A program made the translations under genes and the position numbers. The notes under the pieces are model-generated. The model saw nothing but the letters and a program-made list of their open reading frames with translations. It was not told the DNA's origin and ran no database searches. Below are positions 1 to 64,000 of a stretch of 64,000 bases of DNA, one piece after another. How positions within the stretch are numbered: position 1 is the stretch's first letter; each line of letters begins with the position of its first letter. This DNA is from Polytrichum commune (lineage: Eukaryota; Streptophyta; Polytrichopsida; Polytrichales; Polytrichaceae): positions 13,640,001 through 13,704,000 of the forward strand of contig OX485804.1 of the NCBI GenBank assembly GCA_950295325.1, read 5' to 3'.

Positions 1-2009
1 AAAGATGGTAGTTTCTCCAACTTGGCGGAAAATGTTTGGAAGTACCAATGAAAATAAATCTTAAAGAATCACGAAGTGAAAGGGGACTTTCAGCGGGATC
101 ATTGGAACAAGGGGTGAAGTGCTAACGTTTAAGTAGTGAAGAGACTTGGAAGACGAACCCTATTCCTCAAGTAACATTGTACTCGGGATGCAAGGATTAG
201 CCTATCAAAATGATATGAATAAAGTATAATATGGTGGATAGAATAGGCCATAATGACTGTAAAGTCAATTCAATTAAAGAAAGGGAAACCAAACAAAAGA
301 ATTACCAATAACCATACCAACTCAAAAAGAGAAGAAATCCAAACAAGAGAAGTGATGAGATGTACCGCAATTACACAAATAGAAACATCTAGCTCATTAA
401 CATTTGGAATAAAAACACATGAAGTCAAGGATTAGAGAATACCAAACTATTAAGGAATCGAAACCTCAAGGTAATCTGAACATAATGGATGAAGTCAAGT
501 TGGAAAGGACGGAAGCCATCAATCGAGAATAAGGGGTACAAAGAAAAGGATGCCCATGAAAAAGCGTCAAGTAGACCAAATCATGCTTCATCTTGTCTAT
601 ACCTTATGAACTAAGATATTGTCTCGCAACAACCTAATATAGATGAGGTGTAAACAAATAGGATAACACTCAAACCATGATGATAAAGAGATTGAAGTTG
701 TAACTAGGCATAATTGAAGTCGAATGTATGTATAGAGGTTTAGCCATTCAAACCATGAAAAGATGGGAATAATTTCATATGATGATTAGAGCTAGGAATG
801 AATTTACGTCCAAAAACTCTTAACCTTGACAATAAGATTTAGGGGAACATGAACTTAGAAATCTAGGACACTTACTCCTTGAGGAAATCATGAAAACTTG
901 AGAAAGGAATGTTATGCAAAAACTAAACATCAATGATAATTGCATATGACCACCTTCGTCAAAAAGAAAAATATATAGCATTCTAATTTTAGTAGGAGTA
1001 ATGTTTATGTAAGCCGGTCAGTAGCACCGTCTTAGGCTGAGGGTCAAAGGTGACCTCAACAAAACACTCAATAATATGGAGATGAAGCAATTAGCACAAA
1101 AACCGGAGTCCTGATTTAAGTACAATTTGTGCCACAACCTATGGCAGATGAGCATGAGTTGTCATTGCATCGACATTGATAGGAAAGAATTTTTGCAAGG
1201 TCCTAGTATGTGTTTTATGGTGTTCTAGGTCAATGTCCATTGCCTAATACACAACAGTGGGAAGGCCTACATGGGGTCCATGCTTGCCTCACATGTTTGT
1301 TAACATAGTTTGGGTTAACATAAGTTTAGGATCTAATAGTATATTTTTATGCATTTTTATGTTGGATACATACATGTCCATGTGCTTAGTTGCATATTGA
1401 CATGCCCATGACATGTGTTGTCTCTCATTTTTATCTTTGTATGAGCCCAAAATGAGTGCTCATATTTGTTTTATGTTTAGAATTCAATTAGAAGTGCATT
1501 TGGAGTGTTATTGAAACAATCAAAAGTATAAAAAGAGTGAGGCTTGGTGTGGTTTATGTTTTAGGCTTTAAGCCATTTTGTGTGGTTAAGTAGAAGCTTA
1601 ATGATATTAGGGAGTGTTGTGATTAAGTGAGTAGTGTTTGAGGAAGCAAGGGTAAGGTCCTTTGATTTAAATGTTTGAATTAGAACATGCTCTTGTTGGT
1701 TTAAAGGGTGAAGGTTAGTGGATAGGATAAGGTCCTACTAGGTAGGAGAATGTAAAGGGGTTTGTGGCCTTGGGTGCCCTCCCCTCCTCCTCCTCTCCCT
1801 TCCTCCTCCTCTCCTCTCTTCATTCTCTCTTCTCCTTCTCTCTCTCTCTCTCTCCTCTCTAGGATTTTGGAGCTGTTAGAGCTAAAAAAATAGTGTAATT
1901 AGGAAGGGGGTATTAGGTAAATTAGTGGAATTAAGTAGGAAGATTAGATAGGGGGCCTTGGGTAATTAGGGGAATTAGGTGGAGGATTAGTGGGGGGTTA
2001 GTTTGAAAG
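1..2009. other. Intergenic, no gene recognised
   Basis: This stretch is AT-rich, and all six frames are broken into short pieces with no recognisable domain. The first kilobase is purine-rich on the + strand, which could reflect decayed retroelement coding sequence, but no motif supports this. A pyrimidine tract (CT-rich simple sequence) lies at about 1780-1860. Nothing else can be supported. Confidence 0.5.
1780..1862 (+). repeat. CT-rich simple-sequence tract
   Basis: This is a nearly pure C/T run on the + strand ending in a (TC)n stretch. It is low-complexity sequence and no function is evident. Confidence 0.8.
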
Positions 2010-2670
2010 TTCTCGCATACTGTTACAAGGTTGTTGGGTTACTACCGAAGCTCTGGCTTAATGTTGAGAGTGCTAGACTTACAGCCGAGGTCCTGGTTTA
2101 GGATTGAGGTTGCTGACTATGTTACCAAGGCTGTTGGACTTACAGCCGAGGTTCTGGTTCAATAGTGAGGTTGCTGACTCTGTTAACGAGGCTGCTGGGG
2201 TTGCTACTAAAGCTCTGGCTTAATGTTGAGACTGTTGGACTTACAGCCGAGGTTCTGGTTCAAGATTGAGGTTGCTGACTATGTTACCAAGGCTGCTGGA
2301 CTTACAGCCGAAACTCTAGCTTAGGATTGAGGTTGCTGACTCTGTTACCAAGGCTACGGACTTACAGCCGAGGTTCTGGTTCAATATTGAGGTTGCTGAC
2401 TCTGTTAACGAGGTTGTTGGGGTTGCTACCGAAGCTTTGGCTTAATGTTGAGACTGCTGGACTTACAACCGAGGTTCTGGTTCAAGATCGAGGTTGCTGA
2501 CTCTGTTAACAAGGCTGTTGGGGTTGCTACTGAAGCTCTGGCTTAATGTCGAGACTGCTGGACTTACAGCCGAAGCTCTGGCTTAATGTTGAGGCTGCTG
2601 GACTTACAACCGATGCTCTGGCATAATATTGGGGGTGTTGACTTTGCTAAGAGGTTGTTGGATTCACAGT
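2010..2670 (+). repeat. Degenerate tandem repeat, GCTG-type units
   Basis: The phrases CTTACAGCCGAGGTTCTGG, GAGGTTGCTGACTCTGTTA and GAAGCTCTGGCTTAATGTTG recur in changing order from about 2010 to 2660. Starts of the CTTACAGCC-type phrase fall near 2078, 2131, 2239, 2299, 2359, 2461, 2562 and 2603, so short units are nested in longer, irregular higher-order blocks. The - strand frame stays open over part of it only because of the repeat periodicity. There is no evidence of coding function. Confidence 0.75.
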
Positions 2671-5050
2671 TGGAGGTCCCAGCTACGGTAGTTGAGGCAC
2701 GGAGCTTACTTAGTGCTCGGCCTTGAGTGACTGGGATAGATGACTCGGGAAGTACCGTTATAATATAAAGGGGGAATCCCATGGGTTACATTAGACTCGA
2801 AAGAGTTAGTTACCTAGGTTAGCATTTCATATTAGTTTAGATGATTAGTTCATTAGCAAGCTAGGAGTACTTTAGGATTGTGATGATTGGGAAGAGCGTT
2901 TATTAACGCTTGTAAGATTATCGTGGAATGGATTGGTGTGCAATTATGGATGGGAAATGTCATGGGATCACACTAGTTTGGTCAAATGGAGTTGTGGAAA
3001 TATGAATGTGATACCCATTCCCTCACCCGGACTAGGACGCTTAAGGGTGGGAGGTTTGGCCTCACACTTTGCATGGACACAATTAAGTTGTGTATTTCTC
3101 TTATTCTCCTTGATTCCGGTTTTGCATATTATTGCTTTCTAAAATTTCAACATATATCCTTTATAATTATCAACATTTTTGTGTCACATTCCTTATAAAA
3201 AAATCATTTCACTCCCTTGCAATTTTAATTATTTATAGTAAAAATAGCCCTCTACATCGGTACATTTTAGATATTTCATTAGAAATTCCATTTTGATTCA
3301 ATTACATTGAGTGTAATGGCACTTTAAATGACTAAACTAACAAAATAATCAACACAAGCCCAAAATGATTCTTCTAAGTACCCAAACTCACCAATGTATC
3401 AGGATCATATGTGATTATAAGTTTTTTTGGAGGTTTTATGAAAAATCTAAGCATTTTGTATGTGATGCATTAAACAAAATCATGGAAATAATCCCTAGGG
3501 GTGGACTCTTCTTCGAAACCTAAATCTTTTGAACCTTCATTCATTTTTCATTAGGCTTAATCTCCACACTTATTGTTCATTATTGTTTTCTCAGTCATGT
3601 GTGATTCTGTCCTATATGACGATTTCTATCACTTTAATTTCATACCTACTTATACAGTGTTGAAGCTCTTTAGCTTTTGTGATAGTCTTTTTCTTTGGCA
3701 ATCGTCTTTTGTATCTTGGCAATAGTCTTTCAATGGATTATCATCTTATTAGGGTTAGTATCTTCTTCCTTCATTAAAGTAATCATTTAATGTCATCAAT
3801 CGTAATTCAAATTTCATTGCTCAAAAGATGAATTCCTTCTCTTATTTCCTTTTATCATTTTCCTATAAACTAAACTCATTCATGAATTATCACACATATA
3901 GCATCTCAAACTGCAATCTATGCACATATTAAAATAAACATATATATATATAGTATTCTTCACTAACACAAATCTCAATTAGCTTAATCTTTATCACGTT
4001 AGTGCATTAAGTATAATATTTCATGAAATTCATAATTTAGTCTCTAGGCTTAAGGACTATGGACTTGCATCCCCATCTATCAACAACCCTAATATTTTTA
4101 ATTTTTTAGTTTTTTCCCCTTTCTACATTGTAACTCATTGTATCGTTTATTATGAAGGCTACAATTTTTTCATTTATGCTAATCCTCTCAGTGTTCCACT
4201 CACTGTCATGCTAACTACCTTCTAATGTCCTCACCTCACACAAGCCATTGGTAGTCTCTCATGGCTATGGCCTTTCTCATGCTTTCATAGTCTAACTCCC
4301 TAACTAAGATCCATGGCTTCCTTTATTAGGAACTTGAGACTATTGCCTCATTTTCTCAATGTAAAGTTCACACCTGATTATTGCTAACATCTAAAAAATT
4401 TGTATCACTCTTCGTTGATTCATTTCTTCCATCACATCCTTTAACTTTAGATTTCCATAGACATTCTCTATTTCATTTATGATTTAGTCTTTCAATCACA
4501 TGTTTTATCACTAGCAGTTCTTTCACTTAAGTTACACTTTGATTGTCACAATATTTATTAAGAACATTCATGCATTCAAAATCAATTTCGTTCACTCATT
4601 TTGCTTTTGATATTTCAAGTAATTTAGTTCAACTATGCGGGTGATATTTTGATTATGCAACCACTTCAGTTTACTCTCGCCTCAACAATACCCCTTCTTA
4701 CTCACGTTAGTTTCTACGTGTTATAGAGAGTCCATCCCTTGGGGAATCTTCTCAAAATAGCAAGTACATTAATATATTAATGCAATTGATTACATGGCAA
4801 CATCAAGTGATTCATACATTACTAATTAGTGTTGGGTGCAAGGACAATAAAGTGGACGACTCTTGATCCATGCATAGGTTTAAGTGGATTTTATTCAAAT
4901 TATGTACTAACTTTGAATTTTGTTTAAATTATATGTAAAACATTTTGAAAGCATAATGATGTATGAATCCAAGTAATTTATGTTGACACAACTATCTCAT
5001 AAAAGTGTACATAATTTAGAAGACGGCGCAAGTGGTGTGCAAATGGTGAT
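2671..5050. other. Intergenic, no gene recognised
   Basis: This is AT-rich sequence with many stops in all frames. A T-rich block from about 3140 to 4800 shows no domain, tRNA-like or repeat structure that I can support. The left flank of the large transposon begins at its end. Confidence 0.5.
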
Positions 5051-5060
5051 ATTAAGAAAA
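5051..5060. repeat. Target-site duplication, left copy
   Basis: ATTAAGAAAA directly precedes the left terminal inverted repeat and is identical to the 10-mer at 19758-19767. Confidence 0.88.
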
Positions 5061-5108
5061 CAGGAATGCTACGATGTGAGCGGTGGCAAATCTCGTGAGC
5101 AGAAAATC
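5061..5108 (+). repeat. Left terminal inverted repeat
   Basis: It contains GCTACGATGTGAGCGGTGG and then GTGAGCAGAAAATC. Both blocks recur inverted at 19697-19757. The GTGAGC(G/A)G core is repeated within the end, as expected for a transposase binding site. Confidence 0.85.
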
Positions 5109-5297
5109 GAAATTTAAAACTCCATTTAACGAAAGTTAGGACCCCTATGACCGTGGATTTTGCACATATTTCAAGTTTAATTTTGGAATTATGAGGCCGA
5201 TATTTATGGAGTGCCTAATTTTTAGGACCAAAAGTTTCTAAAAATTACCAACGAGGCCCTATGGCCGTGGGAAAATTCAGTGTGGTTGAGAAGATGG

Positions 5298-5760
5298 TGG
5301 ACCTATGGGAAGAGGCCTCGGATCCGAGGCCTCTTAGTTGTGGGTAGCTTATGCTTGAAAATCAAAATGTTATGTATATTTGAGTTGGCTACTTGTCTTT
5401 GCATTCGGCCATTTCTTGTATGTGTAGTGCATGAGGAGGACCTATAGGAAGAGGCCTCGGATCCGAGGCCTCTTAGTTGTGGGTAGCTTATGCTTGAAAA
5501 TCAAAATGTTATGTATATTTGAGTTGGCTACTTGTCTTTGCATTTGGCCATTTCTTGTATGTTCTAGCATGAGGCGGACCTATAGGAAGAGGCCTCGGAA
5601 CCGAGGCCTCTTAGTTGTGGGTAGGGTGTGCTTGAAAATCAAAATGTTATGTATATTTGAGTTGGCTACTTGTGTTTGCATTTGGCCATTTCTTGTATGT
5701 TCTAGCATGAGGAGGAGGTTTGGAAAGAGGCCTCGGATCCGAGGCCTCTTTTTTGTGGGT
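5298..5760 (+). repeat. 138-bp palindromic tandem repeat
   Basis: Four head-to-tail copies each carry a 22-bp palindrome, GAGGCCTC on both sides of a CGGATCCG core, at 5312-5333, 5451-5472, 5589-5610 (one mismatch in the core) and 5727-5748. The spacing is 139, 138 and 138 bp, and the last copy is partial. Because 138 is a multiple of 3, one + strand frame stays open across three units and would give a 46-residue repeat. I regard that frame as a by-product. The array lies about 240 bp inside the left end of the large transposon, between the terminus and the 3' end of its methyltransferase gene. Confidence 0.9.
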
Positions 5761-5954
5761 AGGATATGCTTGAGAAATCAAAATGTTATGTGTATTTGGT
5801 TTGGCTACTTGTCTTTAGATTGTCTACTAGTTGACGACCACAAAAGTGTAGTGTTATTTGAGAACAACGACAAGATGCATTCAACAAGATAATTGGAATA
5901 TTGAAAACCACACCACACTTTATAAATCCAAATACCAATCAATCAAACCAAAAA

Positions 5955-8900
5955 TCAATCAACAATGACGTTGTCACTACTAGATTCCCTACTTCCAAAG
6001 ATACTCCCCTCATGGCCGCCCTCATCTGAAGAGGAATCTAAGGTATGGCATTCATTATCCACCTCTGCAAGAACATCGAAGAAGTCTAAGGCACGGGGGT
6101 CATAACGTGGAGACGGGGTACTAGCTTTGCTAGGAGAAGGTTGTGCCGCTAGTACCATCGCCATATCATGGGCATAGATTGGCAAAGAGAATCCCTTGGT
6201 AGGCGTACCAAACACATCCGCTCCAAGGCCAAGTCTGAAAACAAGCATGAAAATTGTAAGAAAAAGGATGGAAAATGTAAAAGCTAAGTGGACAAGGAAA
6301 AGAAGCAACTTAGAAGGTCATCATACTCACTTACTGCGAGGACTTTGGCCTCGATCGCTTCAAGGCCGGTGGCCTCTTCTGCGTGCCTTGTGAAGCCTGC
6401 GTGGAAGCAACAACAATGGATGGAGCCTTCACCGCAGGCTTAACACTCTTAAGTGGCTTAAGGACACGGTTGAAGGTGTCCTCGTCCTCCTCAAGAGCAA
6501 CAATATGGCGCCCAAGCTGCTTGCATGTATGGATAGAAGTCCCTGTTGCGGAGGAAATGTTAGCAAAGGAAAAAAAAAAAAAAAAAAAAACTTAGAAATT
6601 GAAAACTTGGATATGATGGCAAGTGAAGTAGGACATACCAACGCCCGCATTAACGTCCACCACAACCTGTCCAATGTCCGTAGTGGCCATTATCAAGGAG
6701 GACATGAAAGAAATATCTTTCTCCCGGGGACCACGCCAAGCTTTGGAGCCGTCCATGAGAGGAGTTACAGTATAATTCATAATCGCATCATCCATATCGA
6801 GCTCAATGCCAAGAGCCTTGAGCTCATTGGCATCGCGAAGGCGGAATGACGAGTGCCGGGGCCGCTTATCAAGGTCGGATCCAATTGTTTTGGTGGCACG
6901 AACAAGTAAGACAACCTGGAAGAGGTTGGTGGTCTTGTCCACATGTTTAGGTGAATGAAGGCGAAGACGGTTGACTCCCAGCCACTCCTTAAAGATCGTG
7001 AACCCAAAAGCAGCGAAGTGGTCTTGAATGCTCTCCTTGAAATCACCATTGTCATCTGCATGAAAGAGGAGGAGAGCTCCATCGTCATGCAGGATCTCAT
7101 CCGCAAAATCGAAGAGCTCACCTAGAAAATCGGTATCCAATGCATTCCAGGAAGGTACACTATAGGAAGGATCGGAGACATTGGGTACAGGCAGGTTCTC
7201 CGGGATGTCGGCAATGACAAGATCAGCCATGCCCACATCTAACCTCGCAACGCCTAGAGCTCTCCGCGGATAGGAGGGTGGAAGAGAAAGAATGAAGTTG
7301 GAAACCTCCTGAAAATGATGACGTTGATGAAGGATAGAGGCATTCAAGATGCATTCTAAAACAACGGGAGGACGCCTAGAAGATGAAAGAATGGGCGGAG
7401 GAGGTGGCCTGGATAGAGTAGGAACTTCACTAAGAGATGGAGTAGATGCAACTGCCGCCTCAGGTGAAGCAGGGGGAGGGGGATCATCCTCCACAGTCTT
7501 GAGCTTCCTCGCGCGCTTCTTGAGTGATGATTCGTCTTGAGTTGCACGCTTCCTCCTCTTGGACTTCTGTGTGTTGGCCTCATCGACAGTCGCAACAACC
7601 TCATCCGCCTCCGGAAGTTGACTGTCAAGGAGAACAACCTCATCGCTTTGAGCAGGAGGCAGGGAAGGTTCTCCACCGGAGAGCCGAATCTTCAACTCCG
7701 CCTCCTCATCCGGTTGCCACGTCCTCTTACATTCCAAGTACCAACAACACTCGCGGAGATGCGGGAGGGAGAAGTTGCGCTTTTGAGCCGGGGAAAATAT
7801 GAAGGTAGGTGAAGAGGAATCAGACCATGCATCAAGAAACGGAGGGAGCTTCTTCAAAGCCTTCTTCTTGAAGAGCTCATGCTTGATGTACCTTGACAAC
7901 GAAGGAGTGAGGCCAATTAGCAACTTAGAAAACAAATGGTTTGAAATAAATGAGGTGAACACAAGATTTTCCAACTAACGTACCTACAGATTAAGCGCTT
8001 GACAATGTTGTTAGCGCCTTTGACATCCTTCCACCACGTCCCCTTTCCGTATATATCTGACCCTGAGAAGTGACCAATGAACGCCTTATCCCAGAGACAG
8101 ATTCGCCACTTCTCCAAGTAATCCGGCAATGAATCAACTTCCACGTCTCCGTCAAGCCCACCCAAGGCATTAAGTATATCGGGTAACTCCTTGACCGCGG
8201 CATCCTCTAGCTGTGGATAAATTCAAGGCCAAGATAAGAATTGGCACAAAAGGAAGAGTTGAAAGGTAAGGATGGATAAGGAGTATAGACGTACCCCTGC
8301 CCAAAACGTAGCTTTATTGAGCCAAGGTTTCAAGGTGTCCTCGCTTGCAGGACTTTTGGGAAACCGGATAGCTTCATGATTGAAACTTCCACTGTTCCAC
8401 CACTTTAACCAACGGACTTTATACTCTGGCTCCACTGCAACTGTGGCAATAAGTTGCAATTTCTCCAATGTCATCTCAATCTTTTGAGAATGGTGGGCGC
8501 TATAATGCCTAGTAATCTGAAACACTTGCAATAAAAAAAAAAACGAAGTAAATTTAAGAATATATTCTTAGAAAGTGCTGCAAAGAATGCTAGCAGTAAG
8601 CCCTCACTTGAGACCTCTCCCATAAGCACATTCAAATCAAATCTATTTCAACTAAAAACTAACCTCTTAGGCCCCCTTCAAACCTCTCTGGTTAGCACCC
8701 TAACCAGAAATTTCTCAAAATACAACCATACAAGCCCTCACAATAGCCCTCAACAATAAGCTAAATCAAATCGATTTCAACAAAATGAATACCTCTAAGC
8801 CCCCCTAAGCCCTCCCCCACAAGCACCTTAGCTAGAAAATGCGAAAAAAAACCATCCCAGCCCTCACGTTAGCCCTCACCTCAGACCAAATTGAAGCAAA

Positions 8901-11900
8901 AAAAAATAACATGAGAGGTCCCCAAAGTGGCTACCCTGGGGCTGTCGGATCCGATAGAGGCCCAGGGCCCTCCCTTTGGAGCTCTCCCACTAGCACCTTA
9001 ACCAGAAATTCAAAAATTAAAACCATACAAGCCCTCACATCAACCCTCATTCATAACCAAAATCAAATCAATTTCAACTAAAAACAAGCCTCTAAGCCCC
9101 CCTTCAAACCTCTCTCATTAGCCCCCTAACCAGAAATTCAAAAATTAAAACCATACAAGCCCTTACCTCAACCCTCATCCATAACCAAAATCAAATCAAT
9201 TTCAACAAATTCGAAGCCTCTAAGCGCCCCTTCAAAGCTCTCTCATTAGCCCCCCAACCTGAAATTTCACAAAATACAACCATACAAGCCCTCACAATAG
9301 CCCTCAACAATAAAGACCTTTCCCATAAGGACATTCAAATTTAATTCAACCAAAACGTACCTCCTCTAGGAACTGTTTTCCAAGGGCGGGGTTTGCGATT
9401 GATTATTGTTTGTTAAACTTGTGCCCAAGTTCCTCAGTCGTCTTCTTAATCACAGCATCCAATACCTCACCCAACTTGTTCCCAGATTGCTCCTCTGGAG
9501 GAACTTCCTCTTTGTAGATTTGGGTTGCCTCATCTACCGCATCGGCTATCTCTTGCTGAACATATATTCAAAATTGTAAGATCATGATTAAGAGTAATGA
9601 ATGCGAAGTAGAAGGTTGAGGAATTTGGAGTGACTTACATTGAAAATGAAGGATACCATAAGGTCTTGGGTCAGCGGGTACCAAAGGCTCTTGGGGCCTC
9701 TACTCTTGCACGCTTGGAATTGCTCCTCCGTCAATAATGGCTGGTAGTAGCTAAGATCATACGAATCGTATTTTTGAATGCGGTGTAGAGTGTGTACGAG
9801 GCTAGTTTTAACGTGAGCGGTCTGGTTAGCCCTATTGCGGTTGAGACAAATGCCATTAGATGCCAATAAAAAAATGAAAGAAAAAACGATTTGAAAAACT
9901 AACATACTTACTTGTTGATGTCGTGCATTGCGTTAAGGACATCCCCACGCCCACCCGTTGTGTTGAGGACAACACATTCTGGGCAACCATGCTTCTCATA
10001 CCAAAGTGCATCGTCCTTGTGATCTGATTCGATATACTCCTTCCACGCAAGCAAGCGGTGGTTACCATCATACACGAAGAACATACATCCACTAAGGCTC
10101 ATCAAGTCCTTATCCGCGCGTAGAAAAGACTTAAACTTATCATTTTCTGCAACCCAAAGCTCTTCCCATTCACGCCTGTCTTTCGCAAAAATGAATCGAT
10201 TATCTCCAGACTCATTTGTAGTAGACACGTACAAAGTGGCAGACCCAGTTCGGTATCCAAATTGAAATGCCGCCATGAACTTTGTAACGTCGCTGCGGAG
10301 GGTTGGGCGAACCAATGGCATGTGAATCAACCTGCAGAGGGGGATTCTCATAGAGGACTTTTCTACCGGTTGTATCCTCATCCCTCAACAACTGAGAAGC
10401 TATCTTTTTTTAAATTGTGGCGAATCCGATACTCCATTGCACGAACACCGACATCCGATTCTGCAGGTGAGACGCAGAGTGGCATCCCGGATGTATAGGG
10501 TTCGCTACTACCTGGTGTAAGCCCAATATTTTTAGCAAGTGACAACGGAGACCCTTGTTCCTTATGCTCCTCAACACTAAGGGATGACTTAGCACCATTG
10601 CGAACCCCAACATCCAAAGACTCTCCATCCCCCACCATCTCAATGATCTCCTGAGAAGCAATTAGTTACAAAGGTGAGGACCAGCCAAATGAACAAAATA
10701 TGCATAAGAATGACCACTTTAAAAGGTTCCGAAGTGGGAACCCATTTGACCTCTCCCAAAAGCAAAGTCAAATAATTTGCAACTAAAACAAACCTCTCAA
10801 GCCATCACTTCAGCCCGCTCCCACTAGCACACTAGTTAGAAAAAAAAAAAAAAAAACCATACCCGCCCTCACCCATAAGCAAAGGCAAATCAATTTCAAC
10901 CAAAGCAAACCTCTAAGCCCCCCTTCAAAGCTCTTCCACTAGCACCTTAACCAGAAATTCCAGAAAAAAAACCCATCCAAGCCCTCACATCTGCCCGAGC
11001 CCATAAGCTAAATCAAATCTATTTCAACAAAAAGAAAACCTCAAAGCCCCCCTAAGCCCTCTCCCACTAGCCCCCTAACCAGAAAATTCACGAAATAAAA
11101 CAAAACAAGCCCACACATCAGCCCTTTCTCAAAGCAAAATCAAATCAATTTCAACTAAAAACTAACCTCTTAGGCCCCCTTCAAACCTCTCTCATTAGCA
11201 CCCTAACCCGAGATTTCACAAAATACAACCCAAAAAGCCCTCACAATAGCCTTCAACCATAAGCAAAATCAAATCAAATTCAACAAACACCAAACTTCTA
11301 AGCCCCCTAAGCCCTCTCCTACAAGCACATTAGCTAGAAAATTTGGAAAAAAAACCATACAAGCCCTCACCTCAGCCCTCACCTGAGACCAAATTGAAAA
11401 TAAATAAATAAATTGAGAGGTCCCCAAGATGGCTTCCAATGGGCTGTCGGATCCGAAAGAGGCCTAGGGCCCTCCCTTTGGAGCTCTCCCACAAGCACCT
11501 TAGCTAGAAAATTCAGAATTTAAAACCATACAAGCCCTCACCTCAGCCCTCATCCATACCAAATTGAAGCAAAAAAAAATATCGTGAGAGGTCCCCAAGG
11601 TGGCCACCAATTGGCTGTCGGATCCGACAGAGCCCTGGTCCAGCAGTGCCTGGGAGTGATTCCAGGGACTGCCAAGGTTCAAACAGGCATAACGTCGTCA
11701 ATACTTGTCTGAATGAATCAAGTGAGGGGTCCATCGGCATCTACGTGAAGCGTAGATGAAGATGGAGTGGTTGGTTGTTCAAATCAGACATAATACAAGA
11801 AAGTTATGATGGTCTGAAGCTGCTGGGTCCCCAAGATGGCTTCCAATGGGCTGTCGGATCCGACAGAGGCCTAGGGCCTTCCCTTTGGAGCTCTCCCACA

Positions 11901-14696
11901 AGCACCTTAGCTTGAGAATTCAGAATTTAAAACCATACAAGCCCTCACCTCAGCCCTCACCTGAGACCAAATTGAAACAAAATAAATAAATTGAGAGGTC
12001 CCCAAGATGGCTTCCAATGGGCTGTCGGATCCGACAGAGGCCTAGGGCCCTCCCTTTGGAGCTCTCCCACTAGCACCTTAACCAGAAATTCAAAAATTGA
12101 AATCAAACAAGCCCTCACCTCAGCCCCCATCCATAACCAAAATCAAATCAATTTCAACTAAAAACAAGCCTGTAAGCCCCCCTTCAAACCTCTCTCATTA
12201 GCCCCCTAACCAGAAATTCAAACATTATACAACCATACAAGCCCTCACATCAGCCCGAGCCCATATGCAAAATCAAATTGATTTCAATAAAATGAATACA
12301 TCTAACCCCCCCTAACCCCTTCCCCACAAGCACCTTAGCTAGAAAATTTGAAAAAGAAAACATCCAAGCCCTCACATCAGCCCTCACCTCAGCCCAAATT
12401 GAAGCAAAAACAATATCTTGAGAGGTCCCCAAGGTGGCTACCCTGGGGCTGTCGGATCCGACAGAGGCCCAGGGCCCTCCCTTTGGAGCTCTCCCACTAG
12501 CACCTTAACCTGAAATTCAAAAATTAAAACCATACAAGCCCTCACCTCAACCCTCATTCATAACCAAAATCAAATCAATTTCAATAAAAAACAAGCCTCT
12601 AAGCCCCCCTTCAAACCTCTCTCATTAGCCCCCTAACCAGAAATTCAAACATTATACAACCATACAAGCCCTCACATCAGCCCGAGCCCATATGCAAAAT
12701 CAAATCGATTTCAATAAAATGAATACATCTAACCCCCCCTAAGCCCTTCCCCACAAGCACCTTAGCTAGAAAATTTGGAAAAAAAAAAACATCCCAGCCC
12801 CCACGTCAGCCCTCACCTCAGCCCAATTGAAGCAAAAAATATATATCTTGAGAGGTCCCCAAGGTGGCTACCCTGGGGCTGTCGGATCCGACAGAGGCCA
12901 GGGCCCTCCCTTTGGAGCTCTCCCACTAGCACCTTAACCTGAAATTCAAAAATTAAAACCATACAAGCCCTCACCTCAGCCCTCATCCGTAACCAAAATC
13001 AAATCAATTTCAACAAATTCGAAGCCTCTAAGCCACCCTTCAAAGCTCTCTCATTTGAACCCTAACTAGAAATCTCACAGAATACAACCATACAAGACCT
13101 TACATCAGCCCGAGCCCATAAGCACAATCAAATCTATTTCAACCAGATCTAACCTCTCAAGCCCCCCTTCAAAGCTCTCTCATTAGCAACTAACCAGAAA
13201 TTCCAGATAAAAAACCATACAAGCCCTCACATCAGCCCTCACCCATAAGCAAAATCAAATCTTCTTCAACCAGAACTAACCTCTCAAGCCCCCCTTCACA
13301 GCTCTTTCGTTTGAACCCTAACTAGAAATCTCACAAAATACAACCATACAAGCCCTCACATCAGCCTGAGCCCATGATCAAAATCAAATCTATTTCAACA
13401 AAAAGACAACCTCTAAGGCCCCCTAAGCCCTCTCCCACAAGCACATTAGCTAGAAATTTTAAAAAAAAACCCATGCCAGCCCTCACGTCAGCCCTCACCT
13501 CAACCCAAATTGAAGCAAAAAAAAAAAACTTGAGAGGTCCCCAAGGTGGCTACCCTTGGGCTGTCGGATCCGACAGAGGCCAAGGGCCCTCCCTTTGGAG
13601 CTCTACCACTTGCACCCTAAACAGAAAATTCATAAAATCTAACCATACTAGCCCTCACTTCAGCCCTGTCCGAAAGCAAAGTCAAATGGATTTCAACTAT
13701 AGCCAACCTCTAAGCCCCCCTTTGGAGCTCTCAAACTAGCACCCTAACCACATATCACATTCAAATCTTATTCAACCACATTATACCATTCTACTTAAAA
13801 ACAAAACAAAAAAACCTCTCAGACCTCACTTCAAACCGCTCTCAAAGGCACCCTCAAATTAAATTTATACCACATAATAAACATTTGCGAGGTTCTTTAG
13901 TGGGCTCTCCACGGTCTGTCGGATCCGACAAAGCCCCAGGGCACTCACTTCGGACCTCTGTAAGGAGGACCCCAAAATCGGCTCAAAAATTACCTCTTAT
14001 ACCTCACTTGAAAACTCTCACAGGACGACCCCCATATCATATTACCACAAAATGAATCTTTTAGACCTCACCTCAGACCTCTCCACTGGGCTACCACTGC
14101 CCTTCCCTCGAGTCTCTCCCCCTCTCCAACTCGTGGCTGCAACCCTGACCGCTGAGTGAAATCCTCGTATGCAGAGGAAAACCCTAGTTCTAAGATTTGT
14201 TGTAATGCGAAGAACGATGGTAGGTTAATGTTGCGGCAGTCTTGTTCCCTTCCCCTTCCGACGGTGTCATTGTGACCACCCTTTGGATGGTCAGTGCTTC
14301 GACAAGCCCGCACTTGCTGCCTTCGCTAGCTCACGATGACTACCCCTAATTTCTAGTGCATATATGTTTTCATCGACTTGAGGTTCATACCTGGGTCTCG
14401 CAAATTCTCGATAGATCATGTGATTTTGGGAACTCCACTTGTCTGGTCGTACCCACTCCAACTCCCTTCCTAGCAATGTCTTCACCACTCTGAGTCTGGC
14501 TTCTCCGTGTACGAGACCTTGACCGTGTGTGGTCTGGGGAGAATTCCAATGCCTTCACTGTGTTGTTTAAGTTATCATATGGTTGTTTTGGCTGTCTCAT
14601 CCTAGATGCCCTTATTTGCTTCCTGTTTGAGAAAAATGCCTTCCTCCTCCTCTTCGCCTTTGGTTTCACTAACTCTAGTGGCGAAGACCCTGTCAT
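5955..14696 (-). CDS. ParB-like domain + permuted DNA-methyltransferase-like protein, nine exons, three lesions
   Basis: My splice model (- strand, all GT-AG and in phase) is 14696-14391, 10650-9912, 9831-9639, 9555-9361, 8516-8295, 8210-7984, 7891-6639, 6542-6335 and 6234-5955, about 1206 residues if the lesions are ignored. Exon 1 is the least certain: it is a basic, nuclear-signal-rich leader joined across a 3.7-kb repeat-filled intron. Exon 2 has the ParB/sulfiredoxin-type core FVYDGNHRLLAW, preceded by PLVRPTLRSDV. Exon 7 has nuclear-type basic runs (KSKRRKR), a Pro-rich linker, and the motif IV position DLVIADIPEN followed by LGELFDFADEILHDDGALLLF. Motif I, VVDVNAGVGTS, spans the exon 7/8 junction and is followed by GRHIVALEEDEDTF. 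Motif IV before motif I is the beta-class N6-adenine/N4-cytosine methylase order. DIPE replaces the catalytic (D/N/S)PP(Y/F/W), so activity is doubtful. Lesions: in-frame TAA at 9403-9405, one extra base in the A7 run at 10405-10411 and one in the C5 run at 10339-10343 (gene strand). Confidence 0.75.
8560..9350 (-). repeat. Intronic minisatellite, first block
   Basis: It lies in the intron between the exons at 9361-9555 and 8295-8516 of the methyltransferase-like gene. Units of roughly 110-130 bp repeat phrases such as AAGCCCTCAC, CAAATCAATTTCAAC, CTCTCTCATTAGC and ACCAGAAATTC. One copy contains the palindromic core TCGGATCCGA (8945-8954). It is the same family as 10700-14060. Confidence 0.85.
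10700..14060 (-). repeat. Intronic minisatellite with recurring CTGTCGGATCCGACAG palindrome
   Basis: About 3.3 kb of diverged units repeat phrases such as CATACAAGCCCTCAC, CAAATCAATTTCAAC, CCCCCTTCAAA and CTAACCAGAAATTC. TCGGATCCGA, usually inside CTGTCGGATCCGACAG and followed by AGGCC-AGGGCCCTCCC, occurs at 11447, 11618, 11854, 12025, 12452, 12882, 13564 and 13919. By my model the block forms most of the first intron of the methyltransferase-like gene. A 180-bp non-repeat segment (about 11640-11820) interrupts it. The CGGATCCG core is shared with the 138-bp array at the left end. Confidence 0.88.
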
Positions 14697-15489
14697 GTAA
14701 CTGACCCGACTTCACAAATTCTACACTGCCCTCCTTTGTGAACATCTCCCTATCAATGTATGTGTCTCGCCTGGGTTACATCTACACTTATATTCCATCT
14801 CATAACCTCCTTCACATAATCTCGATGTATGGTGATTACAGTCTAGTTGCTATAAACATATACGGAATCATAAAAAGGAACACTTATAGAATGAACACCG
14901 ATGTTTAATAACATGTATTGAAATCATCCAGGAAAGATCTAAATTTAAGGAGCATCATGCTTTATAAAAATAATGGATGATAGTACACATGACAATACAT
15001 ATTTCAAACGAAACTAAATGAAATAAATAATCTGTATAGCCATAAATTGACGATCCTCTTCCAACTAAACTAACCTATTCTGGCTTAAAGGTGAATGCTC
15101 TACCCTTGCCCACTAATAAAGAAACACTTTCCTTTAGGGTGTCCCTTACATCCACTAAATGGTTCACGTGGTCTGGTGTATTAATAAATTCGCGAGTCGG
15201 CATCCAACCTCATTGTTTGGTTTTGATATATCTGGTTTGGATTGGCATATGATCATGACTAACTTAAGTAAATGCTGTAGTGCATTTTCAATTCTTATTC
15301 ACATTGCTATAATGAATCGGCTTATTATTCCCCTACTAATCCAAGTCCCCGCCGTCATTCACAGATCCCATCTTGCCATGGCCTTCTAATCACAACACTA
15401 TATACACCTCCCCACTTTGTGCTAATCCTTAAGTCCATTGCCCATTTGGCCACACCCTTCTGTGTACTCGCATTTACATTCCTTCTACA
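14697..15489. promoter_or_regulatory. Divergent intergenic region of the large transposon
   Basis: This is the 0.8-kb space between the proposed start of the methyltransferase-like gene (- strand) and the transposase start codon (+ strand). The two genes are head to head, so this should hold both promoters. It is AT-rich in the middle (about 14830-15060). I cannot place a TATA box or transcription start with confidence. Confidence 0.5.
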
Positions 15490-18400
15490 ATGGCCACCAT
15501 CCGAGCACTGCACCATTCCATCCCCCTTATGATCCCTCTTGGAGATGATGGTCTAGCCAAAGTCGTGGAGTCGTTCCTTAGTCTGAGGTTTAGATTCCAC
15601 CCAGACTCAATTCATGTCGAGGAAGAGGTCTTTGATGACAACGGTGACTTGAGTCACACTGTCCTTCAGATGTCCTTTCGCATTGACGATGGTAGGGTTT
15701 GGTTCTTGCTCCCTCCAAAGTACAAGGCCATAGGCGTCACCGAGTCGGAGATGGCCACCACTACTGTGTTGCTAACACCAGGCGTGTCCCTCACCTCCAC
15801 CACGCAGGCTCCTCTTCTGGCAACGGTCAAAAAGGAGCCCGACATCCAAGAGGTTACCTTGCTCAGTGATGACTATGATGATGATGTGCCACCTGCCTCT
15901 GACTTTGCCTCACTTACCCCACCTCCATCGCAGGATCAACCCTTCATCAATCCTCTCAGGATTCCACACTCGCCTACTGTGAGTCAACCACCTACTTCCA
16001 GACCCCCAGTTCACCCAGGTGTCTCCATAGATCGTCCCAGTGTTGTCCAGCAATTGAAGTTGCTTGCAACCCTACCAGGGTCCAAGAACATCCTCAAGAG
16101 TATTGATTATGAATTTGTTAGGCATGAGAAGGTTGACTTCCTCCCATCTGTTTTTGACGGCGACGTCATCTTTGAGTTCCCTCCTCTGGGAGCTGATGCT
16201 CCCCATTCCCATGCTAGACTCATGTTCGGAATGGACAAGCGTTTCGACGGTCATGCTTGGTGTAGGACAAAGACGTCTAACATTACCAATGATCTCGGCT
16301 TGACCTTCCAGTTTTCATGTTGTGTTGGCCATCTCTGCTGTCATAACGAGGGATGTGATTATCTCAACCGCCCCAATCGAGCCACTGACGTCAACGAGAC
16401 CGAATGGGAAGGTTGTACCGCCTCACCCTTCACCGCAGATGCTGATCCCCCAGCTGAGTCATCTCTCGTTTGTAAGGTCTGTAAAACACCACCCTATTGT
16501 CTTGATACTTGCCAGGCTAAGATGTACTATGTTCTTGGCAGAGGTGACATGACCCGTGCATGCATCCATATGGGTCATCACCATCACCCCGTTTCGCAAG
16601 GTGTCTGTAGAGAGTCTAAGGTCAAAATTCATGATCTCATTGGTAGAGAGGTTGAAAGGACTCCCACCGCCACCAACTCTGCCATTGCATTGGCTGCAAG
16701 TAAAGAGTTCCTGGCCAAGTATCTTCTACGCACGGGATCTGATCCCAATAAAGTTATGGACCTGGAGTCCATGAAGTTTGTCATGGACAGGTACCAACAC
16801 CTCAGCACCCCGAGTATTCGAAACACTGTCACTTCCTTCAAGCGCATTGGGCGAGGGGGGATCATTGACAGCATCACCGGACTCAAAGGTCATAGCAGTT
16901 GGCCCTATGTGCAAGAAAACAAATTCCCAGGCCAAGGAAAGCTATTGGAGAAAGTCTATGTGTTCAAGATGTCTAAGGTGGGCCCTGGCTCTAGAGTTGA
17001 CATTGTCAGGAGAATGCAACCACACGGTGATTTGCAGGATGCTTGGGTCATGTTTGACCATGTCAAACGTGTCAAGGGGTGGACAACCATGGCTTGCCAT
17101 GTCTATGACTCGGCCTACTGCCGGGTTATGACTATTGCAGTATGTGATATGCAGTCTGAGGATGTCACGGCGCAAAGCCTTCTTTGGCATGGGCTCAATG
17201 AAGTTATGCTCAGACATGGCATTGCTAAAATTAACTTCAAAGGGTTCATGGCGGACAGTGCACAGGCCAATTGGAATGCAGTTAGGATTATCTATGGCAG
17301 CGGTGATCCCAAGGTTCCTATGGAGTCTCGCGAGAGGACATGTCTATTGCATTGGACAGTGTCTATGGAGCGCCACACTGCCACCCACATCAAGCCCGAC
17401 CTCCAACAACAACACAAGTTGTTATGCAAGCAGTACAAGGATGCCAAGACTCCCGAGCAGTCCGAGTCCCGTTATCTTGCCATCCGGGCATGGTGGCTTT
17501 CCTCTGGAGCTGCATCCGAGGAAGGAATCAAGGACCTTGATACATGGCTTGCATTCTGGCATTTTCGTTACCGTCAATGGGGTGGTTTCATGCAACTAGT
17601 GAGTACCCACCCACTTTCTATTTCACTTTTTGGTGTCAACTTTTTTTTTGGTTTTTTGGTGTCAGTTTTGGCTTTTAGCGTGTTTTTGTGCAAGGCGTAC
17701 TCACCACATTTTATTGACTTCTCTCAGAATTTCACAGATTCTGAGTTGGCAGAGACGCCATCTTGCAACCTCTCTGAGACAGTCCATAACAAATGGCTTC
17801 AGCAGTCTGGAAACCGTGGCTCTGATCTATATGTTGCGACCGTGGATGATTTTGTGAGGGCGTTCATGCAATGTACGAACTACTACGCCTACTTGAAGGG
17901 TGAACGGTCTGGCACTGGCCCAGGAAAAGAAGAACTCCGCCTTCGTGCTACACAACGATCCGGTGACGCCAAGAGAATTGTTGCAGCCCTCGAGCACATG
18001 CCTGGAGCAGAGCATTGGTGCACCCGCAAACCCCAACTCGAAGGAGAGGAGGTCTTTGGCACCACCAAGCGCAAACTTGATATGCCCCCTGGTTCTGAGC
18101 AGGATTCACATAGACCCGACAAGGTCAGCTTCTCTCATCCACGAGTGAGCACTAGGTCAACCAAGGCACACACTGATTCCGCCACACCATCAAACCTGCC
18201 CCTCACACAATCCCCCGAGAAATCGATTCCACAACGGGTCACCCACGTCAATAACATTCAGGAGACCCACTGCGATGTCTCCAAGTGGCACATTTCTAGA
18301 TTGCCCAAGACTTCCGCCAAGGCCTGCTTCGCCATGCAAGCTCGCACAAAGACCAAGTGCACCCAGAAGATCGTTCGGCATGGTAAAAGTACCCCAACTC

Positions 18401-19137
18401 CTACGTACACCGGCTACATGCGCGACTACAAGAAGAACAAGGAATTCTTGACACAGTTCTTCTTGTGCAACGACGACATTGAGAGATGTGTCAAAGGCAC
18501 TAGGAGGAAGTGGGTGCAGCACCGTCCGGATGTCCCGGACGTCTGGCCTGTCCTCACTGGGACAAACCTCACTCTCCAGGAGGTTCTGGCCCTTGAAGAA
18601 GGGGGATTCCAACTTCAGCAGCGTCAAGATGTGTCACCCATAAGACTCTTCGGCGACTCCTCCAATGTTGCTTCATCCATGGCCGAACTCCCTACCCCGG
18701 CCCAAGCCAATCAATACCCTACGCTGAGGTTTGGAAAAAAGATCCGGCGCAGTAACAACGGACCATGCGTCCAACAACGCAACAAGTGGGAGTCAGCCCT
18801 CAACGTCGACGGTCAAATCACCTCCGTCACAATGATACCTCACCCAGGGATCAGGTGCATCATTTTGTTCCAGTCCCGAAAGAAGGCTAAGGTTGAAGAG
18901 TACCGTATCACTATCAGCACCTTCCCGTCGTGCACGTGCCCGGATTTCGTGGAGATGTCAGCAAGAGCACTTGGGAAGCGGCGCCCTTGGGTGAACTGCA
19001 AGCACTTGTACTTCATCTTCCGTGTGACCTGCAACTTGGATCAATACCAAGACACTTTCATCCATGCTCCGAGCCTTAGTTTCAATGAAGTGAAGCACCT
19101 CCTCAAAAGTGGCATCATGAAGCATGTGGGACCTTAG
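15490..19137 (+). CDS. Mutator-like transposase with SWIM zinc finger
   Basis: The open frame is 1215 codons. It very probably contains one in-frame intron, 17599-17727 (129 nt, donor CTA^GTGAGT, acceptor TCTCAG^AAT, T-rich). Removing it leaves about 1172 residues and eliminates an out-of-place hydrophobic stretch. Residues 1-270 are variable and Pro/Ser-rich. Cys/His clusters at about 277-372 (CCVGHLCC, CKVC, CIHMGHHHHP) look like a DNA-binding zinc region. The transposase core runs from about 505 to 650, with Asp523 or Asp540 as first acidic residue, FMADSAQANWNAV with Asp589, and the CLLH motif at 618-621, matching the D..CxxH layout of MULE transposases. A basic, Ser/Thr-rich linker follows. 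The SWIM finger is Cys1148-Thr-Cys1150 with Cys1170-Lys-His1172. The third acidic residue was not located. It would catalyse excision and insertion of the 5061-19757 element. No stop or frameshift was seen. Confidence 0.82.
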   Translation: MATIRALHHSIPLMIPLGDDGLAKVVESFLSLRFRFHPDSIHVEEEVFDDNGDLSHTVLQMSFRIDDGRVWFLLPPKYKAIGVTESEMATTTVLLTPGVSLTSTTQAPLLATVKKEPDIQEVTLLSDDYDDDVPPASDFASLTPPPSQDQPFINPLRIPHSPTVSQPPTSRPPVHPGVSIDRPSVVQQLKLLATLPGSKNILKSIDYEFVRHEKVDFLPSVFDGDVIFEFPPLGADAPHSHARLMFGMDKRFDGHAWCRTKTSNITNDLGLTFQFSCCVGHLCCHNEGCDYLNRPNRATDVNETEWEGCTASPFTADADPPAESSLVCKVCKTPPYCLDTCQAKMYYVLGRGDMTRACIHMGHHHHPVSQGVCRESKVKIHDLIGREVERTPTATNSAIALAASKEFLAKYLLRTGSDPNKVMDLESMKFVMDRYQHLSTPSIRNTVTSFKRIGRGGIIDSITGLKGHSSWPYVQENKFPGQGKLLEKVYVFKMSKVGPGSRVDIVRRMQPHGDLQDAWVMFDHVKRVKGWTTMACHVYDSAYCRVMTIAVCDMQSEDVTAQSLLWHGLNEVMLRHGIAKINFKGFMADSAQANWNAVRIIYGSGDPKVPMESRERTCLLHWTVSMERHTATHIKPDLQQQHKLLCKQYKDAKTPEQSESRYLAIRAWWLSSGAASEEGIKDLDTWLAFWHFRYRQWGGFMQLVSTHPLSISLFGVNFFFGFLVSVLAFSVFLCKAYSPHFIDFSQNFTDSELAETPSCNLSETVHNKWLQQSGNRGSDLYVATVDDFVRAFMQCTNYYAYLKGERSGTGPGKEELRLRATQRSGDAKRIVAALEHMPGAEHWCTRKPQLEGEEVFGTTKRKLDMPPGSEQDSHRPDKVSFSHPRVSTRSTKAHTDSATPSNLPLTQSPEKSIPQRVTHVNNIQETHCDVSKWHISRLPKTSAKACFAMQARTKTKCTQKIVRHGKSTPTPTYTGYMRDYKKNKEFLTQFFLCNDDIERCVKGTRRKWVQHRPDVPDVWPVLTGTNLTLQEVLALEEGGFQLQQRQDVSPIRLFGDSSNVASSMAELPTPAQANQYPTLRFGKKIRRSNNGPCVQQRNKWESALNVDGQITSVTMIPHPGIRCIILFQSRKKAKVEEYRITISTFPSCTCPDFVEMSARALGKRRPWVNCKHLYFIFRVTCNLDQYQDTFIHAPSLSFNEVKHLLKSGIMKHVGP

Positions 19138-19696
19138 CGTGGATAACTATAGGAGCTAGGCTGCCCCCCCCCTTATTTATAAGTTGTCGCTAAGTATTAT
19201 TGCGTTGAGTATACTATAGTATGAGTGCACGTTTTCCGAAAATATTGCTGATATATCAGACCTATCATTATCTACATGATGTGAATTGTATTCGTTTTTA
19301 AATATCTATAAAGGTTTCTAAATATTTATGGGTCTCTCCTTCCAACAATAGTTTTAGATGTTATTGAATGGTACGAGTTTTGCTACTTTGATTGAATGCT
19401 TGAATTTTTTGATTTAGAATTTTCTCTTACGTTGTGACCATAGCCTATGATTAACCGGCTCTCACCATAATATGGACAGTCAAAAGTTCCCTAGTTTAAG
19501 TAAATCATGTCAACTAGTCTCTCTGAAAGGTACCCTAAAACCAAGTCTTTGTCCTGAAAGCCCTCAAAATTTGCACGGAAATAGGTCCATCATTTTTACT
19601 AAAAAAAGAGGTCCCACAAATTTCTATTTATATTTTCTAAATTTGGAAATTTTATTACTATAATTGGAAAGCGTTGACTTTTTTCTGCTCACCGTG
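19138..19696. other. Right subterminal region of the large transposon
   Basis: It lies between the transposase stop and the right terminal inverted repeat. It holds a C8 run just after the stop and AT-rich sequence, with no gene. It probably contains the transposase 3' untranslated region and polyadenylation signals. Confidence 0.5.
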
Positions 19697-19757
19697 AGCA
19701 GATTTTCTACTCACCGCTCACCGCTCGCGTCCCACCGCTCACACGGTAGCGTCGTTG
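19697..19757 (-). repeat. Right terminal inverted repeat
   Basis: Read on the - strand it gives GCTACCGTGTGAGCGGTGG, then extra copies of GAGCGGTGAG, then GTGAGTAGAAAATC. It is a little longer than the left end because the GTGAGCGG motif is duplicated. A further CGGTGAGCAG follows just inside, at about 19685-19695. Confidence 0.85.
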
Positions 19758-19767
19758 ATTAAGAAAA
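19758..19767. repeat. Target-site duplication, right copy
   Basis: ATTAAGAAAA directly follows the right terminal inverted repeat, in the same orientation as the copy at 5051-5060. This is what staggered-cut insertion of a DNA transposon produces. Confidence 0.88.
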
Positions 19768-20929
19768 TAACTTTCAAACATTTTTTTTCTAAAACACGAT
19801 AAAATTACATTGAGTTTATGATTTTCTACAAAAATATTTGACAATGACCTCGAGTTTACAATGAATGTAAGGAATATGAAAAACAATTAAGTTCAAACTA
19901 ATCAAAACCAAAATTAGACATTTGGTTTTGAGCACTGTCTTTTTAATGACAAGCTTCCACAATCTCAGCTTGGTATTTTATTGAGTACTTCATACATAAA
20001 TAAATGGTACCATGAACAAACAATCAATTTAAACAACATTTTGCTATTGTTTCTAGGTGTTTGACCTTAAAAACTATGGTTTTAGAATATCAAAGCACTT
20101 TGTTGGTCCACTTTACCATGTTTGTACCCAATTAAGGTTTATATGTGTTTTTTAAATAGTGAGATTATCTTTCTACTCCTTCCCTCCCTCCCCCTCTTGC
20201 AAAGCGGACATTGTCCAACATTTATCTCTCTTGTGTTTTGTTTATCCTTGGATAAATATCCTTATTGTTAAAAAGAATTATTTTTTGGAATATGTACATT
20301 GATACATGTAATCATGTTGCCTTTCCAAAAATATAGCCTCTTTTACCCATCCAAATTTTCTCGAAACAAAACTAAATCACCATTACTTCTAACATTTGTT
20401 TATTCGTCCATGTATTAAGAAGATAGTATTATATGCGTGTGTATTATTGGTGTTATGGTAATAAATATTTAAGATAGTGTGGGATGTCAATAAATTAGCA
20501 TGCGGCAAACTAATTGCACATATCAATGTAGTTGCCCAACATGGGATCAAAATGTAGGTGTCGGAATTGGGAACTCGCTAAATTAGGTTTTCTAGCTCAA
20601 TAGCTTGAGTCAGACTTGTGTTGATTCATTTCTCTTTGTTTTCTAGGATAATTGCACATAAAATTATCTTATTGTTATCAACCATTCCATTCTAATAATA
20701 TTTAGTGATAGTCCTTCACTTGAATCTCACTTGTCTTTCAAGTTGAGTTTACTCGCTGACAAACATTAGTAAGGTATAATTCTAGCACCCTACATGACAT
20801 ATTCCCAACCCCACCCAACGTGGTCATTCAAATGAATAATGTTATGCTTATCCTAGAACTTCCAAAATGATAGTTTAAGTGTTGACAAAAAACGATCTAG
20901 ACTGCAAATAAAAGCGATTTTCATTTGGT
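19768..20929. other. Intergenic, nothing recognised
   Basis: AT-rich flanking DNA outside the large transposon. There are no long frames, domains or clear repeats. Confidence 0.5.
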
Positions 20930-21760
20930 TAGAGCGTGGAAATTTACAACAAACCAATGTCTAAAATTATGTGTGCCAATGTTTGAATTCTGAATGACTT
21001 TCTCAACTATGAATGTGAGGCATATGTAAAGCAACTATTGACACCATCCCAATGCAAAATGCATCGATGTTCACCACATCTCAAATTATAGACATGTCGT
21101 CAAAATCAATAAGTAGCAAACTATCCCAATCCATAAAGATAAATATGATGTCACTCTTGCTTTTATAATGTAGTTGAACTTGAGGCACGCTTTGTGCTAG
21201 GAGTGTCCCCCTCTTCAACTGCATTAGAGATCGGTCTCTTTCCATGTAACAAAATGTAAATACCAAGGTAGATGGGTCTTAAATGATTGTTTTTTTTTCC
21301 AGTTAGCCCACTTCTCCTAGGATATGAACCACAAGATTAAGACAAGAGGATTACCACATCCAAATCCATATCATCGTCACCTTCCTCGTAATTTTGAAGC
21401 CCGTGAATATCTTATTCACCATCAAAGTGAACAACCTAGTGTTCATCAAATGATCACATACACTCCCCCCCCCCCCCCCCTTCAATCATGTTGAATATTA
21501 AACCTAGACGAGTTGTCGTATTCAAACACGTAGTCCAATCTTTCTTAACACATGTATTTTTGGTAATCATTCGTACAACCACACCTAATCACATGCCACT
21601 AAAACATAGGTGTCCGTTTACAGAAGGCAACCGAAAAAGGATTTTTAGATAGTCTCAAGTCTTCCTTCTAATTGGACCATCAAGTTAGCATTAGTCGCTA
21701 TCTCACGAAGGCTATCTCATTATGTTAATCTAGGAAAGTAGTCTTTGTAACACCATCTTA
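20930..21760 (+). pseudogene. Decayed LINE reverse-transcriptase tail
   Basis: Short broken frames match the better preserved LINE remnants at 26120-27560 and 61153-61377. Near 20990-21060 a frame resembles YECEAYVKQLLTPSQCK, and at 21640-21720 a segment resembles the region of the other copy that precedes its end (NWTIKLALVAISR). Many stops and frameshifts lie between. It is read only by similarity within the window; no catalytic motif survives here. Confidence 0.45.
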
Positions 21761-21810
21761 ATGTAGGTACTTCTAGTCCCAAAAGCCTTTTGATTTTTTG
21801 GACTTCTAAG

Positions 21811-22402
21811 GGCCACTTCACACACAAGGTTGAAGGCCCATGACCATGGCAATGTAAGAGCTCTTATTGGTCGAAAGGGCAGAGACCGTCCAAGTTCACT
21901 TCACACTAAGAGGTGAAGGCCTTAAGGCCCAAAGAAAAGTTTGTGGATGGAAAGTCTACATGGAATCCTACATGACAAGTCGTGGATAAGGGTTCGTACT
22001 CTACCGGAATTTGCGTCAGGCCCATCTTCAAGAGGCAGGCCTAACGCAAATTCCATAAGCCCTTGATTTTTTAAAATATTTTTCCCAACATGATAGGTTT
22101 CAAGATAGATTGCAAGGCATATTCCAAAACACACAAAGACCACCAAATAATTCTATTAAATTGATAGAGTTTGAGACATATTATATTAAACCAACTCCTC
22201 CCCTCTTTTTCCGGCAACAAAATATGCAACGATCCCCCAACATGGTCCATTCTCATTTCACACTGTACTTGAGGGCCCGTGACTACATAAAACGGCTTTC
22301 CCAATGTTCACCCATGGTACGGCCTTCGGATGAGAGTCAAGGGTCCTCAGTGCTCACCATTACAAGCTCACGGCTCTTGGCTCATGTGTGAAATGGCCCT
22401 CA
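21811..22402. mobile_element. Short inverted-repeat element, GGGCCACTT family, copy 1
   Basis: The left end GGGCCACTTCACACA and the right end read on the opposite strand, GGGCCATTTCACACA, are inverted repeats of about 20 bp. Internal phrases (AAGTTCACTTCACACTA, AGAGGCAGGCCTAAC) recur in copies 2 and 3. GGGCC termini next to TAA suggest a Tourist/PIF-Harbinger-type MITE, but the target duplication is not clear. It encodes no protein. Confidence 0.55.
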
Positions 22403-24985
22403 AACCAACATCATTCTTTCTATTGTTTCAATGTATAAATGGAGACAAATACCACCGCCATTACAGTGCAAAGAACACGCCTAACCCTAGACCGGGCACC
22501 TCGATGCTGGCAAGAACCTAAATTTGAAAGCATCTACAGAGAGACTCACCCTTGTGGGGCCACTAAAACATGTAATTAACTTAAACCACCGTCTTTGTAT
22601 AGTATGTTGGCACGTTGAGTGCATAACTTGGGGTGAGTTTCCATGTAGGCCCGCTATATTCTAGGAAATAGTGGGTCGGAGGCAATGTTCAAGTTTGAAG
22701 TATGCACGTGCATTTCAATGTGAATGGGCTTCAAAACAATCACACTTCACTCAAACTTTCAACTCTTTTGCAACACTTCACCCAAAAAAAACTTGTTGAT
22801 ATTGGTTGTTTTGTATCGACTATGAAAATAATATAATGTCTCACTAAATTGAAGAAGTACGTGCACTAAAACGAGGCACTAAAGTTATTTAGGTTCCCTA
22901 GATGCTGCACTTAATCATCGTCCAACTCCAAAGGCAAAGTCCTCTTGTTTTTGGTTGATTTCCAAGTGTTAGAAATTCTAGCCCAATCCATGTTTTCCTT
23001 CGGAAGACTGCATAACGACACTCGCATCAATGCATCCAATGTTTTAATTAACTTATGCGATCACTCTTCACTCAATTTTGATTGGAAAAGCCATGTTTGC
23101 ATATAGATGTGCTTGCCAAGCCGGAGTTGCAGTTAGTGTCAAGCCAAAATTGCACGAGTTATTGGAATTTGGAAGTGTCTACTAGAGTGCCAAGATTGGA
23201 GTCCAATTATGTTTCTATTTGCAAATTGCAACAACTGTATTTTGTGACAAGCAATTTTTGGAGAGGCCTTCACTGTGACTGGTGGAAACTTTGTAGGGCA
23301 CATTTTTGTGAACTGCACCCCCCCCCCCCCCCGACAAAAAAACTAAAAACCAAAAACCAAAAAAAAAAAACTTGCTTGACAGCCAAAATGCCATTTGACA
23401 TGTGTTGAAGACTTCAATATTGAACATTGGTTGGAGGTGTTCACATGTAGTTAAGGACAAGCCACCTTTTGGCAGGCTGCTAGAATGATGGGGTGTTGTG
23501 GATACATGCCGCTAGACTTTCATATGCCTTGCCAAAGAATCTTTAATCTACAGGAGTTGGTCAACAAAATATTCAGAAACCGTTTTAGGAGGAGGAGGAG
23601 GAGGTGGGCCTAGATTTGAGAAGATGGGAGTAGCTAGTTGGCACATACAAACCCTATCCCACCAAATTCCCTCTACATTTGGGCAGGTTTGTCCGTATTC
23701 ACACTAGAATATGATGGACGACCGACCTACATGGATACTTGCCCTTAGTACTCAATAGCATGTTAAGTTGTAGCCTCGCCTTAGCCAAATAAGTTTTGTC
23801 TTAACGTTCGGTGACTTGCTCAGTCATGATTCATTTTTAGAACCGAATTTAACAAAAAAAATGTCAAGTTAAGAACATGGCCTAGAAAGTACATCACATT
23901 ACTTACAACGTGCTCTTGCACCGAGGGGTCAAGAACACTTTTCAAGCATGATAATGTTTTTTTAGTTTTTTGTCGGGGCTTCTCCTTGCAAAATGAACAG
24001 TGCTCAACATGAGTATTGTTCACTCCACCACAATTAACATACATGTGGAGATTTATGGACTTAATTGCACTGGGAATCCCCTAGTTTAGCCTTTGCTCAA
24101 CAATGTTTTAAGTGACAAGTGGGAATTGTTGGGCCCTTGGGGGGGGGAGGGGACACATGTGCAATGAGTTGTTTGTAGTACTAGGTATGTGGGGCCAATA
24201 TGTGTGAAATTTGCTTGCAAGGCTCCCCCCTTTAGAAAGGGAGCCAATCTTAAAGGTTGTCTAATGATATGTATGTATCATTGTTGCACATGAATTGTCG
24301 AGAAGAAGTCTATGGGCGATGAAAGCAGCTTATGGCTTCTGGTGAGGCCACGTTGCATGTGCTTTCACGATCATTTTTTATTTTTTATTTTTTGAACCAC
24401 CGATGTAACCCTTATCTCCTCCGTTCATGCCACCACTCATCCACCGTGTTTAATATACTAGTTGCGAGGATATTCAAATATATACATATACTAAATTTAC
24501 CCACAAGGTCATCATACATAAAACATGCGTAAAATGTTCAAGGATTTATAACTATTACCATGAGATTTTACAATGACATATGTGCAAAAACTAATTGGGC
24601 GGTAAGAATGCTATTGAAAAATGTGATCCATCGGGTAGGACATTTATACCCAAAACACATACCAAAAGTTGCGCAAATGTCCACTTTCTAAAAACTTTAG
24701 AGCAGTGACTAGTGCTTCTTTAAGATGGAATGCTCAATACACAATGTGCTTGCGCCAAACCCGCCTCGAGTTTAGGGTTTAGCACAGTATCTTTGTCCCC
24801 TCTCTTGTTCTCTCTCTCTTGTTTCTCTAAAACCAAACCCAGAAAATGGGCCTCTCGTATAGGGGTTAATAATACATGAAACGAACCTAGATATCCACAA
24901 CACAATGGGATGTATATGAACATTTGCAGTGCTTGGTTGACCCAATTGGGACATTAAATTAGGTCATTGATGTCATTGGTAGCTT
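22403..24985. other. Intergenic, nothing recognised
   Basis: Low-complexity spots only: a C14-15 run near 23318, a following A-rich tract, a (GGA)n stretch near 23590 and a G9 run near 24140. Short frames here have no domain. Confidence 0.5.
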
Positions 24986-24987
24986 AG

Positions 24988-25494
24988 GGCCACTTCACAC
25001 ACGCGCCAAGAGCCGTGACCATGAAGTTATGAGAGCCCAAAAGAAAGTGTCCAAACACCGTCCCAAGACACCTCCAAAATCATGTCGTGCGGTCACGGGC
25101 CCTCAAGTGTAGTGTGAAGTTATATGTGACCGGGCCCTCAACCAAATGCCATTTCAATGAATTTCTATTCATACGGGTCCTCACACATGATAAAATAGAC
25201 TAAACCAACGGTTGTGAGCGTTCAGAGTGCCATGGTCTCGCAATGATTTTGTGTTAGGCCTACCTCCAAAGAGGTGATTTTCGAAAACAGTCCAAGTGAC
25301 CATGCAACATGATCCATTCTATGCCATGTAGGAATCCATGTAGACTTTGCTACGTCCATCTTGCATTCACATACTCCATTGGTCCGTCAAGCATAGTGTG
25401 AAGTGAACTTGGACCGGCTCCGCCTTTTCCACCAATGAGAGTGCCTGAAGTGTAATGGTCACGGGCTCTCAGTCTCGTGTGTGAAGTGGCTTTA
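24988..25494. mobile_element. Short inverted-repeat element, GGGCCACTT family, copy 2
   Basis: The best preserved member. GCCACTTCACACACG at the left recurs inverted at the right end (CGTGTGTGAAGTGGC), and the similarity continues inward through AGCCGTGACCA / TGGTCACGGGCT for about 35 bp. Internal sequence is shared with the copies at 21811 and 25660. Confidence 0.65.
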
Positions 25495-25659
25495 ATGTGT
25501 TTCTTTCATGGCACCGACCTTACAGTGTGCTTCACAGTTATAAATATGCATGCACCTACTACTTAACATCAGGTGCAACCGGCCCTTCAATGGAGATGAA
25601 GCTCATTATTTTCCGAGAGAGTTCATGTCACTTATTGGTGCACGGTATGTCTTCATGAC

Positions 25660-26110
25660 CGCTTTATGCTTAGTGCTTGAGGGCCCTTGACCCGTGATAT
25701 ACAAATTATGTGATTGGTTGAGAAGAAGGATAAGGTTCAAGTTCACTTTACATTGAATCTTAATGGATCTAAGAGTTTCGAGTGGATGCAAAAGTCTGCA
25801 TGGCATTTTGCATGGCATAAGGTGGATAGTGTTTTTATGGTCTGCCGTATATTGCGTTTGGCCCATCAAAAGGAGGCAGGTCTAACATACAACTAGGGGC
25901 CATGGCAAATAATTAGATTGTTGTTGGCTTGTAGAAATTTTATATTTCCATGGTGGGTCTTGGACTACAGACTGTTTTGAATTGTTTTTAAAATATGTTA
26001 CAGTCCCTCAATAAAGTCCATTCTCACTTGTAGGTAGCTTGAGGGCCCAATAATTGTGCAATCGGATTTTTATTTCTCATGATACGGTCTTTGGATGATT
26101 TCCAAGGGAA
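25660..26110. mobile_element. Short inverted-repeat element, GGGCCACTT family, copy 3 (partial)
   Basis: It shares the phrases CTTGAGGGCCC, GTTCAAGTTCACTTTACA, AGGAGGCAGGTCTAACA and GATACGGTCTTTGGATGA with copy 1 in the same order. The outer termini are not recognisable, so it is probably truncated or diverged. Confidence 0.45.
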
Positions 26111-26119
26111 TGCCTCTAA

Positions 26120-27560
26120 TGATCAAGTGCACCGCCTCGTTTACAATATGATGTAAAAGCTATGTACATTGCAATCTACGGAAAAGTTTGAATAGATGGC
26201 AACACACTTCGTGAAGTAATGTCCAACATTGGTGTTGAACAAGGATGTCCCCTCTCCTCTCCCCCACACTATTTGGCTTGTACATCGATGAACTTGAAAA
26301 ATGTTTGGACAAGATCGACATAAATTCTATGTGTTTATTTAACATTGTGACAGTGGTTGCCATTCTTCTTTACATTGATGATGTTTTTTCTACTTTTTAA
26401 GTCAAGGGCATGCCTACAAAGACTCTTGAACAAGCTACATGAGTTTTGCACTTCTTCTAGTTTTGAAGTCAATATATTTGAAGACTAAAATCATGATGTT
26501 TGGCCGCAACAAAAGGAAATTAAGCCAATAGGCATTTTACCTAGACAAGGACCAAATTGAGATCACCCATGAATACAAAAACATTGGGATTGATTTTTAG
26601 TCACATGGATACTTTGAGCCATCTAGTAAAAGGTGAAGAAATGCATGTATGAAAGCATGGATGGACACTTTAAGGAAAATAATATTAATCGGAGTCACAT
26701 GTTGGGGACTCAAATTCCACCTATTCAAGGTTTTGGTGCTTCCAACTTTCACATATGGCATTGGAATTTGGGGAGGCGACTTGGAAAACTCCCATTGAAA
26801 GGTTTTCGAGAAGGGCATAAAGATGCATATGATGTCTCATGTCAAAGTGTGTCCTTTGACTACCTATCATATTTTGTTTGATGAATTTGGAGAACTTCCC
26901 ATATAATTATACACTCTCAAGCTTATTACAGGCTTTCAACAATGGCTTGCCCGCATACCCCCCTATTGGTAAATAAGTAAATCAACCTCGCTCTCCCAGG
27001 ACCTGGCCAAACACGGACTTAATACCTGAAACAAATCGACAACCATGTAGAAGACATCATGGGGTCTCTTTCATTGGGAAACCTATGTCAACCCAACCAC
27101 ATTAAAACAAGCATTTGATATATCAAGGAGGTTGTTCTTGCTGAAGAGTGGAACTCTTTCCATCTCTCACAGGAGAAACTAGATTACCTCCACCTCGAGG
27201 GTTTTGTTGAGTACATATGTGAATTGTATTTGAAGGAATCATTGGCACCACCAAAATGCAAGATCATTGTTGCCTATTGCACCTCAAACCATAGACTTGG
27301 CATTGACATTGGATGATGGAGCACTATCCCTATCTCTAGAGATATTAGACTATGCCATTTTTGTCCTATAATGTAATTGAAAATAGGCACATTTCATGTT
27401 GAAGTGTCATTGTATAACCCATTAGGGATAAATGTCGTCATTATTTGAGAATGTAGGTTTAGGGAACCTCGAGTATTTCTTTCAATTAGCCCATTAAGTT
27501 GACATTAACCTCTATCTCACAAAGGTCACTACATCTCCGCCACTCTAAAGAAGTACACTA
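26120..27560 (+). pseudogene. LINE reverse-transcriptase pseudogene
   Basis: Conserved reverse-transcriptase pieces can be read across shifting frames: GVEQGCPLS near 26232, the catalytic box LYIDDV (tyrosine-Ile-Asp-Asp) at about 26371-26385, then YGIGIWGGDLEN and MKMHMMSHVKV-type segments near 26750-26850, FGELP near 26890, and a C-terminal CKIIVAYCTSNHRLGIDIG segment near 27260-27316. Several stops and frameshifts separate them. This order is that of the C-terminal half of a non-LTR retrotransposon ORF2. The 5' part (endonuclease) is absent. Confidence 0.75.
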
Positions 27561-28073
27561 AATATGATATTTAATGTCAGATGGTATTTAATGTCAGATG
27601 GTATTTTATGTCATTATGGTAACTTTTTGGATGCCTCTTCTTAAGAATAAGTGGACATATATTGTCATGGATGATGGACGAGTCCATCCATTGGCCAAAA
27701 CGCGACCTTCTCTTGTCGGCAACTTGTGATGAAATATTGTCATGGATGATTGAAATTTGGATGAAAAACAACTTGGTAAGTGACAGTAATCGCAACACCG
27801 TAAATCTTTAATCCCTCCAAAAGAGTACAAGGATTGACAAATAATGTTGGGTTAACACTTAGTGTCGATGACACTATACCGCAATTTGCAATTAGTATTG
27901 AGCGAGATAATTAGAATTGGTGACCCTAAATATCATATTTAGTATAGCTGGTTTGAAACCATCTTGATGTACTTTCGTTGACATTAACCTTTTCAACTTC
28001 CCGCACTTTTAACTCAATTTGATTTCATTCATTTTCATGCCAACATGGGTTTGAATTCCGGTACAAATATAGG
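27561..28073. other. Intergenic, nothing recognised
   Basis: AT-rich DNA with a short direct repeat of ATGGTATTTAATGTCAG near 27565-27605. No gene. Confidence 0.5.
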
Positions 28074-28085
28074 GCCATATTTCAC

Positions 28086-28328
28086 GGCCGGGGATTCGTG
28101 GCACTCAAGTAAAATCATCCGTGCGGATGAAAAAAACACAATAATCATCTAAATGGCTATTTTTGGGCAATTTGATTCCGTAAATAAAGTCAAAGGCCCC
28201 GAATTAGTCTAGTGATGTCACATTCGAATGAATCGGCCCTCAACCCCATAGGGGGGCTTTTTTTATTGGAGCCACTTCATCCACGATATCTTGGATGGAT
28301 GATTTTACTTGAGTGCCACGAATCCCCA
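28086..28328. mobile_element. 243-bp MITE with perfect 31-bp inverted repeats
   Basis: The left arm 28090-28120 begins GGGGATTCGTGGCACTCAAG, and the right arm 28297-28327 is its exact reverse complement. The 12-mer GCCATATTTCAC flanks both sides (28074-28085 and 28329-28340). A direct repeat of about 9-12 bp would fit a MULE-derived or similar non-autonomous element. The perfect arms imply a young insertion. No coding capacity. Confidence 0.85.
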
Positions 28329-28340
28329 GCCATATTTCAC

Positions 28341-29095
28341 GTGAACAAACATACATACACACATACATAAATACGGCAGCTTCTATTTTAATATGCTGCT
28401 ATTGCAATAATTTAACTGCTTTTGGTATTTTTGTAAGTAGTAGCTTGAGCCTATTTTTTGACAACAATGTTTTCAAGGCCCAAAATAGAGTCGGTGACAA
28501 TTGTGTGGAGCATTGTCTATTCTGATAGATGCTCACTACCTATTTCTTAAATGCTACAATATGATTCGAAATGCCAAAATATCTTGCTCACAACAATTTG
28601 GAACCAATCTAAATTCAAGTGGTGGGATGTTGGGCTAATAAAGGAAAGGAGTGCATTTTCAATGTTGTGGAATAGAAGTTGGCAAGGTTGAACGTGACAG
28701 TCAAGTGGTCAATTGCTTCATGTGCTTTGGCGTTGGCCTGTCGGCCTTCTGTCTCGAAGAAAAGAAAAAGATTGAACACAACACTTGAGCCTTGGGCTCA
28801 ATCGCATCCAATGTTGGCACCATGCGGTTTTTTACAGTTGGGTTTTTCATGGTTTTTTTTTTTTTTTTTTAATAAAAGAACCCAATCATCTGAGGTCCAA
28901 CAAATCCAGTTTTATTTGGTTTTATTGCAAATAAGTTGAGATTATAGGGCAGAGGGCCCCAATGTCCGCCAATGGTAGTGTCGCGTGCTCGAATGAAACC
29001 ATGGTTTTATTCACAAAAAAACCCCATTTTTTTTTTGCATTAAAACCAAAACCTAATGCATCGGCCGGAAAAAAAAGTTGGGTTTTTTCCACCCT
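28341..29095. other. Intergenic, poly-T/poly-A tracts
   Basis: It contains a long T run near 28853-28870 and A/T homopolymers near 29020-29080. A segment near 28790 (GCCTTGGGCTCAATC) matches, inverted, the right end of the adjacent foldback element, so an element may have been split by an insertion here. No gene. Confidence 0.45.
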
Positions 29096-29435
29096 TGATC
29101 AAATCTATGTTCGGCTGGGCCCCGCCCCTCCCACGCCTCCTTTATTGCCGGTCTTCCTGTTTGCACCTACGTGGGAACTCCTCCTCAAGGGGTAGGAATG
29201 TGACAATATCCGGTCAAAATTACAAATATTCAAGTTGACATCACGGTCATTATTCCCAAGTTGATTGATGGAGTTCCGTCACATGCCAAAGGAGCTTAAT
29301 GACTTAAGTGACCAGGTATCGTCACATTGGTCCCCAACGAGGAGGAGTTCCCATGCATGTGCAGGCAAGAAGACCCTGCAGTGAAGGAGGCATGGGAGGG
29401 GCAAGACCCAACCGAACACAAATGTGATTGAGCCC
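29096..29435. mobile_element. Foldback MITE, CTCCCACGCCTCC family, copy 1
   Basis: Long imperfect inverted arms: the left arm has TTCGGCTGGGCC, CCCCTCCCACGCCTCC and GTGGGAACTCCTCC; the right arm carries their reverse complements. The centre (ATTCAAGTTGACATCA, TTCCCAAGTTGATTGATGG) is shared with the copies at 29500 and 36621. It encodes no protein. Confidence 0.75.
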
Positions 29436-29499
29436 AAGGCAACACTTGATACTTGGACTACTTACAACACAATTGATGGGCCTCCCGCCCCTCCCCTCC

Positions 29500-29692
29500 C
29501 ACGCCCCTCCCACACAATTGACTTGGGAATAATGAAACTAATGTCAACTTGAATTTTTTTAAATTGACTGGGTATTATCACATTGGTTCAGAACAAGGAA
29601 GAGTTCCCGCACATGTGCATGTAGGAAGATCAGACAATGAAGGAGGTGTGGGAGGGGTGGGGCTTAGCCGAATGAAGATGTGATCTAGCCAA
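29500..29692. mobile_element. Foldback MITE, CTCCCACGCCTCC family, copy 2 (half)
   Basis: Only the centre and right arm are present: TTGGGAATAATG, then GTATTATCACATTGGTTC, GGAAGAGTTCCCGCACATG, and GTGGGAGGGGTGGGGC to GATGTGATCTAGCC. The left arm is missing, so the copy is truncated, directly beside copy 1. Confidence 0.65.
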
Positions 29693-31388
29693 GGCGTTTT
29701 TGTTGAGCATGATAATACTACCCATTGATTAATAACAATTCGTTTAGTAGATTGAACGTAGTGCAGTTGAATAAGATAATATGGATGATCACCAAATCAA
29801 AGAGTGCTAAGAGATGCTAAGTATATGGCCTTGGTCCATTTGAATTAATGGGTTATGTTTCTCGGTCTCTAGTAACACCTACAATGGTTTCATGACAAAC
29901 TTTTGAAGGCACCTAACCTAAACACACTGCTCTTGAAAGCTTGATAAGGAGCTCATTTTTATATCGCCATCTTATGGACAAGGTAGAATGCCTCCCTTCA
30001 TTTCATTCAAATTGGGAATCAACATCACTCAAACATTCCTTAAATATCATAAAATGTCAAAAATGAGCTAGAACTCTCTACCAAACCACAAGTTTTTTTC
30101 TATAAACTTTAAGGTTAACTCTAAAGTCACACACATTTAACTCCCGAAAATATGTTGTTTAGTAGACATCATGTTTACACGTGGATCTAAGCCTATGCCC
30201 AAGGGTGCACTCTCTTTGTTTCTCTTTGCATCAACCCTTTTCGTAAGTCTAGTCTAGGAAAGGAAAGCCAAAAGGTAAACACCTTCAACACATTACAATC
30301 AATTATCCTCTATATTGTAGGCATGCCAACCCTTGGGTCTTTGCAATAATATACAGTTGACAAATTTGTTTGCCACTTGTATGGGTGCTCCACGTTTTAC
30401 GAGCTTAAACACTAAAATAACAAAGCGATGAAACTATTAGGTTGGCACATGCTAACTCAAGGACGTCACTCTCTCTTATATTAATGCATACACGTGTGTT
30501 CAAGACTTATTTATCAGGAGTTATTTACCTTGTAAAAAAGAATATAAGGTATGTTATTGTTCAAAATAAAGGTAAATGCTTGTATTTTAATACACCCTAT
30601 CAATAATTATAAATTTATGGGGAATCATTCAAAAATACCCTATTCTACTTATACTACCAAAGAAAATTGGAAAGAATATTGCAATTATTGAAACAACGCG
30701 CTGAAAATTTCCCTCCCGGCATGTAGGTAGAGAACATTAACTCCACATTGGGTACGTTGGTTTAGTAACGTTCAAGCCAACCAACCTACGAAGTCATCCA
30801 TCCAAGCTTTTTCAACATAAACTTACATCTTTTCATCCGCTAACACATACCCTACCCTAGATCCGTCACTCCTAGTGATTGTTTCCACATTATTTTACAT
30901 GTATCGACTAGATAAAAGAGGCCATTATATGTGATGGTGTTTTACATGTAAACATGTTTTATTATTTTTAAATCCCCTATATTATACGTACGTTTTTGAT
31001 AAAATTCATCCACATTCAACATATTGGACCCTATTTTTTTATCGCACATTGTTTCTATGATTTCTGCTAATGACCTCCCTAAGCATGCTAACAATGTATA
31101 TTCCACAAGTCACATCCAACTCCAACCACCAAGTCTTGGGCGGCAAAATTGATCTCAAATTTGCCCGGTCAAGGCCTCCCAAAGGAGACATTCGGTAACA
31201 TAATTGGTGGACAATGAATGTTTTGGAGTTGTATATGACGAGACAAGCATGTGATTTTCCCTATAAACTTCAACTAACAAATGCTAGAAGAATATACGAA
31301 GGGGCTAGCTAGGATTCATTATTGCGCTCGTTTGCGCCCCTCGCTAACAATGTGAACCCGATACAAACCCATCACCCATAAGGTATGA
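29693..31388. other. Intergenic, nothing recognised
   Basis: AT-rich DNA without long frames or recognisable repeats. The A+C-rich composition typical of the following retroelement starts at about 31320, so its 5' truncation point is probably near there. Confidence 0.45.
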
Positions 31389-34221
31389 ATAGTTGAAATC
31401 TGCACACACCCACCAACCCCATCACATCCAACACAACTGACCACTCCCGTACACATAAAAAACAACCCAATAAAATACTCTATACACTCAATAATAGACC
31501 ACTGCATAAAACCAACTACAGATAAATACAAAATTATAAAAAACCAACATATATACCTATGTCAATGGGTACTACCCAATGGAACAATATATATCAAAAA
31601 CCTTCCACAAAGAGAATTATTCCCCTACAATCTCCCAAGAGTCATACAACACAACTCAAACTTAATACTCACATACTACACCAAAACACAACATAAAATA
31701 TACAAAAACATCATGAACGGAAATGACATGTTCACCCAAAACAAAGACCCCAAGCACGTCTCTCCTCCCCTAAACATCCCACTCGTGAAAATCTCAACAC
31801 ATGAATGTAACCCTGAAAAAGACATCAACACTAATACAAACAAAATCCAAATGCAAAATGATTATGCTCATATCTACGATGAAACAGGTAAACGCATTAT
31901 CACCATTCCACACAATAGACTTGTATGGCTATGGAACCAATACAATCGTACATTACATCAACCACACGACCTAATACCCCCTACTCAAACATTTGAAATC
32001 GAAATAACCTGGCTATATCAAACATACAAACACAAAATACCGAAAAATAATCCATTAAAAAACGCACACCATTCTATGCCCAAAACACTATTAGACTACA
32101 TCACAACATCCTTTGAAATCACACACTCTTATTTCTCATCCCCAGTCACATGCTCAACCCATCTAACAAAATTCTTCTCACCATTTCCTAGAGATAAAAT
32201 CTTCGGGTCCATCGGTAACGCATTCTCACACAAGTGGCAAGGAATAGGATACGCCCACCCACACAATGAAATTGAAGCCCAAAAAGCAATCCATTGGGCC
32301 AGACTAGCAGCGAAGCAAGATCCATACACCACCACCATACTTATCATCCCATACCCGAATTGGTACCAGAACTTTACACCACATTTAGGTCCCTTCCCAG
32401 ACACACATGTAATCACTCAAATACCAGTAGACACCACCAAATATGAAGAACCTACAAGACCACAAGAATCCAATGAGCCACGTGTAGAACCACTCACCAT
32501 AAGAATCCTATGCGTACATCACCAAAACAATAGTATCAGCAATATAGAACAAATGAACACAATAAGAAATATATGCAACAACCTGAACATATCCCGCACA
32601 ATCACCCAAATTGCCCCCCCTACCCCACAAAATCTAGAAGTCAACAAATGTAAAACATGGAATACCCTCACCTACCCAAATCCAAGCACACACCTACATA
32701 ATACAATCCCACAAATTCCCAACTATGAAAACGAAACACCACTCAAATTCCCCTCCAAATATTGCTTCTACACAGATGGATCCTTTAACCCCCCCAAAAA
32801 GATAGGAGATAGTTGGCGGAGAGAAGAAGTTGGATACGGTATATATAACCAAGAAAAAATTATCAAACTTGCACTACGACTACCAGGCCTACAAAACATA
32901 TTTCGAGCAGAACTAATGGCCATGCACCATATCCTTAAAATAATAATGAAATGACTTCCCAAATGAACCAGCACATATTTTCACAGACTGCCTTAACGGC
33001 CTATATGTAATCAAAACCCAAATAAAACACCCCACACTACACAATAACCACCCCGATAAAACTATCTTAGAAGAAATAGTGAACTTTCTTACACAGAGAA
33101 CCCAACCCACAACACTATACAAAGTAAGAGCACATGCAAACATCAAAGGTAACGAAGAAGCCGACACACTTGCTAAAAAAAGGACATCAAAAGAACACTA
33201 CAATGCCTCTCAACCATACGAATTTGGCCACTCAACGCCGTACTACCAAAGAGACACATGGCCATCAATGGGAACAACCCCAGACAAAGGACCCATTAGA
33301 TTCCTAGAAAAACATCTAGTAAAGTACAATATGAATATAAATTTAGAATTGATCCCTGTAAAATACCCCAACATAGATAAATGGATAGCCAATGATAAAA
33401 TAGATAATGAACTATCAAATAAATTTTGGACAAACAAAAACATAACTGACTCCCAAAAAACATGTCTTCTAAAAGACACGGTCAATACATGGGAAATGCC
33501 AGGAAACATTTGTTCTTCGGAAGAGAAGCTTTTCCATCAATTACATGCCCCATATGTGACTCAACAGACCCGGATACATGGCTGCATGTACTTCTAAAAT
33601 GCAAACAACACCACATTCATGCCCTCCGTACCAAAAGACACAATAAAACAATATGGGAATTAAGAAAACTTAAAGTGTCATCAAAAAAAGTCAAGATGTT
33701 ATATTCTCATGAATGCAGGAACATTCAATAATAAGCCCCCAGAAAACACGGTCCCTTCATGGATATTACAGTGTATATGTGGCCAACAAAGATGTCATTG
33801 CAATGCCATATTCAAACCAGATCTTCTATGTGTAAAAGGACTACCATATCAATCCTCACCCCCAATAGAACCTAATGACAACCTAACAATACAATTCATT
33901 GAATTTACATACTGTAACGATAGAATACATGATGAAACTATAAACCGTAAAATAGAAAAATATAAACCATTAATGGACAATATTGCCAACAAAGGTTGGA
34001 AGATAGACCCACTAATTGTCATCACTGCAGGCGCTAGGGCTGCCACACATATCCCCTCTATGGATAACATTGAAACAACATTTAAAACCCCTAAGCAGAG
34101 CATCAAGAACACATTTGAGGCAATTAATGTCATCGCTATACAATATGCTATGTCCATAATTATGCACAAAAGAAGGATAGAAAATAACGAGCCAATACCA
34201 CTTGACACACAACTACCTTAA
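31389..34221 (+). pseudogene. 5'-truncated retroelement: MTase-like region, RNase H, PD-(D/E)xK nuclease
   Basis: One reading path opens after a TGA at 31386 and continues to TAA at 34219-34221 with three frame changes. The first part (31389-32954) ends inside RNase H. It holds FFSPFPRDKIFGS, WQGIGYAHPHN and ILIIPYPNW, in the order of Dam-type N6-adenine methylases, with YAHPHN where NPPF/Y would be expected (tentative). RNase H has all four acidic residues: YTDGSF, FRAELMA, IFTDCLN and NEEADTLAKK. A zinc motif follows (CPIC, HVLLKC, HHIH, RHNK), then a nuclease-like end with KPDLL, QFIEFTYCND and KYKPLM, the REL/PD-(D/E)xK layout seen at the C terminus of several non-LTR retrotransposons. 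Frame changes: TGA at 32952, near 33480, and an A7 run near 33676-33690. No reverse transcriptase is present, so the 5' part is lost. The + strand is strikingly A+C-rich. Confidence 0.75.
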
Positions 34222-34560
34222 GAACTCCCAAAACACCAACCAATCAATAAATAAAAGATATCACAATAAACTAATGGAAGGCTCATGACTCAACATCCAC
34301 CCCACAAAGTTATAACCTTTGCCCCTACAAGCATTACAACCGCACCAACACATGGCCAAACTTGGTCACCCCAGTTTCTACAGTGCCCACCCCGAGAGGG
34401 GTTAGTAATCCTGCACCACTGATATTATGTCTAGTGGACATAATATCAAGGGTGGGTCGAACGGGCATTTCAATCATGTTGATCCCATAAGGGGTCAGCG
34501 TTTCTTCTCTCTCTCTGAATAGTTGAACCCATCCCAAACTTGTCAAAAGACATGCGACCA
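34222..34560 (+). other. Probable 3' untranslated region of the retroelement
   Basis: A+C-rich sequence continues past the last stop and includes the hairpin at 34420-34448. The end of the element is not precisely visible; composition changes to AT-rich by about 34560. Confidence 0.4.
34420..34448 (+). repeat. Perfect 12-bp hairpin
   Basis: TGATATTATGTC and GACATAATATCA are exact reverse complements separated by TAGTG. After a 2-base internal mismatch on each side, four further pairs (CACC with GGTG) extend the stem. It sits in the putative 3' region of the retroelement and could be an RNA structure used for template recognition. That role is inference. Confidence 0.8.
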
Positions 34561-36034
34561 TGAAGTTGGTGTATAAAAAACCGGTTGAGGAATATACACA
34601 TCACATAAATAACTAAGTTATTTGAAGAGTTAATTGAAAATCATGTAATGGCATCATTTATAGATTTATAGATGGTTTATTGTTCTTGTTTTGTTAAGAA
34701 ACATAATGAACATAGATTAAAATGTACATGATATATAATAAGTTCATAAAATCATAATTTTAATTGGATTGTAGCATAGTTGATTTTGAGTAAGTATAAA
34801 TCATTAAATATACGATTACCATGATTACACTATATGTAATTTGTTCATATCGTGCGTGAAAAATAAGTATTTTGAAAGGAAGGTATAAGTAATATGCATA
34901 TTCTTGGAGAATTCTGCAAAATGAAATAATATTCACAAAGAATATTGTGAATATTCTCTCATTGGATTTATAATTCCAAACAGTAGACTCGGAGCCATGT
35001 TGATAGTCGATTTTATACTTAATATGTAATGTAGTTGCCACATGGACAATTCACGTATCATCTTATTCGACTTAATCTATGTTGAAGTTTGTCAAATTTA
35101 AGCAACCAACAGCATATTCCTATACATCAAAAGTTGGTTGGCTACGCCCTTTTAACCTTTAAGGGAACAAGGGGTTCATTGCACGGCCTCTACATACACT
35201 TTTTACATGCCTCGTGGAGTCTTGAATATTTCTCATATTTTAAAGGTCGAAACTTTATTGAGTACAACATTCTTTTGTCAAGGAAGAAATAAAAGCAAAC
35301 TCTTATTTGCCAACAACAATCAAAGTATTAAGTATGTATATGCAACCAAGGGCGATATGTTGTGTATTTAAACCCGAATCGTCAATGATATTAAGGTATT
35401 CCATTAATTTGGAACATAACGTTACTCAACTAATGAGTTGTGTTCATGGGCCTCGTAATAGATTCAAGATTAAAGCCTCTAGATGCCGGAATCCTAGTGC
35501 TTCAAATTGAATTTGAAGTCATGGCAACTGAACACAACTCAACAACTAAGTAATGTTATGAACATGTACTTGAAGATTGAGTTCATTTTTTTATAGGCTC
35601 ACTTGTGACACAATTGGCTAAACATGGAAGTTTGTACATCATATACACATTTTCGTGGATGGAAAGACCCATCTTGGGCCTTGTGGATGCTTAGGGGTCA
35701 AACCTATATTCAACACTCATTCAATCCTCATGTCCCTACGTTTCTTTGGGCATTGACTTCAATGGTTGTGGATAAAGCATAAAAGGAGGACGACTCTGAT
35801 ATTGCCACCAACATGAATTATGGAGTTGCTTAATCTTCAAGTTGGTCTAAATGTACACTCAACCCTAAAACGAGCATCACAATAACTACACGCCCCCCCC
35901 CCCCCCAAATATTATTGACTCTTTCAAAGGTGAACATCTAAATGGGTGCAAACAAACCAACATGCACCTAAGTATCTCCCCCAAGGACAAAACCCATACG
36001 TGTCTAGTGCGTGGTTGGTGAGAATTATCTTTTT
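34561..36034. other. Intergenic, AT-rich, nothing recognised
   Basis: Very AT-rich sequence (34600-35000) and a C16-17 run near 35890. No domain or repeat can be supported. Confidence 0.5.
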
Positions 36035-36290
36035 TTGTCAGATACAATGTTCATGGAGATTATCGAACATAATCGGTTGAAATCCTAGTGTTTTCAAGTT
36101 CAGTTGCCAATCCAGTTATCCGTTGGCATTTTTCAATTGTCTATATTAAAATGGCATATATTCTATAAATATCTCTTCATGGTGGTTAAATGTTTGGAAG
36201 TCTCAAATTTCAACCAATTGTTTCTCAAAGTCAACCGGTTCATTTGTAACTAGCAACTGGCTCTCTATTGTGGCCCTTAAGAACTTAACC
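36035..36290. mobile_element. Half copy of the 55792-56482 inverted-repeat element
   Basis: It shares with the arm of the element at 55792-56482 the phrases CATAATCGGTTGAAATCCTAG, ATATTCTATAAAT, TTTCTCAAAGTCAACCGGTT and TTTGTAACTA, in the same order. Only one arm is present. Confidence 0.5.
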
Positions 36291-36620
36291 CTACAAGTTC
36301 CCATGGGATCCAAGTTAAGGCCGTGGGTTTAAGCTTTGTGGATGTTTATCTCAAGTTGAACCACCAAATCATGTGCTTAGTAAATACTTTGCTCATATTC
36401 ATATACATAGTCAAACAATACACATCATGAAATATGGACTTGCTTTTGTTTAAACATCCACAAATGTTGATATGGTCAGATACTGCAATTGCTGTATTTT
36501 GTAGCTCAAGTGTGGCCTCAAGTTTTCAATTAAGCTTACTTGAATATGTGTTGTGTTTTTTTTGGTACAAGGGTGTTCATAATTGCTTTGTATACTATGG
36601 ACCCTCAATCAGGCCCCGAG

Positions 36621-36947
36621 CTAGATCATATCTTCATTCGGCTGGGCCCCACCCCTCCCACGTCTCCTTTGCTGCTTCATCTTCTTGTCTGCACTTGTGT
36701 GGGAACTCTTATTCGTTGGGAACCAATGTGATAATACCCCATTGAAATTACAAATATTCAAGTTGACATCACTTTCATTATTCCCAAGTTAATTGATGGA
36801 GTTCTTTCACATGCCAAAGGAGCTTAATGGCTTAAGTGACTGGGTATTGTCATATTGGTTCCCAACAGGGAAGAGTTCCCACGCAAGTGTGGGCAGGAAG
36901 ACCGGGCAGTGAAGGAGGTGAAGATGTGATCTAGCCCTGGGCCTCAA
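36621..36947. mobile_element. Foldback MITE, CTCCCACGCCTCC family, copy 3
   Basis: The left arm starts CTAGATCATATCTTCATTCG and the right arm ends GAAGATGTGATCTAG. Inverted similarity covers roughly 120 bp (GTGGGAACTCTT, GTTGGGAACCAATGTGA) around a centre shared with copies 1 and 2. Confidence 0.75.
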
Positions 36948-37616
36948 TAATCAACTATTCATTACATATAGTATCTTCAAAAGAATGATGATAAAGGGTT
37001 ATGGGTTCCAAATTGTTGTGGGTCAAGAGAAAACACATTGACCAAAGTAATCATGGTATGTCAAACTTAGAGTGGGCCATACGAAAAGGTGTGACAAGTT
37101 TATAATAGTAGTGTAACTAGAGACATTTATGAGCAACCTATGCACCTAGCTCGATGTAAGGTAGACAACCCTTATTCAATTGCTTTTTTGAATTGAAACA
37201 TGTATTTGAGTGGTATGTTGTTTAACGCAGCTCCAATAACATATACCCAAAATACACATGTTCGAAAGGGATTAGATTGCATGCTCAAAATACGACAACC
37301 ATTCTAGGCTCAACAATCAACATAAGTGTTGGGGGGGGGGGGTTATACAACCATCTAATGAGCATGAGAATCACTATGATAAAAGTAAGATCTTCATACG
37401 GGCTCCGAAAGTTGTGAGGAAAGTGGCTATGGTCTCAATTTGGATTGGCCAACTGTATCTTGTACTAAATCGCGTGTTCCATGTATCTAGGAGGATGGAC
37501 CCCCATCGAAATTGGCCATGTTTGCGTGTTTCATATCCTAGGACGAGTGGGCTACTCAGAAAAAAAAAAACCACTTAAGATCGAGCCCACCTTAAGTTAG
37601 GTGGAGAGCCTAGGTA

Positions 37617-37815
37617 CTACATTGATTATCCGATTATAGTATGTGTGGTATCGATTAATGAGACACACACTATTTTGCAAAATCTCAAAATTAGCGAGGA
37701 TTGAAATTTTGACCGAGTGACACTAAATTCATGGATACATGCTCATTTACCATATATTTTAAGATACTTAGTACGTGCTCTAAGATGTTTGTAGAGTGCA
37801 TATTTTGTTTTGCTG
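37617..37815 (+). mobile_element. Dispersed MITE-like repeat next to the PI4K gene (copy inverted relative to 61386-61770)
   Basis: It matches the reverse complement of 61560-61768 along its length: TGATTATCC-type end, GTGTGGTA, ACACACACTATTTTG, GTGACACTAAATTCATGG, ATACATGCTC and GTTTGTAGAG. Its end also resembles the arms of the element in the first PI4K intron (40066). Only one end is recognisable. It ends less than 600 bp before the kinase start codon and may contribute promoter or leader sequence. Confidence 0.6.
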
Positions 37816-37821
37816 AGCTCG

Positions 37822-37863
37822 AAGAAGCTTCTTCTTCTCCTTCTTCTTCTTCTTCCTCTTTTC
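37822..37863 (+). repeat. CTT/CCT-rich microsatellite in the PI4K upstream region
   Basis: A (CTT)n-like pyrimidine tract. Such tracts are common in plant 5' leaders; here it may mark the leader of the downstream kinase gene. Function is not shown by the sequence. Confidence 0.6.
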
Positions 37864-38384
37864 GATCGACGACATCATTCAATCATGAGGCATCTCCCCA
37901 CATTAAGAACCTGAAGAGAACTTGCATGGCATTGAGAGTTTCCAGCACTTTGACACTTTGGGCTCCCAAAACCCTAGATCTTTTGGTGCCATTACTTTCC
38001 ATATACGTGTATTGGAAGGGCGCATTGATTTCCCGTTTTGTCTCCGAAGGAAGGGAGGGAGAAAGGCTCCCGGGCATATGTCAGGCATGCCTCTTGCCTC
38101 CATTGTCGCCCTTTCTTCGTCGAGGGACTCGAGTCTCCGAGGGCACCTCCCTAGGGTTTCCTGCAGAGCTCCGGAGCTCCCGCTGGACGGACATTTCATC
38201 CGCGACTAGACAAAAAAATCTCTTCCCTCCGTGCGCTCATTGTCATCGTCATCACCAATATCACATGAGCGCGCTTCCGATGCAGCCGTGTATTTTAGGT
38301 TTAGAGCCACGGTGCAGGAGTGATTCGAACCAAGGTGGATCGCGGTGTAGAATAGAGCAACTGGTGATGAATTGTCAGGTCTAA

Positions 38385-41300
38385 ATGTCGCGGAAAGGAG
38401 TGAGGATGAAGGCGCTGGTGGAGCTCTGCGATGTGCTGGCAGAGGATCCCACTCTGTCCACAGAAGGCGTGGGGTTATTATGGAGCCAGTGTCCCCCGAT
38501 TGAGCTTTTCTCCGAACGACATTCGAATCTCACAGCCCGCCACGTCAACGGGATTCTGGCCTCCGCGAGGTACCTGTCGCGAACCGAGCAACCGGAGAAT
38601 CGACAGGAGTTTTTGAATCTCATATTCGAGTTCATCAGCTCAGTTCCTAATATTTCAAGGAAGGACGGGTGGCCGGTATCGTTCACACCGGAAGCGTACG
38701 ACGTTTACTTCGTTGAGCTTCTAGGTTATGTATCCGAGGTGGCTAAGAAATGGCCAGCTGTCACAAGTGATATGAGCAATGTGTTCACGGATTTTATCTT
38801 AAGCATCACTGAGGAAAGAGATGAAGACAATGTGGAGCCTCTCATATGGGCTCGCCATGCTGCAATTAGATCACTACTCGTGGCGTTGGCGGGGAACTTT
38901 CCAGCTTTAGATGGCCCTGACGCAGAGAGTTTGGCGAAATGCTTACTACAACACTGGTTGTCACTGCCTCAACCTTCGGTAATGGAGTTATCAGGTCGGA
39001 GTGTGTCAGCTCAGAGTTCGCCTTTAGGGTTTTACTCGTCCTCTTCCAATGGTAACTCTAGGTCTATGAAGGATTTCAGGCTTGCGCAAGGATACATGAG
39101 CGATGGCGCTGCGGATTCCAGGATCCTAAGCTCTGCGGATGATAGCCCTCAGTACGAAGCCAACACTTTCTTCACTCCCGCTTCTACACCTTCTAGGGGA
39201 ACTCCCAGAAGAGAGTTTGATGGGATCGGGAACGGGAGTTTTTTACACATGAATGGCAATGGGAGCAGGGTAGTTAGTGGAGTTTACAGTGAAACTCGTG
39301 AAGCAAGTAGACAATCCCGACAGCTATTGAACTCTCTGGAAGCAGAATCTGTGGAGTCGCTAGAATGGCACGAAGTTGGGTTCAGATTGTTTGTACAATT
39401 ACTGGAGAAGGCTGAGTTGGATGAGGACTCTGTCGCCCAGTTAAGATCCATGGCAACAGGTCAACTTGGAGCGCTTCTACCTCTTTTGAAGGCATGCCAC
39501 TCACCTGGTATCTCTCTTCAGTTCTCAAGTTATATTGTTATTTTTATTGCGAGGGTTATATTCTCCACACATGAAATGAGTTTTGAGAAACAATTGAAGA
39601 CACTGGTGATAATTGAAGTGGATAAAGTCAGTCAGTGTGATCATTAACAGATATACATCCTCGAGGTCCATTACCTATAGTCTCGAAGTAATCACCCGGG
39701 AGAAATCTATCGAAAATAATTTAATTTACACCATCAATCAGCATGAAAGTGTAGTGAGCACTAATCTTGATAACTCATATAAAATGCCATCTTGGGTATC
39801 TCTCGTCAGTTCTCAAGTTTATTTACTATTTTCATGTGAGGGCTTTATTTCCCTCATATGAGATGAAGTTTGAGAGACTATATGAGGCATTGGTGAATAT
39901 TGAAGTTGATCGATTCAGCCATGTGATCATGAACAGATATACATCCTTGAAGTATATTATCTGCAGTCTCAAATGTAATCAAATGCACTTCTCAGCTTCT
40001 ATATGACAGAAAGTGCTATTAGCATTGGATTCAGCTGTTGTTTAACCTACTGAATTGCTAAGTGGTACACTGATTATCCCAATTAGTGTGTGTTACCATT
40101 CGGAGTTATGCACTGCTATAATTATTAAATGAGAATGGAATATTTTACCAAGCAAAATAATTTATGTTCTATAATATCTGAACAACCTATTGAACTTTCC
40201 TTAGTAAAGATTGAACTCCTGAATGAGACATTATTGTACTGTGTTACTCCAAATAGTAACACACACTAGTTGGGATAATCAGTGTAGTAACAATCGAATA
40301 AAGAAGTCATTGTAGGATTATCCAAAAATTACAACTAATTGACACTAGTTGGAAAGCAGCAAGGTTTCAAAATGCCAATGGTCTTTATTCCAGTAGGTTC
40401 AATATTAGGTTGGTGGAATACTTTGTTATGTTTGTGCATTATTTCAAGTATGCACTTCCAAATCTCTGTTCTTCTTGTGCCTATATGCACTTTAAATCCA
40501 GTCAAAGTGTGCTCATTTAAGTAAGTTTGTTCATATTTCTGGACGTATTGGATAAAAACCAAGTGGTTCTTTTCTTTCAAATGTCCTCCTGAATTCGAAA
40601 CTTGTTGTGACCTATTCTTTATGTCTTCTCAGAGAAGTTTGCCCCCCTTTTTTTTTTCTTCAATGGGGTTCCACTGCTCCGAAGGAGTTTAGATGAAAGT
40701 TTACCTCAAAATCTATTGGTCGCTGACTCTCACTGTTTTTAAGCAGCCTCAAAATTGTAAAACAGGGCTTCTGTTTTTTTGGAAGTTTTGAGGTCCTCAG
40801 GCTTAAAGTTGTTGTGCTGACTGGAATGTGCTGGGATCTGTGTTGTAAACCCTTCTACAGATTCGGAAAAGAGAGTGGCCCGTGGATGGGATGCCACTTT
40901 TGGCTAAAATGAATATGAAGCTGCAAATTTCACAAGCAGCAGCTGCTGTGACTACCCTGCTACTAAAAGCAGAATCACATGGGCGGCCTTCAAAGAGTCC
41001 TGTGGATGGTAGGGTGTTAAAAGGGCCTACACGGGAGACCCTATCTCTTCTAATGGATGTTGCAGATGCATGTATTGCATCCCCTTGGCGAAGATTGAGA
41101 TCTTGCGAATCACTGTTTGGAACTGTCCTTTCTGCTGTATCTGAGTTGGGTGCATTACAAGGGAAACAGACACTCAGGGTCATTCTTTTACGCATCAAAA
41201 CACTCGTGGTGTCTACTTGTGCACAAGTAAGCTTATATACATCTTATTTTCTTTATAGAGGATTGAATGTGCTTGAGGCGTTCGTTAAGTTTGAATTGGT

Positions 41301-44300
41301 GCCCACTAGGGATGGCAGCTCGACATAATAGAATTTTATAGGCCAAGAAAGCACAGACGTGCAGCTGTTGTATGCATTACAAGGAGAAGAATCTGTGAGA
41401 TGTTATGACCATGGAATTCATTAATCCAGTTTTGTTGCACTATTATACAATGTAAGACTCCTTTTGGATGATTTTGATGCATAATAGTTAATTTCAAAGA
41501 AAGCTGCCTTATCAAAAAGGTGTGTTTACTTGGAAGTTCAATGTTGCAGTTCAATGTATGAAAATCTTTTTGATTTCCAAAATTTCCTCAATTGCAATTT
41601 AAATATGTTGGACCAATCAAATGAAGGTTGACTGCAAGGCTCAGCTAGAGTGTCATTGAGTCTTATTCTATTTAAAAGGAGCTTGTAAGAAGTGCATTGA
41701 ATTTCAAAATGGTGTCATAGAGTCAGGCAATATTGATGAAATAGTCGTTTTGCAGGCTGACACCTTATCAACAAATCAGGGGCCAGTTTTTGTAAGCCTT
41801 TCCAAAGCAGCATGCAGGCTGATCGAAGTCAGTTGGAACTTAGACAGAGCTGCACTTGAGTCCTTTCTGTTGTCTCTGGCTGCATATGTTCGGGAGCGAC
41901 TTGAACAGGTAATGGACTTCTTATATAGTTTTTGTATGTAACAGATGTTTGTGCTGTCAAGTGGAGGTACGTTCAGCTTTAAATGAATTAAATTTGGAGA
42001 AATTTACTGACTGATTGGTCTGAACAGGATTATTTTGCATCTCTTTCAACATTATGTATAATATTTCTCCTTGTCTATTTGAGAACTATCTGAAGTATCC
42101 ATTCTTTGAGTTAAAGTGACTTTCTGAGTCTTGTATTGTCAATGTCCTTTCATTTGAATTGCCCTAAGTAAGATATGATGTTTTAAGTGGAAAAGCCATG
42201 AGTCTGTTGGGACTGTCTACGGTAAGCTTTGGTAAATTTTAGAATGAGTGTGAATGCCTGAAATTTATGACAATTCTATCCTCTTTGTGTCATTGTCATT
42301 ATACATATGTATGGATGAAAGGCCTCTGGGCTTTTTTGGAAGCATATGAGGTGTGCTGTATGTAGCAAACACTGTGTACATTAACATGGTGAAGGTTATT
42401 GCTTCTGGTTTCTTTCACAGGAGAAAAAGGAGAGGCATAGTGCGGTGGTGACACAGTTGAATGTGATACCCCTACTTGCAAACATTGCAGTGCTACTGAA
42501 TAAGGCAGAGGCTGTGGATTTGATTATGCCACTGTTTGTAGAGAGCTTGGAAGAGGGTGATGCTTCTGTTCCTAGTCTAGTTCGACTCAGGGTGGGTATT
42601 CTTTTTCAAGCTCATTTCTTGCTTTGGATTATTTGTGTCTGGACCTAATGATCTTGGCTGAACGTGGATGAACTGATGTCAGTATGGATTATTCATGGAA
42701 CAGGTACTTGAAGCAGTGGCGTGGATGGCATGCTTAGGTTGTGAGAAATCATACAGAGAGGTTGTGGTTCTGTTGACAACGGGTTATCTCAAGAAGCTGC
42801 ATGTGATGGGCTCCAGTGAAAACCGTGACCAGCCACCTGAAGCAAAAACTGAGCGCCTGGAGGTCTTTCTCCCTTCTTGTAACCCCCTAGATTTTCTTGA
42901 ACAACATTATGGAGTTAGCATCTCTCAATGTCATAGTTATGTTATGTGGTTGTACTTTTGAGTGTATGTTGTAGCTGCCAATTGTTATTTTAAGAACATG
43001 TTTGAGCTGCTAAATTGTGGCTCAATTTTCTCAAAAGTACACTGAAAGATTTTTATGTACAGACTTTGCCTGGAGCTTTTCTACACATTGCGCAAGGTTT
43101 GAAAGAACCAAATCTTCGGGCTGATTATCGGCAGCGACTTCTGGTGCTTTGCTCTGATGTGAGTCTGGTTGCTGAGTCCCAGAATGGCAGGTTTGTCACT
43201 ATATTGACCTTTACAATGTATTGACTTGAGAAAGTTTTGTAAGTTTGCCAAGTTAGGACCAGGAAATCCCCTGTACAATTTCAATCATATTATGCCCAAA
43301 AAATCAGTTGAAAATATCTTGTTAATCCATCTAAGAGCAGGGGCTTCTTGGATTTGAAGGATTGTGTCTTTTATAATGGATGTGGACTCAAGTGACAAAT
43401 AGGAGAAGTTATGACCATGTAGATAGCACATACTCGACTTACTGAATGCCTACCATGAACTGACTATTCCACTATGGTTGTCAGCTCACAGGTGTTAATT
43501 TATTCATAAATTGTTGTACATTGTTGTTGGCAGATATGGGGCTGATTTTCTTGGTCCTCTCCTTCCTGCTGTTGCTGAAATATGTTCCGACCTAGATCCA
43601 TTCCAGGATGTTGACCCTTTACTGCAGAAGTTGTTCCGAAATTTGTGGTTCTATATTGTTCTTTATGGATTAGCGCCTCCTATTCAAAAGTTCCAGCCAC
43701 CCGCTACATACTCCAGATCCTTCAGTACTGGTAGCAGAGGAAACCTGAATGTACTACAAACTGTTGCTGGTCCATATGTTTGGAATACAGAGTGGTCAGC
43801 TGCTGTCAACAGGCTCACTCAATGCACTCCTCCTCTTGTAAGTTTTTCTGCTATCAGCTGCTGGTTTATGCTGATTGATCTGTGCAGCTGGCTTCCTTAG
43901 GTTATGGCCATGCAGTAGTCCCTCTTGTCTTACCAAGGCGTTCTCATTTGCAGCTGGTGTTTGTTGATGCATGCTGTTTGTTATTTAACAGCTCGCCTTT
44001 CTGAAGCACTATTCTGACTAGTAGAAGATTTGACATTCATTACAAATAGTTGGTTTATTTTACATGCACGCTTGCCATATAACTACTTGATGAAACCTTC
44101 CAAATAGTAATCATTAAATGCTTTTGATATCATAGTCACTCTAATGCCACAGAACATAGTGAGACACCATACATTCTTTGGTTGTTGAATGTGACAAACA
44201 TATCTTCTGGATACATAATACCATCAATGTGTGGAAATCAATTAGGTTGTGACTTCAATAAAATGGCTCGAGGATGAAGTGGAATTGATTGCCCTGTACA

Positions 44301-47300
44301 ATCCTGGAGGTAAACAAGGAGGTGGTAATGAAAGGGCAGCTGCAGGTCAGCGCAACCTCCTGTCTGCCGCACTGGGTGGTTGGTTAAGTGTGGCATCACT
44401 TAGCAACATCTCAGGTACGGGTATCAGTGATTGTTGATCCTATGCTTTACGGAGGGCATTGTTACCAATTTCTTTACAAGTTGAAAATGTAGTTACCTGA
44501 ACGTCAATCGGAAGTATGGGACATGAGAGACTTTGTGGAGGCTCCTATACTGGGTTGACTAGTTGGAAACCTGGAGGGAGTCTTGTCGCGAGTTCTGTTT
44601 TTTTTTGGGGACTAGTTTCTCCAGACTATGTGGGAGACATGGGTGTTGTAAAATGCTTTGAGTAGTGATTTGTTGAAAGCTGCCCATTTTGACTTCGCCT
44701 CAAGTGAAGACTTGCTCAAGACAAAGTCAAAGCTCCATGATATATTTGACACATGTATCCTGTTTGAACTTGTTAGTTTCTTGAGCTTATTGTGATACTT
44801 AGCCCTCTTCAGTGGTAATATGCAGGTGTTAAGGCAACATTTCTTTTTGGTGTTGCATTTTTGGAGATCTTGCGTCTTGGCTACAATGGAGGTGTTGTGA
44901 ATAGGGGCAGTATACAAAAGGATCCAATCAGTCTCTTGACATGTGTATTCAAATACTTGGAGAGTCCAAACCTGCCCAACGATCTTCATCAGTGCCTTAT
45001 AGCTATAGTGCACCGTGCCTTTGATGCTTCTTTGACATGGCTGGTATGTACAGTGCATAAGTCAATGCGCATATCACTTAATGACACTGTATATTCACCA
45101 TCTTTGTTTCTGCATACATCTTGCAAGGGAGCATTCCCTTATCTGTGCCATTTGTGAGATTCTTTCAACTGCAATGTTCTGTAGTGAAAATTTCGAGTAA
45201 CCAACTATAGCTGGTTGTGAGTTCCCATTCTTTCAAGTTGTCATAGAGAGGTAGAATGCACTCTGTCTTCTTTAGTGAACTATAATTGAACGTGTCATGA
45301 CAGGCATTGTCGTATGTCTCCTTGTAGGAGAGGTACATTGCATTTTTCTTCTTCAGCGGTACTGAGAATCTTTGTATTTTGACAGAAAGAAAGAGTTGCA
45401 ACAAGCGGAAGGGAGATTTTGGACAAAGAGATAGTTCTTGCTGCTCATGCTTGCTTTCTTATCAAACTTGAAACTCATCGTGAGGAGGCAGTACGGGAAC
45501 TTGCTGCTAGTCTTCTAGGCCAGCTGCGAAATAGCTTCCCGCAAGTAAGTGTGTAACAATTGAAGTTATGAAAATGCACATATTCCATTTATCTCTGCCT
45601 TTCTTTCATTGACAAATAGTCAGGACTAGCAGAGTATTCAGGCCTGCCCTGCTGAGATTGGTCCATATGGGTTGCTTTTAATTTCCAGAGCCTGTGTGGT
45701 CCACAATACTACATACCAACGTTGTATTTGATGGTTCAGATACTCTGGAATGGTCAATGCTTGGAGGCACTTCTTCGCTTGTTATCTGAGCAGCCAGCAA
45801 CTTCGTCAGGAGATGGTCGGTCAAATCTTGCTTCTCGTTCTCAAGTGCACCAACAGGTGAAGGAGTGGCTGACTTATGCCCTGTTGCTTGCTCCATCTAC
45901 CACGCAAGGCCTCCTGCAGGTACAACTTATGCTCATCAAATCAATGAAATGTTGCTGTATAGTCAAATCAGCTGATTTTGTTGATTTTCAAGGGATGTAC
46001 CAACAAGTCAGCTGAAATTTTGTTTAATTTATGTTGAATTGAGTCAGCTGAATTTTGTGGCATAGCCCTCATGTCTTAACACATTTTTATTTGCTCACAT
46101 CAGAGAATATGTTTTTTTTTCCCTCACATTGTTTTTGTTTTAGATATCACAGTGTGAATATAAATTATAAATTATAGAGAACCTGCAAACAGAAGTGCTT
46201 ACAAGAATGCCTCCTGTTCATTACTCATCCTGGAGCCAATGAATCTCTTTGGTTTGCTGCTAATTGAGAAGAACTTTCCCCTCATTCCCCTTCTAGTGCA
46301 GTTATTCATCATTTGAGCTTGTGAGGAGTAAATTGGACAGGTTGAATGAAACACAGCTGTGGATGTCAGGCCTTATCAGGATAATATCTCTTGTTGGGTT
46401 GAGAAATTCCTACTCATACTCGGACCATTATGGTTCTTCAGGATTGATTTACTTTGTCCCTATATCTCAGCAAGAGTTGGTAGTTTTGAACAGGGCATAT
46501 CACTGAGTAGGTTGGTGGTCACTTGTTCAGGAATACTTTCGACGGGTGGGGACATGGCAAAGGGTGGCTCATTCAAGTGATATAATAGCTATGCTATCTG
46601 AGATTCGGATGGAGACAAGCAACTCCAATGCAGCAACTGTTCCTGCTTTAACTGCTGCTGCTGCTGCTGCTGCTGGAGGTGATATGGGTAGCATGGAGGT
46701 GCTATCAATTGGAATAACGAGTGCAAATGTGAAATCAAACTACATGGGAGAGATAGCAGGCATGAAACGGCTCTTTGGTGGAAGCCTAAACTTAACTGGT
46801 TTAACCCTCGGTAATGGTCCACAGCCTAGAGATGCATCAATGCAAGTGGACTGCCGGATTTCAAATGGCCTCAAACCCAAAAAAGGTTCTGGGTCCCTAG
46901 AGGGGCTTTTGATAGCTCGTTTTGTCCAACAGATTCAGCAGTTTGTGACAGATTCCCAGCTTGGCCACACCATTGATGGTGAAAAGTTTAGGGCAGCTTG
47001 CTTGCAAGCCTCTGCTTTACTCCTCTCTGAGATTGTAAGTACATCTTGTATACATCATCACTCTCTTTTCACTATCACTCTCATTATTAATTGCATTTTC
47101 AGGTGTGTTGCACTCTCTAGATTGGTGGTAATATTTTTGTTTACTGTTTTCCTATGATCAGGGAGCGAGTGCAAATGGGCTTCCTGAAGGTGCCTCTCAG
47201 CTTTTGCGGCTTTTGTGTTGGTGCCCTGCTCACATATTTACATCTGGAGTGATGGAGACAGGAGTCTTTGTATGGACATGGCTTCTAGCAGCAGCACCTC

Positions 47301-50300
47301 AGCTGGGATCACTTGTTCTTGCAGAGCTTGTAGATGCATGGCTATGGACTGTAGCCAGCAAACGAGGCCTGTTTGCAGCCGGTACAGACAACTCTGGTCC
47401 AGCCGCAGACTTGCGTCCCCAACTTGCAGCAGGGGTCCCTAGAGGTCCAACTTCCCACAATCCTGTGGAGGCTATTACAGCACATCGGATCTGGCTTGGT
47501 TTTCTCCTTGATCGATTTGAGGTTTGTGATAAGTCTGGAAGGAACCATATCTACTTGCTGTTCCTGGGAGAGGGGTGGAGGATATTCTAGTTGTACTCTA
47601 ATTATCCTCCTTATATTCTATGTGACTGTTTATATTTACTACCTTCGTATTCCTTGGAAAATTGTGCAGGTTGTGAGGCACGCAGGAAGTGATGAATTGC
47701 TATTAATGGTCCGCATGATGCAAGGATCAATGCAAGCACCATCACAGTTCTCATCTCATCCTGCAGCTGCTGGGACATTTTTCACTCTATTGTTTCTAGG
47801 CTTGAAATTATGCGATTGCCTTCTTCAAACTGGCCATCGGACTGGAACCTTTGGGGCGAACTTGCTCTGTGACCGAATCTACAGGTACCTGTAGTGGTTC
47901 AACCCTGTTGCAGTTTGGCAAGAAGGCATAGGTATCCTGGTCAATATAATCCTAAGGACAATCTATTGATGATGCTCCCCATGATATTATTGTTGGGTTT
48001 GATTCTCTTCTCCAAGAAGTTGATTATGAGAACAGCAGAATAATGTAAATCACTTAGTTCATTGGATTTTAGGTCAGGAATGGGTTGAGAATGGGTTTAG
48101 AAACAGAAGCTTGCAAATTTGGTACTCATAAGTAAACTGTTGGATGACATCAGAGCTGCATTTGCTTGGTTTTCGGTGGAGCCTGGGTGGTTTCAAACAG
48201 AAACACAGGGTCTAGCTCAATCTGAAGCACAAGCTGTATCTGCTTTTGCTCATTTTCTTTCACAGAGGACAATTGAGAATTCTGCTCGAGAGGAACCTCC
48301 ACCACATAGACGCCACTCCAGAAGTGGACCTTTGCCTCCTGCAAACAACACAACACAACCACAGGTGGTATTTCTGTTGTGAAGTGCTTGCTGTCTTCTC
48401 TTGCCTGATATTTATAATGATGTATTACCTTGGCACCAGATTGTTTCAGAAGGGGGCCTCTAGCTGCATAGCTGGAATTGATTTACTTTTTCAAAACCTC
48501 TCAAGGCACACATGTATGAACTTTTCAATCCATCACACACAAGGATGTAAGCTTTTAAGAATCACCTTACTGAGCTCAAATATGACTACTAGTCATTAAT
48601 ACCTCAACTAACCAGTAGTCATCTGTCAATGCTTGAATCAGTTGGATAATCATCCAGTTTGGGGAAAGGCAAATAGTGATTCAGCGGTGCGAGAGAGGAG
48701 GAGGCTTCTGCTGATTCTATGCCAGCATGAGGCAGACAGGCTGGAGACATGGGCCTATCCACTCAGGTATTCTTCATACTTTCTGTAGTGATTCGAGGAC
48801 TCCAAAGTGAATATGGTAAGTATTCATTCACTTCGGTGCAGTGAGAATGATGCTGTTTGTGTACTAATTTTTGTTGTAGATGTGGTCATATTAACATTGC
48901 ATAGTATGTATATATTCATCCAATTTTAGTATATCATAGTAGTCTATTGCATGCTCAATATGTTTGTTTCATCTCAATCTTACAGTGAATGGAATTTGAT
49001 AACAAACCGAAACATAATAGTCCTGGTGAAGTGGTGAAATACTTCTAGACATTTGGAAAATTGGTTAAGGACCAGATTGGTATTTTTAAAATGTAGAGAA
49101 TTATACAATATTGTGACTTTTCTAATGTAGATGCATTTGGTCAGGGTCAATTAATAGTTATTGGGAATATATTGTTGATCAGATACTAATGGAAGACAAA
49201 TGGTTGGCATGGACTATATTAAAAATTATGAGGGAAGTCTCATGATATCCATTTAACAAGAGACTCAGAATATTTTAATATCTCATTTTGGCCATTTTCC
49301 TTCTCACCCATTGTAGACTTGTAACTTATGAGGATATTTACAAACTAGAGAAGATTTACAACGAGGGATTCAACTTAATAGTCTTTCTAAACCCCACTAC
49401 CTTGGTTTTGTGATACTGAAAGTCTCAAGTTCTTGACCTCTGATCAATTCACAGGGATCACATGCAACTTCGATATAAGTCCAATTCTGAGCGATGGGGA
49501 GATCATGTGGCAACAGCATGGTCTATTGACCCATGCATTGCACTAGCGCTTGTAGCGAGGTTTCCTGGTGCTGTTTCTTTGAAGACTGAAGTTGCCTCAT
49601 TGGTCAAGGTCTGGTTGCTTCTTTCGTTCCACACCGCTCTACTGTAGGATTGTCAACTTTTTCTGTTTGGTCCAAACTTTTAGCCAGTATTTTCGTCAAA
49701 GTTGACATTGGACAGCGGTTGTATTTTTAATATTGCTTTGATGTCCATGGCATGCATAGGGCTACTTTCAGATTGTTGTCAAGTCTTTCTTTCCATTTCA
49801 TGGTTTTTGAGGAAGTTGATAAACATCATTATCCTGGAATCTTTGTGTTATCTGCGAGGAGTAGTGGGAAGTGTGTACTTATTTGGAGTTTCACGAACAA
49901 AGAGATTGTGGTTGAAGCAGTTTCTGGATACGGTTCAGACCTAATTCAGTCATTATTATATTAAGCTTCTACGTTAATCCTGGATCTATGCAGAAACATA
50001 TTTCAGACCTCACAAACATACCAGAGGCACTTGGGTATGTGGTAACACCTGCGGCTGTAGAAGAAGATTCTGAGTCTTTACAATGGCTTCCGCATTGGGC
50101 TCCCTGCTCCATCACTCGTGCTCTTGAGTTTTTGACTCCACCTTACAAGGGTCATCATCGAGTGATGGCTTATGTCCTCCGTGTAATGGAAACATATCCA
50201 CCTGAGCGAGTGACCTTCTTCATGCCCCAGCTTGTACAGGCCCTCCGCTATGATCACGGGGTAACACTTCTTACTGCCCTGTGGCTCTCAGATCCTCCAA

Positions 50301-53300
50301 GAGTAAAGTCTTGTATGTCCGGAATGAATTCTTCTCAGTTGATGAGTGAGGATTGTCACATAGTGGTTTCATGTGGTCACTGAATGTCTGAGCCTTCGCT
50401 CTTTCCCCAAGTACTTGGGCATGCTCTGGCTGCCTTTGGACTTAGTTAATTAATGGCAATCTTATCTAAATGTCTGGATGCTAGTGGAGGCCCAAACTTC
50501 TATTAGCACAATTTATCCTCAGGTATCTAGGGTGAGTATAAGTCTTAGGGAAGGATATGTTTCTGAATAATCATGAGGTCACATATTGCAGCAGAAGATC
50601 ATAAAATAATGCCCTTTTGGGATTTGCAAGGCCATATTCTTTCGTGTCTTGTGGAGGAGGTTTGCACTCTGGTTTCAATTGTCTGTTTCCCATGCATTGG
50701 ATAGTTATTAGCTTGCTCCTAGTGCCAATGAGAAGCTGGAGAGGTTTGACTAGATTACAGATGTGCACACAACCAATTTTTAAAGATAGCCCTGTGTTGA
50801 TCAAGTTTTAATCACCATGTTCTTGCTTGACATTATCATGATGGTCTTTGTTCAGGGGCTGGTAGAAGGGTACTTAATGGTTGCTGCTCAACGAAGCAAT
50901 CTATTTGCTCACATTTTAATTTGGCAACTTCAGGTAATTATCATCTGCAACATGAATTGAATCTTTCACGATTTCTGCCTACATACTAATGGAAAGAAGA
51001 CCTATTCCAGCTAAATTCAGATGGCTAGCTTTCATGGTGTGCACAATCTAGAACTTGAGTAACTTTATGGAGATTTACCTACACAAAGCAAGCTCCTCAA
51101 CCAGACTCCTCAATTGTTGGTTTCCATCTGTATGTCCTTGGTCAAGGACAAAGAGGAAGATACTATTTAGATGCCAGAGTTGGCACTTGTAAGCTCTCCA
51201 ATTTGAGGATCAGAGGTGCTTTTCACTTGAAATCAAAAGTCAAGAAAATAGTTGTGAATGAAGACTGAGCACATGATTTTGTGCTTCCGTTTGGGATGTT
51301 TCAGGATTGAGTCCCCTTCATTGGAAGTGAAGTTCTCCTTGATAAGATTCTGACCTTATTGGTAAATGCAGGGTGAGGAGGCCCCACCTGCAGAAGATGT
51401 GGGAAAGGAGAGTGTTAATATGAAGGTATTATGCATCTCTTGTTGACACTGATTTTTTTCAATGTTGGTGTCTTCGACTCTGGGCCCCTGTTAATGTAGA
51501 CAACATTGTGACATTGTGTATACATTTGTGGATGCAAACCATGTATGCCACTAAACATTCTAAGTAATGTGAGCATGGGTTTGGCCTTGCAGAACAATTT
51601 ATATGATATTGCTCCGAAAGTGAGGAAGCGGATCATTGATAGTTTCACCCCTGATGCTTTTACCTTATTTGATGAAGAATTTCGCTTCTTTGACAAAGTT
51701 ACCTCAATCTCTGGGGTTCTCTACCCGTTGCATAAAGACGCCCGTCGAGCAGGAATCCGCAGGTAGGAATCTTTTCCTTGTTATTTTATTTCCTTTCCAG
51801 ACAAATCTTGAGAGGATGCCAGATTGTTCAGAACAGTTCCATAAATTGAAACATCTTCAAAAGTACTTTTAGATGGACGATGAAAGAATGCACTCCATTC
51901 TACAGGGTCTCTGTGTGCCTTGGAATTGTTGCTAATGAAATGTGCTAAAAACATGCTGCTCTTCTAGACCTTAAATTGGTCATGGAGTTATGGATTACTG
52001 TCTATGCCAAAATGTAACATTAGCTAGTAAATTTGTCAACCTTGAAGATGTAACGGTCTCAGTAGGTTAATTTCTCCTTGTCAAGGTTGTGACCGTCTTT
52101 TCTCTAAGATTAACAAAATGCAGTCCTTGATTGGGATCTGATCATTAGATAGAAGCAGTTGTAAGTACAATCTAAACATCACCCACCCTACAGGGAGCTG
52201 GAGAAGATACATGTGGAGGGTGATCAGTTGTATTTGCCTACTGATCCAACTAAGCTGGTGAAGGGCATTGAGCTAGATAGTGGCATTCCCCTGCAATCAG
52301 CAGCCAAGGTTCCAATCATGATCACTTTTGATGTGGTGGACAAGGATGGGGATCCCAACGATCTGAAATTGCAGGCTTGCATATTTAAGGTTAGTAAGTG
52401 CTCGATGATCTTTGTGTTGGGCCTATTTTGCAATTTGCCTAGATCTGCTTGACCCGGTAAGGCATTTTGTACTGACGATCACGATGGATGGATCAAAAGT
52501 ATATGTTTGGGCTGATGTATATTCGTGGGGCATTGTGCAGGTAGGAGATGATTGTCGCCAAGATGTGCTGGCACTCCAGGTCATAGCTCTGTTGAAGGAT
52601 ATTTGGAAAGCAGTGGGCGTCAATCTCTACCTTTTTCCATATGGAGTACTTCCAACTGGTTACGGCAGGGGTATCATTGAGGTAAAGTGCCTTGTCTTTG
52701 GTATGTTCTTGTGATCCACAAGAAACTGGAACATATCAGCTGCATAAAAGTTGAACATGTGGCAAATCTCCAGCTTTAGATGCTTGTGGCATGGTACAAG
52801 TACCAATAGCAGAAAAAAAATGAAAAGTGTGCCTGTTTGGCACCGTGCACGAGTTTGACAAAGTTTGTCATGAGGTTTGTGTGGGGATTCTTGACAAGGC
52901 AATTCAATTACACACTAGGCCAAAACGAGAACCTTAGTGAAGTAGTCTGCAAAAATTAACGCTGATTGCTGTGGGTGCAGGTTGTGCCAAACTCCCGAAG
53001 TAGAAACCAAATGGGGGAGATGACAGATGGTGGTTTGTATGAGCTTTATCAACAAGAGTATGGCCCAGTGGGATCTGTTGGTTTTGAGACAGCCCGCGAC
53101 AATTTCATTGTTAGCAGTGCTGGTTATGCTGTTGCTAGCCTTGTGCTGCAACCTAAAGATCGACATAATGGCAACCTTCTCTTTGACAAGTGCTTTCCAT
53201 ACTCTTGCCTTCTCACATGACCGGTGGATGTTCATATATTGGGGATAAGTGTTTTGCTTGAGTTGTTGGTGACTCCTTCTGCATGGTTGTATTTGTGTTC

Positions 53301-53982
53301 TGCATAGAACATGTGCATCTTGTGTGTATCACACAAATTTGTTCTTGTTTCAGGCCTTGGCATACAAGCACACTGACATAAATTTGGGTTTCCATGTTGT
53401 TAACAGCGAGGGCAGGCTTGTACACATAGACTTTGGGTTCATACTAGAAACCTCTCCAGGAGGTAACATGCGCTTTGAGAATGCACAATTCAAGCTGAGT
53501 CACGAAATGACTCAGCTCCTTGATCCCTCGGGAGTCATGAAAAGTGAAACTTGGAACCGGTTTGTCAGGTATACATTCCTTCCCTGTTGTGGCCTGTGAT
53601 TTGAGTGACTGAATTAAGTTGGACAATGATAAGCATGTGCTCCTCACAATAGTAACACATGTACAGTTTCCTTTCTTTCATCAATTTACATAAATGCGAG
53701 TATTGGGCTTGGGTGGATGGCAGTTTGTGCGTGAAGGGTTACTTGGCGGCAAGGAATCATATGGATGGGATTGTGAACACAGTCCTTCTCATGGTAGACA
53801 GTGGGCTGCCATGTTTTAGTCGAGGTGACCCGATCGGCAACTTGCGGAAGCGTTTCCATCCCGAGATGAGTGAACGAGAGGCTGCCAATTTTATGATGAA
53901 GACGTGCGCAGATGCCTACAACAAATGGAGCACTGCTGGCTACGATCTGATCCAATACATCCAGCAGGGCATCGAGAGATAA
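38385..53982 (+). CDS. PI4KA1: Phosphatidylinositol 4-kinase alpha
   Basis: It phosphorylates phosphatidylinositol to PI4P, in plants mainly at the plasma membrane as part of a kinase-scaffold complex. My in-phase model has 26 exons: 38385-39491, 40861-41226, 41756-41908, 42421-42591, 42704-42862, 43063-43190, 43534-43837, 44246-44414, 44826-45043, 45386-45544, 45740-45919, 46531-47034, 47162-47521, 47670-47884, 48154-48364, 48642-48766, 49455-49608, 49994-50260, 50856-50933, 51372-51425, 51593-51762, 52194-52389, 52541-52681, 52981-53189, 53407-53568 and 53724-53982. This gives 2072 residues, close to the Arabidopsis enzyme (about 2030). The N-terminal two-thirds is helical scaffold, with a poly-Ala run from GCT repeats near 46655. 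The lipid-kinase catalytic loop [12 protein letters not shown] spans exons 24/25 and the metal-binding HIDFGF is in exon 25; the C-terminal [10 protein letters not shown] and [12 protein letters not shown] are typical. The start could also be the internal Met7. Intron 1 appears to use a GC donor (AAG^GCATGC). No lesion was seen. Confidence 0.95.
39500..40010 (+). repeat. Diverged tandem duplication in PI4K intron 1
   Basis: Two blocks about 300 bp apart share TCAGTTCTCAAGTT, GCGAGGG/GTGAGGG, GAGTTTTGAGA/AAGTTTGAGA, AACAGATATACATCCT and AGTCTCGAA/AGTCTCAAA in the same order, near 39520-39690 and 39805-39980. It is noncoding. Confidence 0.65.
40066..40286. mobile_element. MITE in PI4K intron 1
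   Basis: The inverted arms 40066-40108 and 40244-40286 match over about 40 bp (ACACTGATTATCCCAA, TAGTGTGTGTTAC, GGAGT) with only a few transitions. The CACTG...CAGTG ends are flanked by TA on both sides, suggesting a Tc1/mariner (Stowaway-like) MITE of about 217 bp. Related ends occur at 37617 and 61387-61768. Confidence 0.8.
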
Positions 53983-55791
53983 GTGAGGGAATCAGTTTCT
54001 CCTCCCCAATTTACAGTAGGAATCAGCTGGGATGCTAACATACATGATTTTTTTGTAGAGACGCCAATAAATCTGAACACCATTTCATGGTCCTCAGAAC
54101 TGTAGATATGCCATGTCTTTAGTTTACAGGTATCCACCAGTGGTAGCCCATTCATTGTATAACCCCTCCATTGTTCAACTGTACCATAGTCTGTGAGCAC
54201 ATTGATTCAAGGGTTGGAGAGAATTTCGTATATTGAGTTGTTTTTCTATGAGGCAGTTGCCTCAGTTGTCTTATTATTTGTATCAACATGGAGTGCTTCA
54301 AATCAAATGAATGTCATTTTCATGTGACTAAAATCATATTGATCGTCTTGATATCCATATCATGAGTTCTAGACATTGCCTATGGGTTTTGCTACAGTGT
54401 AAGCAAACACTTTTGTAAAGAGAAGTTAAATTGAGAGTTTCTGTGTCGATTGCAGTTGATGTATGCTCTATTCACCAGTCCATTGTAGAGACTTGGAGGT
54501 TGTAAAGGAGGAAGTCCGAAAAATGATGCTAAGGTAAGCTATCCTAACAGTCACTTATCACCTATATTTGAGAGGTGCGTGGTAAGGGGCAGATGTTAAA
54601 TCCTGTCTTTGCAGGGGCGGGTCTCCAGCTTGGATGAAGGCCAGGACCAGCTGCCTGCAAGCCTCAGGCCTTCTCCAGAAAACAGAACTCAACCAACCGA
54701 AAAACTATGTCCACATCTGCCCAACTTAAAGAAATGAATTGTACTTGCAATCTTGAATGGCCGTTTGACCACAAATCCCATATGGAGTGCATATTGAATG
54801 CCCAAAATCTAATGTATGTCCACTTTCATTCAATCAGAAATTTAGTGTACTCTTTGTCTAGTGGAAGTAGGACCGAGTCATCCATGTAGTGATCAACATT
54901 GGAGAGTTGGAAGCACATGGTAACCAAAGTCAAAGTGTCGCCTGTCGCTCAACATGCACCTTGACTCAGCAAGTGTACACAAAATAAGGTATGCTGCTCT
55001 ATTAAAGAGGACTCCAACTTGAGCAATTGTTGCTATTTATGTAATTTGGCACCTGGCATGAAATGTCTCGCTCAACTAGAGAAACCGAACAAACATCTGC
55101 TACGATTGTTTTAGATTTAATTTATCATTTCTGAATTTGTTATGATAGATTTCAAAAGGTCTCACTTTAGAATTGAACAACTCTTACCATAGAATCAAGT
55201 CTTGTCTATCTATTACCTCTAAGTTTATCTTCACACAATCATCATGTGTTTGGAAACCGACACCTAATGAGTTAAATACCCTCACCAAGTGTCCTATATC
55301 CGACACTCTAGTCAACCAATCATAGCAAAGAAATAGGAAGGAATAAGTTGTTTTTGAAAACACATTTACCTTGACATAATTGGATACAGTGTGGTCTTAT
55401 GATTGGTACTTGCCTCTCCTATTGTAAGTGCTTCCAAATTTCCTTCATGGGGATGGGGTCCACCTAACTCTGACACCACCCCTCCCTCATTAGTTCCTTG
55501 CATTGGGAGCTTTGGGAACCCTAAGACCTTATTTTGGGAATTTGTTCCCTAGAGCTCGAAGAGAAGGCCACCCCCTCAGTAATAGAACAACCGACCTTCT
55601 ATTGAACACTGGAGAAAATGTAATGGAGGGTGGCTTAGCTTGCAGGTGGGGATTTAGAGATAATGTCCATTTAAAGCTTGGATGTCCATCCATGCCTGTA
55701 CTAACAAGGGACGCAACCCTCAAGTAACTTAAATACAAACACTTTGCCAGCAAAGCTAGAGGGACAAATGCGAAGAATGGGAAACCAAAGC
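53983..55791. other. PI4K 3' region and intergenic DNA
   Basis: The first 300-400 bp probably hold the kinase 3' untranslated region. The rest has only short frames without domains and no clear repeats. Confidence 0.45.
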
Positions 55792-56482
55792 AGTGATCAG
55801 GAAGATTTTTGGGCATAATCGGTTGAGATAATCGGTTTACATGTTGACATCCTCCGGTTTTCCTTTATTTAATTAGGGTATATTCTAGAGATTCCTCTAA
55901 AATGATCAATAATTTTCCTGCAGTCTTGATGAACTTCAACCGGTTCTCCCCGATCATTGAACCAAAGTCCCAATGTACACTTGGAATCGGCAACACATGA
56001 GACATTATGATGTTGAAAACTGTAAGGTTTCCGAGTGTGCACCTTTCAAACCAAGACCAATAATACTAGGAGGGCAAATCTGGAGTAAATACAGACACTT
56101 TGGCCAGCGTGGGTGTTGCTGTAGAGGTAGAATCGGTAACCTAGAGTGACCAAGTCCACATCTTCCTTGATTATTAAGTTCTCGAGCTGGACTTGGCCAA
56201 CCACGATCCTTTTGAGGAAACCGCCTTCTTCTTCTTCTTCTTCCTCTCCACCATAGCCAATGATCGGGGAGAACTGACAGTTAGTTACAAATAAACCAGT
56301 TGAGTTTGAGAAATAACCAGTTGAAGTTCAAGACTGTAGGAAAATTACGAATCATTGTAGAGGGATTTATAGAATATACCCCAATTTAATAAAGGAAAAC
56401 CGGAGGATGTCAACATGTAACCGGTTGGACTTGCAAACACTAGGATCTCAACTGGTTATGCCTAAAAATCTCCCCGATCACT
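55792..56482. mobile_element. 0.7-kb element with inverted repeats of about 190 bp
   Basis: Both ends read inward AGTGATC, AGATTTTT, GGCATAA and GTTGAGAT, then ACATGTTGACATCCTCCGG, TTTTCCTTTATT, GGGTATATTCTA, TAATTTTCCT, CAGTCTTGA and ACTTCAAC. The arms differ by scattered substitutions and one insertion. An internal copy of GATCGGGGAGAACT also recurs. A (CTT)n microsatellite lies near 56225. It is non-coding, probably a non-autonomous foldback-type element; one arm also occurs at 36035. Confidence 0.75.
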
Positions 56483-59207
56483 TACCATAGCCACCTTTCT
56501 ATCCTCTTGTTGGCTCTTGTTCACCACCTTGGCTCTCACGATCAACCGACTCCCATAACTTATAGGTTCTTGTTGATGGTCGCTCGTGGCTTTCGACGGT
56601 AGTGATGTTCCGGTGATGCTTGGGGTCATTGAGCGTTGATTTACTATTCTTTGGGCTTCCCCGGCATTCTTGGATGCTATGTGTGATTCCATTCCGCAAC
56701 GATGAACAAAGGGTATGTAACCGTTAGAAATATTGCTTGGTTTGATCATTTTGTGTGCAGCTTATGATGATTCTACCAAGAACTAGCAATTCGTTTGTTT
56801 CTTTGCTTGCTTTGTTTGTTTCTTTGAGACACGTGAATAGCCAGCCATTTGAAGTAGGTATTTGTCATGCAGAGAGGAGCGTAAATAGGAGCTAATCTAC
56901 TTCACTTGTAGGTTGCTTCCTGTTTACTTGCGCTCCTCTTTGTGGATCAAATTTTGTTGGTGGTTGTTTGTTGAAGAAACTAGGTTACTTTTCTTGTTGA
57001 GTTGGGCATACACTCAACAATTTCAGGAGCAATCAAGAACTTAGTTGTATATGTAGTGTGGGATTAAAATTGGTGTGCCATGTTGATTAGAGTGGTCTTC
57101 ATGATTTGTCATGTAGCAGTAAGTGTCTATGCCCTCTCTAGTTGCCACCCAGTGACTACAACACAATTACTATTGGTCGACGACAAATAGTGTGGGCCAC
57201 CCTAACTTAAGCATTTAGTATGGTGTTACAGAGTAGGGACTCGTGCAACTCACTTAATAGCATGGCTCATGAAGATAGGGAGGTTGACTTCACATGCGAT
57301 TTGACCACAACACCAGTGTGATGGGTATGTATTGTCCTTTCAACTTTTCCTTTTCAACACAGTCATGTGCTTGGATGATTCGTGTAGGAATTCATGTCCA
57401 CCTTCTTGTTGGCTTCAAATTATTGCCACATTTGCGAACTATTGAATGACTTGCAAGAAGAACAATATAGTGCTACGTGATAAAGTTCATGAGTGGCATG
57501 TGCAGTCATCAAGTATTGCGAGTGTTTAGGAGCAAACTAATTATGTGAGGAGAATGGTGATAAGACTGTAAGGACAGTTTTCACCTCACCAAGAGACTGG
57601 AGTGAGATCATGGGAGGCCATTATTGAAATTTGATTAAACCATGCGAGATAAAAATATAGGGTACTCTTAACTCATTAGAGCAAAAATTTATACAAATTT
57701 TGAAATTACTATACCTTGGATGAAATGACACATACAATATTATATCTAAAATAAGGTAGGTGAAAAGTATAGGTAGTCTTTTATTTTTATTAATGAATTA
57801 GGGTTTGTAATATTTGGAGGAACAAAGAATTTATTTGAGGTTAAATAAATATCTTTGGAGTGGATGTGAAATTGCCTCAATTGACTAAAAGTCATCGAAT
57901 CTAGATGTTGGCTATAGATGAACCTTTGAATTTATCAAAGGTTGACTTATTTGGCGTCAAAGGAAAGTCTCCTCGTGACAAATCTCACGTGAGGTGACCA
58001 ATGAGGTTTAGACCCCCCAACTTTTTATTTCCATTCCCATTATTTGTTATAACTTATAATATTATTTTCTATATTTTTGGTAAGGGCAACTTATAGGGGG
58101 ACTTAGAGCAAGGCATACTTAATAGGGTTTGAGGGGCCATGAAGAGGTTGATTGTTGAAGACTTGGGGAAGAATCAAGCTTGAGAGAGAAAAAAAAAAAA
58201 GGTTCCAACATGACCGAGCGCCACCAAGAAGATAGTAACTGGAAGCATTAACTCAGTGATGATTTGATCTTGTGTGCAAGCTTGGGGTGGTCACTGAGAG
58301 TTTCAAGATAGTGATGCAAGCATGTACTAGTCAATTTTATTTGCATATACTATTAATGTATTGTTGTCATTTTGTTATGGATTATCATCAATTTATGTCA
58401 AAACTCCAAGATTTTGATAGATGGTTTAGATGACAAACAACACAGAGTCTATAAAGTAATAGTACTAAGATCTAAGTAAATTTAGATAGAACAATCTCCA
58501 CAAAGTAATAATGTAGTAGGCTATGAATAAGCGCCCGACCTACTTGACTTGCAGTAATGATGTGGTACGTATTATGTCCCTACTACAACCAATTGCATGA
58601 TGAGATGTGTTCGTTAATGGAGAAAATGGTCATGCCATGACATGATGATGGATTTTGGACGATAATGTGCATCCTTGTCTCCAATCGGGAGTAGACATGT
58701 TAGCATAAATATCATGGGATGACCACTACGAGGCATCTGCAACTTGCCTTCTCTCAAATGGGCAAAGAAGAGGAATTATTGATATGGTAGTCTAAATTGT
58801 GAAGGATGAAGTCCTTGCAGCTGCAAACCACATATTAACTCCACACAACAAGATATTTAACACACTTCATAAGATCATTCAACACTGTATATTATGTCAC
58901 AAACATGTTTATCATATGAAGCAATATCTTATGCTCCCCAATCGACTATAGAGCATTAGAACTGGTCTAGAGGAATTTATAGAAACTAATCAACACATCA
59001 TTATATCCTTAAATTCAATATTTGATTTTGCTGAAGGTATTGTGTTGCATACAATAAAGCATTTCATGTGTGTTATACATGAAGGTGTAAATTATTATTT
59101 CTAGCTTTGGCTTTAATTTGTAGATAATTACGTGATCCTTCAAAATTCCTTCCCAATACAAAGTTCCTTTCAAACTATGATTCTATAATGTAGATTTCCT
59201 TGAAGGT
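56483..59207. other. Intergenic, nothing recognised
   Basis: AT-rich DNA with only short frames. A short A run lies near 58190. No RNA gene, repeat or domain can be supported. Confidence 0.45.
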
Positions 59208-60328
59208 ATGTGGCAACCATTACATCATGGACAACTCCTTGCTATTGATGGAGTGTTCAAAAATATCGATTCAATTGATACCAAAGAAAAATTTATTGAA
59301 TGCAAAATAGTGTTTGCATCTCAAAAACAAATTGAATCTTGGTGTAGAATGTATCAAGGTCCAATAAGTTCATGGCAATTTAGAACTTAGATCAAGCTTG
59401 GCAAATTTATATCGTTGTGTATGAAAATTAAGGCATTAATCCAAGATTGTAGTAGGGACAATTGGATCCGTGCATCATTATGGCAAATGAATAATGACGA
59501 AGAGTTTCATGAGTTACTTGAAGAGCTCACTTGTATTTCTAATACATTGTGTTAACAATTCCAAATATTAGGTATAACAACCCTTGACCTTCAAAAGACT
59601 ATAGAGTTCAATCCAATCAATACAACAAAAGTGAAGTAAGACCAAAGGCATTGGTCTATCAATTGTTGGAACATATTTCTGCAAGAAATCCTTGCAAGGT
59701 ATGCTTACAAGCAGTTGGTTTGTAAAATGGAAGGAGAAGGTGTTGAGTTGAATTGTCTTACATTTCCCACATACAGTTGGATTCCTCAACGATCAAACAA
59801 GTATACAAAACAAATTGCTTCCGCTTGGAATTGGCTATGAAGGTTTTTAAAGTGGTCGACATTGATTATGAGGATTTAGCATATGCAAATCTCAAGAAAG
59901 AAGTGGGCATCTTACCAGGGTTGAGTCATCCATGACAAATGGCAATATATAGCGATGGAGAAGATGGAGAGAATCTTGGAGTTGTAAGCATGAAGGACAA
60001 TGATTTGCAACAATCAAATTTTGTTGTTAATGAAATCACGTTCCAAATTGTAATTGGAATGCTCTATCATCACAACATGAATGTTGCACATCGTGATTTG
60101 AAGCCTGAAAATATCCTTGTGAACTCCTTGAATGATCCCATATTGACTTCAATGGTGTATGTGAAAGCTAAATTGATTGGCTTTGGAGTCTCCAAAATTG
60201 AAGGAAAAAATGTTTATGAAGAGCCAATAAAATGGAATCTAGGTTCTATTGGGTTTAAGGTACTAGAGACATCTCTAAGATTTGTGCCAGGTGTTAAATC
60301 CTTGTCATTGCACGTGTCAGGAAAGTGA
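59208..60328 (+). pseudogene. Protein kinase pseudogene
   Basis: Kinase landmarks appear in order: an AMKVF segment with the subdomain II lysine at 59840-59842, then HRDLKPENIL at 60089-60118 (catalytic loop intact), then LIGFGVSK, where Gly (codon 60179-60181) replaces the Asp of DFG. An in-frame TGA at 59933-59935 splits the lysine segment from the catalytic loop. A preceding frame (59208-59390) and broken frames to 59550 encode a helical segment (FIECKIVFASQKQ, HELLEELTCISNTLC) probably belonging to the same ancestral N terminus. The C lobe after about 60300 is missing. Loss of the metal-binding Asp, the nonsense codon and truncation indicate a dead copy. Confidence 0.75.
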
Positions 60329-61152
60329 GGCTACTTCACTTACTAAGTTACTGACCAAGAGGAAGGTAGGTGGGCAAACCATTGTTGAAACCCCACAGTG
60401 ACTTAACACTTAACTTCCCGAGCCTATGTAAGCGTTGTTTCGAGTGCATTCACTCAATATTGGTTGTGGAATTTTCATGAAGTTTTGAGGTTAAAATGGG
60501 ATTTATCCATAAGATCTTGAAACATGAGAGATGACCTATTTCAAGGGGGGAAATGGGCATGCATGACCCTTTTCTTTCTCAATTATAGCAAATGAAGGAA
60601 GTGATGTATAGGAAAATGTATAGACCTTTGACCAATCAAATTCACTTGGAAAATGAGCAGAATGTTTTTGTGATCCACTAGTTAGGAAACCTCAAAAGTT
60701 GAGCACCTCCACCATTCTCATGCCATAAATGTGCTAACCAGAATAGGTTAGCCACCTTGCAATTGGAGTATGTAAATTGTCTCATATTTCTAACCACATA
60801 TATGCAAATAATTCCTTAAAAACCAAAGAGTGTTGTAACATTAAACTAAACGGTGGATGTGAGCACAAAGGTCATTTATAAATGAACATAAACAATAATT
60901 TCACTTTTATCAAGATACAAATCTTTGATGTTCATGCAAAGTTTGTATTGAAGTGGCAGACATGGATTGGAATCATCACCCCTACATGAGCTCCCAACAC
61001 AACAAAAACATAAGCACTGCTCATTTTGACATTTTTTTTTTTGAACACATTCCAATCATCTTCAAATTGGATAGGTCATGAGTTTATGGGTTGATATCCA
61101 TGTTGGCTTGATGTTCATAGTAATTTGATTGCAGATTAATGTAGGGAAGAAA
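60329..61152. other. Intergenic, nothing recognised
   Basis: AT-rich DNA without supported features. Confidence 0.45.
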
Positions 61153-61377
61153 TCATCCATCAACTAGAAATGGGTTTCTTGAGAAGTTAGGGTTAAGAGC
61201 GTATAGCTCAATGGGTAGTTCTCCAAATTCGGCCCACAAACTATGATAGGTAGTCAAAGAACTCATATTAACGTGAGACATCACATGCATCTTCATGCCC
61301 TTCTCAAAAGCCTTCCAATGAAAACTTTTCAAGTCGCCTCCCCAGATTTCCGTGCCATATATGAAAGTTGGAAGCAC
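61153..61377 (-). pseudogene. LINE reverse-transcriptase fragment
   Basis: A 74-residue frame contains YGTEIWGGDLKS, KGMKMHVMSHVN and FGELPIELYAL, the same segment as in the LINE pseudogene at about 26750-26900 but less damaged. It is a short internal piece of a non-LTR retrotransposon ORF2, in the opposite orientation. The adjacent MITE (61386-61770) may have interrupted it. Confidence 0.7.
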
Positions 61378-61385
61378 CTATAATG

Positions 61386-61770
61386 CATTGAGTATCTCAA
61401 TTAGTGAGGGTGGGCTAATAGTCAGCATGGGAAATTAGTGAAGGTGATACGAAATTTCGTTACGCTATGAAATTAGTGCCACCAAAAGATCTTCAAAGCA
61501 TTGTTCATCCTAGCATGATGCACTAAAAGTACTGGCACTTGGCACTATCCACTAACAAGCATGTGTTTCCATATAGATTTATCTCTCTACAAACACCTAA
61601 GAGCACACACTCATTTTCTTGAGACCTATAGTAAAGGAGCACGTATCCATAAATTTAGTGTCACTCAATAAAATTTTCAGCCCTCAATAACTTTAAGATT
61701 TGACCAAATAGTGTGTGGTCTGGGAATTAGTACCACCCACACCAATTGGGATAACTAGTGTAGTGAATAC
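61386..61770. mobile_element. MITE-like repeat, copy with both ends
   Basis: The left end (GTATCTCAATTAGTGAGGGTGGG) and the right end read inverted (GTTATCCCAATTGGTGTGGGTGG) form imperfect inverted repeats of about 35 bp. Its right half matches, inverted, 37617-37815. The ends resemble the intron MITE at 40066. Confidence 0.6.
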
Positions 61771-63110
61771 ATACTATTACTACCTAGGTCACAAATGAAA
61801 TTTATGCTTTTAGTATATTTATTTTCAATGTTATCTTTTTTAACATGCAAAAACATAACTAATTCAAATATGGTCCGATCATGTTGAAATTTTGGTTATA
61901 ACTTCAATATACATTTGCCTAGTTCTATAAAAATTTACTAACAATTTGCGATCCTTCAAGTAAACATAAATTACTCATATGAAGTGCTTTGACTTTCTAG
62001 AAATAGGCCCAGGCATGTAGGGGTCAATTTGCAAATATCACGCCCTTTTATTAGAAAGGGTGAAATGGGCATAAGCCTAATCACGCTAACCTCCTTAATG
62101 TCTCGCATGTGACATCAAGAAGGTATGTAATGTTAACATGAATGCATGATAATAGTGCAGCAAGTGACATTATCAAATGACACAAAGTCAACACTGCAAT
62201 AATGACAATGTGAGGCATGCAAGCACGCGGTTTGAATTCTTGGGTGGATTAATTTAATGTCACAACTTGTGATATACAGGAGGAAATTGTGGAAATTGTA
62301 GCAACAAGGAGGGAGATTTAATTGAGCACATCAATTGCCTAGGGTTTCAGGATAAGAGAGGGGGTGACAATACAGAGAGTGACATTACGGAGGCTAAGGT
62401 GCATGTCAAGTAGGTGCTCGATTTAATAATACAGGGTGTGCTTGCATTCTAAGGCTCATGAGGCATTGCCACATTCATCAAGATACAACTCAAGGAAAAT
62501 AAGAATATCAAGAACAAATCGTGATTTGTCTGAGAACAAGGTGAGATTATCACCCAAGTCAATGAACATGCCCTACTGTCGGGTATCTACCGAGACATCT
62601 AAACAAATATGATTGGAGATGGAGTACTGTCGCACAAAGCTATCCTTCAACTCAAACCCCACTTTATTCAATGGTTGGTGCCCTATGATTGATTATCCAT
62701 TGGTTCATTTACAGCTCAGGAGAGGAAACTGGGGAGGTGCTTCAACAGAAGAATATGGTGCTTGAGGGTTTCACAAGGGGCCAGGGAAAAATCACCTTAA
62801 CACTTCTGCACAGACACCTGACAATTCCTACAAAGGGAAAAGTCCCCCAAACGATGATGTTCAAGGAAACCCCGGTAGTATTTCCCAGACACAGCAGAAG
62901 CTACTTGACCATACTGAAGGCCCACTCGCAATGATACTGAAAGAAAGTATGAGCCCTCCCACAGTTTGACAAAGGAAGTCGATGCATCCAAAGCCATAGA
63001 ACCTGTGCTCATTGGCTCCCTCAAGACTGACAAAAAGAATTTTTACGTAACCCCATAAGTATTTGAAATCAAAATCTATACGGATACTGCTCGAAGTTAA
63101 GGCATACCTA
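61771..63110. other. Intergenic, nothing secure
   Basis: AT-rich up to about 62250, then more balanced. A short + strand frame near 62800-62960 reads like protein (Ser/Pro/Gln-rich) but has no recognisable domain, start or splice context, so it is not called as a gene. Confidence 0.4.
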
Positions 63111-63536
63111 TCACTGCTGCTGGGCTGCAGAACGGTAGAGATTGTAAGCTACGACTACAGCAACACCAGCACCTACTACAGCCAAAACAGCTTTTGTATC
63201 CTGGGCCTCCCACTCGTCTATCCACCTTGGCCATTTGAATTTTGATTTCTTCTTCTCCTCATATGGTCGAAGGGGGGCCTCTTCCTCCTGTTCGTCTCCA
63301 CACATCTGGTGCAGGTCTCGTGATCCAATGCGTGGCAGAAGAACAGCAGATAGCTTTCTGCTCTTTGTGGGCTGAGACGCTACTCCATTCTGCTTGGCAT
63401 CCTTTGGTTGCTTCTGCTCGTTAGCATCACCACATGCACAATCTCCACATTCTCCTGGTTTTGGCCCTTCTACCCCCCCAGCATCTGCGATCCTTTTCTG
63501 CTGGATTTCTTTCTGTTCGTCTTCAGTGAACCCCAT
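63111..63536 (-). CDS. Small predicted tail-anchored protein of unknown function
   Basis: 141 residues from ATG at 63536 to TGA at 63111. The start is supported by a probable splice acceptor (CATTGCAG) on the gene strand 7-8 bases upstream, implying an intron in the 5' leader. The N-terminal half is polar and charged with a Cys cluster, GECGDCACGD (about residues 28-37). A Glu-rich then Lys-rich segment is followed by KFKWPRWIDEWEAQD, and a C-terminal hydrophobic segment, AVLAVVGAGVAVVVAYNLY (about 116-134), leaves only a short tail. This layout suggests a tail-anchored membrane protein facing the cytosol. I do not recognise the family, and the Cys cluster could bind metal. The neighbour on this side is beyond the window end. 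Confidence 0.65.
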   Translation of the reverse strand: MGFTEDEQKEIQQKRIADAGGVEGPKPGECGDCACGDANEQKQPKDAKQNGVASQPTKSRKLSAVLLPRIGSRDLHQMCGDEQEEEAPLRPYEEKKKSKFKWPRWIDEWEAQDTKAVLAVVGAGVAVVVAYNLYRSAAQQQ

Positions 63537-64000
63537 TTGGCCCCTGCAATGGAAATCCAGCCTTTAAAAGGTGTCCTAGATGCCAATGAGAATCAAGAGT
63601 TACCATAGTCATTTGAACACTGCAGGTAACAATTTCTGACAACATTTCATCTAGAACCTTAGGCATTATCAAGTACAGTTTTGCGAGCTATGCAAATGTT
63701 CAATACAACCAATTCAGAACATTGATTTGTAGTTCTACTGATACTATTCAAAATATTGTAACCAAGTGTTTTTTGCACATGAATAACAATGATACAAAAA
63801 AAACTGTTGAACAGCATTCATACACATATAGTAATCCCAGCTACGCTACCTGACAAGCTACCCAGACAAGGTTCTGGTCAATGCAAACCAGGACTCATCC
63901 TTGTAGCTATCTGAAGTTTATCACCAACGTGGAAGACATTAATGCACTCATGCTTGAAATAGTTTCAGTTCAGGTGTAGGATGAAGTCGGTAGCTCCATT
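63537..64000 (-). other. 5' leader intron/upstream region of the small membrane protein gene
   Basis: On the - strand this precedes the start codon at 63536. The proposed acceptor adjoining the ATG implies that part of it is a leader intron, with the first exon in or beyond this segment. No other coding frame is evident. Confidence 0.4.

Follow-up and report, generated by a model that had tools for sequence, protein, structure and literature searches.

The window, the whole 64,000-nucleotide stretch of Polytrichum commune DNA analysed here (C2:13640001-13704000 of a 408-Mb genome that has seven large contigs), carries an insertion at 5061-19757 bounded by a 10-bp target duplication, ATTAAGAAAA (5051-5060 and 19758-19767). 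Its end CAGGAATGCTACGATGTGAGCGGTG and the reverse-complemented other end, CAACGACGCTACCGTGTGAGCGGTG, are identical at 19 of 25 positions (counted by eye). The insertion contains two genes of opposite orientation (Table 1): a transposase gene on the plus strand, with an ORF open at 15433-19137, and a multi-exon gene on the minus strand (about 10384-5955), termed gene 2 here, with at least nine conserved coding blocks, the borders of which were placed by conservation, not by RNA. A transposon of this arrangement, as described in the original prediction, is confirmed at this position. The transposase gene was given an in-frame intron because matching residues are absent there in other families. 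An Rfam scan of the element returned one match, below threshold.

Table 1. Features of the element, in window coordinates.
Feature	Position	Strand	Basis
Left target site duplication, ATTAAGAAAA	5051..5060	.	End comparison among copies
Left element end, imperfect inverted repeat with GTGAGCGG	5061..5110	+	End search and copy comparison
Tandem repeat, 138-bp, 3.7 copies, 3' of gene 2	5299..5816	+	Repeat scan
Gene 2, final conserved coding block, stop included	5955..6236	-	Conservation
Gene 2, block following SAM motif I (GTSIHTCKQLGRHIVALEED)	6334..6543	-	Conservation
Gene 2, main exon, putative permuted amino-methyltransferase domain; motif IV DIPEN at about 7190-7210, motif I DVNAGVG at end	6637..7893	-	Conservation, PDB profile comparison
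Gene 2, conserved coding block	7980..8210	-	Conservation
Gene 2, conserved coding block (WWNS)	8292..8519	-	Conservation
Gene 2, conserved coding block; in-frame stop at about 9403-9405 in the window copy	9358..9561	-	Copy comparison
Gene 2, conserved coding block	9637..9842	-	Conservation
Gene 2, ParB-like exon (GNHRLLAW motif)	9911..10384	-	Conservation, PHROG scan
Tandem arrays between the genes, periods of 117, 128, 171, 256 and 427 bp	10750..13499	.	Repeat scan
Intergenic stretch adjoining the transposase start; belongs to the exchanged cassette, family B' being 83% alike	14067..15306	.	DNA comparison
Transposase gene, probable in-frame intron at about 17599-17727, SWIM-like C-x-C...C-x-H near the C end	15490..19137	+	ORF and alignments
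Right element end, imperfect inverted repeat with GTGAGCGG	19697..19757	-	End search and copy comparison
Right target site duplication, ATTAAGAAAA	19758..19767	.	End comparison among copies

The element had also been taken to be open and autonomous, and this holds for the transposase ORF but not for gene 2: the window copy is probably not fully functional, because its gene 2 has an in-frame stop. Stops in this block occur in the window copy and in one other of six compared copies of its family (family A), and the block is open in the remaining four. Elsewhere in the window, consecutive ORFs with an RNase H-like stretch (31389-34221) presumably belong, by motif, to a LINE-type retrotransposon. 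Host exons at 37713-47157 resemble, we assume, plant PI4-kinase alpha; a PDB sequence search with 38385-39647 gave no match.

A large family of divergent gene pairs

The left 340 bp of the element were found near full length at 91-100% identity in at least 40 places, the window included (40 of 275 candidates scored), and the right 358 bp in at least 40 places, one of them split in two pieces (40 of 81 candidates scored). In all 11 copies from which both ends were cut out (the window and ten others), the element is flanked by a 10-bp duplication, and every duplication has a different sequence. This length follows from placing the boundary at the aligned ends; the longest run shared by the two flanks according to our script is 10-14 bp, because the run may extend into the element ends. 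In one copy (C6:39.02) the duplication was read by eye, not by the script, and in another (C1:28.65) the first base of the element deviates. The same boundary rule gives 10-bp duplications in one copy each of families B, B' and C, with raw shared runs of 14, 12 and 10 bp, respectively; these three families have the common end GGGGAAAG. Joining the flanks of the window copy without the element yielded 40 scored matches, two of which are the window's own flanks. The other 38 all cross the junction uninterrupted at 75-81% identity and are thus paralogous empty sites: the element inserted into a repeat, the other copies of which are empty. The prediction of a complete transposon is therefore borne out, with shared ends in further copies, differing duplications and empty sites.

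The pairing of the two genes was compared by coordinates, scoring 150 of 1262 candidates for the ParB-like exon and 150 of 1580 for the transposase. Among the 150 transposase places, 83 have a divergent ParB exon within 25 kb (median 8.9 kb), 2 have one in another orientation and 65 have none listed; 200 random placements gave a mean of 3.3 pairs and a maximum of 9. The numbers seen from the 150 ParB places are 80 divergent, 1 other and 69 with none listed. Discovery of the two genes apart in other copies would have spoken against the prediction; instead they stay together, and gene 2 is transcribed opposite the transposase in the window and in 83 of 85 pairs. The element is one copy of a large family carrying a transposase and a ParB/DNA-methylase-like helper gene.

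Both genes are present in families A, B', B, C, D, E and G, most of which are 29-54% alike in gene 2. Family F (L036/L045) was left out of the trees and of the exchange argument below as probably a nested fragment, because its transposase piece and gene 2 share a strand. A further ORF, in frame 2 and perhaps of another element, adjoins the family C transposase at L044 1-3540; we take it to resemble a MADF/Myb-like protein with KLSDKWEKLRSTYSKIKKLRNQMG. Even in very diverged families, gene 2 is shown to accompany the transposase in divergent orientation, and we propose that these elements form a two-gene DNA transposon superfamily.

Identity of the transposase and gene 2

Motifs conserved in the transposase include FDHVKR, ADSAQANW, RERTC..HW, ETVHNKW and a C-terminal CxC...CxH, and DDE-triad-like motifs with C..H between the second D and E are kept in the family alignment. 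The element had been called MULE-like. MULE target site duplications are 8-11 bp long, a range that includes the 10 bp found in family A (11 of 11 copies) and in one copy each of B, B' and C; the inverted ends are also shared with MULEs, and so, we assume, is the layout, with its DDE-like order (D..., D...C..H, E) and C-terminal SWIM-like motif. The difference lies in the profiles. PF10551, the MULE domain, has no Pfam match in any transposase piece scanned, and in a genome-wide PF10551 search the window transposase was not among the matches listed (150 of 271 candidates scored). An hhalign comparison with four MULE pieces from the same genome gave a probability of 0.4%, a test of low power with so few sequences. 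SWIM exceeds its Pfam cut-off only in family C (20.3 versus 19.6 bits), falls below it in G (14.0 bits) and B' (12.3 bits), and has no Pfam match in the transposase pieces of A (window and L009), D and E. Assignment by profile thus failed in all three comparisons (Pfam, genome-wide PF10551 and hhalign). Since there is neither a PF10551 match nor an hhalign signal, the transposase appears MULE-like only in layout and duplication length, and membership is unproved.

Gene 2 is conserved exon by exon at 30-50% identity. The window protein alone has no Pfam or PHROG match, and the identity of its main domain comes from relatives. The family G homologue matches PF01555 (N6_N4_Mtase) at 32.4 bits (cut-off 26.7) over the whole domain, family B gene 2 matches a PHROG DNA methyltransferase (E 5.3e-05), and a profile of family members finds CcrM as the best PDB match (E 0.0032 over 160 positions), with gene 2 D[IL]PEN falling on DPPYN. 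As in CcrM and the other beta-class (permuted) amino-methyltransferases, motif IV precedes motif I. Gene 2 differs from these in that DPPY is replaced, motifs X and I have diverged and the domain is fused to a preceding ParB-like domain, in a transposon of a eukaryote. The motif IV sequence is D[ILV]PE, outside the standard (D/N/S)PP(Y/F/W), in seven families (A, B', B, C, D, E and F), and two otherwise near-identical family G copies diverge at this very motif (DIPY versus DIPD in L058 5227-6957 and L059 2079-3812, respectively). Motif I, DxxxGxG, is kept in several families and has lost one glycine in C (DVAAATG) and E (DVTASSG). Separately, two small contigs, C10 and C12, carry strong N6_N4_Mtase matches and are perhaps bacterial contamination.

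The first exon contains GNHRLLAW, which we take to be a ParB-like motif. Matches to the ParB-like phrog_1033 are weak (E 0.045 and 0.06) and occur in two of five ParB exons; the exon has no ParB match in Pfam, NCBIfam or PDB, and a search with the ParB alignment of viral contig and genome contig collections confirmed no relative. The prediction of a gene that is both ParB-like and methyltransferase-like is supported: gene 2 is predicted to encode a permuted N6/N4 amino-methyltransferase domain, matched above the Pfam cut-off in one homologue, behind a ParB-like domain that is weakly matched.

The claim that this architecture was previously undescribed is too strong, because algal ParB and methyltransferase genes opposite a transposase are in print. 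A passage in PMC12477816 reports, for Sola1-1 of Ectocarpus, a gene with ParB and N4C/N6A methyltransferase parts in opposite orientation to the transposase; for ParB-methyltransferase transposons of green and red algae it refers to Iyer et al. 2011 and Petroll et al. 2025. As presented there, Sola1-1_Ec32 and the cited algal elements resemble ours as large DNA transposons with a second gene, opposite the transposase, that joins a ParB-like domain to an N4C/N6A-type methyltransferase domain. The printed example is Sola-1, whereas the transposase here is SWIM-like with 10-bp duplications; motif IV here is mostly D[ILV]PE, and many families occur in one genome with gene 2 exchanged between them. 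In the literature searched, with most subscription journals outside coverage, no ParB-methyltransferase gene was found in a SWIM-type transposon that makes 10-bp duplications.

Exchange of gene 2 between families

The two genes differ in the relationships that they indicate. The window copy of A and B' are 93% alike in gene 2 but 57% alike in the transposase. For B and B' the order is reversed, at 43% in gene 2 and 90% in the transposase, and for B and C the figures are 41% in gene 2 and 81% in the transposase. IQ-TREE trees of the two genes from eight families conflict: under a simple LG+G4 model, with groups picked after the identities were known and with two long branches, A+A2+B' is rejected by the transposase data in the AU test (p 4e-7), its log-likelihood being lower by 217, and the groupings rejected by the gene-2 data are B+B'+C (lower by 178, p 1e-41) and B+C (lower by 126).

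DNA comparison locates the change within B'. Positions 537-1304 of B' resemble the left arm of B (78%); 1554-5680, 6893-7094 and 9712-10921 resemble A (83-92%); and 11393-15319 and 15631-15898 resemble the B transposase (84%) and right end (74%), respectively. The crossovers are narrowed to about 250 and 470 bp. The exchanged cassette is not one unbroken block, because the B' stretches between the A-like pieces have no match to A and hold a 170-bp array of their own. At the sequence level, this shows B' as B-type ends and transposase combined with an A-type gene-2 cassette, gene 2 having been replaced with ends and transposase unchanged.

The recombinant form is widespread. Among 45 gene-2 places (from 99 rows listed), 18 have a B-type transposase within 40 kb (one of these with an A-type transposase also close by), 9 have an A-type only and 18 have neither. 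Of 64 transposase places scored, 19 carry a transposase that is B'-like (97-100%); gene 2 is paired with 17 of them, and the other two lie near partial gene-2 matches (by eye). The pair at C4:46175923 (transposase 90%) suggests an older recombinant too. Judged from these comparisons, gene 2 is a swappable module. Its exchange between transposon families, which the original prediction did not include, appears to be new here; none was found in the literature searched, most subscription journals being outside coverage.

What gene 2 may do

The transposase gene and element ends are inherited together, as end recognition requires, and insertion produces the 10-bp duplication observed. Gene 2 would be unnecessary for end recognition; because it is replaceable without change to ends or transposase, it most likely acts elsewhere. 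We propose that its protein has its target in non-coding, tandemly repeated DNA of the element itself. Such an activity has a precedent: passages in PMC5735166 and PMC10398659 report that in Arabidopsis the VANC proteins lift silencing and bind motifs that recur in tandem in the non-coding DNA of VANDALs. Both systems have a transposon-encoded accessory gene and non-coding tandem repeats that differ between related families; VANC is not described in those passages as a ParB-methyltransferase, and gene 2 is likened to it by role, not by sequence. Tandem arrays lie between the genes in six of our seven families. Two points count against the proposal: the array sequences differ from family to family, and family E has no long array between the genes. 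An imperfect palindrome at 11670-11829 (fold z -5.8), common to A, B' and C and present as six repeats in C, was rejected as a gene-2 operator because it is dispersed and twice paired exactly 6,057 bp apart, as in LTRs. It has 739 candidates, and of the 40 scored several lie outside any recognised element; it is probably part of an LTR.

That a helper gene is exchanged like a cassette suggests a portable job of its own, such as resisting host silencing. We regard it as an even call that these elements form a two-gene superfamily with a portable gene 2 that sets the epigenetic state of the element and resists silencing, much as VANC does in VANDALs. With D[ILV]PE in place of DPPY, its methyltransferase fold would more likely lack ordinary catalysis or perform an altered chemistry; catalysis may yet occur, since part of SAM motif I is retained and DIPY stands in one family G copy. 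A bolder version is offered tentatively, as less probable than its opposite: gene 2 would derive from a ParB-methyltransferase of altered catalysis and serve as a module for anti-silencing or self-regulation, families would renew themselves by reassortment-like module exchange, and B' would be the youngest burst seen here because host control no longer reached its new module.

Homology to CcrM and PF01555, the motif I retained in several families and the DIPY of one family G copy would also fit an active N6-adenine or N4-cytosine methyltransferase that marks element DNA after binding it, an activity proposed in a passage of PMC12477816 for the algal genes. We consider this doubtful, given D[ILV]PE in A, B', B, C, D, E and F, DIPD in the second G copy and the glycine missing from motif I in C and E. 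Gene 2 might instead help in transposition as such, by choosing targets, synapsing ends or protecting strands, as accessory subunits do in other transposons. Its close and old association with the transposase would agree with this, but such a role is unlikely: B' kept B-type ends and a B-type transposase through the exchange of gene 2, and went on to spread to the 19 scored places noted above.

Pack-type capture is common in plant DNA transposons, and gene 2 could in principle be a captured passenger with no function for the element. This is very improbable, for gene 2 is present in all seven families compared, its exons are individually conserved, and between A and B' dN/dS is 0.15 in the methyltransferase exon and 0.23 in the ParB exon. 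Gene 2 is thus shown to be under purifying selection where this can be measured (A versus B'), deeper comparisons being saturated. Within A, gene-2 dN/dS between copies is 0.26-0.41, on 11-14 changes; transposase values are 0.13-0.45 for exon 1 and 0.21-0.35 for exon 2. Counter to a reading of purifying selection are several A copies at 0.35-0.45, on few changes, and a value of 1.28 for transposase exon 2 of a broken copy (L008).

A little-known class of helper gene, in print for algae in the literature searched, is thus now found in a genome with many families and young bursts, which make its function testable. Cassette exchange separates gene 2 from end recognition and provides a natural experiment, in which the helper differs but transposase and ends do not, and a burst follows. 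Should gene 2 indeed counter silencing, VANC would no longer be the sole anti-silencing system, and the second would have evolved independently; should it methylate, the transposon would carry a 6mA/4mC writer of its own, unusual in its active site.

Follow-up and report, generated by a model that had tools for sequence, protein, structure and literature searches.

A ParB-like and methyltransferase-like fusion gene of Polytrichum commune, probably carried by a large DNA transposon and surrounded by copies of a short palindrome

We have analysed a window of 64,000 nucleotides of Polytrichum commune (contig OX485804.1, positions 13,640,001 to 13,704,000), which contains a fusion gene, a divergent transposase-like open reading frame (ORF) and tandem repeat arrays. 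The gene lies on the minus strand and is described by a splice model of nine GT-AG exons, running from 10650 to 5955 and open over 1036 codons to the stop. Exon A (10433..10650) holds the probable start methionine at about 10638 (MVGDGESLDVG...). Exon B (9912..10331) carries the ParB/Srx-like region, with a box I-like PLVRPT, the box II DGNHR and a box III-like NAMHDIN; this region ends in exon C (9639..9831). There follow exon D (9466..9555), the 3' end of which is uncertain, exon E (8295..8516) and exon F (7984..8210). Exon G (6639..7891), for which 33 relatives were found and aligned, encodes a conserved N-terminal block, a variable linker and, of the methyltransferase region, motif IV through the beginning of motif I. 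Its motif IV is degenerate, with DIPEN (7195..7209) replacing DPPYN. The remainder of motif I is encoded by exon H (6335..6542), which continues into an acidic motif, GTSIHTCKQLGRHIVALEEDED, and exon I (5955..6234) includes the stop codon. Two peptides that a first-pass annotation of this DNA had pointed out were confirmed, namely FVYDGNHRLLAW, which contains the ParB-like box II, at 10078-10043 within exon B, and VIADIPEN at 7218-7195, both on the minus strand. DVNAGVG/TS, also described there, spans the 6639/6542 junction and GRHIVALEEDED comes after it. The linker, at about 7400-7750 on the minus strand, separates the conserved CWYLECK block from motif IV; it is lysine/arginine-rich, proline-rich and highly variable among relatives, and it could hold a nuclear localisation signal.

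The first-pass annotation had begun the coding part at 14696. This was not borne out, as the gene calls of the relatives start in or shortly before exon A, and we have rejected a coding start at 14.7 kb on that ground. Several of them (e.g., P0035 and P0045) begin at a methionine matching that at about 10638, one (P0034) begins about 30 residues further up, and none of the gene calls seen among the 15 relatives fetched reaches the 14.7 kb stretch. Regarding the exon junctions, the sequence of relative P0100 is continuous across B/C without an intron, the Pfam PF01555 and DpnA matches described below cross G/H, and D/E admits more than one phase-consistent donor/acceptor solution. The P0100 read-through and the domain matches across G/H led us to reject a splicing artefact as the source of the fusion.

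The A/B junction has a different explanation. The region of exons A and B forms a single uninterrupted stretch in 14 of the 15 relatives, with gene calls of 191-272 residues (the fifteenth, P0100, is a partial sequence). When the window is viewed in three frames, the frame of exon A meets a stop where that of exon B begins (10370..10390, minus strand), and the splice model bypasses this frame change by a 101-base intron that deletes conserved sequence. Because the relatives show exons A and B as one coding stretch, the window copy is probably frameshifted near 10380, which is simpler than an intron, and we have rejected the A/B gap as an intron on the same ground. Thus, of the nine in-phase exons described earlier, the open 1036-codon splice stands and the A/B intron probably does not. 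The frame change suggests that the window copy is nonfunctional; intact copies exist among its relatives.

By its motifs and profile matches, the C-terminal half is a relative of the permuted beta-class amino-methyltransferases. The spliced product matched the Pfam N6_N4_Mtase profile (PF01555), the check named in the first-pass annotation, with an E-value of 6.5e-5 over residues 845-897, at 23.4 bits, which falls below the curated cut-off of 26.7 bits. The same region matched DpnA (E 1.3e-4) and CcrM (E 3.5e-4) in the PDB. The best PHROG match was phrog_498 (E 4.3e-7), in which residues 49-270 of a 285-residue query were aligned to positions 218-410, and it extends from motif IV to motif I. 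With motif IV preceding motifs X and I, and with Pfam, PDB and PHROG profiles all significant, the earlier proposal of a permuted beta-class methyltransferase of the N6A/N4C type was supported, with this half as a relative of that class. Among the exon G sequences of single relatives, most of them rows without exon H, PF01555 was found in 1 of 34 (E 0.16). The PDB search with the methyltransferase-exon alignment returned unrelated chains, CheA among them (best E 0.026), but no methyltransferase, and the whole-length protein search had none of its 8000 scored candidates at E 0.001.

The state of motif IV bears on what this half might do. The pattern D-x-P-[ED] is present in 29 of the 34 aligned sequences (the window and 33 relatives), 19 of which read DIPEN. 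The catalytic [DNS]PP[YFW] is found in none of the 34, and position 4 of the motif is never aromatic. Since relatives of 30-50% identity also retain DIPENLPVP, DLPEGLPVP or DLPDGLPVP, the degenerate motif is a trait of the family and not damage to the window copy. Ordinary base methylation is made doubtful by the absence of the aromatic residue from all 34 sequences, and the missing catalytic signature is the reason why we have filed the protein as a PF01555 relative and not as an active member. On these grounds, canonical base methylation by this protein is unlikely, although it might carry out a different chemistry. The first-pass annotation had offered either a non-5mC methylation or a DNA-reading role; the former, taken as ordinary methylation of another base, found no support in motif IV, and we prefer the latter. 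As for the SAM-binding motif I, DVNAGVG is present in 12 of the 34 rows and near variants in others, with its first glycine changed to serine or alanine in distant relatives and the stretch missing from 7 rows. Most close relatives retain DxxxGxG; an acidic residue comes after it (LEEDED).

The N-terminal half was assigned by its conserved boxes. The search for exon B relatives found 75, and in the 58 aligned rows DGNHR and NAMHDIN are each conserved in 52 and PLVRPT in 50. By their position, we read these as ParB boxes II, III and I, respectively. The family fits the box II pattern G-x-x-R-x-x-A, and phage ParB-like ORFs carry the same box II, the search for them having been seeded with that motif. 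Profile searches gave a different picture. The Pfam ParB_N profile, named as a check in the first-pass annotation, was not matched in any of the Pfam searches, that of the spliced product included; PDB searches found no ParB, and NCBIfam returned an unrelated weak family and nothing else. PHROG_1033, a ParB-like family, was matched by more rows than any other family (30 of 58, best E 0.038), the window's own row not being among them. Comparison by hhalign with the ParB domains of phages (45 sequences) aligned 14 columns around box II at a probability of 3%, and column-shuffled nulls reached the score in 3 of 200 cases for the ParB comparison and in 5 of 200 for that of the methyltransferase. 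The structure model of the ParB-like half was poor (pLDDT 46), with a strand, GNHR and a helix in the expected order. A query with the F-plasmid ParB returned only one phage record and one viral contig.

We have also compared both halves with a pool of viral ORFs, assembled from 58 stretches recovered by a degenerate ParB-peptide pattern and 68 recovered by a second pattern. This pool comprised 5716 ORFs, of which the 57 with the first ParB peptide were tagged. The profile of the ParB-like half had L082 as its top match (E 0.0048); none of its best 32 matches was a tagged ParB fusion, and for 31 of these 32 the locus had been picked through the box II motif in the first place. As no ParB profile match was significant, we call this half ParB-like and not a ParB/Srx member, the ParB/Srx assignment being likely. 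The claim of a ParB-type core fused to a methylase is therefore supported in its conserved boxes and its methyltransferase match, whereas no single profile test recognises a ParB.

The methyltransferase half gave a clearer connection to phages. With this half of the plant protein as the phmmer query, the top two viral ORFs were tagged, with whole-sequence E-values of 5.8e-5 and 2.0e-4 that were weak per single segment (best 0.087 and 0.15). Ranks 3 and 4 were untagged (L091 and L115, 2.6e-4), and ranks 5 and 6 were tagged. The alignment with the best match, L016, covers motif IV (TDPPYNV vs. ADIPENL), a subsequent HAD-x-NG stretch, and motifs X and I. This ORF carries both PF02195 and PF01555, and its residues 28-416 match phrog_498 with an E-value of 1.9e-167. 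As L016 is ParB-fused and matches phrog_498, the nearest phage family of the methyltransferase half is itself ParB-fused. This agrees with the earlier proposal of a bacterial or phage-type source, unrelated to the plant 5mC enzymes. Searches for relatives in viral contigs, in phage records and, with the ParB alignment, in prokaryote genomes were unproductive.

The surroundings of the gene point to mobility. A transposase-like ORF (15433..19137, plus strand) lies divergent to the fusion gene and ends in a C-terminal SWIM-like CxC...CxH motif. It matched the Pfam SWIM profile only at E 0.076, no convincing Pfam family was found for the whole ORF, and the best PDB match had an E-value of 0.65; we treat it as a putative transposase. 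In the methyltransferase alignment, 23 of the 33 relatives are 79-99% identical to the window over the part covered, and such close relatives may be several copies in one genome or several species. Because of the many close relatives, the probably broken window copy and the divergent transposase-like ORF, we consider that the gene is probably carried by a large DNA transposon. A search of the window for terminal inverted repeats found none, and no ends of the element were located. The description of an ordinary plant gene was thus abandoned, in view of the close relatives and the adjoining transposase-like gene. The gene might instead belong to a domesticated host family, descended from an ancient capture that now serves the plant, in which case the transposase-like gene would lie next to it by chance. 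Such a family would account for motifs kept in relatives at 30-50% identity and for element ends that were not found, and several species could explain the relatives. We nevertheless hold domestication very unlikely, given the 23 relatives at 79-99% identity, the probable frameshift and the publication of the same architecture from algal transposons (as reported in PMC12477816).

The window holds further features outside the fusion gene. At 31389-33597 on the plus strand, an RNase H domain (E 1.1e-6), seemingly split over two frames, is immediately preceded by a PCIF1_WW-like region (Pfam E 2.3e-9). PCIF1 is an mRNA cap methyltransferase; this locus may be the decayed remains of a retroelement that had captured a domain. 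Pieces of a phosphatidylinositol 4-kinase gene extend over about 10 kb (~40849-50383, plus strand), with three PI4K_N matches, the best at E 4e-46, and one PI3Ka match; this gene marks the genome as eukaryotic. Dispersed repeats about 82% identical pair 29094-29390 with 36621-36918 and 26735-26920 with 61193-61378, and nested tandem repeats of about 40, 61, 101 and 222 bp occupy 2071-2627.

Around the fusion gene, a single palindrome recurs. The 10-bp word TCGGATCCGA has 12 exact copies in the 64 kb, all within 5318-13928, and the commonest other 10-bp palindrome of the window has two. Allowing up to one mismatch gives 14 sites against 0.50 expected, a number reached by none of 100 shuffles, and one of the 14 (6875) falls in coding sequence. 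Array 1 contains three of the exact copies and the D/E intron one (8945..8954); the other eight fall in the stretch that separates exon A from the transposase-like ORF. Array 1 (5299..5816), downstream of the stop codon, consists of four units of a 138-bp tandem repeat; three of them contain the 26-bp palindrome AAGAGGCCTCGGATCCGAGGCCTCTT and the fourth has it with one change. The eight copies on the other side are in the array 2 region (10750..13928), which contains tandem repeats and lies between exon A and the divergent ORF. Thus, a short motif occurs in tandem repeats in the flanks of the gene and in an intron, and we infer that the gene, the transposase-like ORF and the arrays belong to one element.

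The two arrays share the palindrome and their repeats are otherwise unrelated. When one array 1 unit was compared by BLAST with a 440-bp stretch of array 2, the 10-bp core was the best match (E 0.085), and in the two arrays perfect palindromes of 16 and 26 bp surround this core. As the shared word is itself a perfect palindrome, chance explains the match poorly, at the ~1e-4 level by a rough estimate. Palindrome copies inside tandem arrays are not independent, and the alignment of array units was anchored on the palindrome itself, which accounts for part of its 13-bp invariant run. In a comparison that did not rely on this alignment, the array 2 units found by their left flank contain the exact palindrome in 8 of 8 cases; of those found by the right flank, 8 of 21 contain it and the other 13 lie in a shorter repeat unit. 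In array 2 the palindrome was not clearly more conserved than its flanks (column shuffle, P 0.08). A search for a 20-bp palindrome pattern in viral contigs found none.

Based on this distribution, TCGGATCCGA could be a target site of the fusion protein. Sub-terminal repeats bound by the transposase are common in DNA transposons, and the arrays might be such sites, unconnected with the ParB-like and methyltransferase-like protein; array 1 does lie on the outer side of the fusion gene. We regard such transposase sites as rather unlikely here, since the copies are found around and inside the fusion gene and the window has none beyond 13928, on the 3' side of the transposase. The lack of copies on that side also counts against the proposal made below.

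We propose that the phage-derived fusion is a transposon accessory gene, encoding a non-methylating DNA-binding protein that acts through TCGGATCCGA, and we see this overall reading as evenly poised between right and wrong. In this view, the gene and that for the transposase-like protein of 15433-19137 would belong to the same large DNA transposon, the former as an accessory gene descended from a ParB-methyltransferase fusion of a phage or prophage. The ParB-like half, keeping its nucleotide-binding box, would serve as a DNA-binding clamp; the methyltransferase-like half, its catalytic DPPY gone, would more likely read or hold DNA than methylate bases. The protein would be targeted to TCGGATCCGA in non-coding sequence around the gene, namely the 3' flank, one intron and the intergenic region of the divergent genes. 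There it might act against host silencing, in the manner of VANC in VANDAL elements; alternatively, it might control the element's own transcription or transposition. Both the binding to TCGGATCCGA and the biological effect of the protein are proposals. A more specific version, in which a phage ParB-methyltransferase became, within a plant transposon lineage, a non-methylating clamp that loads at the TCGGATCCGA core as a parS-like palindrome and protects or activates its own element, thereby forming a eukaryotic anti-silencing device, is put forward tentatively, as a fairly improbable one.

Alternatively, the protein might both bind and methylate (4mC/6mA) its own transposon DNA by means of a non-canonical active site. 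Self-modification has been suggested for the Ectocarpus protein in PMC12477816, TCGGATCCGA contains GATC, a plausible adenine target, and the DxxxGxG of motif I, after which an acidic residue comes, persists in most close relatives. It is set against a motif IV in which the DPPY aromatic is absent throughout and D-x-P-[ED] prevails, and against the bdelloid N4CMT, in which replacing SPPY by APPA abolished activity, as reported in PMC8885841. Taking these points together, we judge self-modification distinctly unlikely and retain the DNA-reading role.

Fusions of this kind are known from phages and bacteria. According to PMC12704722, the ParB-CTPase fold of phages frequently occurs joined to an N6N4 methyltransferase, and the commonest eukaryotic representative of the fold is sulfiredoxin; a ParB-methylase of Bacillus cereus nicks DNA, as noted in PMC5512222. 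The phage fusions of phrog_498 are like the window gene in having ParB first and the permuted methyltransferase second. L016 keeps DPPY within about 419 residues, whereas the window gene lacks DPPY, contains introns and has its two halves separated by several hundred residues. If our proposal is true, it shows how a selfish element of a complex eukaryote can make a regulatory device out of a phage DNA clamp.

Closest in architecture is the Ectocarpus Sola1-1 element, of 21.5 kb, which encodes a 1104-aa protein with ParB and methyltransferase domains on the strand opposite the transposase, as described in PMC12477816; that article refers to Iyer et al. 2011 and Petroll et al. 2025 on transposons of green and red algae. 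The window gene shares with it the two domains, a similar length (~1036 vs. 1104 aa) and a position opposite a transposase-like ORF. It differs in its host, and the transposase superfamily is not necessarily the same; its degenerate catalytic motif and palindromic arrays have no counterpart in the available text on Ectocarpus, which mentions neither the motif state nor arrays. ParB plus N4/N6 methyltransferase proteins as transposon accessories are therefore already published from algae and the kind is not new. Among the titles and abstract openings listed in our literature searches, none dealt with the family in land plants. The window adds two points, namely that the sampled family has lost the catalytic signature and that a candidate target site surrounds the gene itself. 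The algal accessory genes have been suggested, in the text available, to bind and modify their own DNA with no candidate site named; a concrete candidate site, together with the family-wide loss of the signature in the sampled family, separates "binds" from "modifies". The bdelloid N4CMT is likewise a permuted amino-methyltransferase of bacterial or phage type captured by a eukaryote. Unlike the window protein, it keeps SPPY, has a chromodomain and reportedly helps to silence transposons, and no ParB domain is mentioned in the available text of PMC8885841.

A further comparison, by way of working, is with the VANC proteins of VANDAL elements, to which the window protein is, to our knowledge, unrelated. 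VANC21 binds a nine-base motif that its own element carries as tandem repeats, both within introns and upstream (PMC5735166). The window locus resembles this arrangement in its short repeated motif, and the way of working is the one proposed here. Anti-silencing has been demonstrated for VANC, whereas for the window protein it is a proposal; the VANC21 motif, YAGTATTAY, is non-palindromic while TCGGATCCGA is palindromic. If the proposal is true, the fusion protein would show that element-specific control of the VANC kind can be reached by a second, unrelated route.
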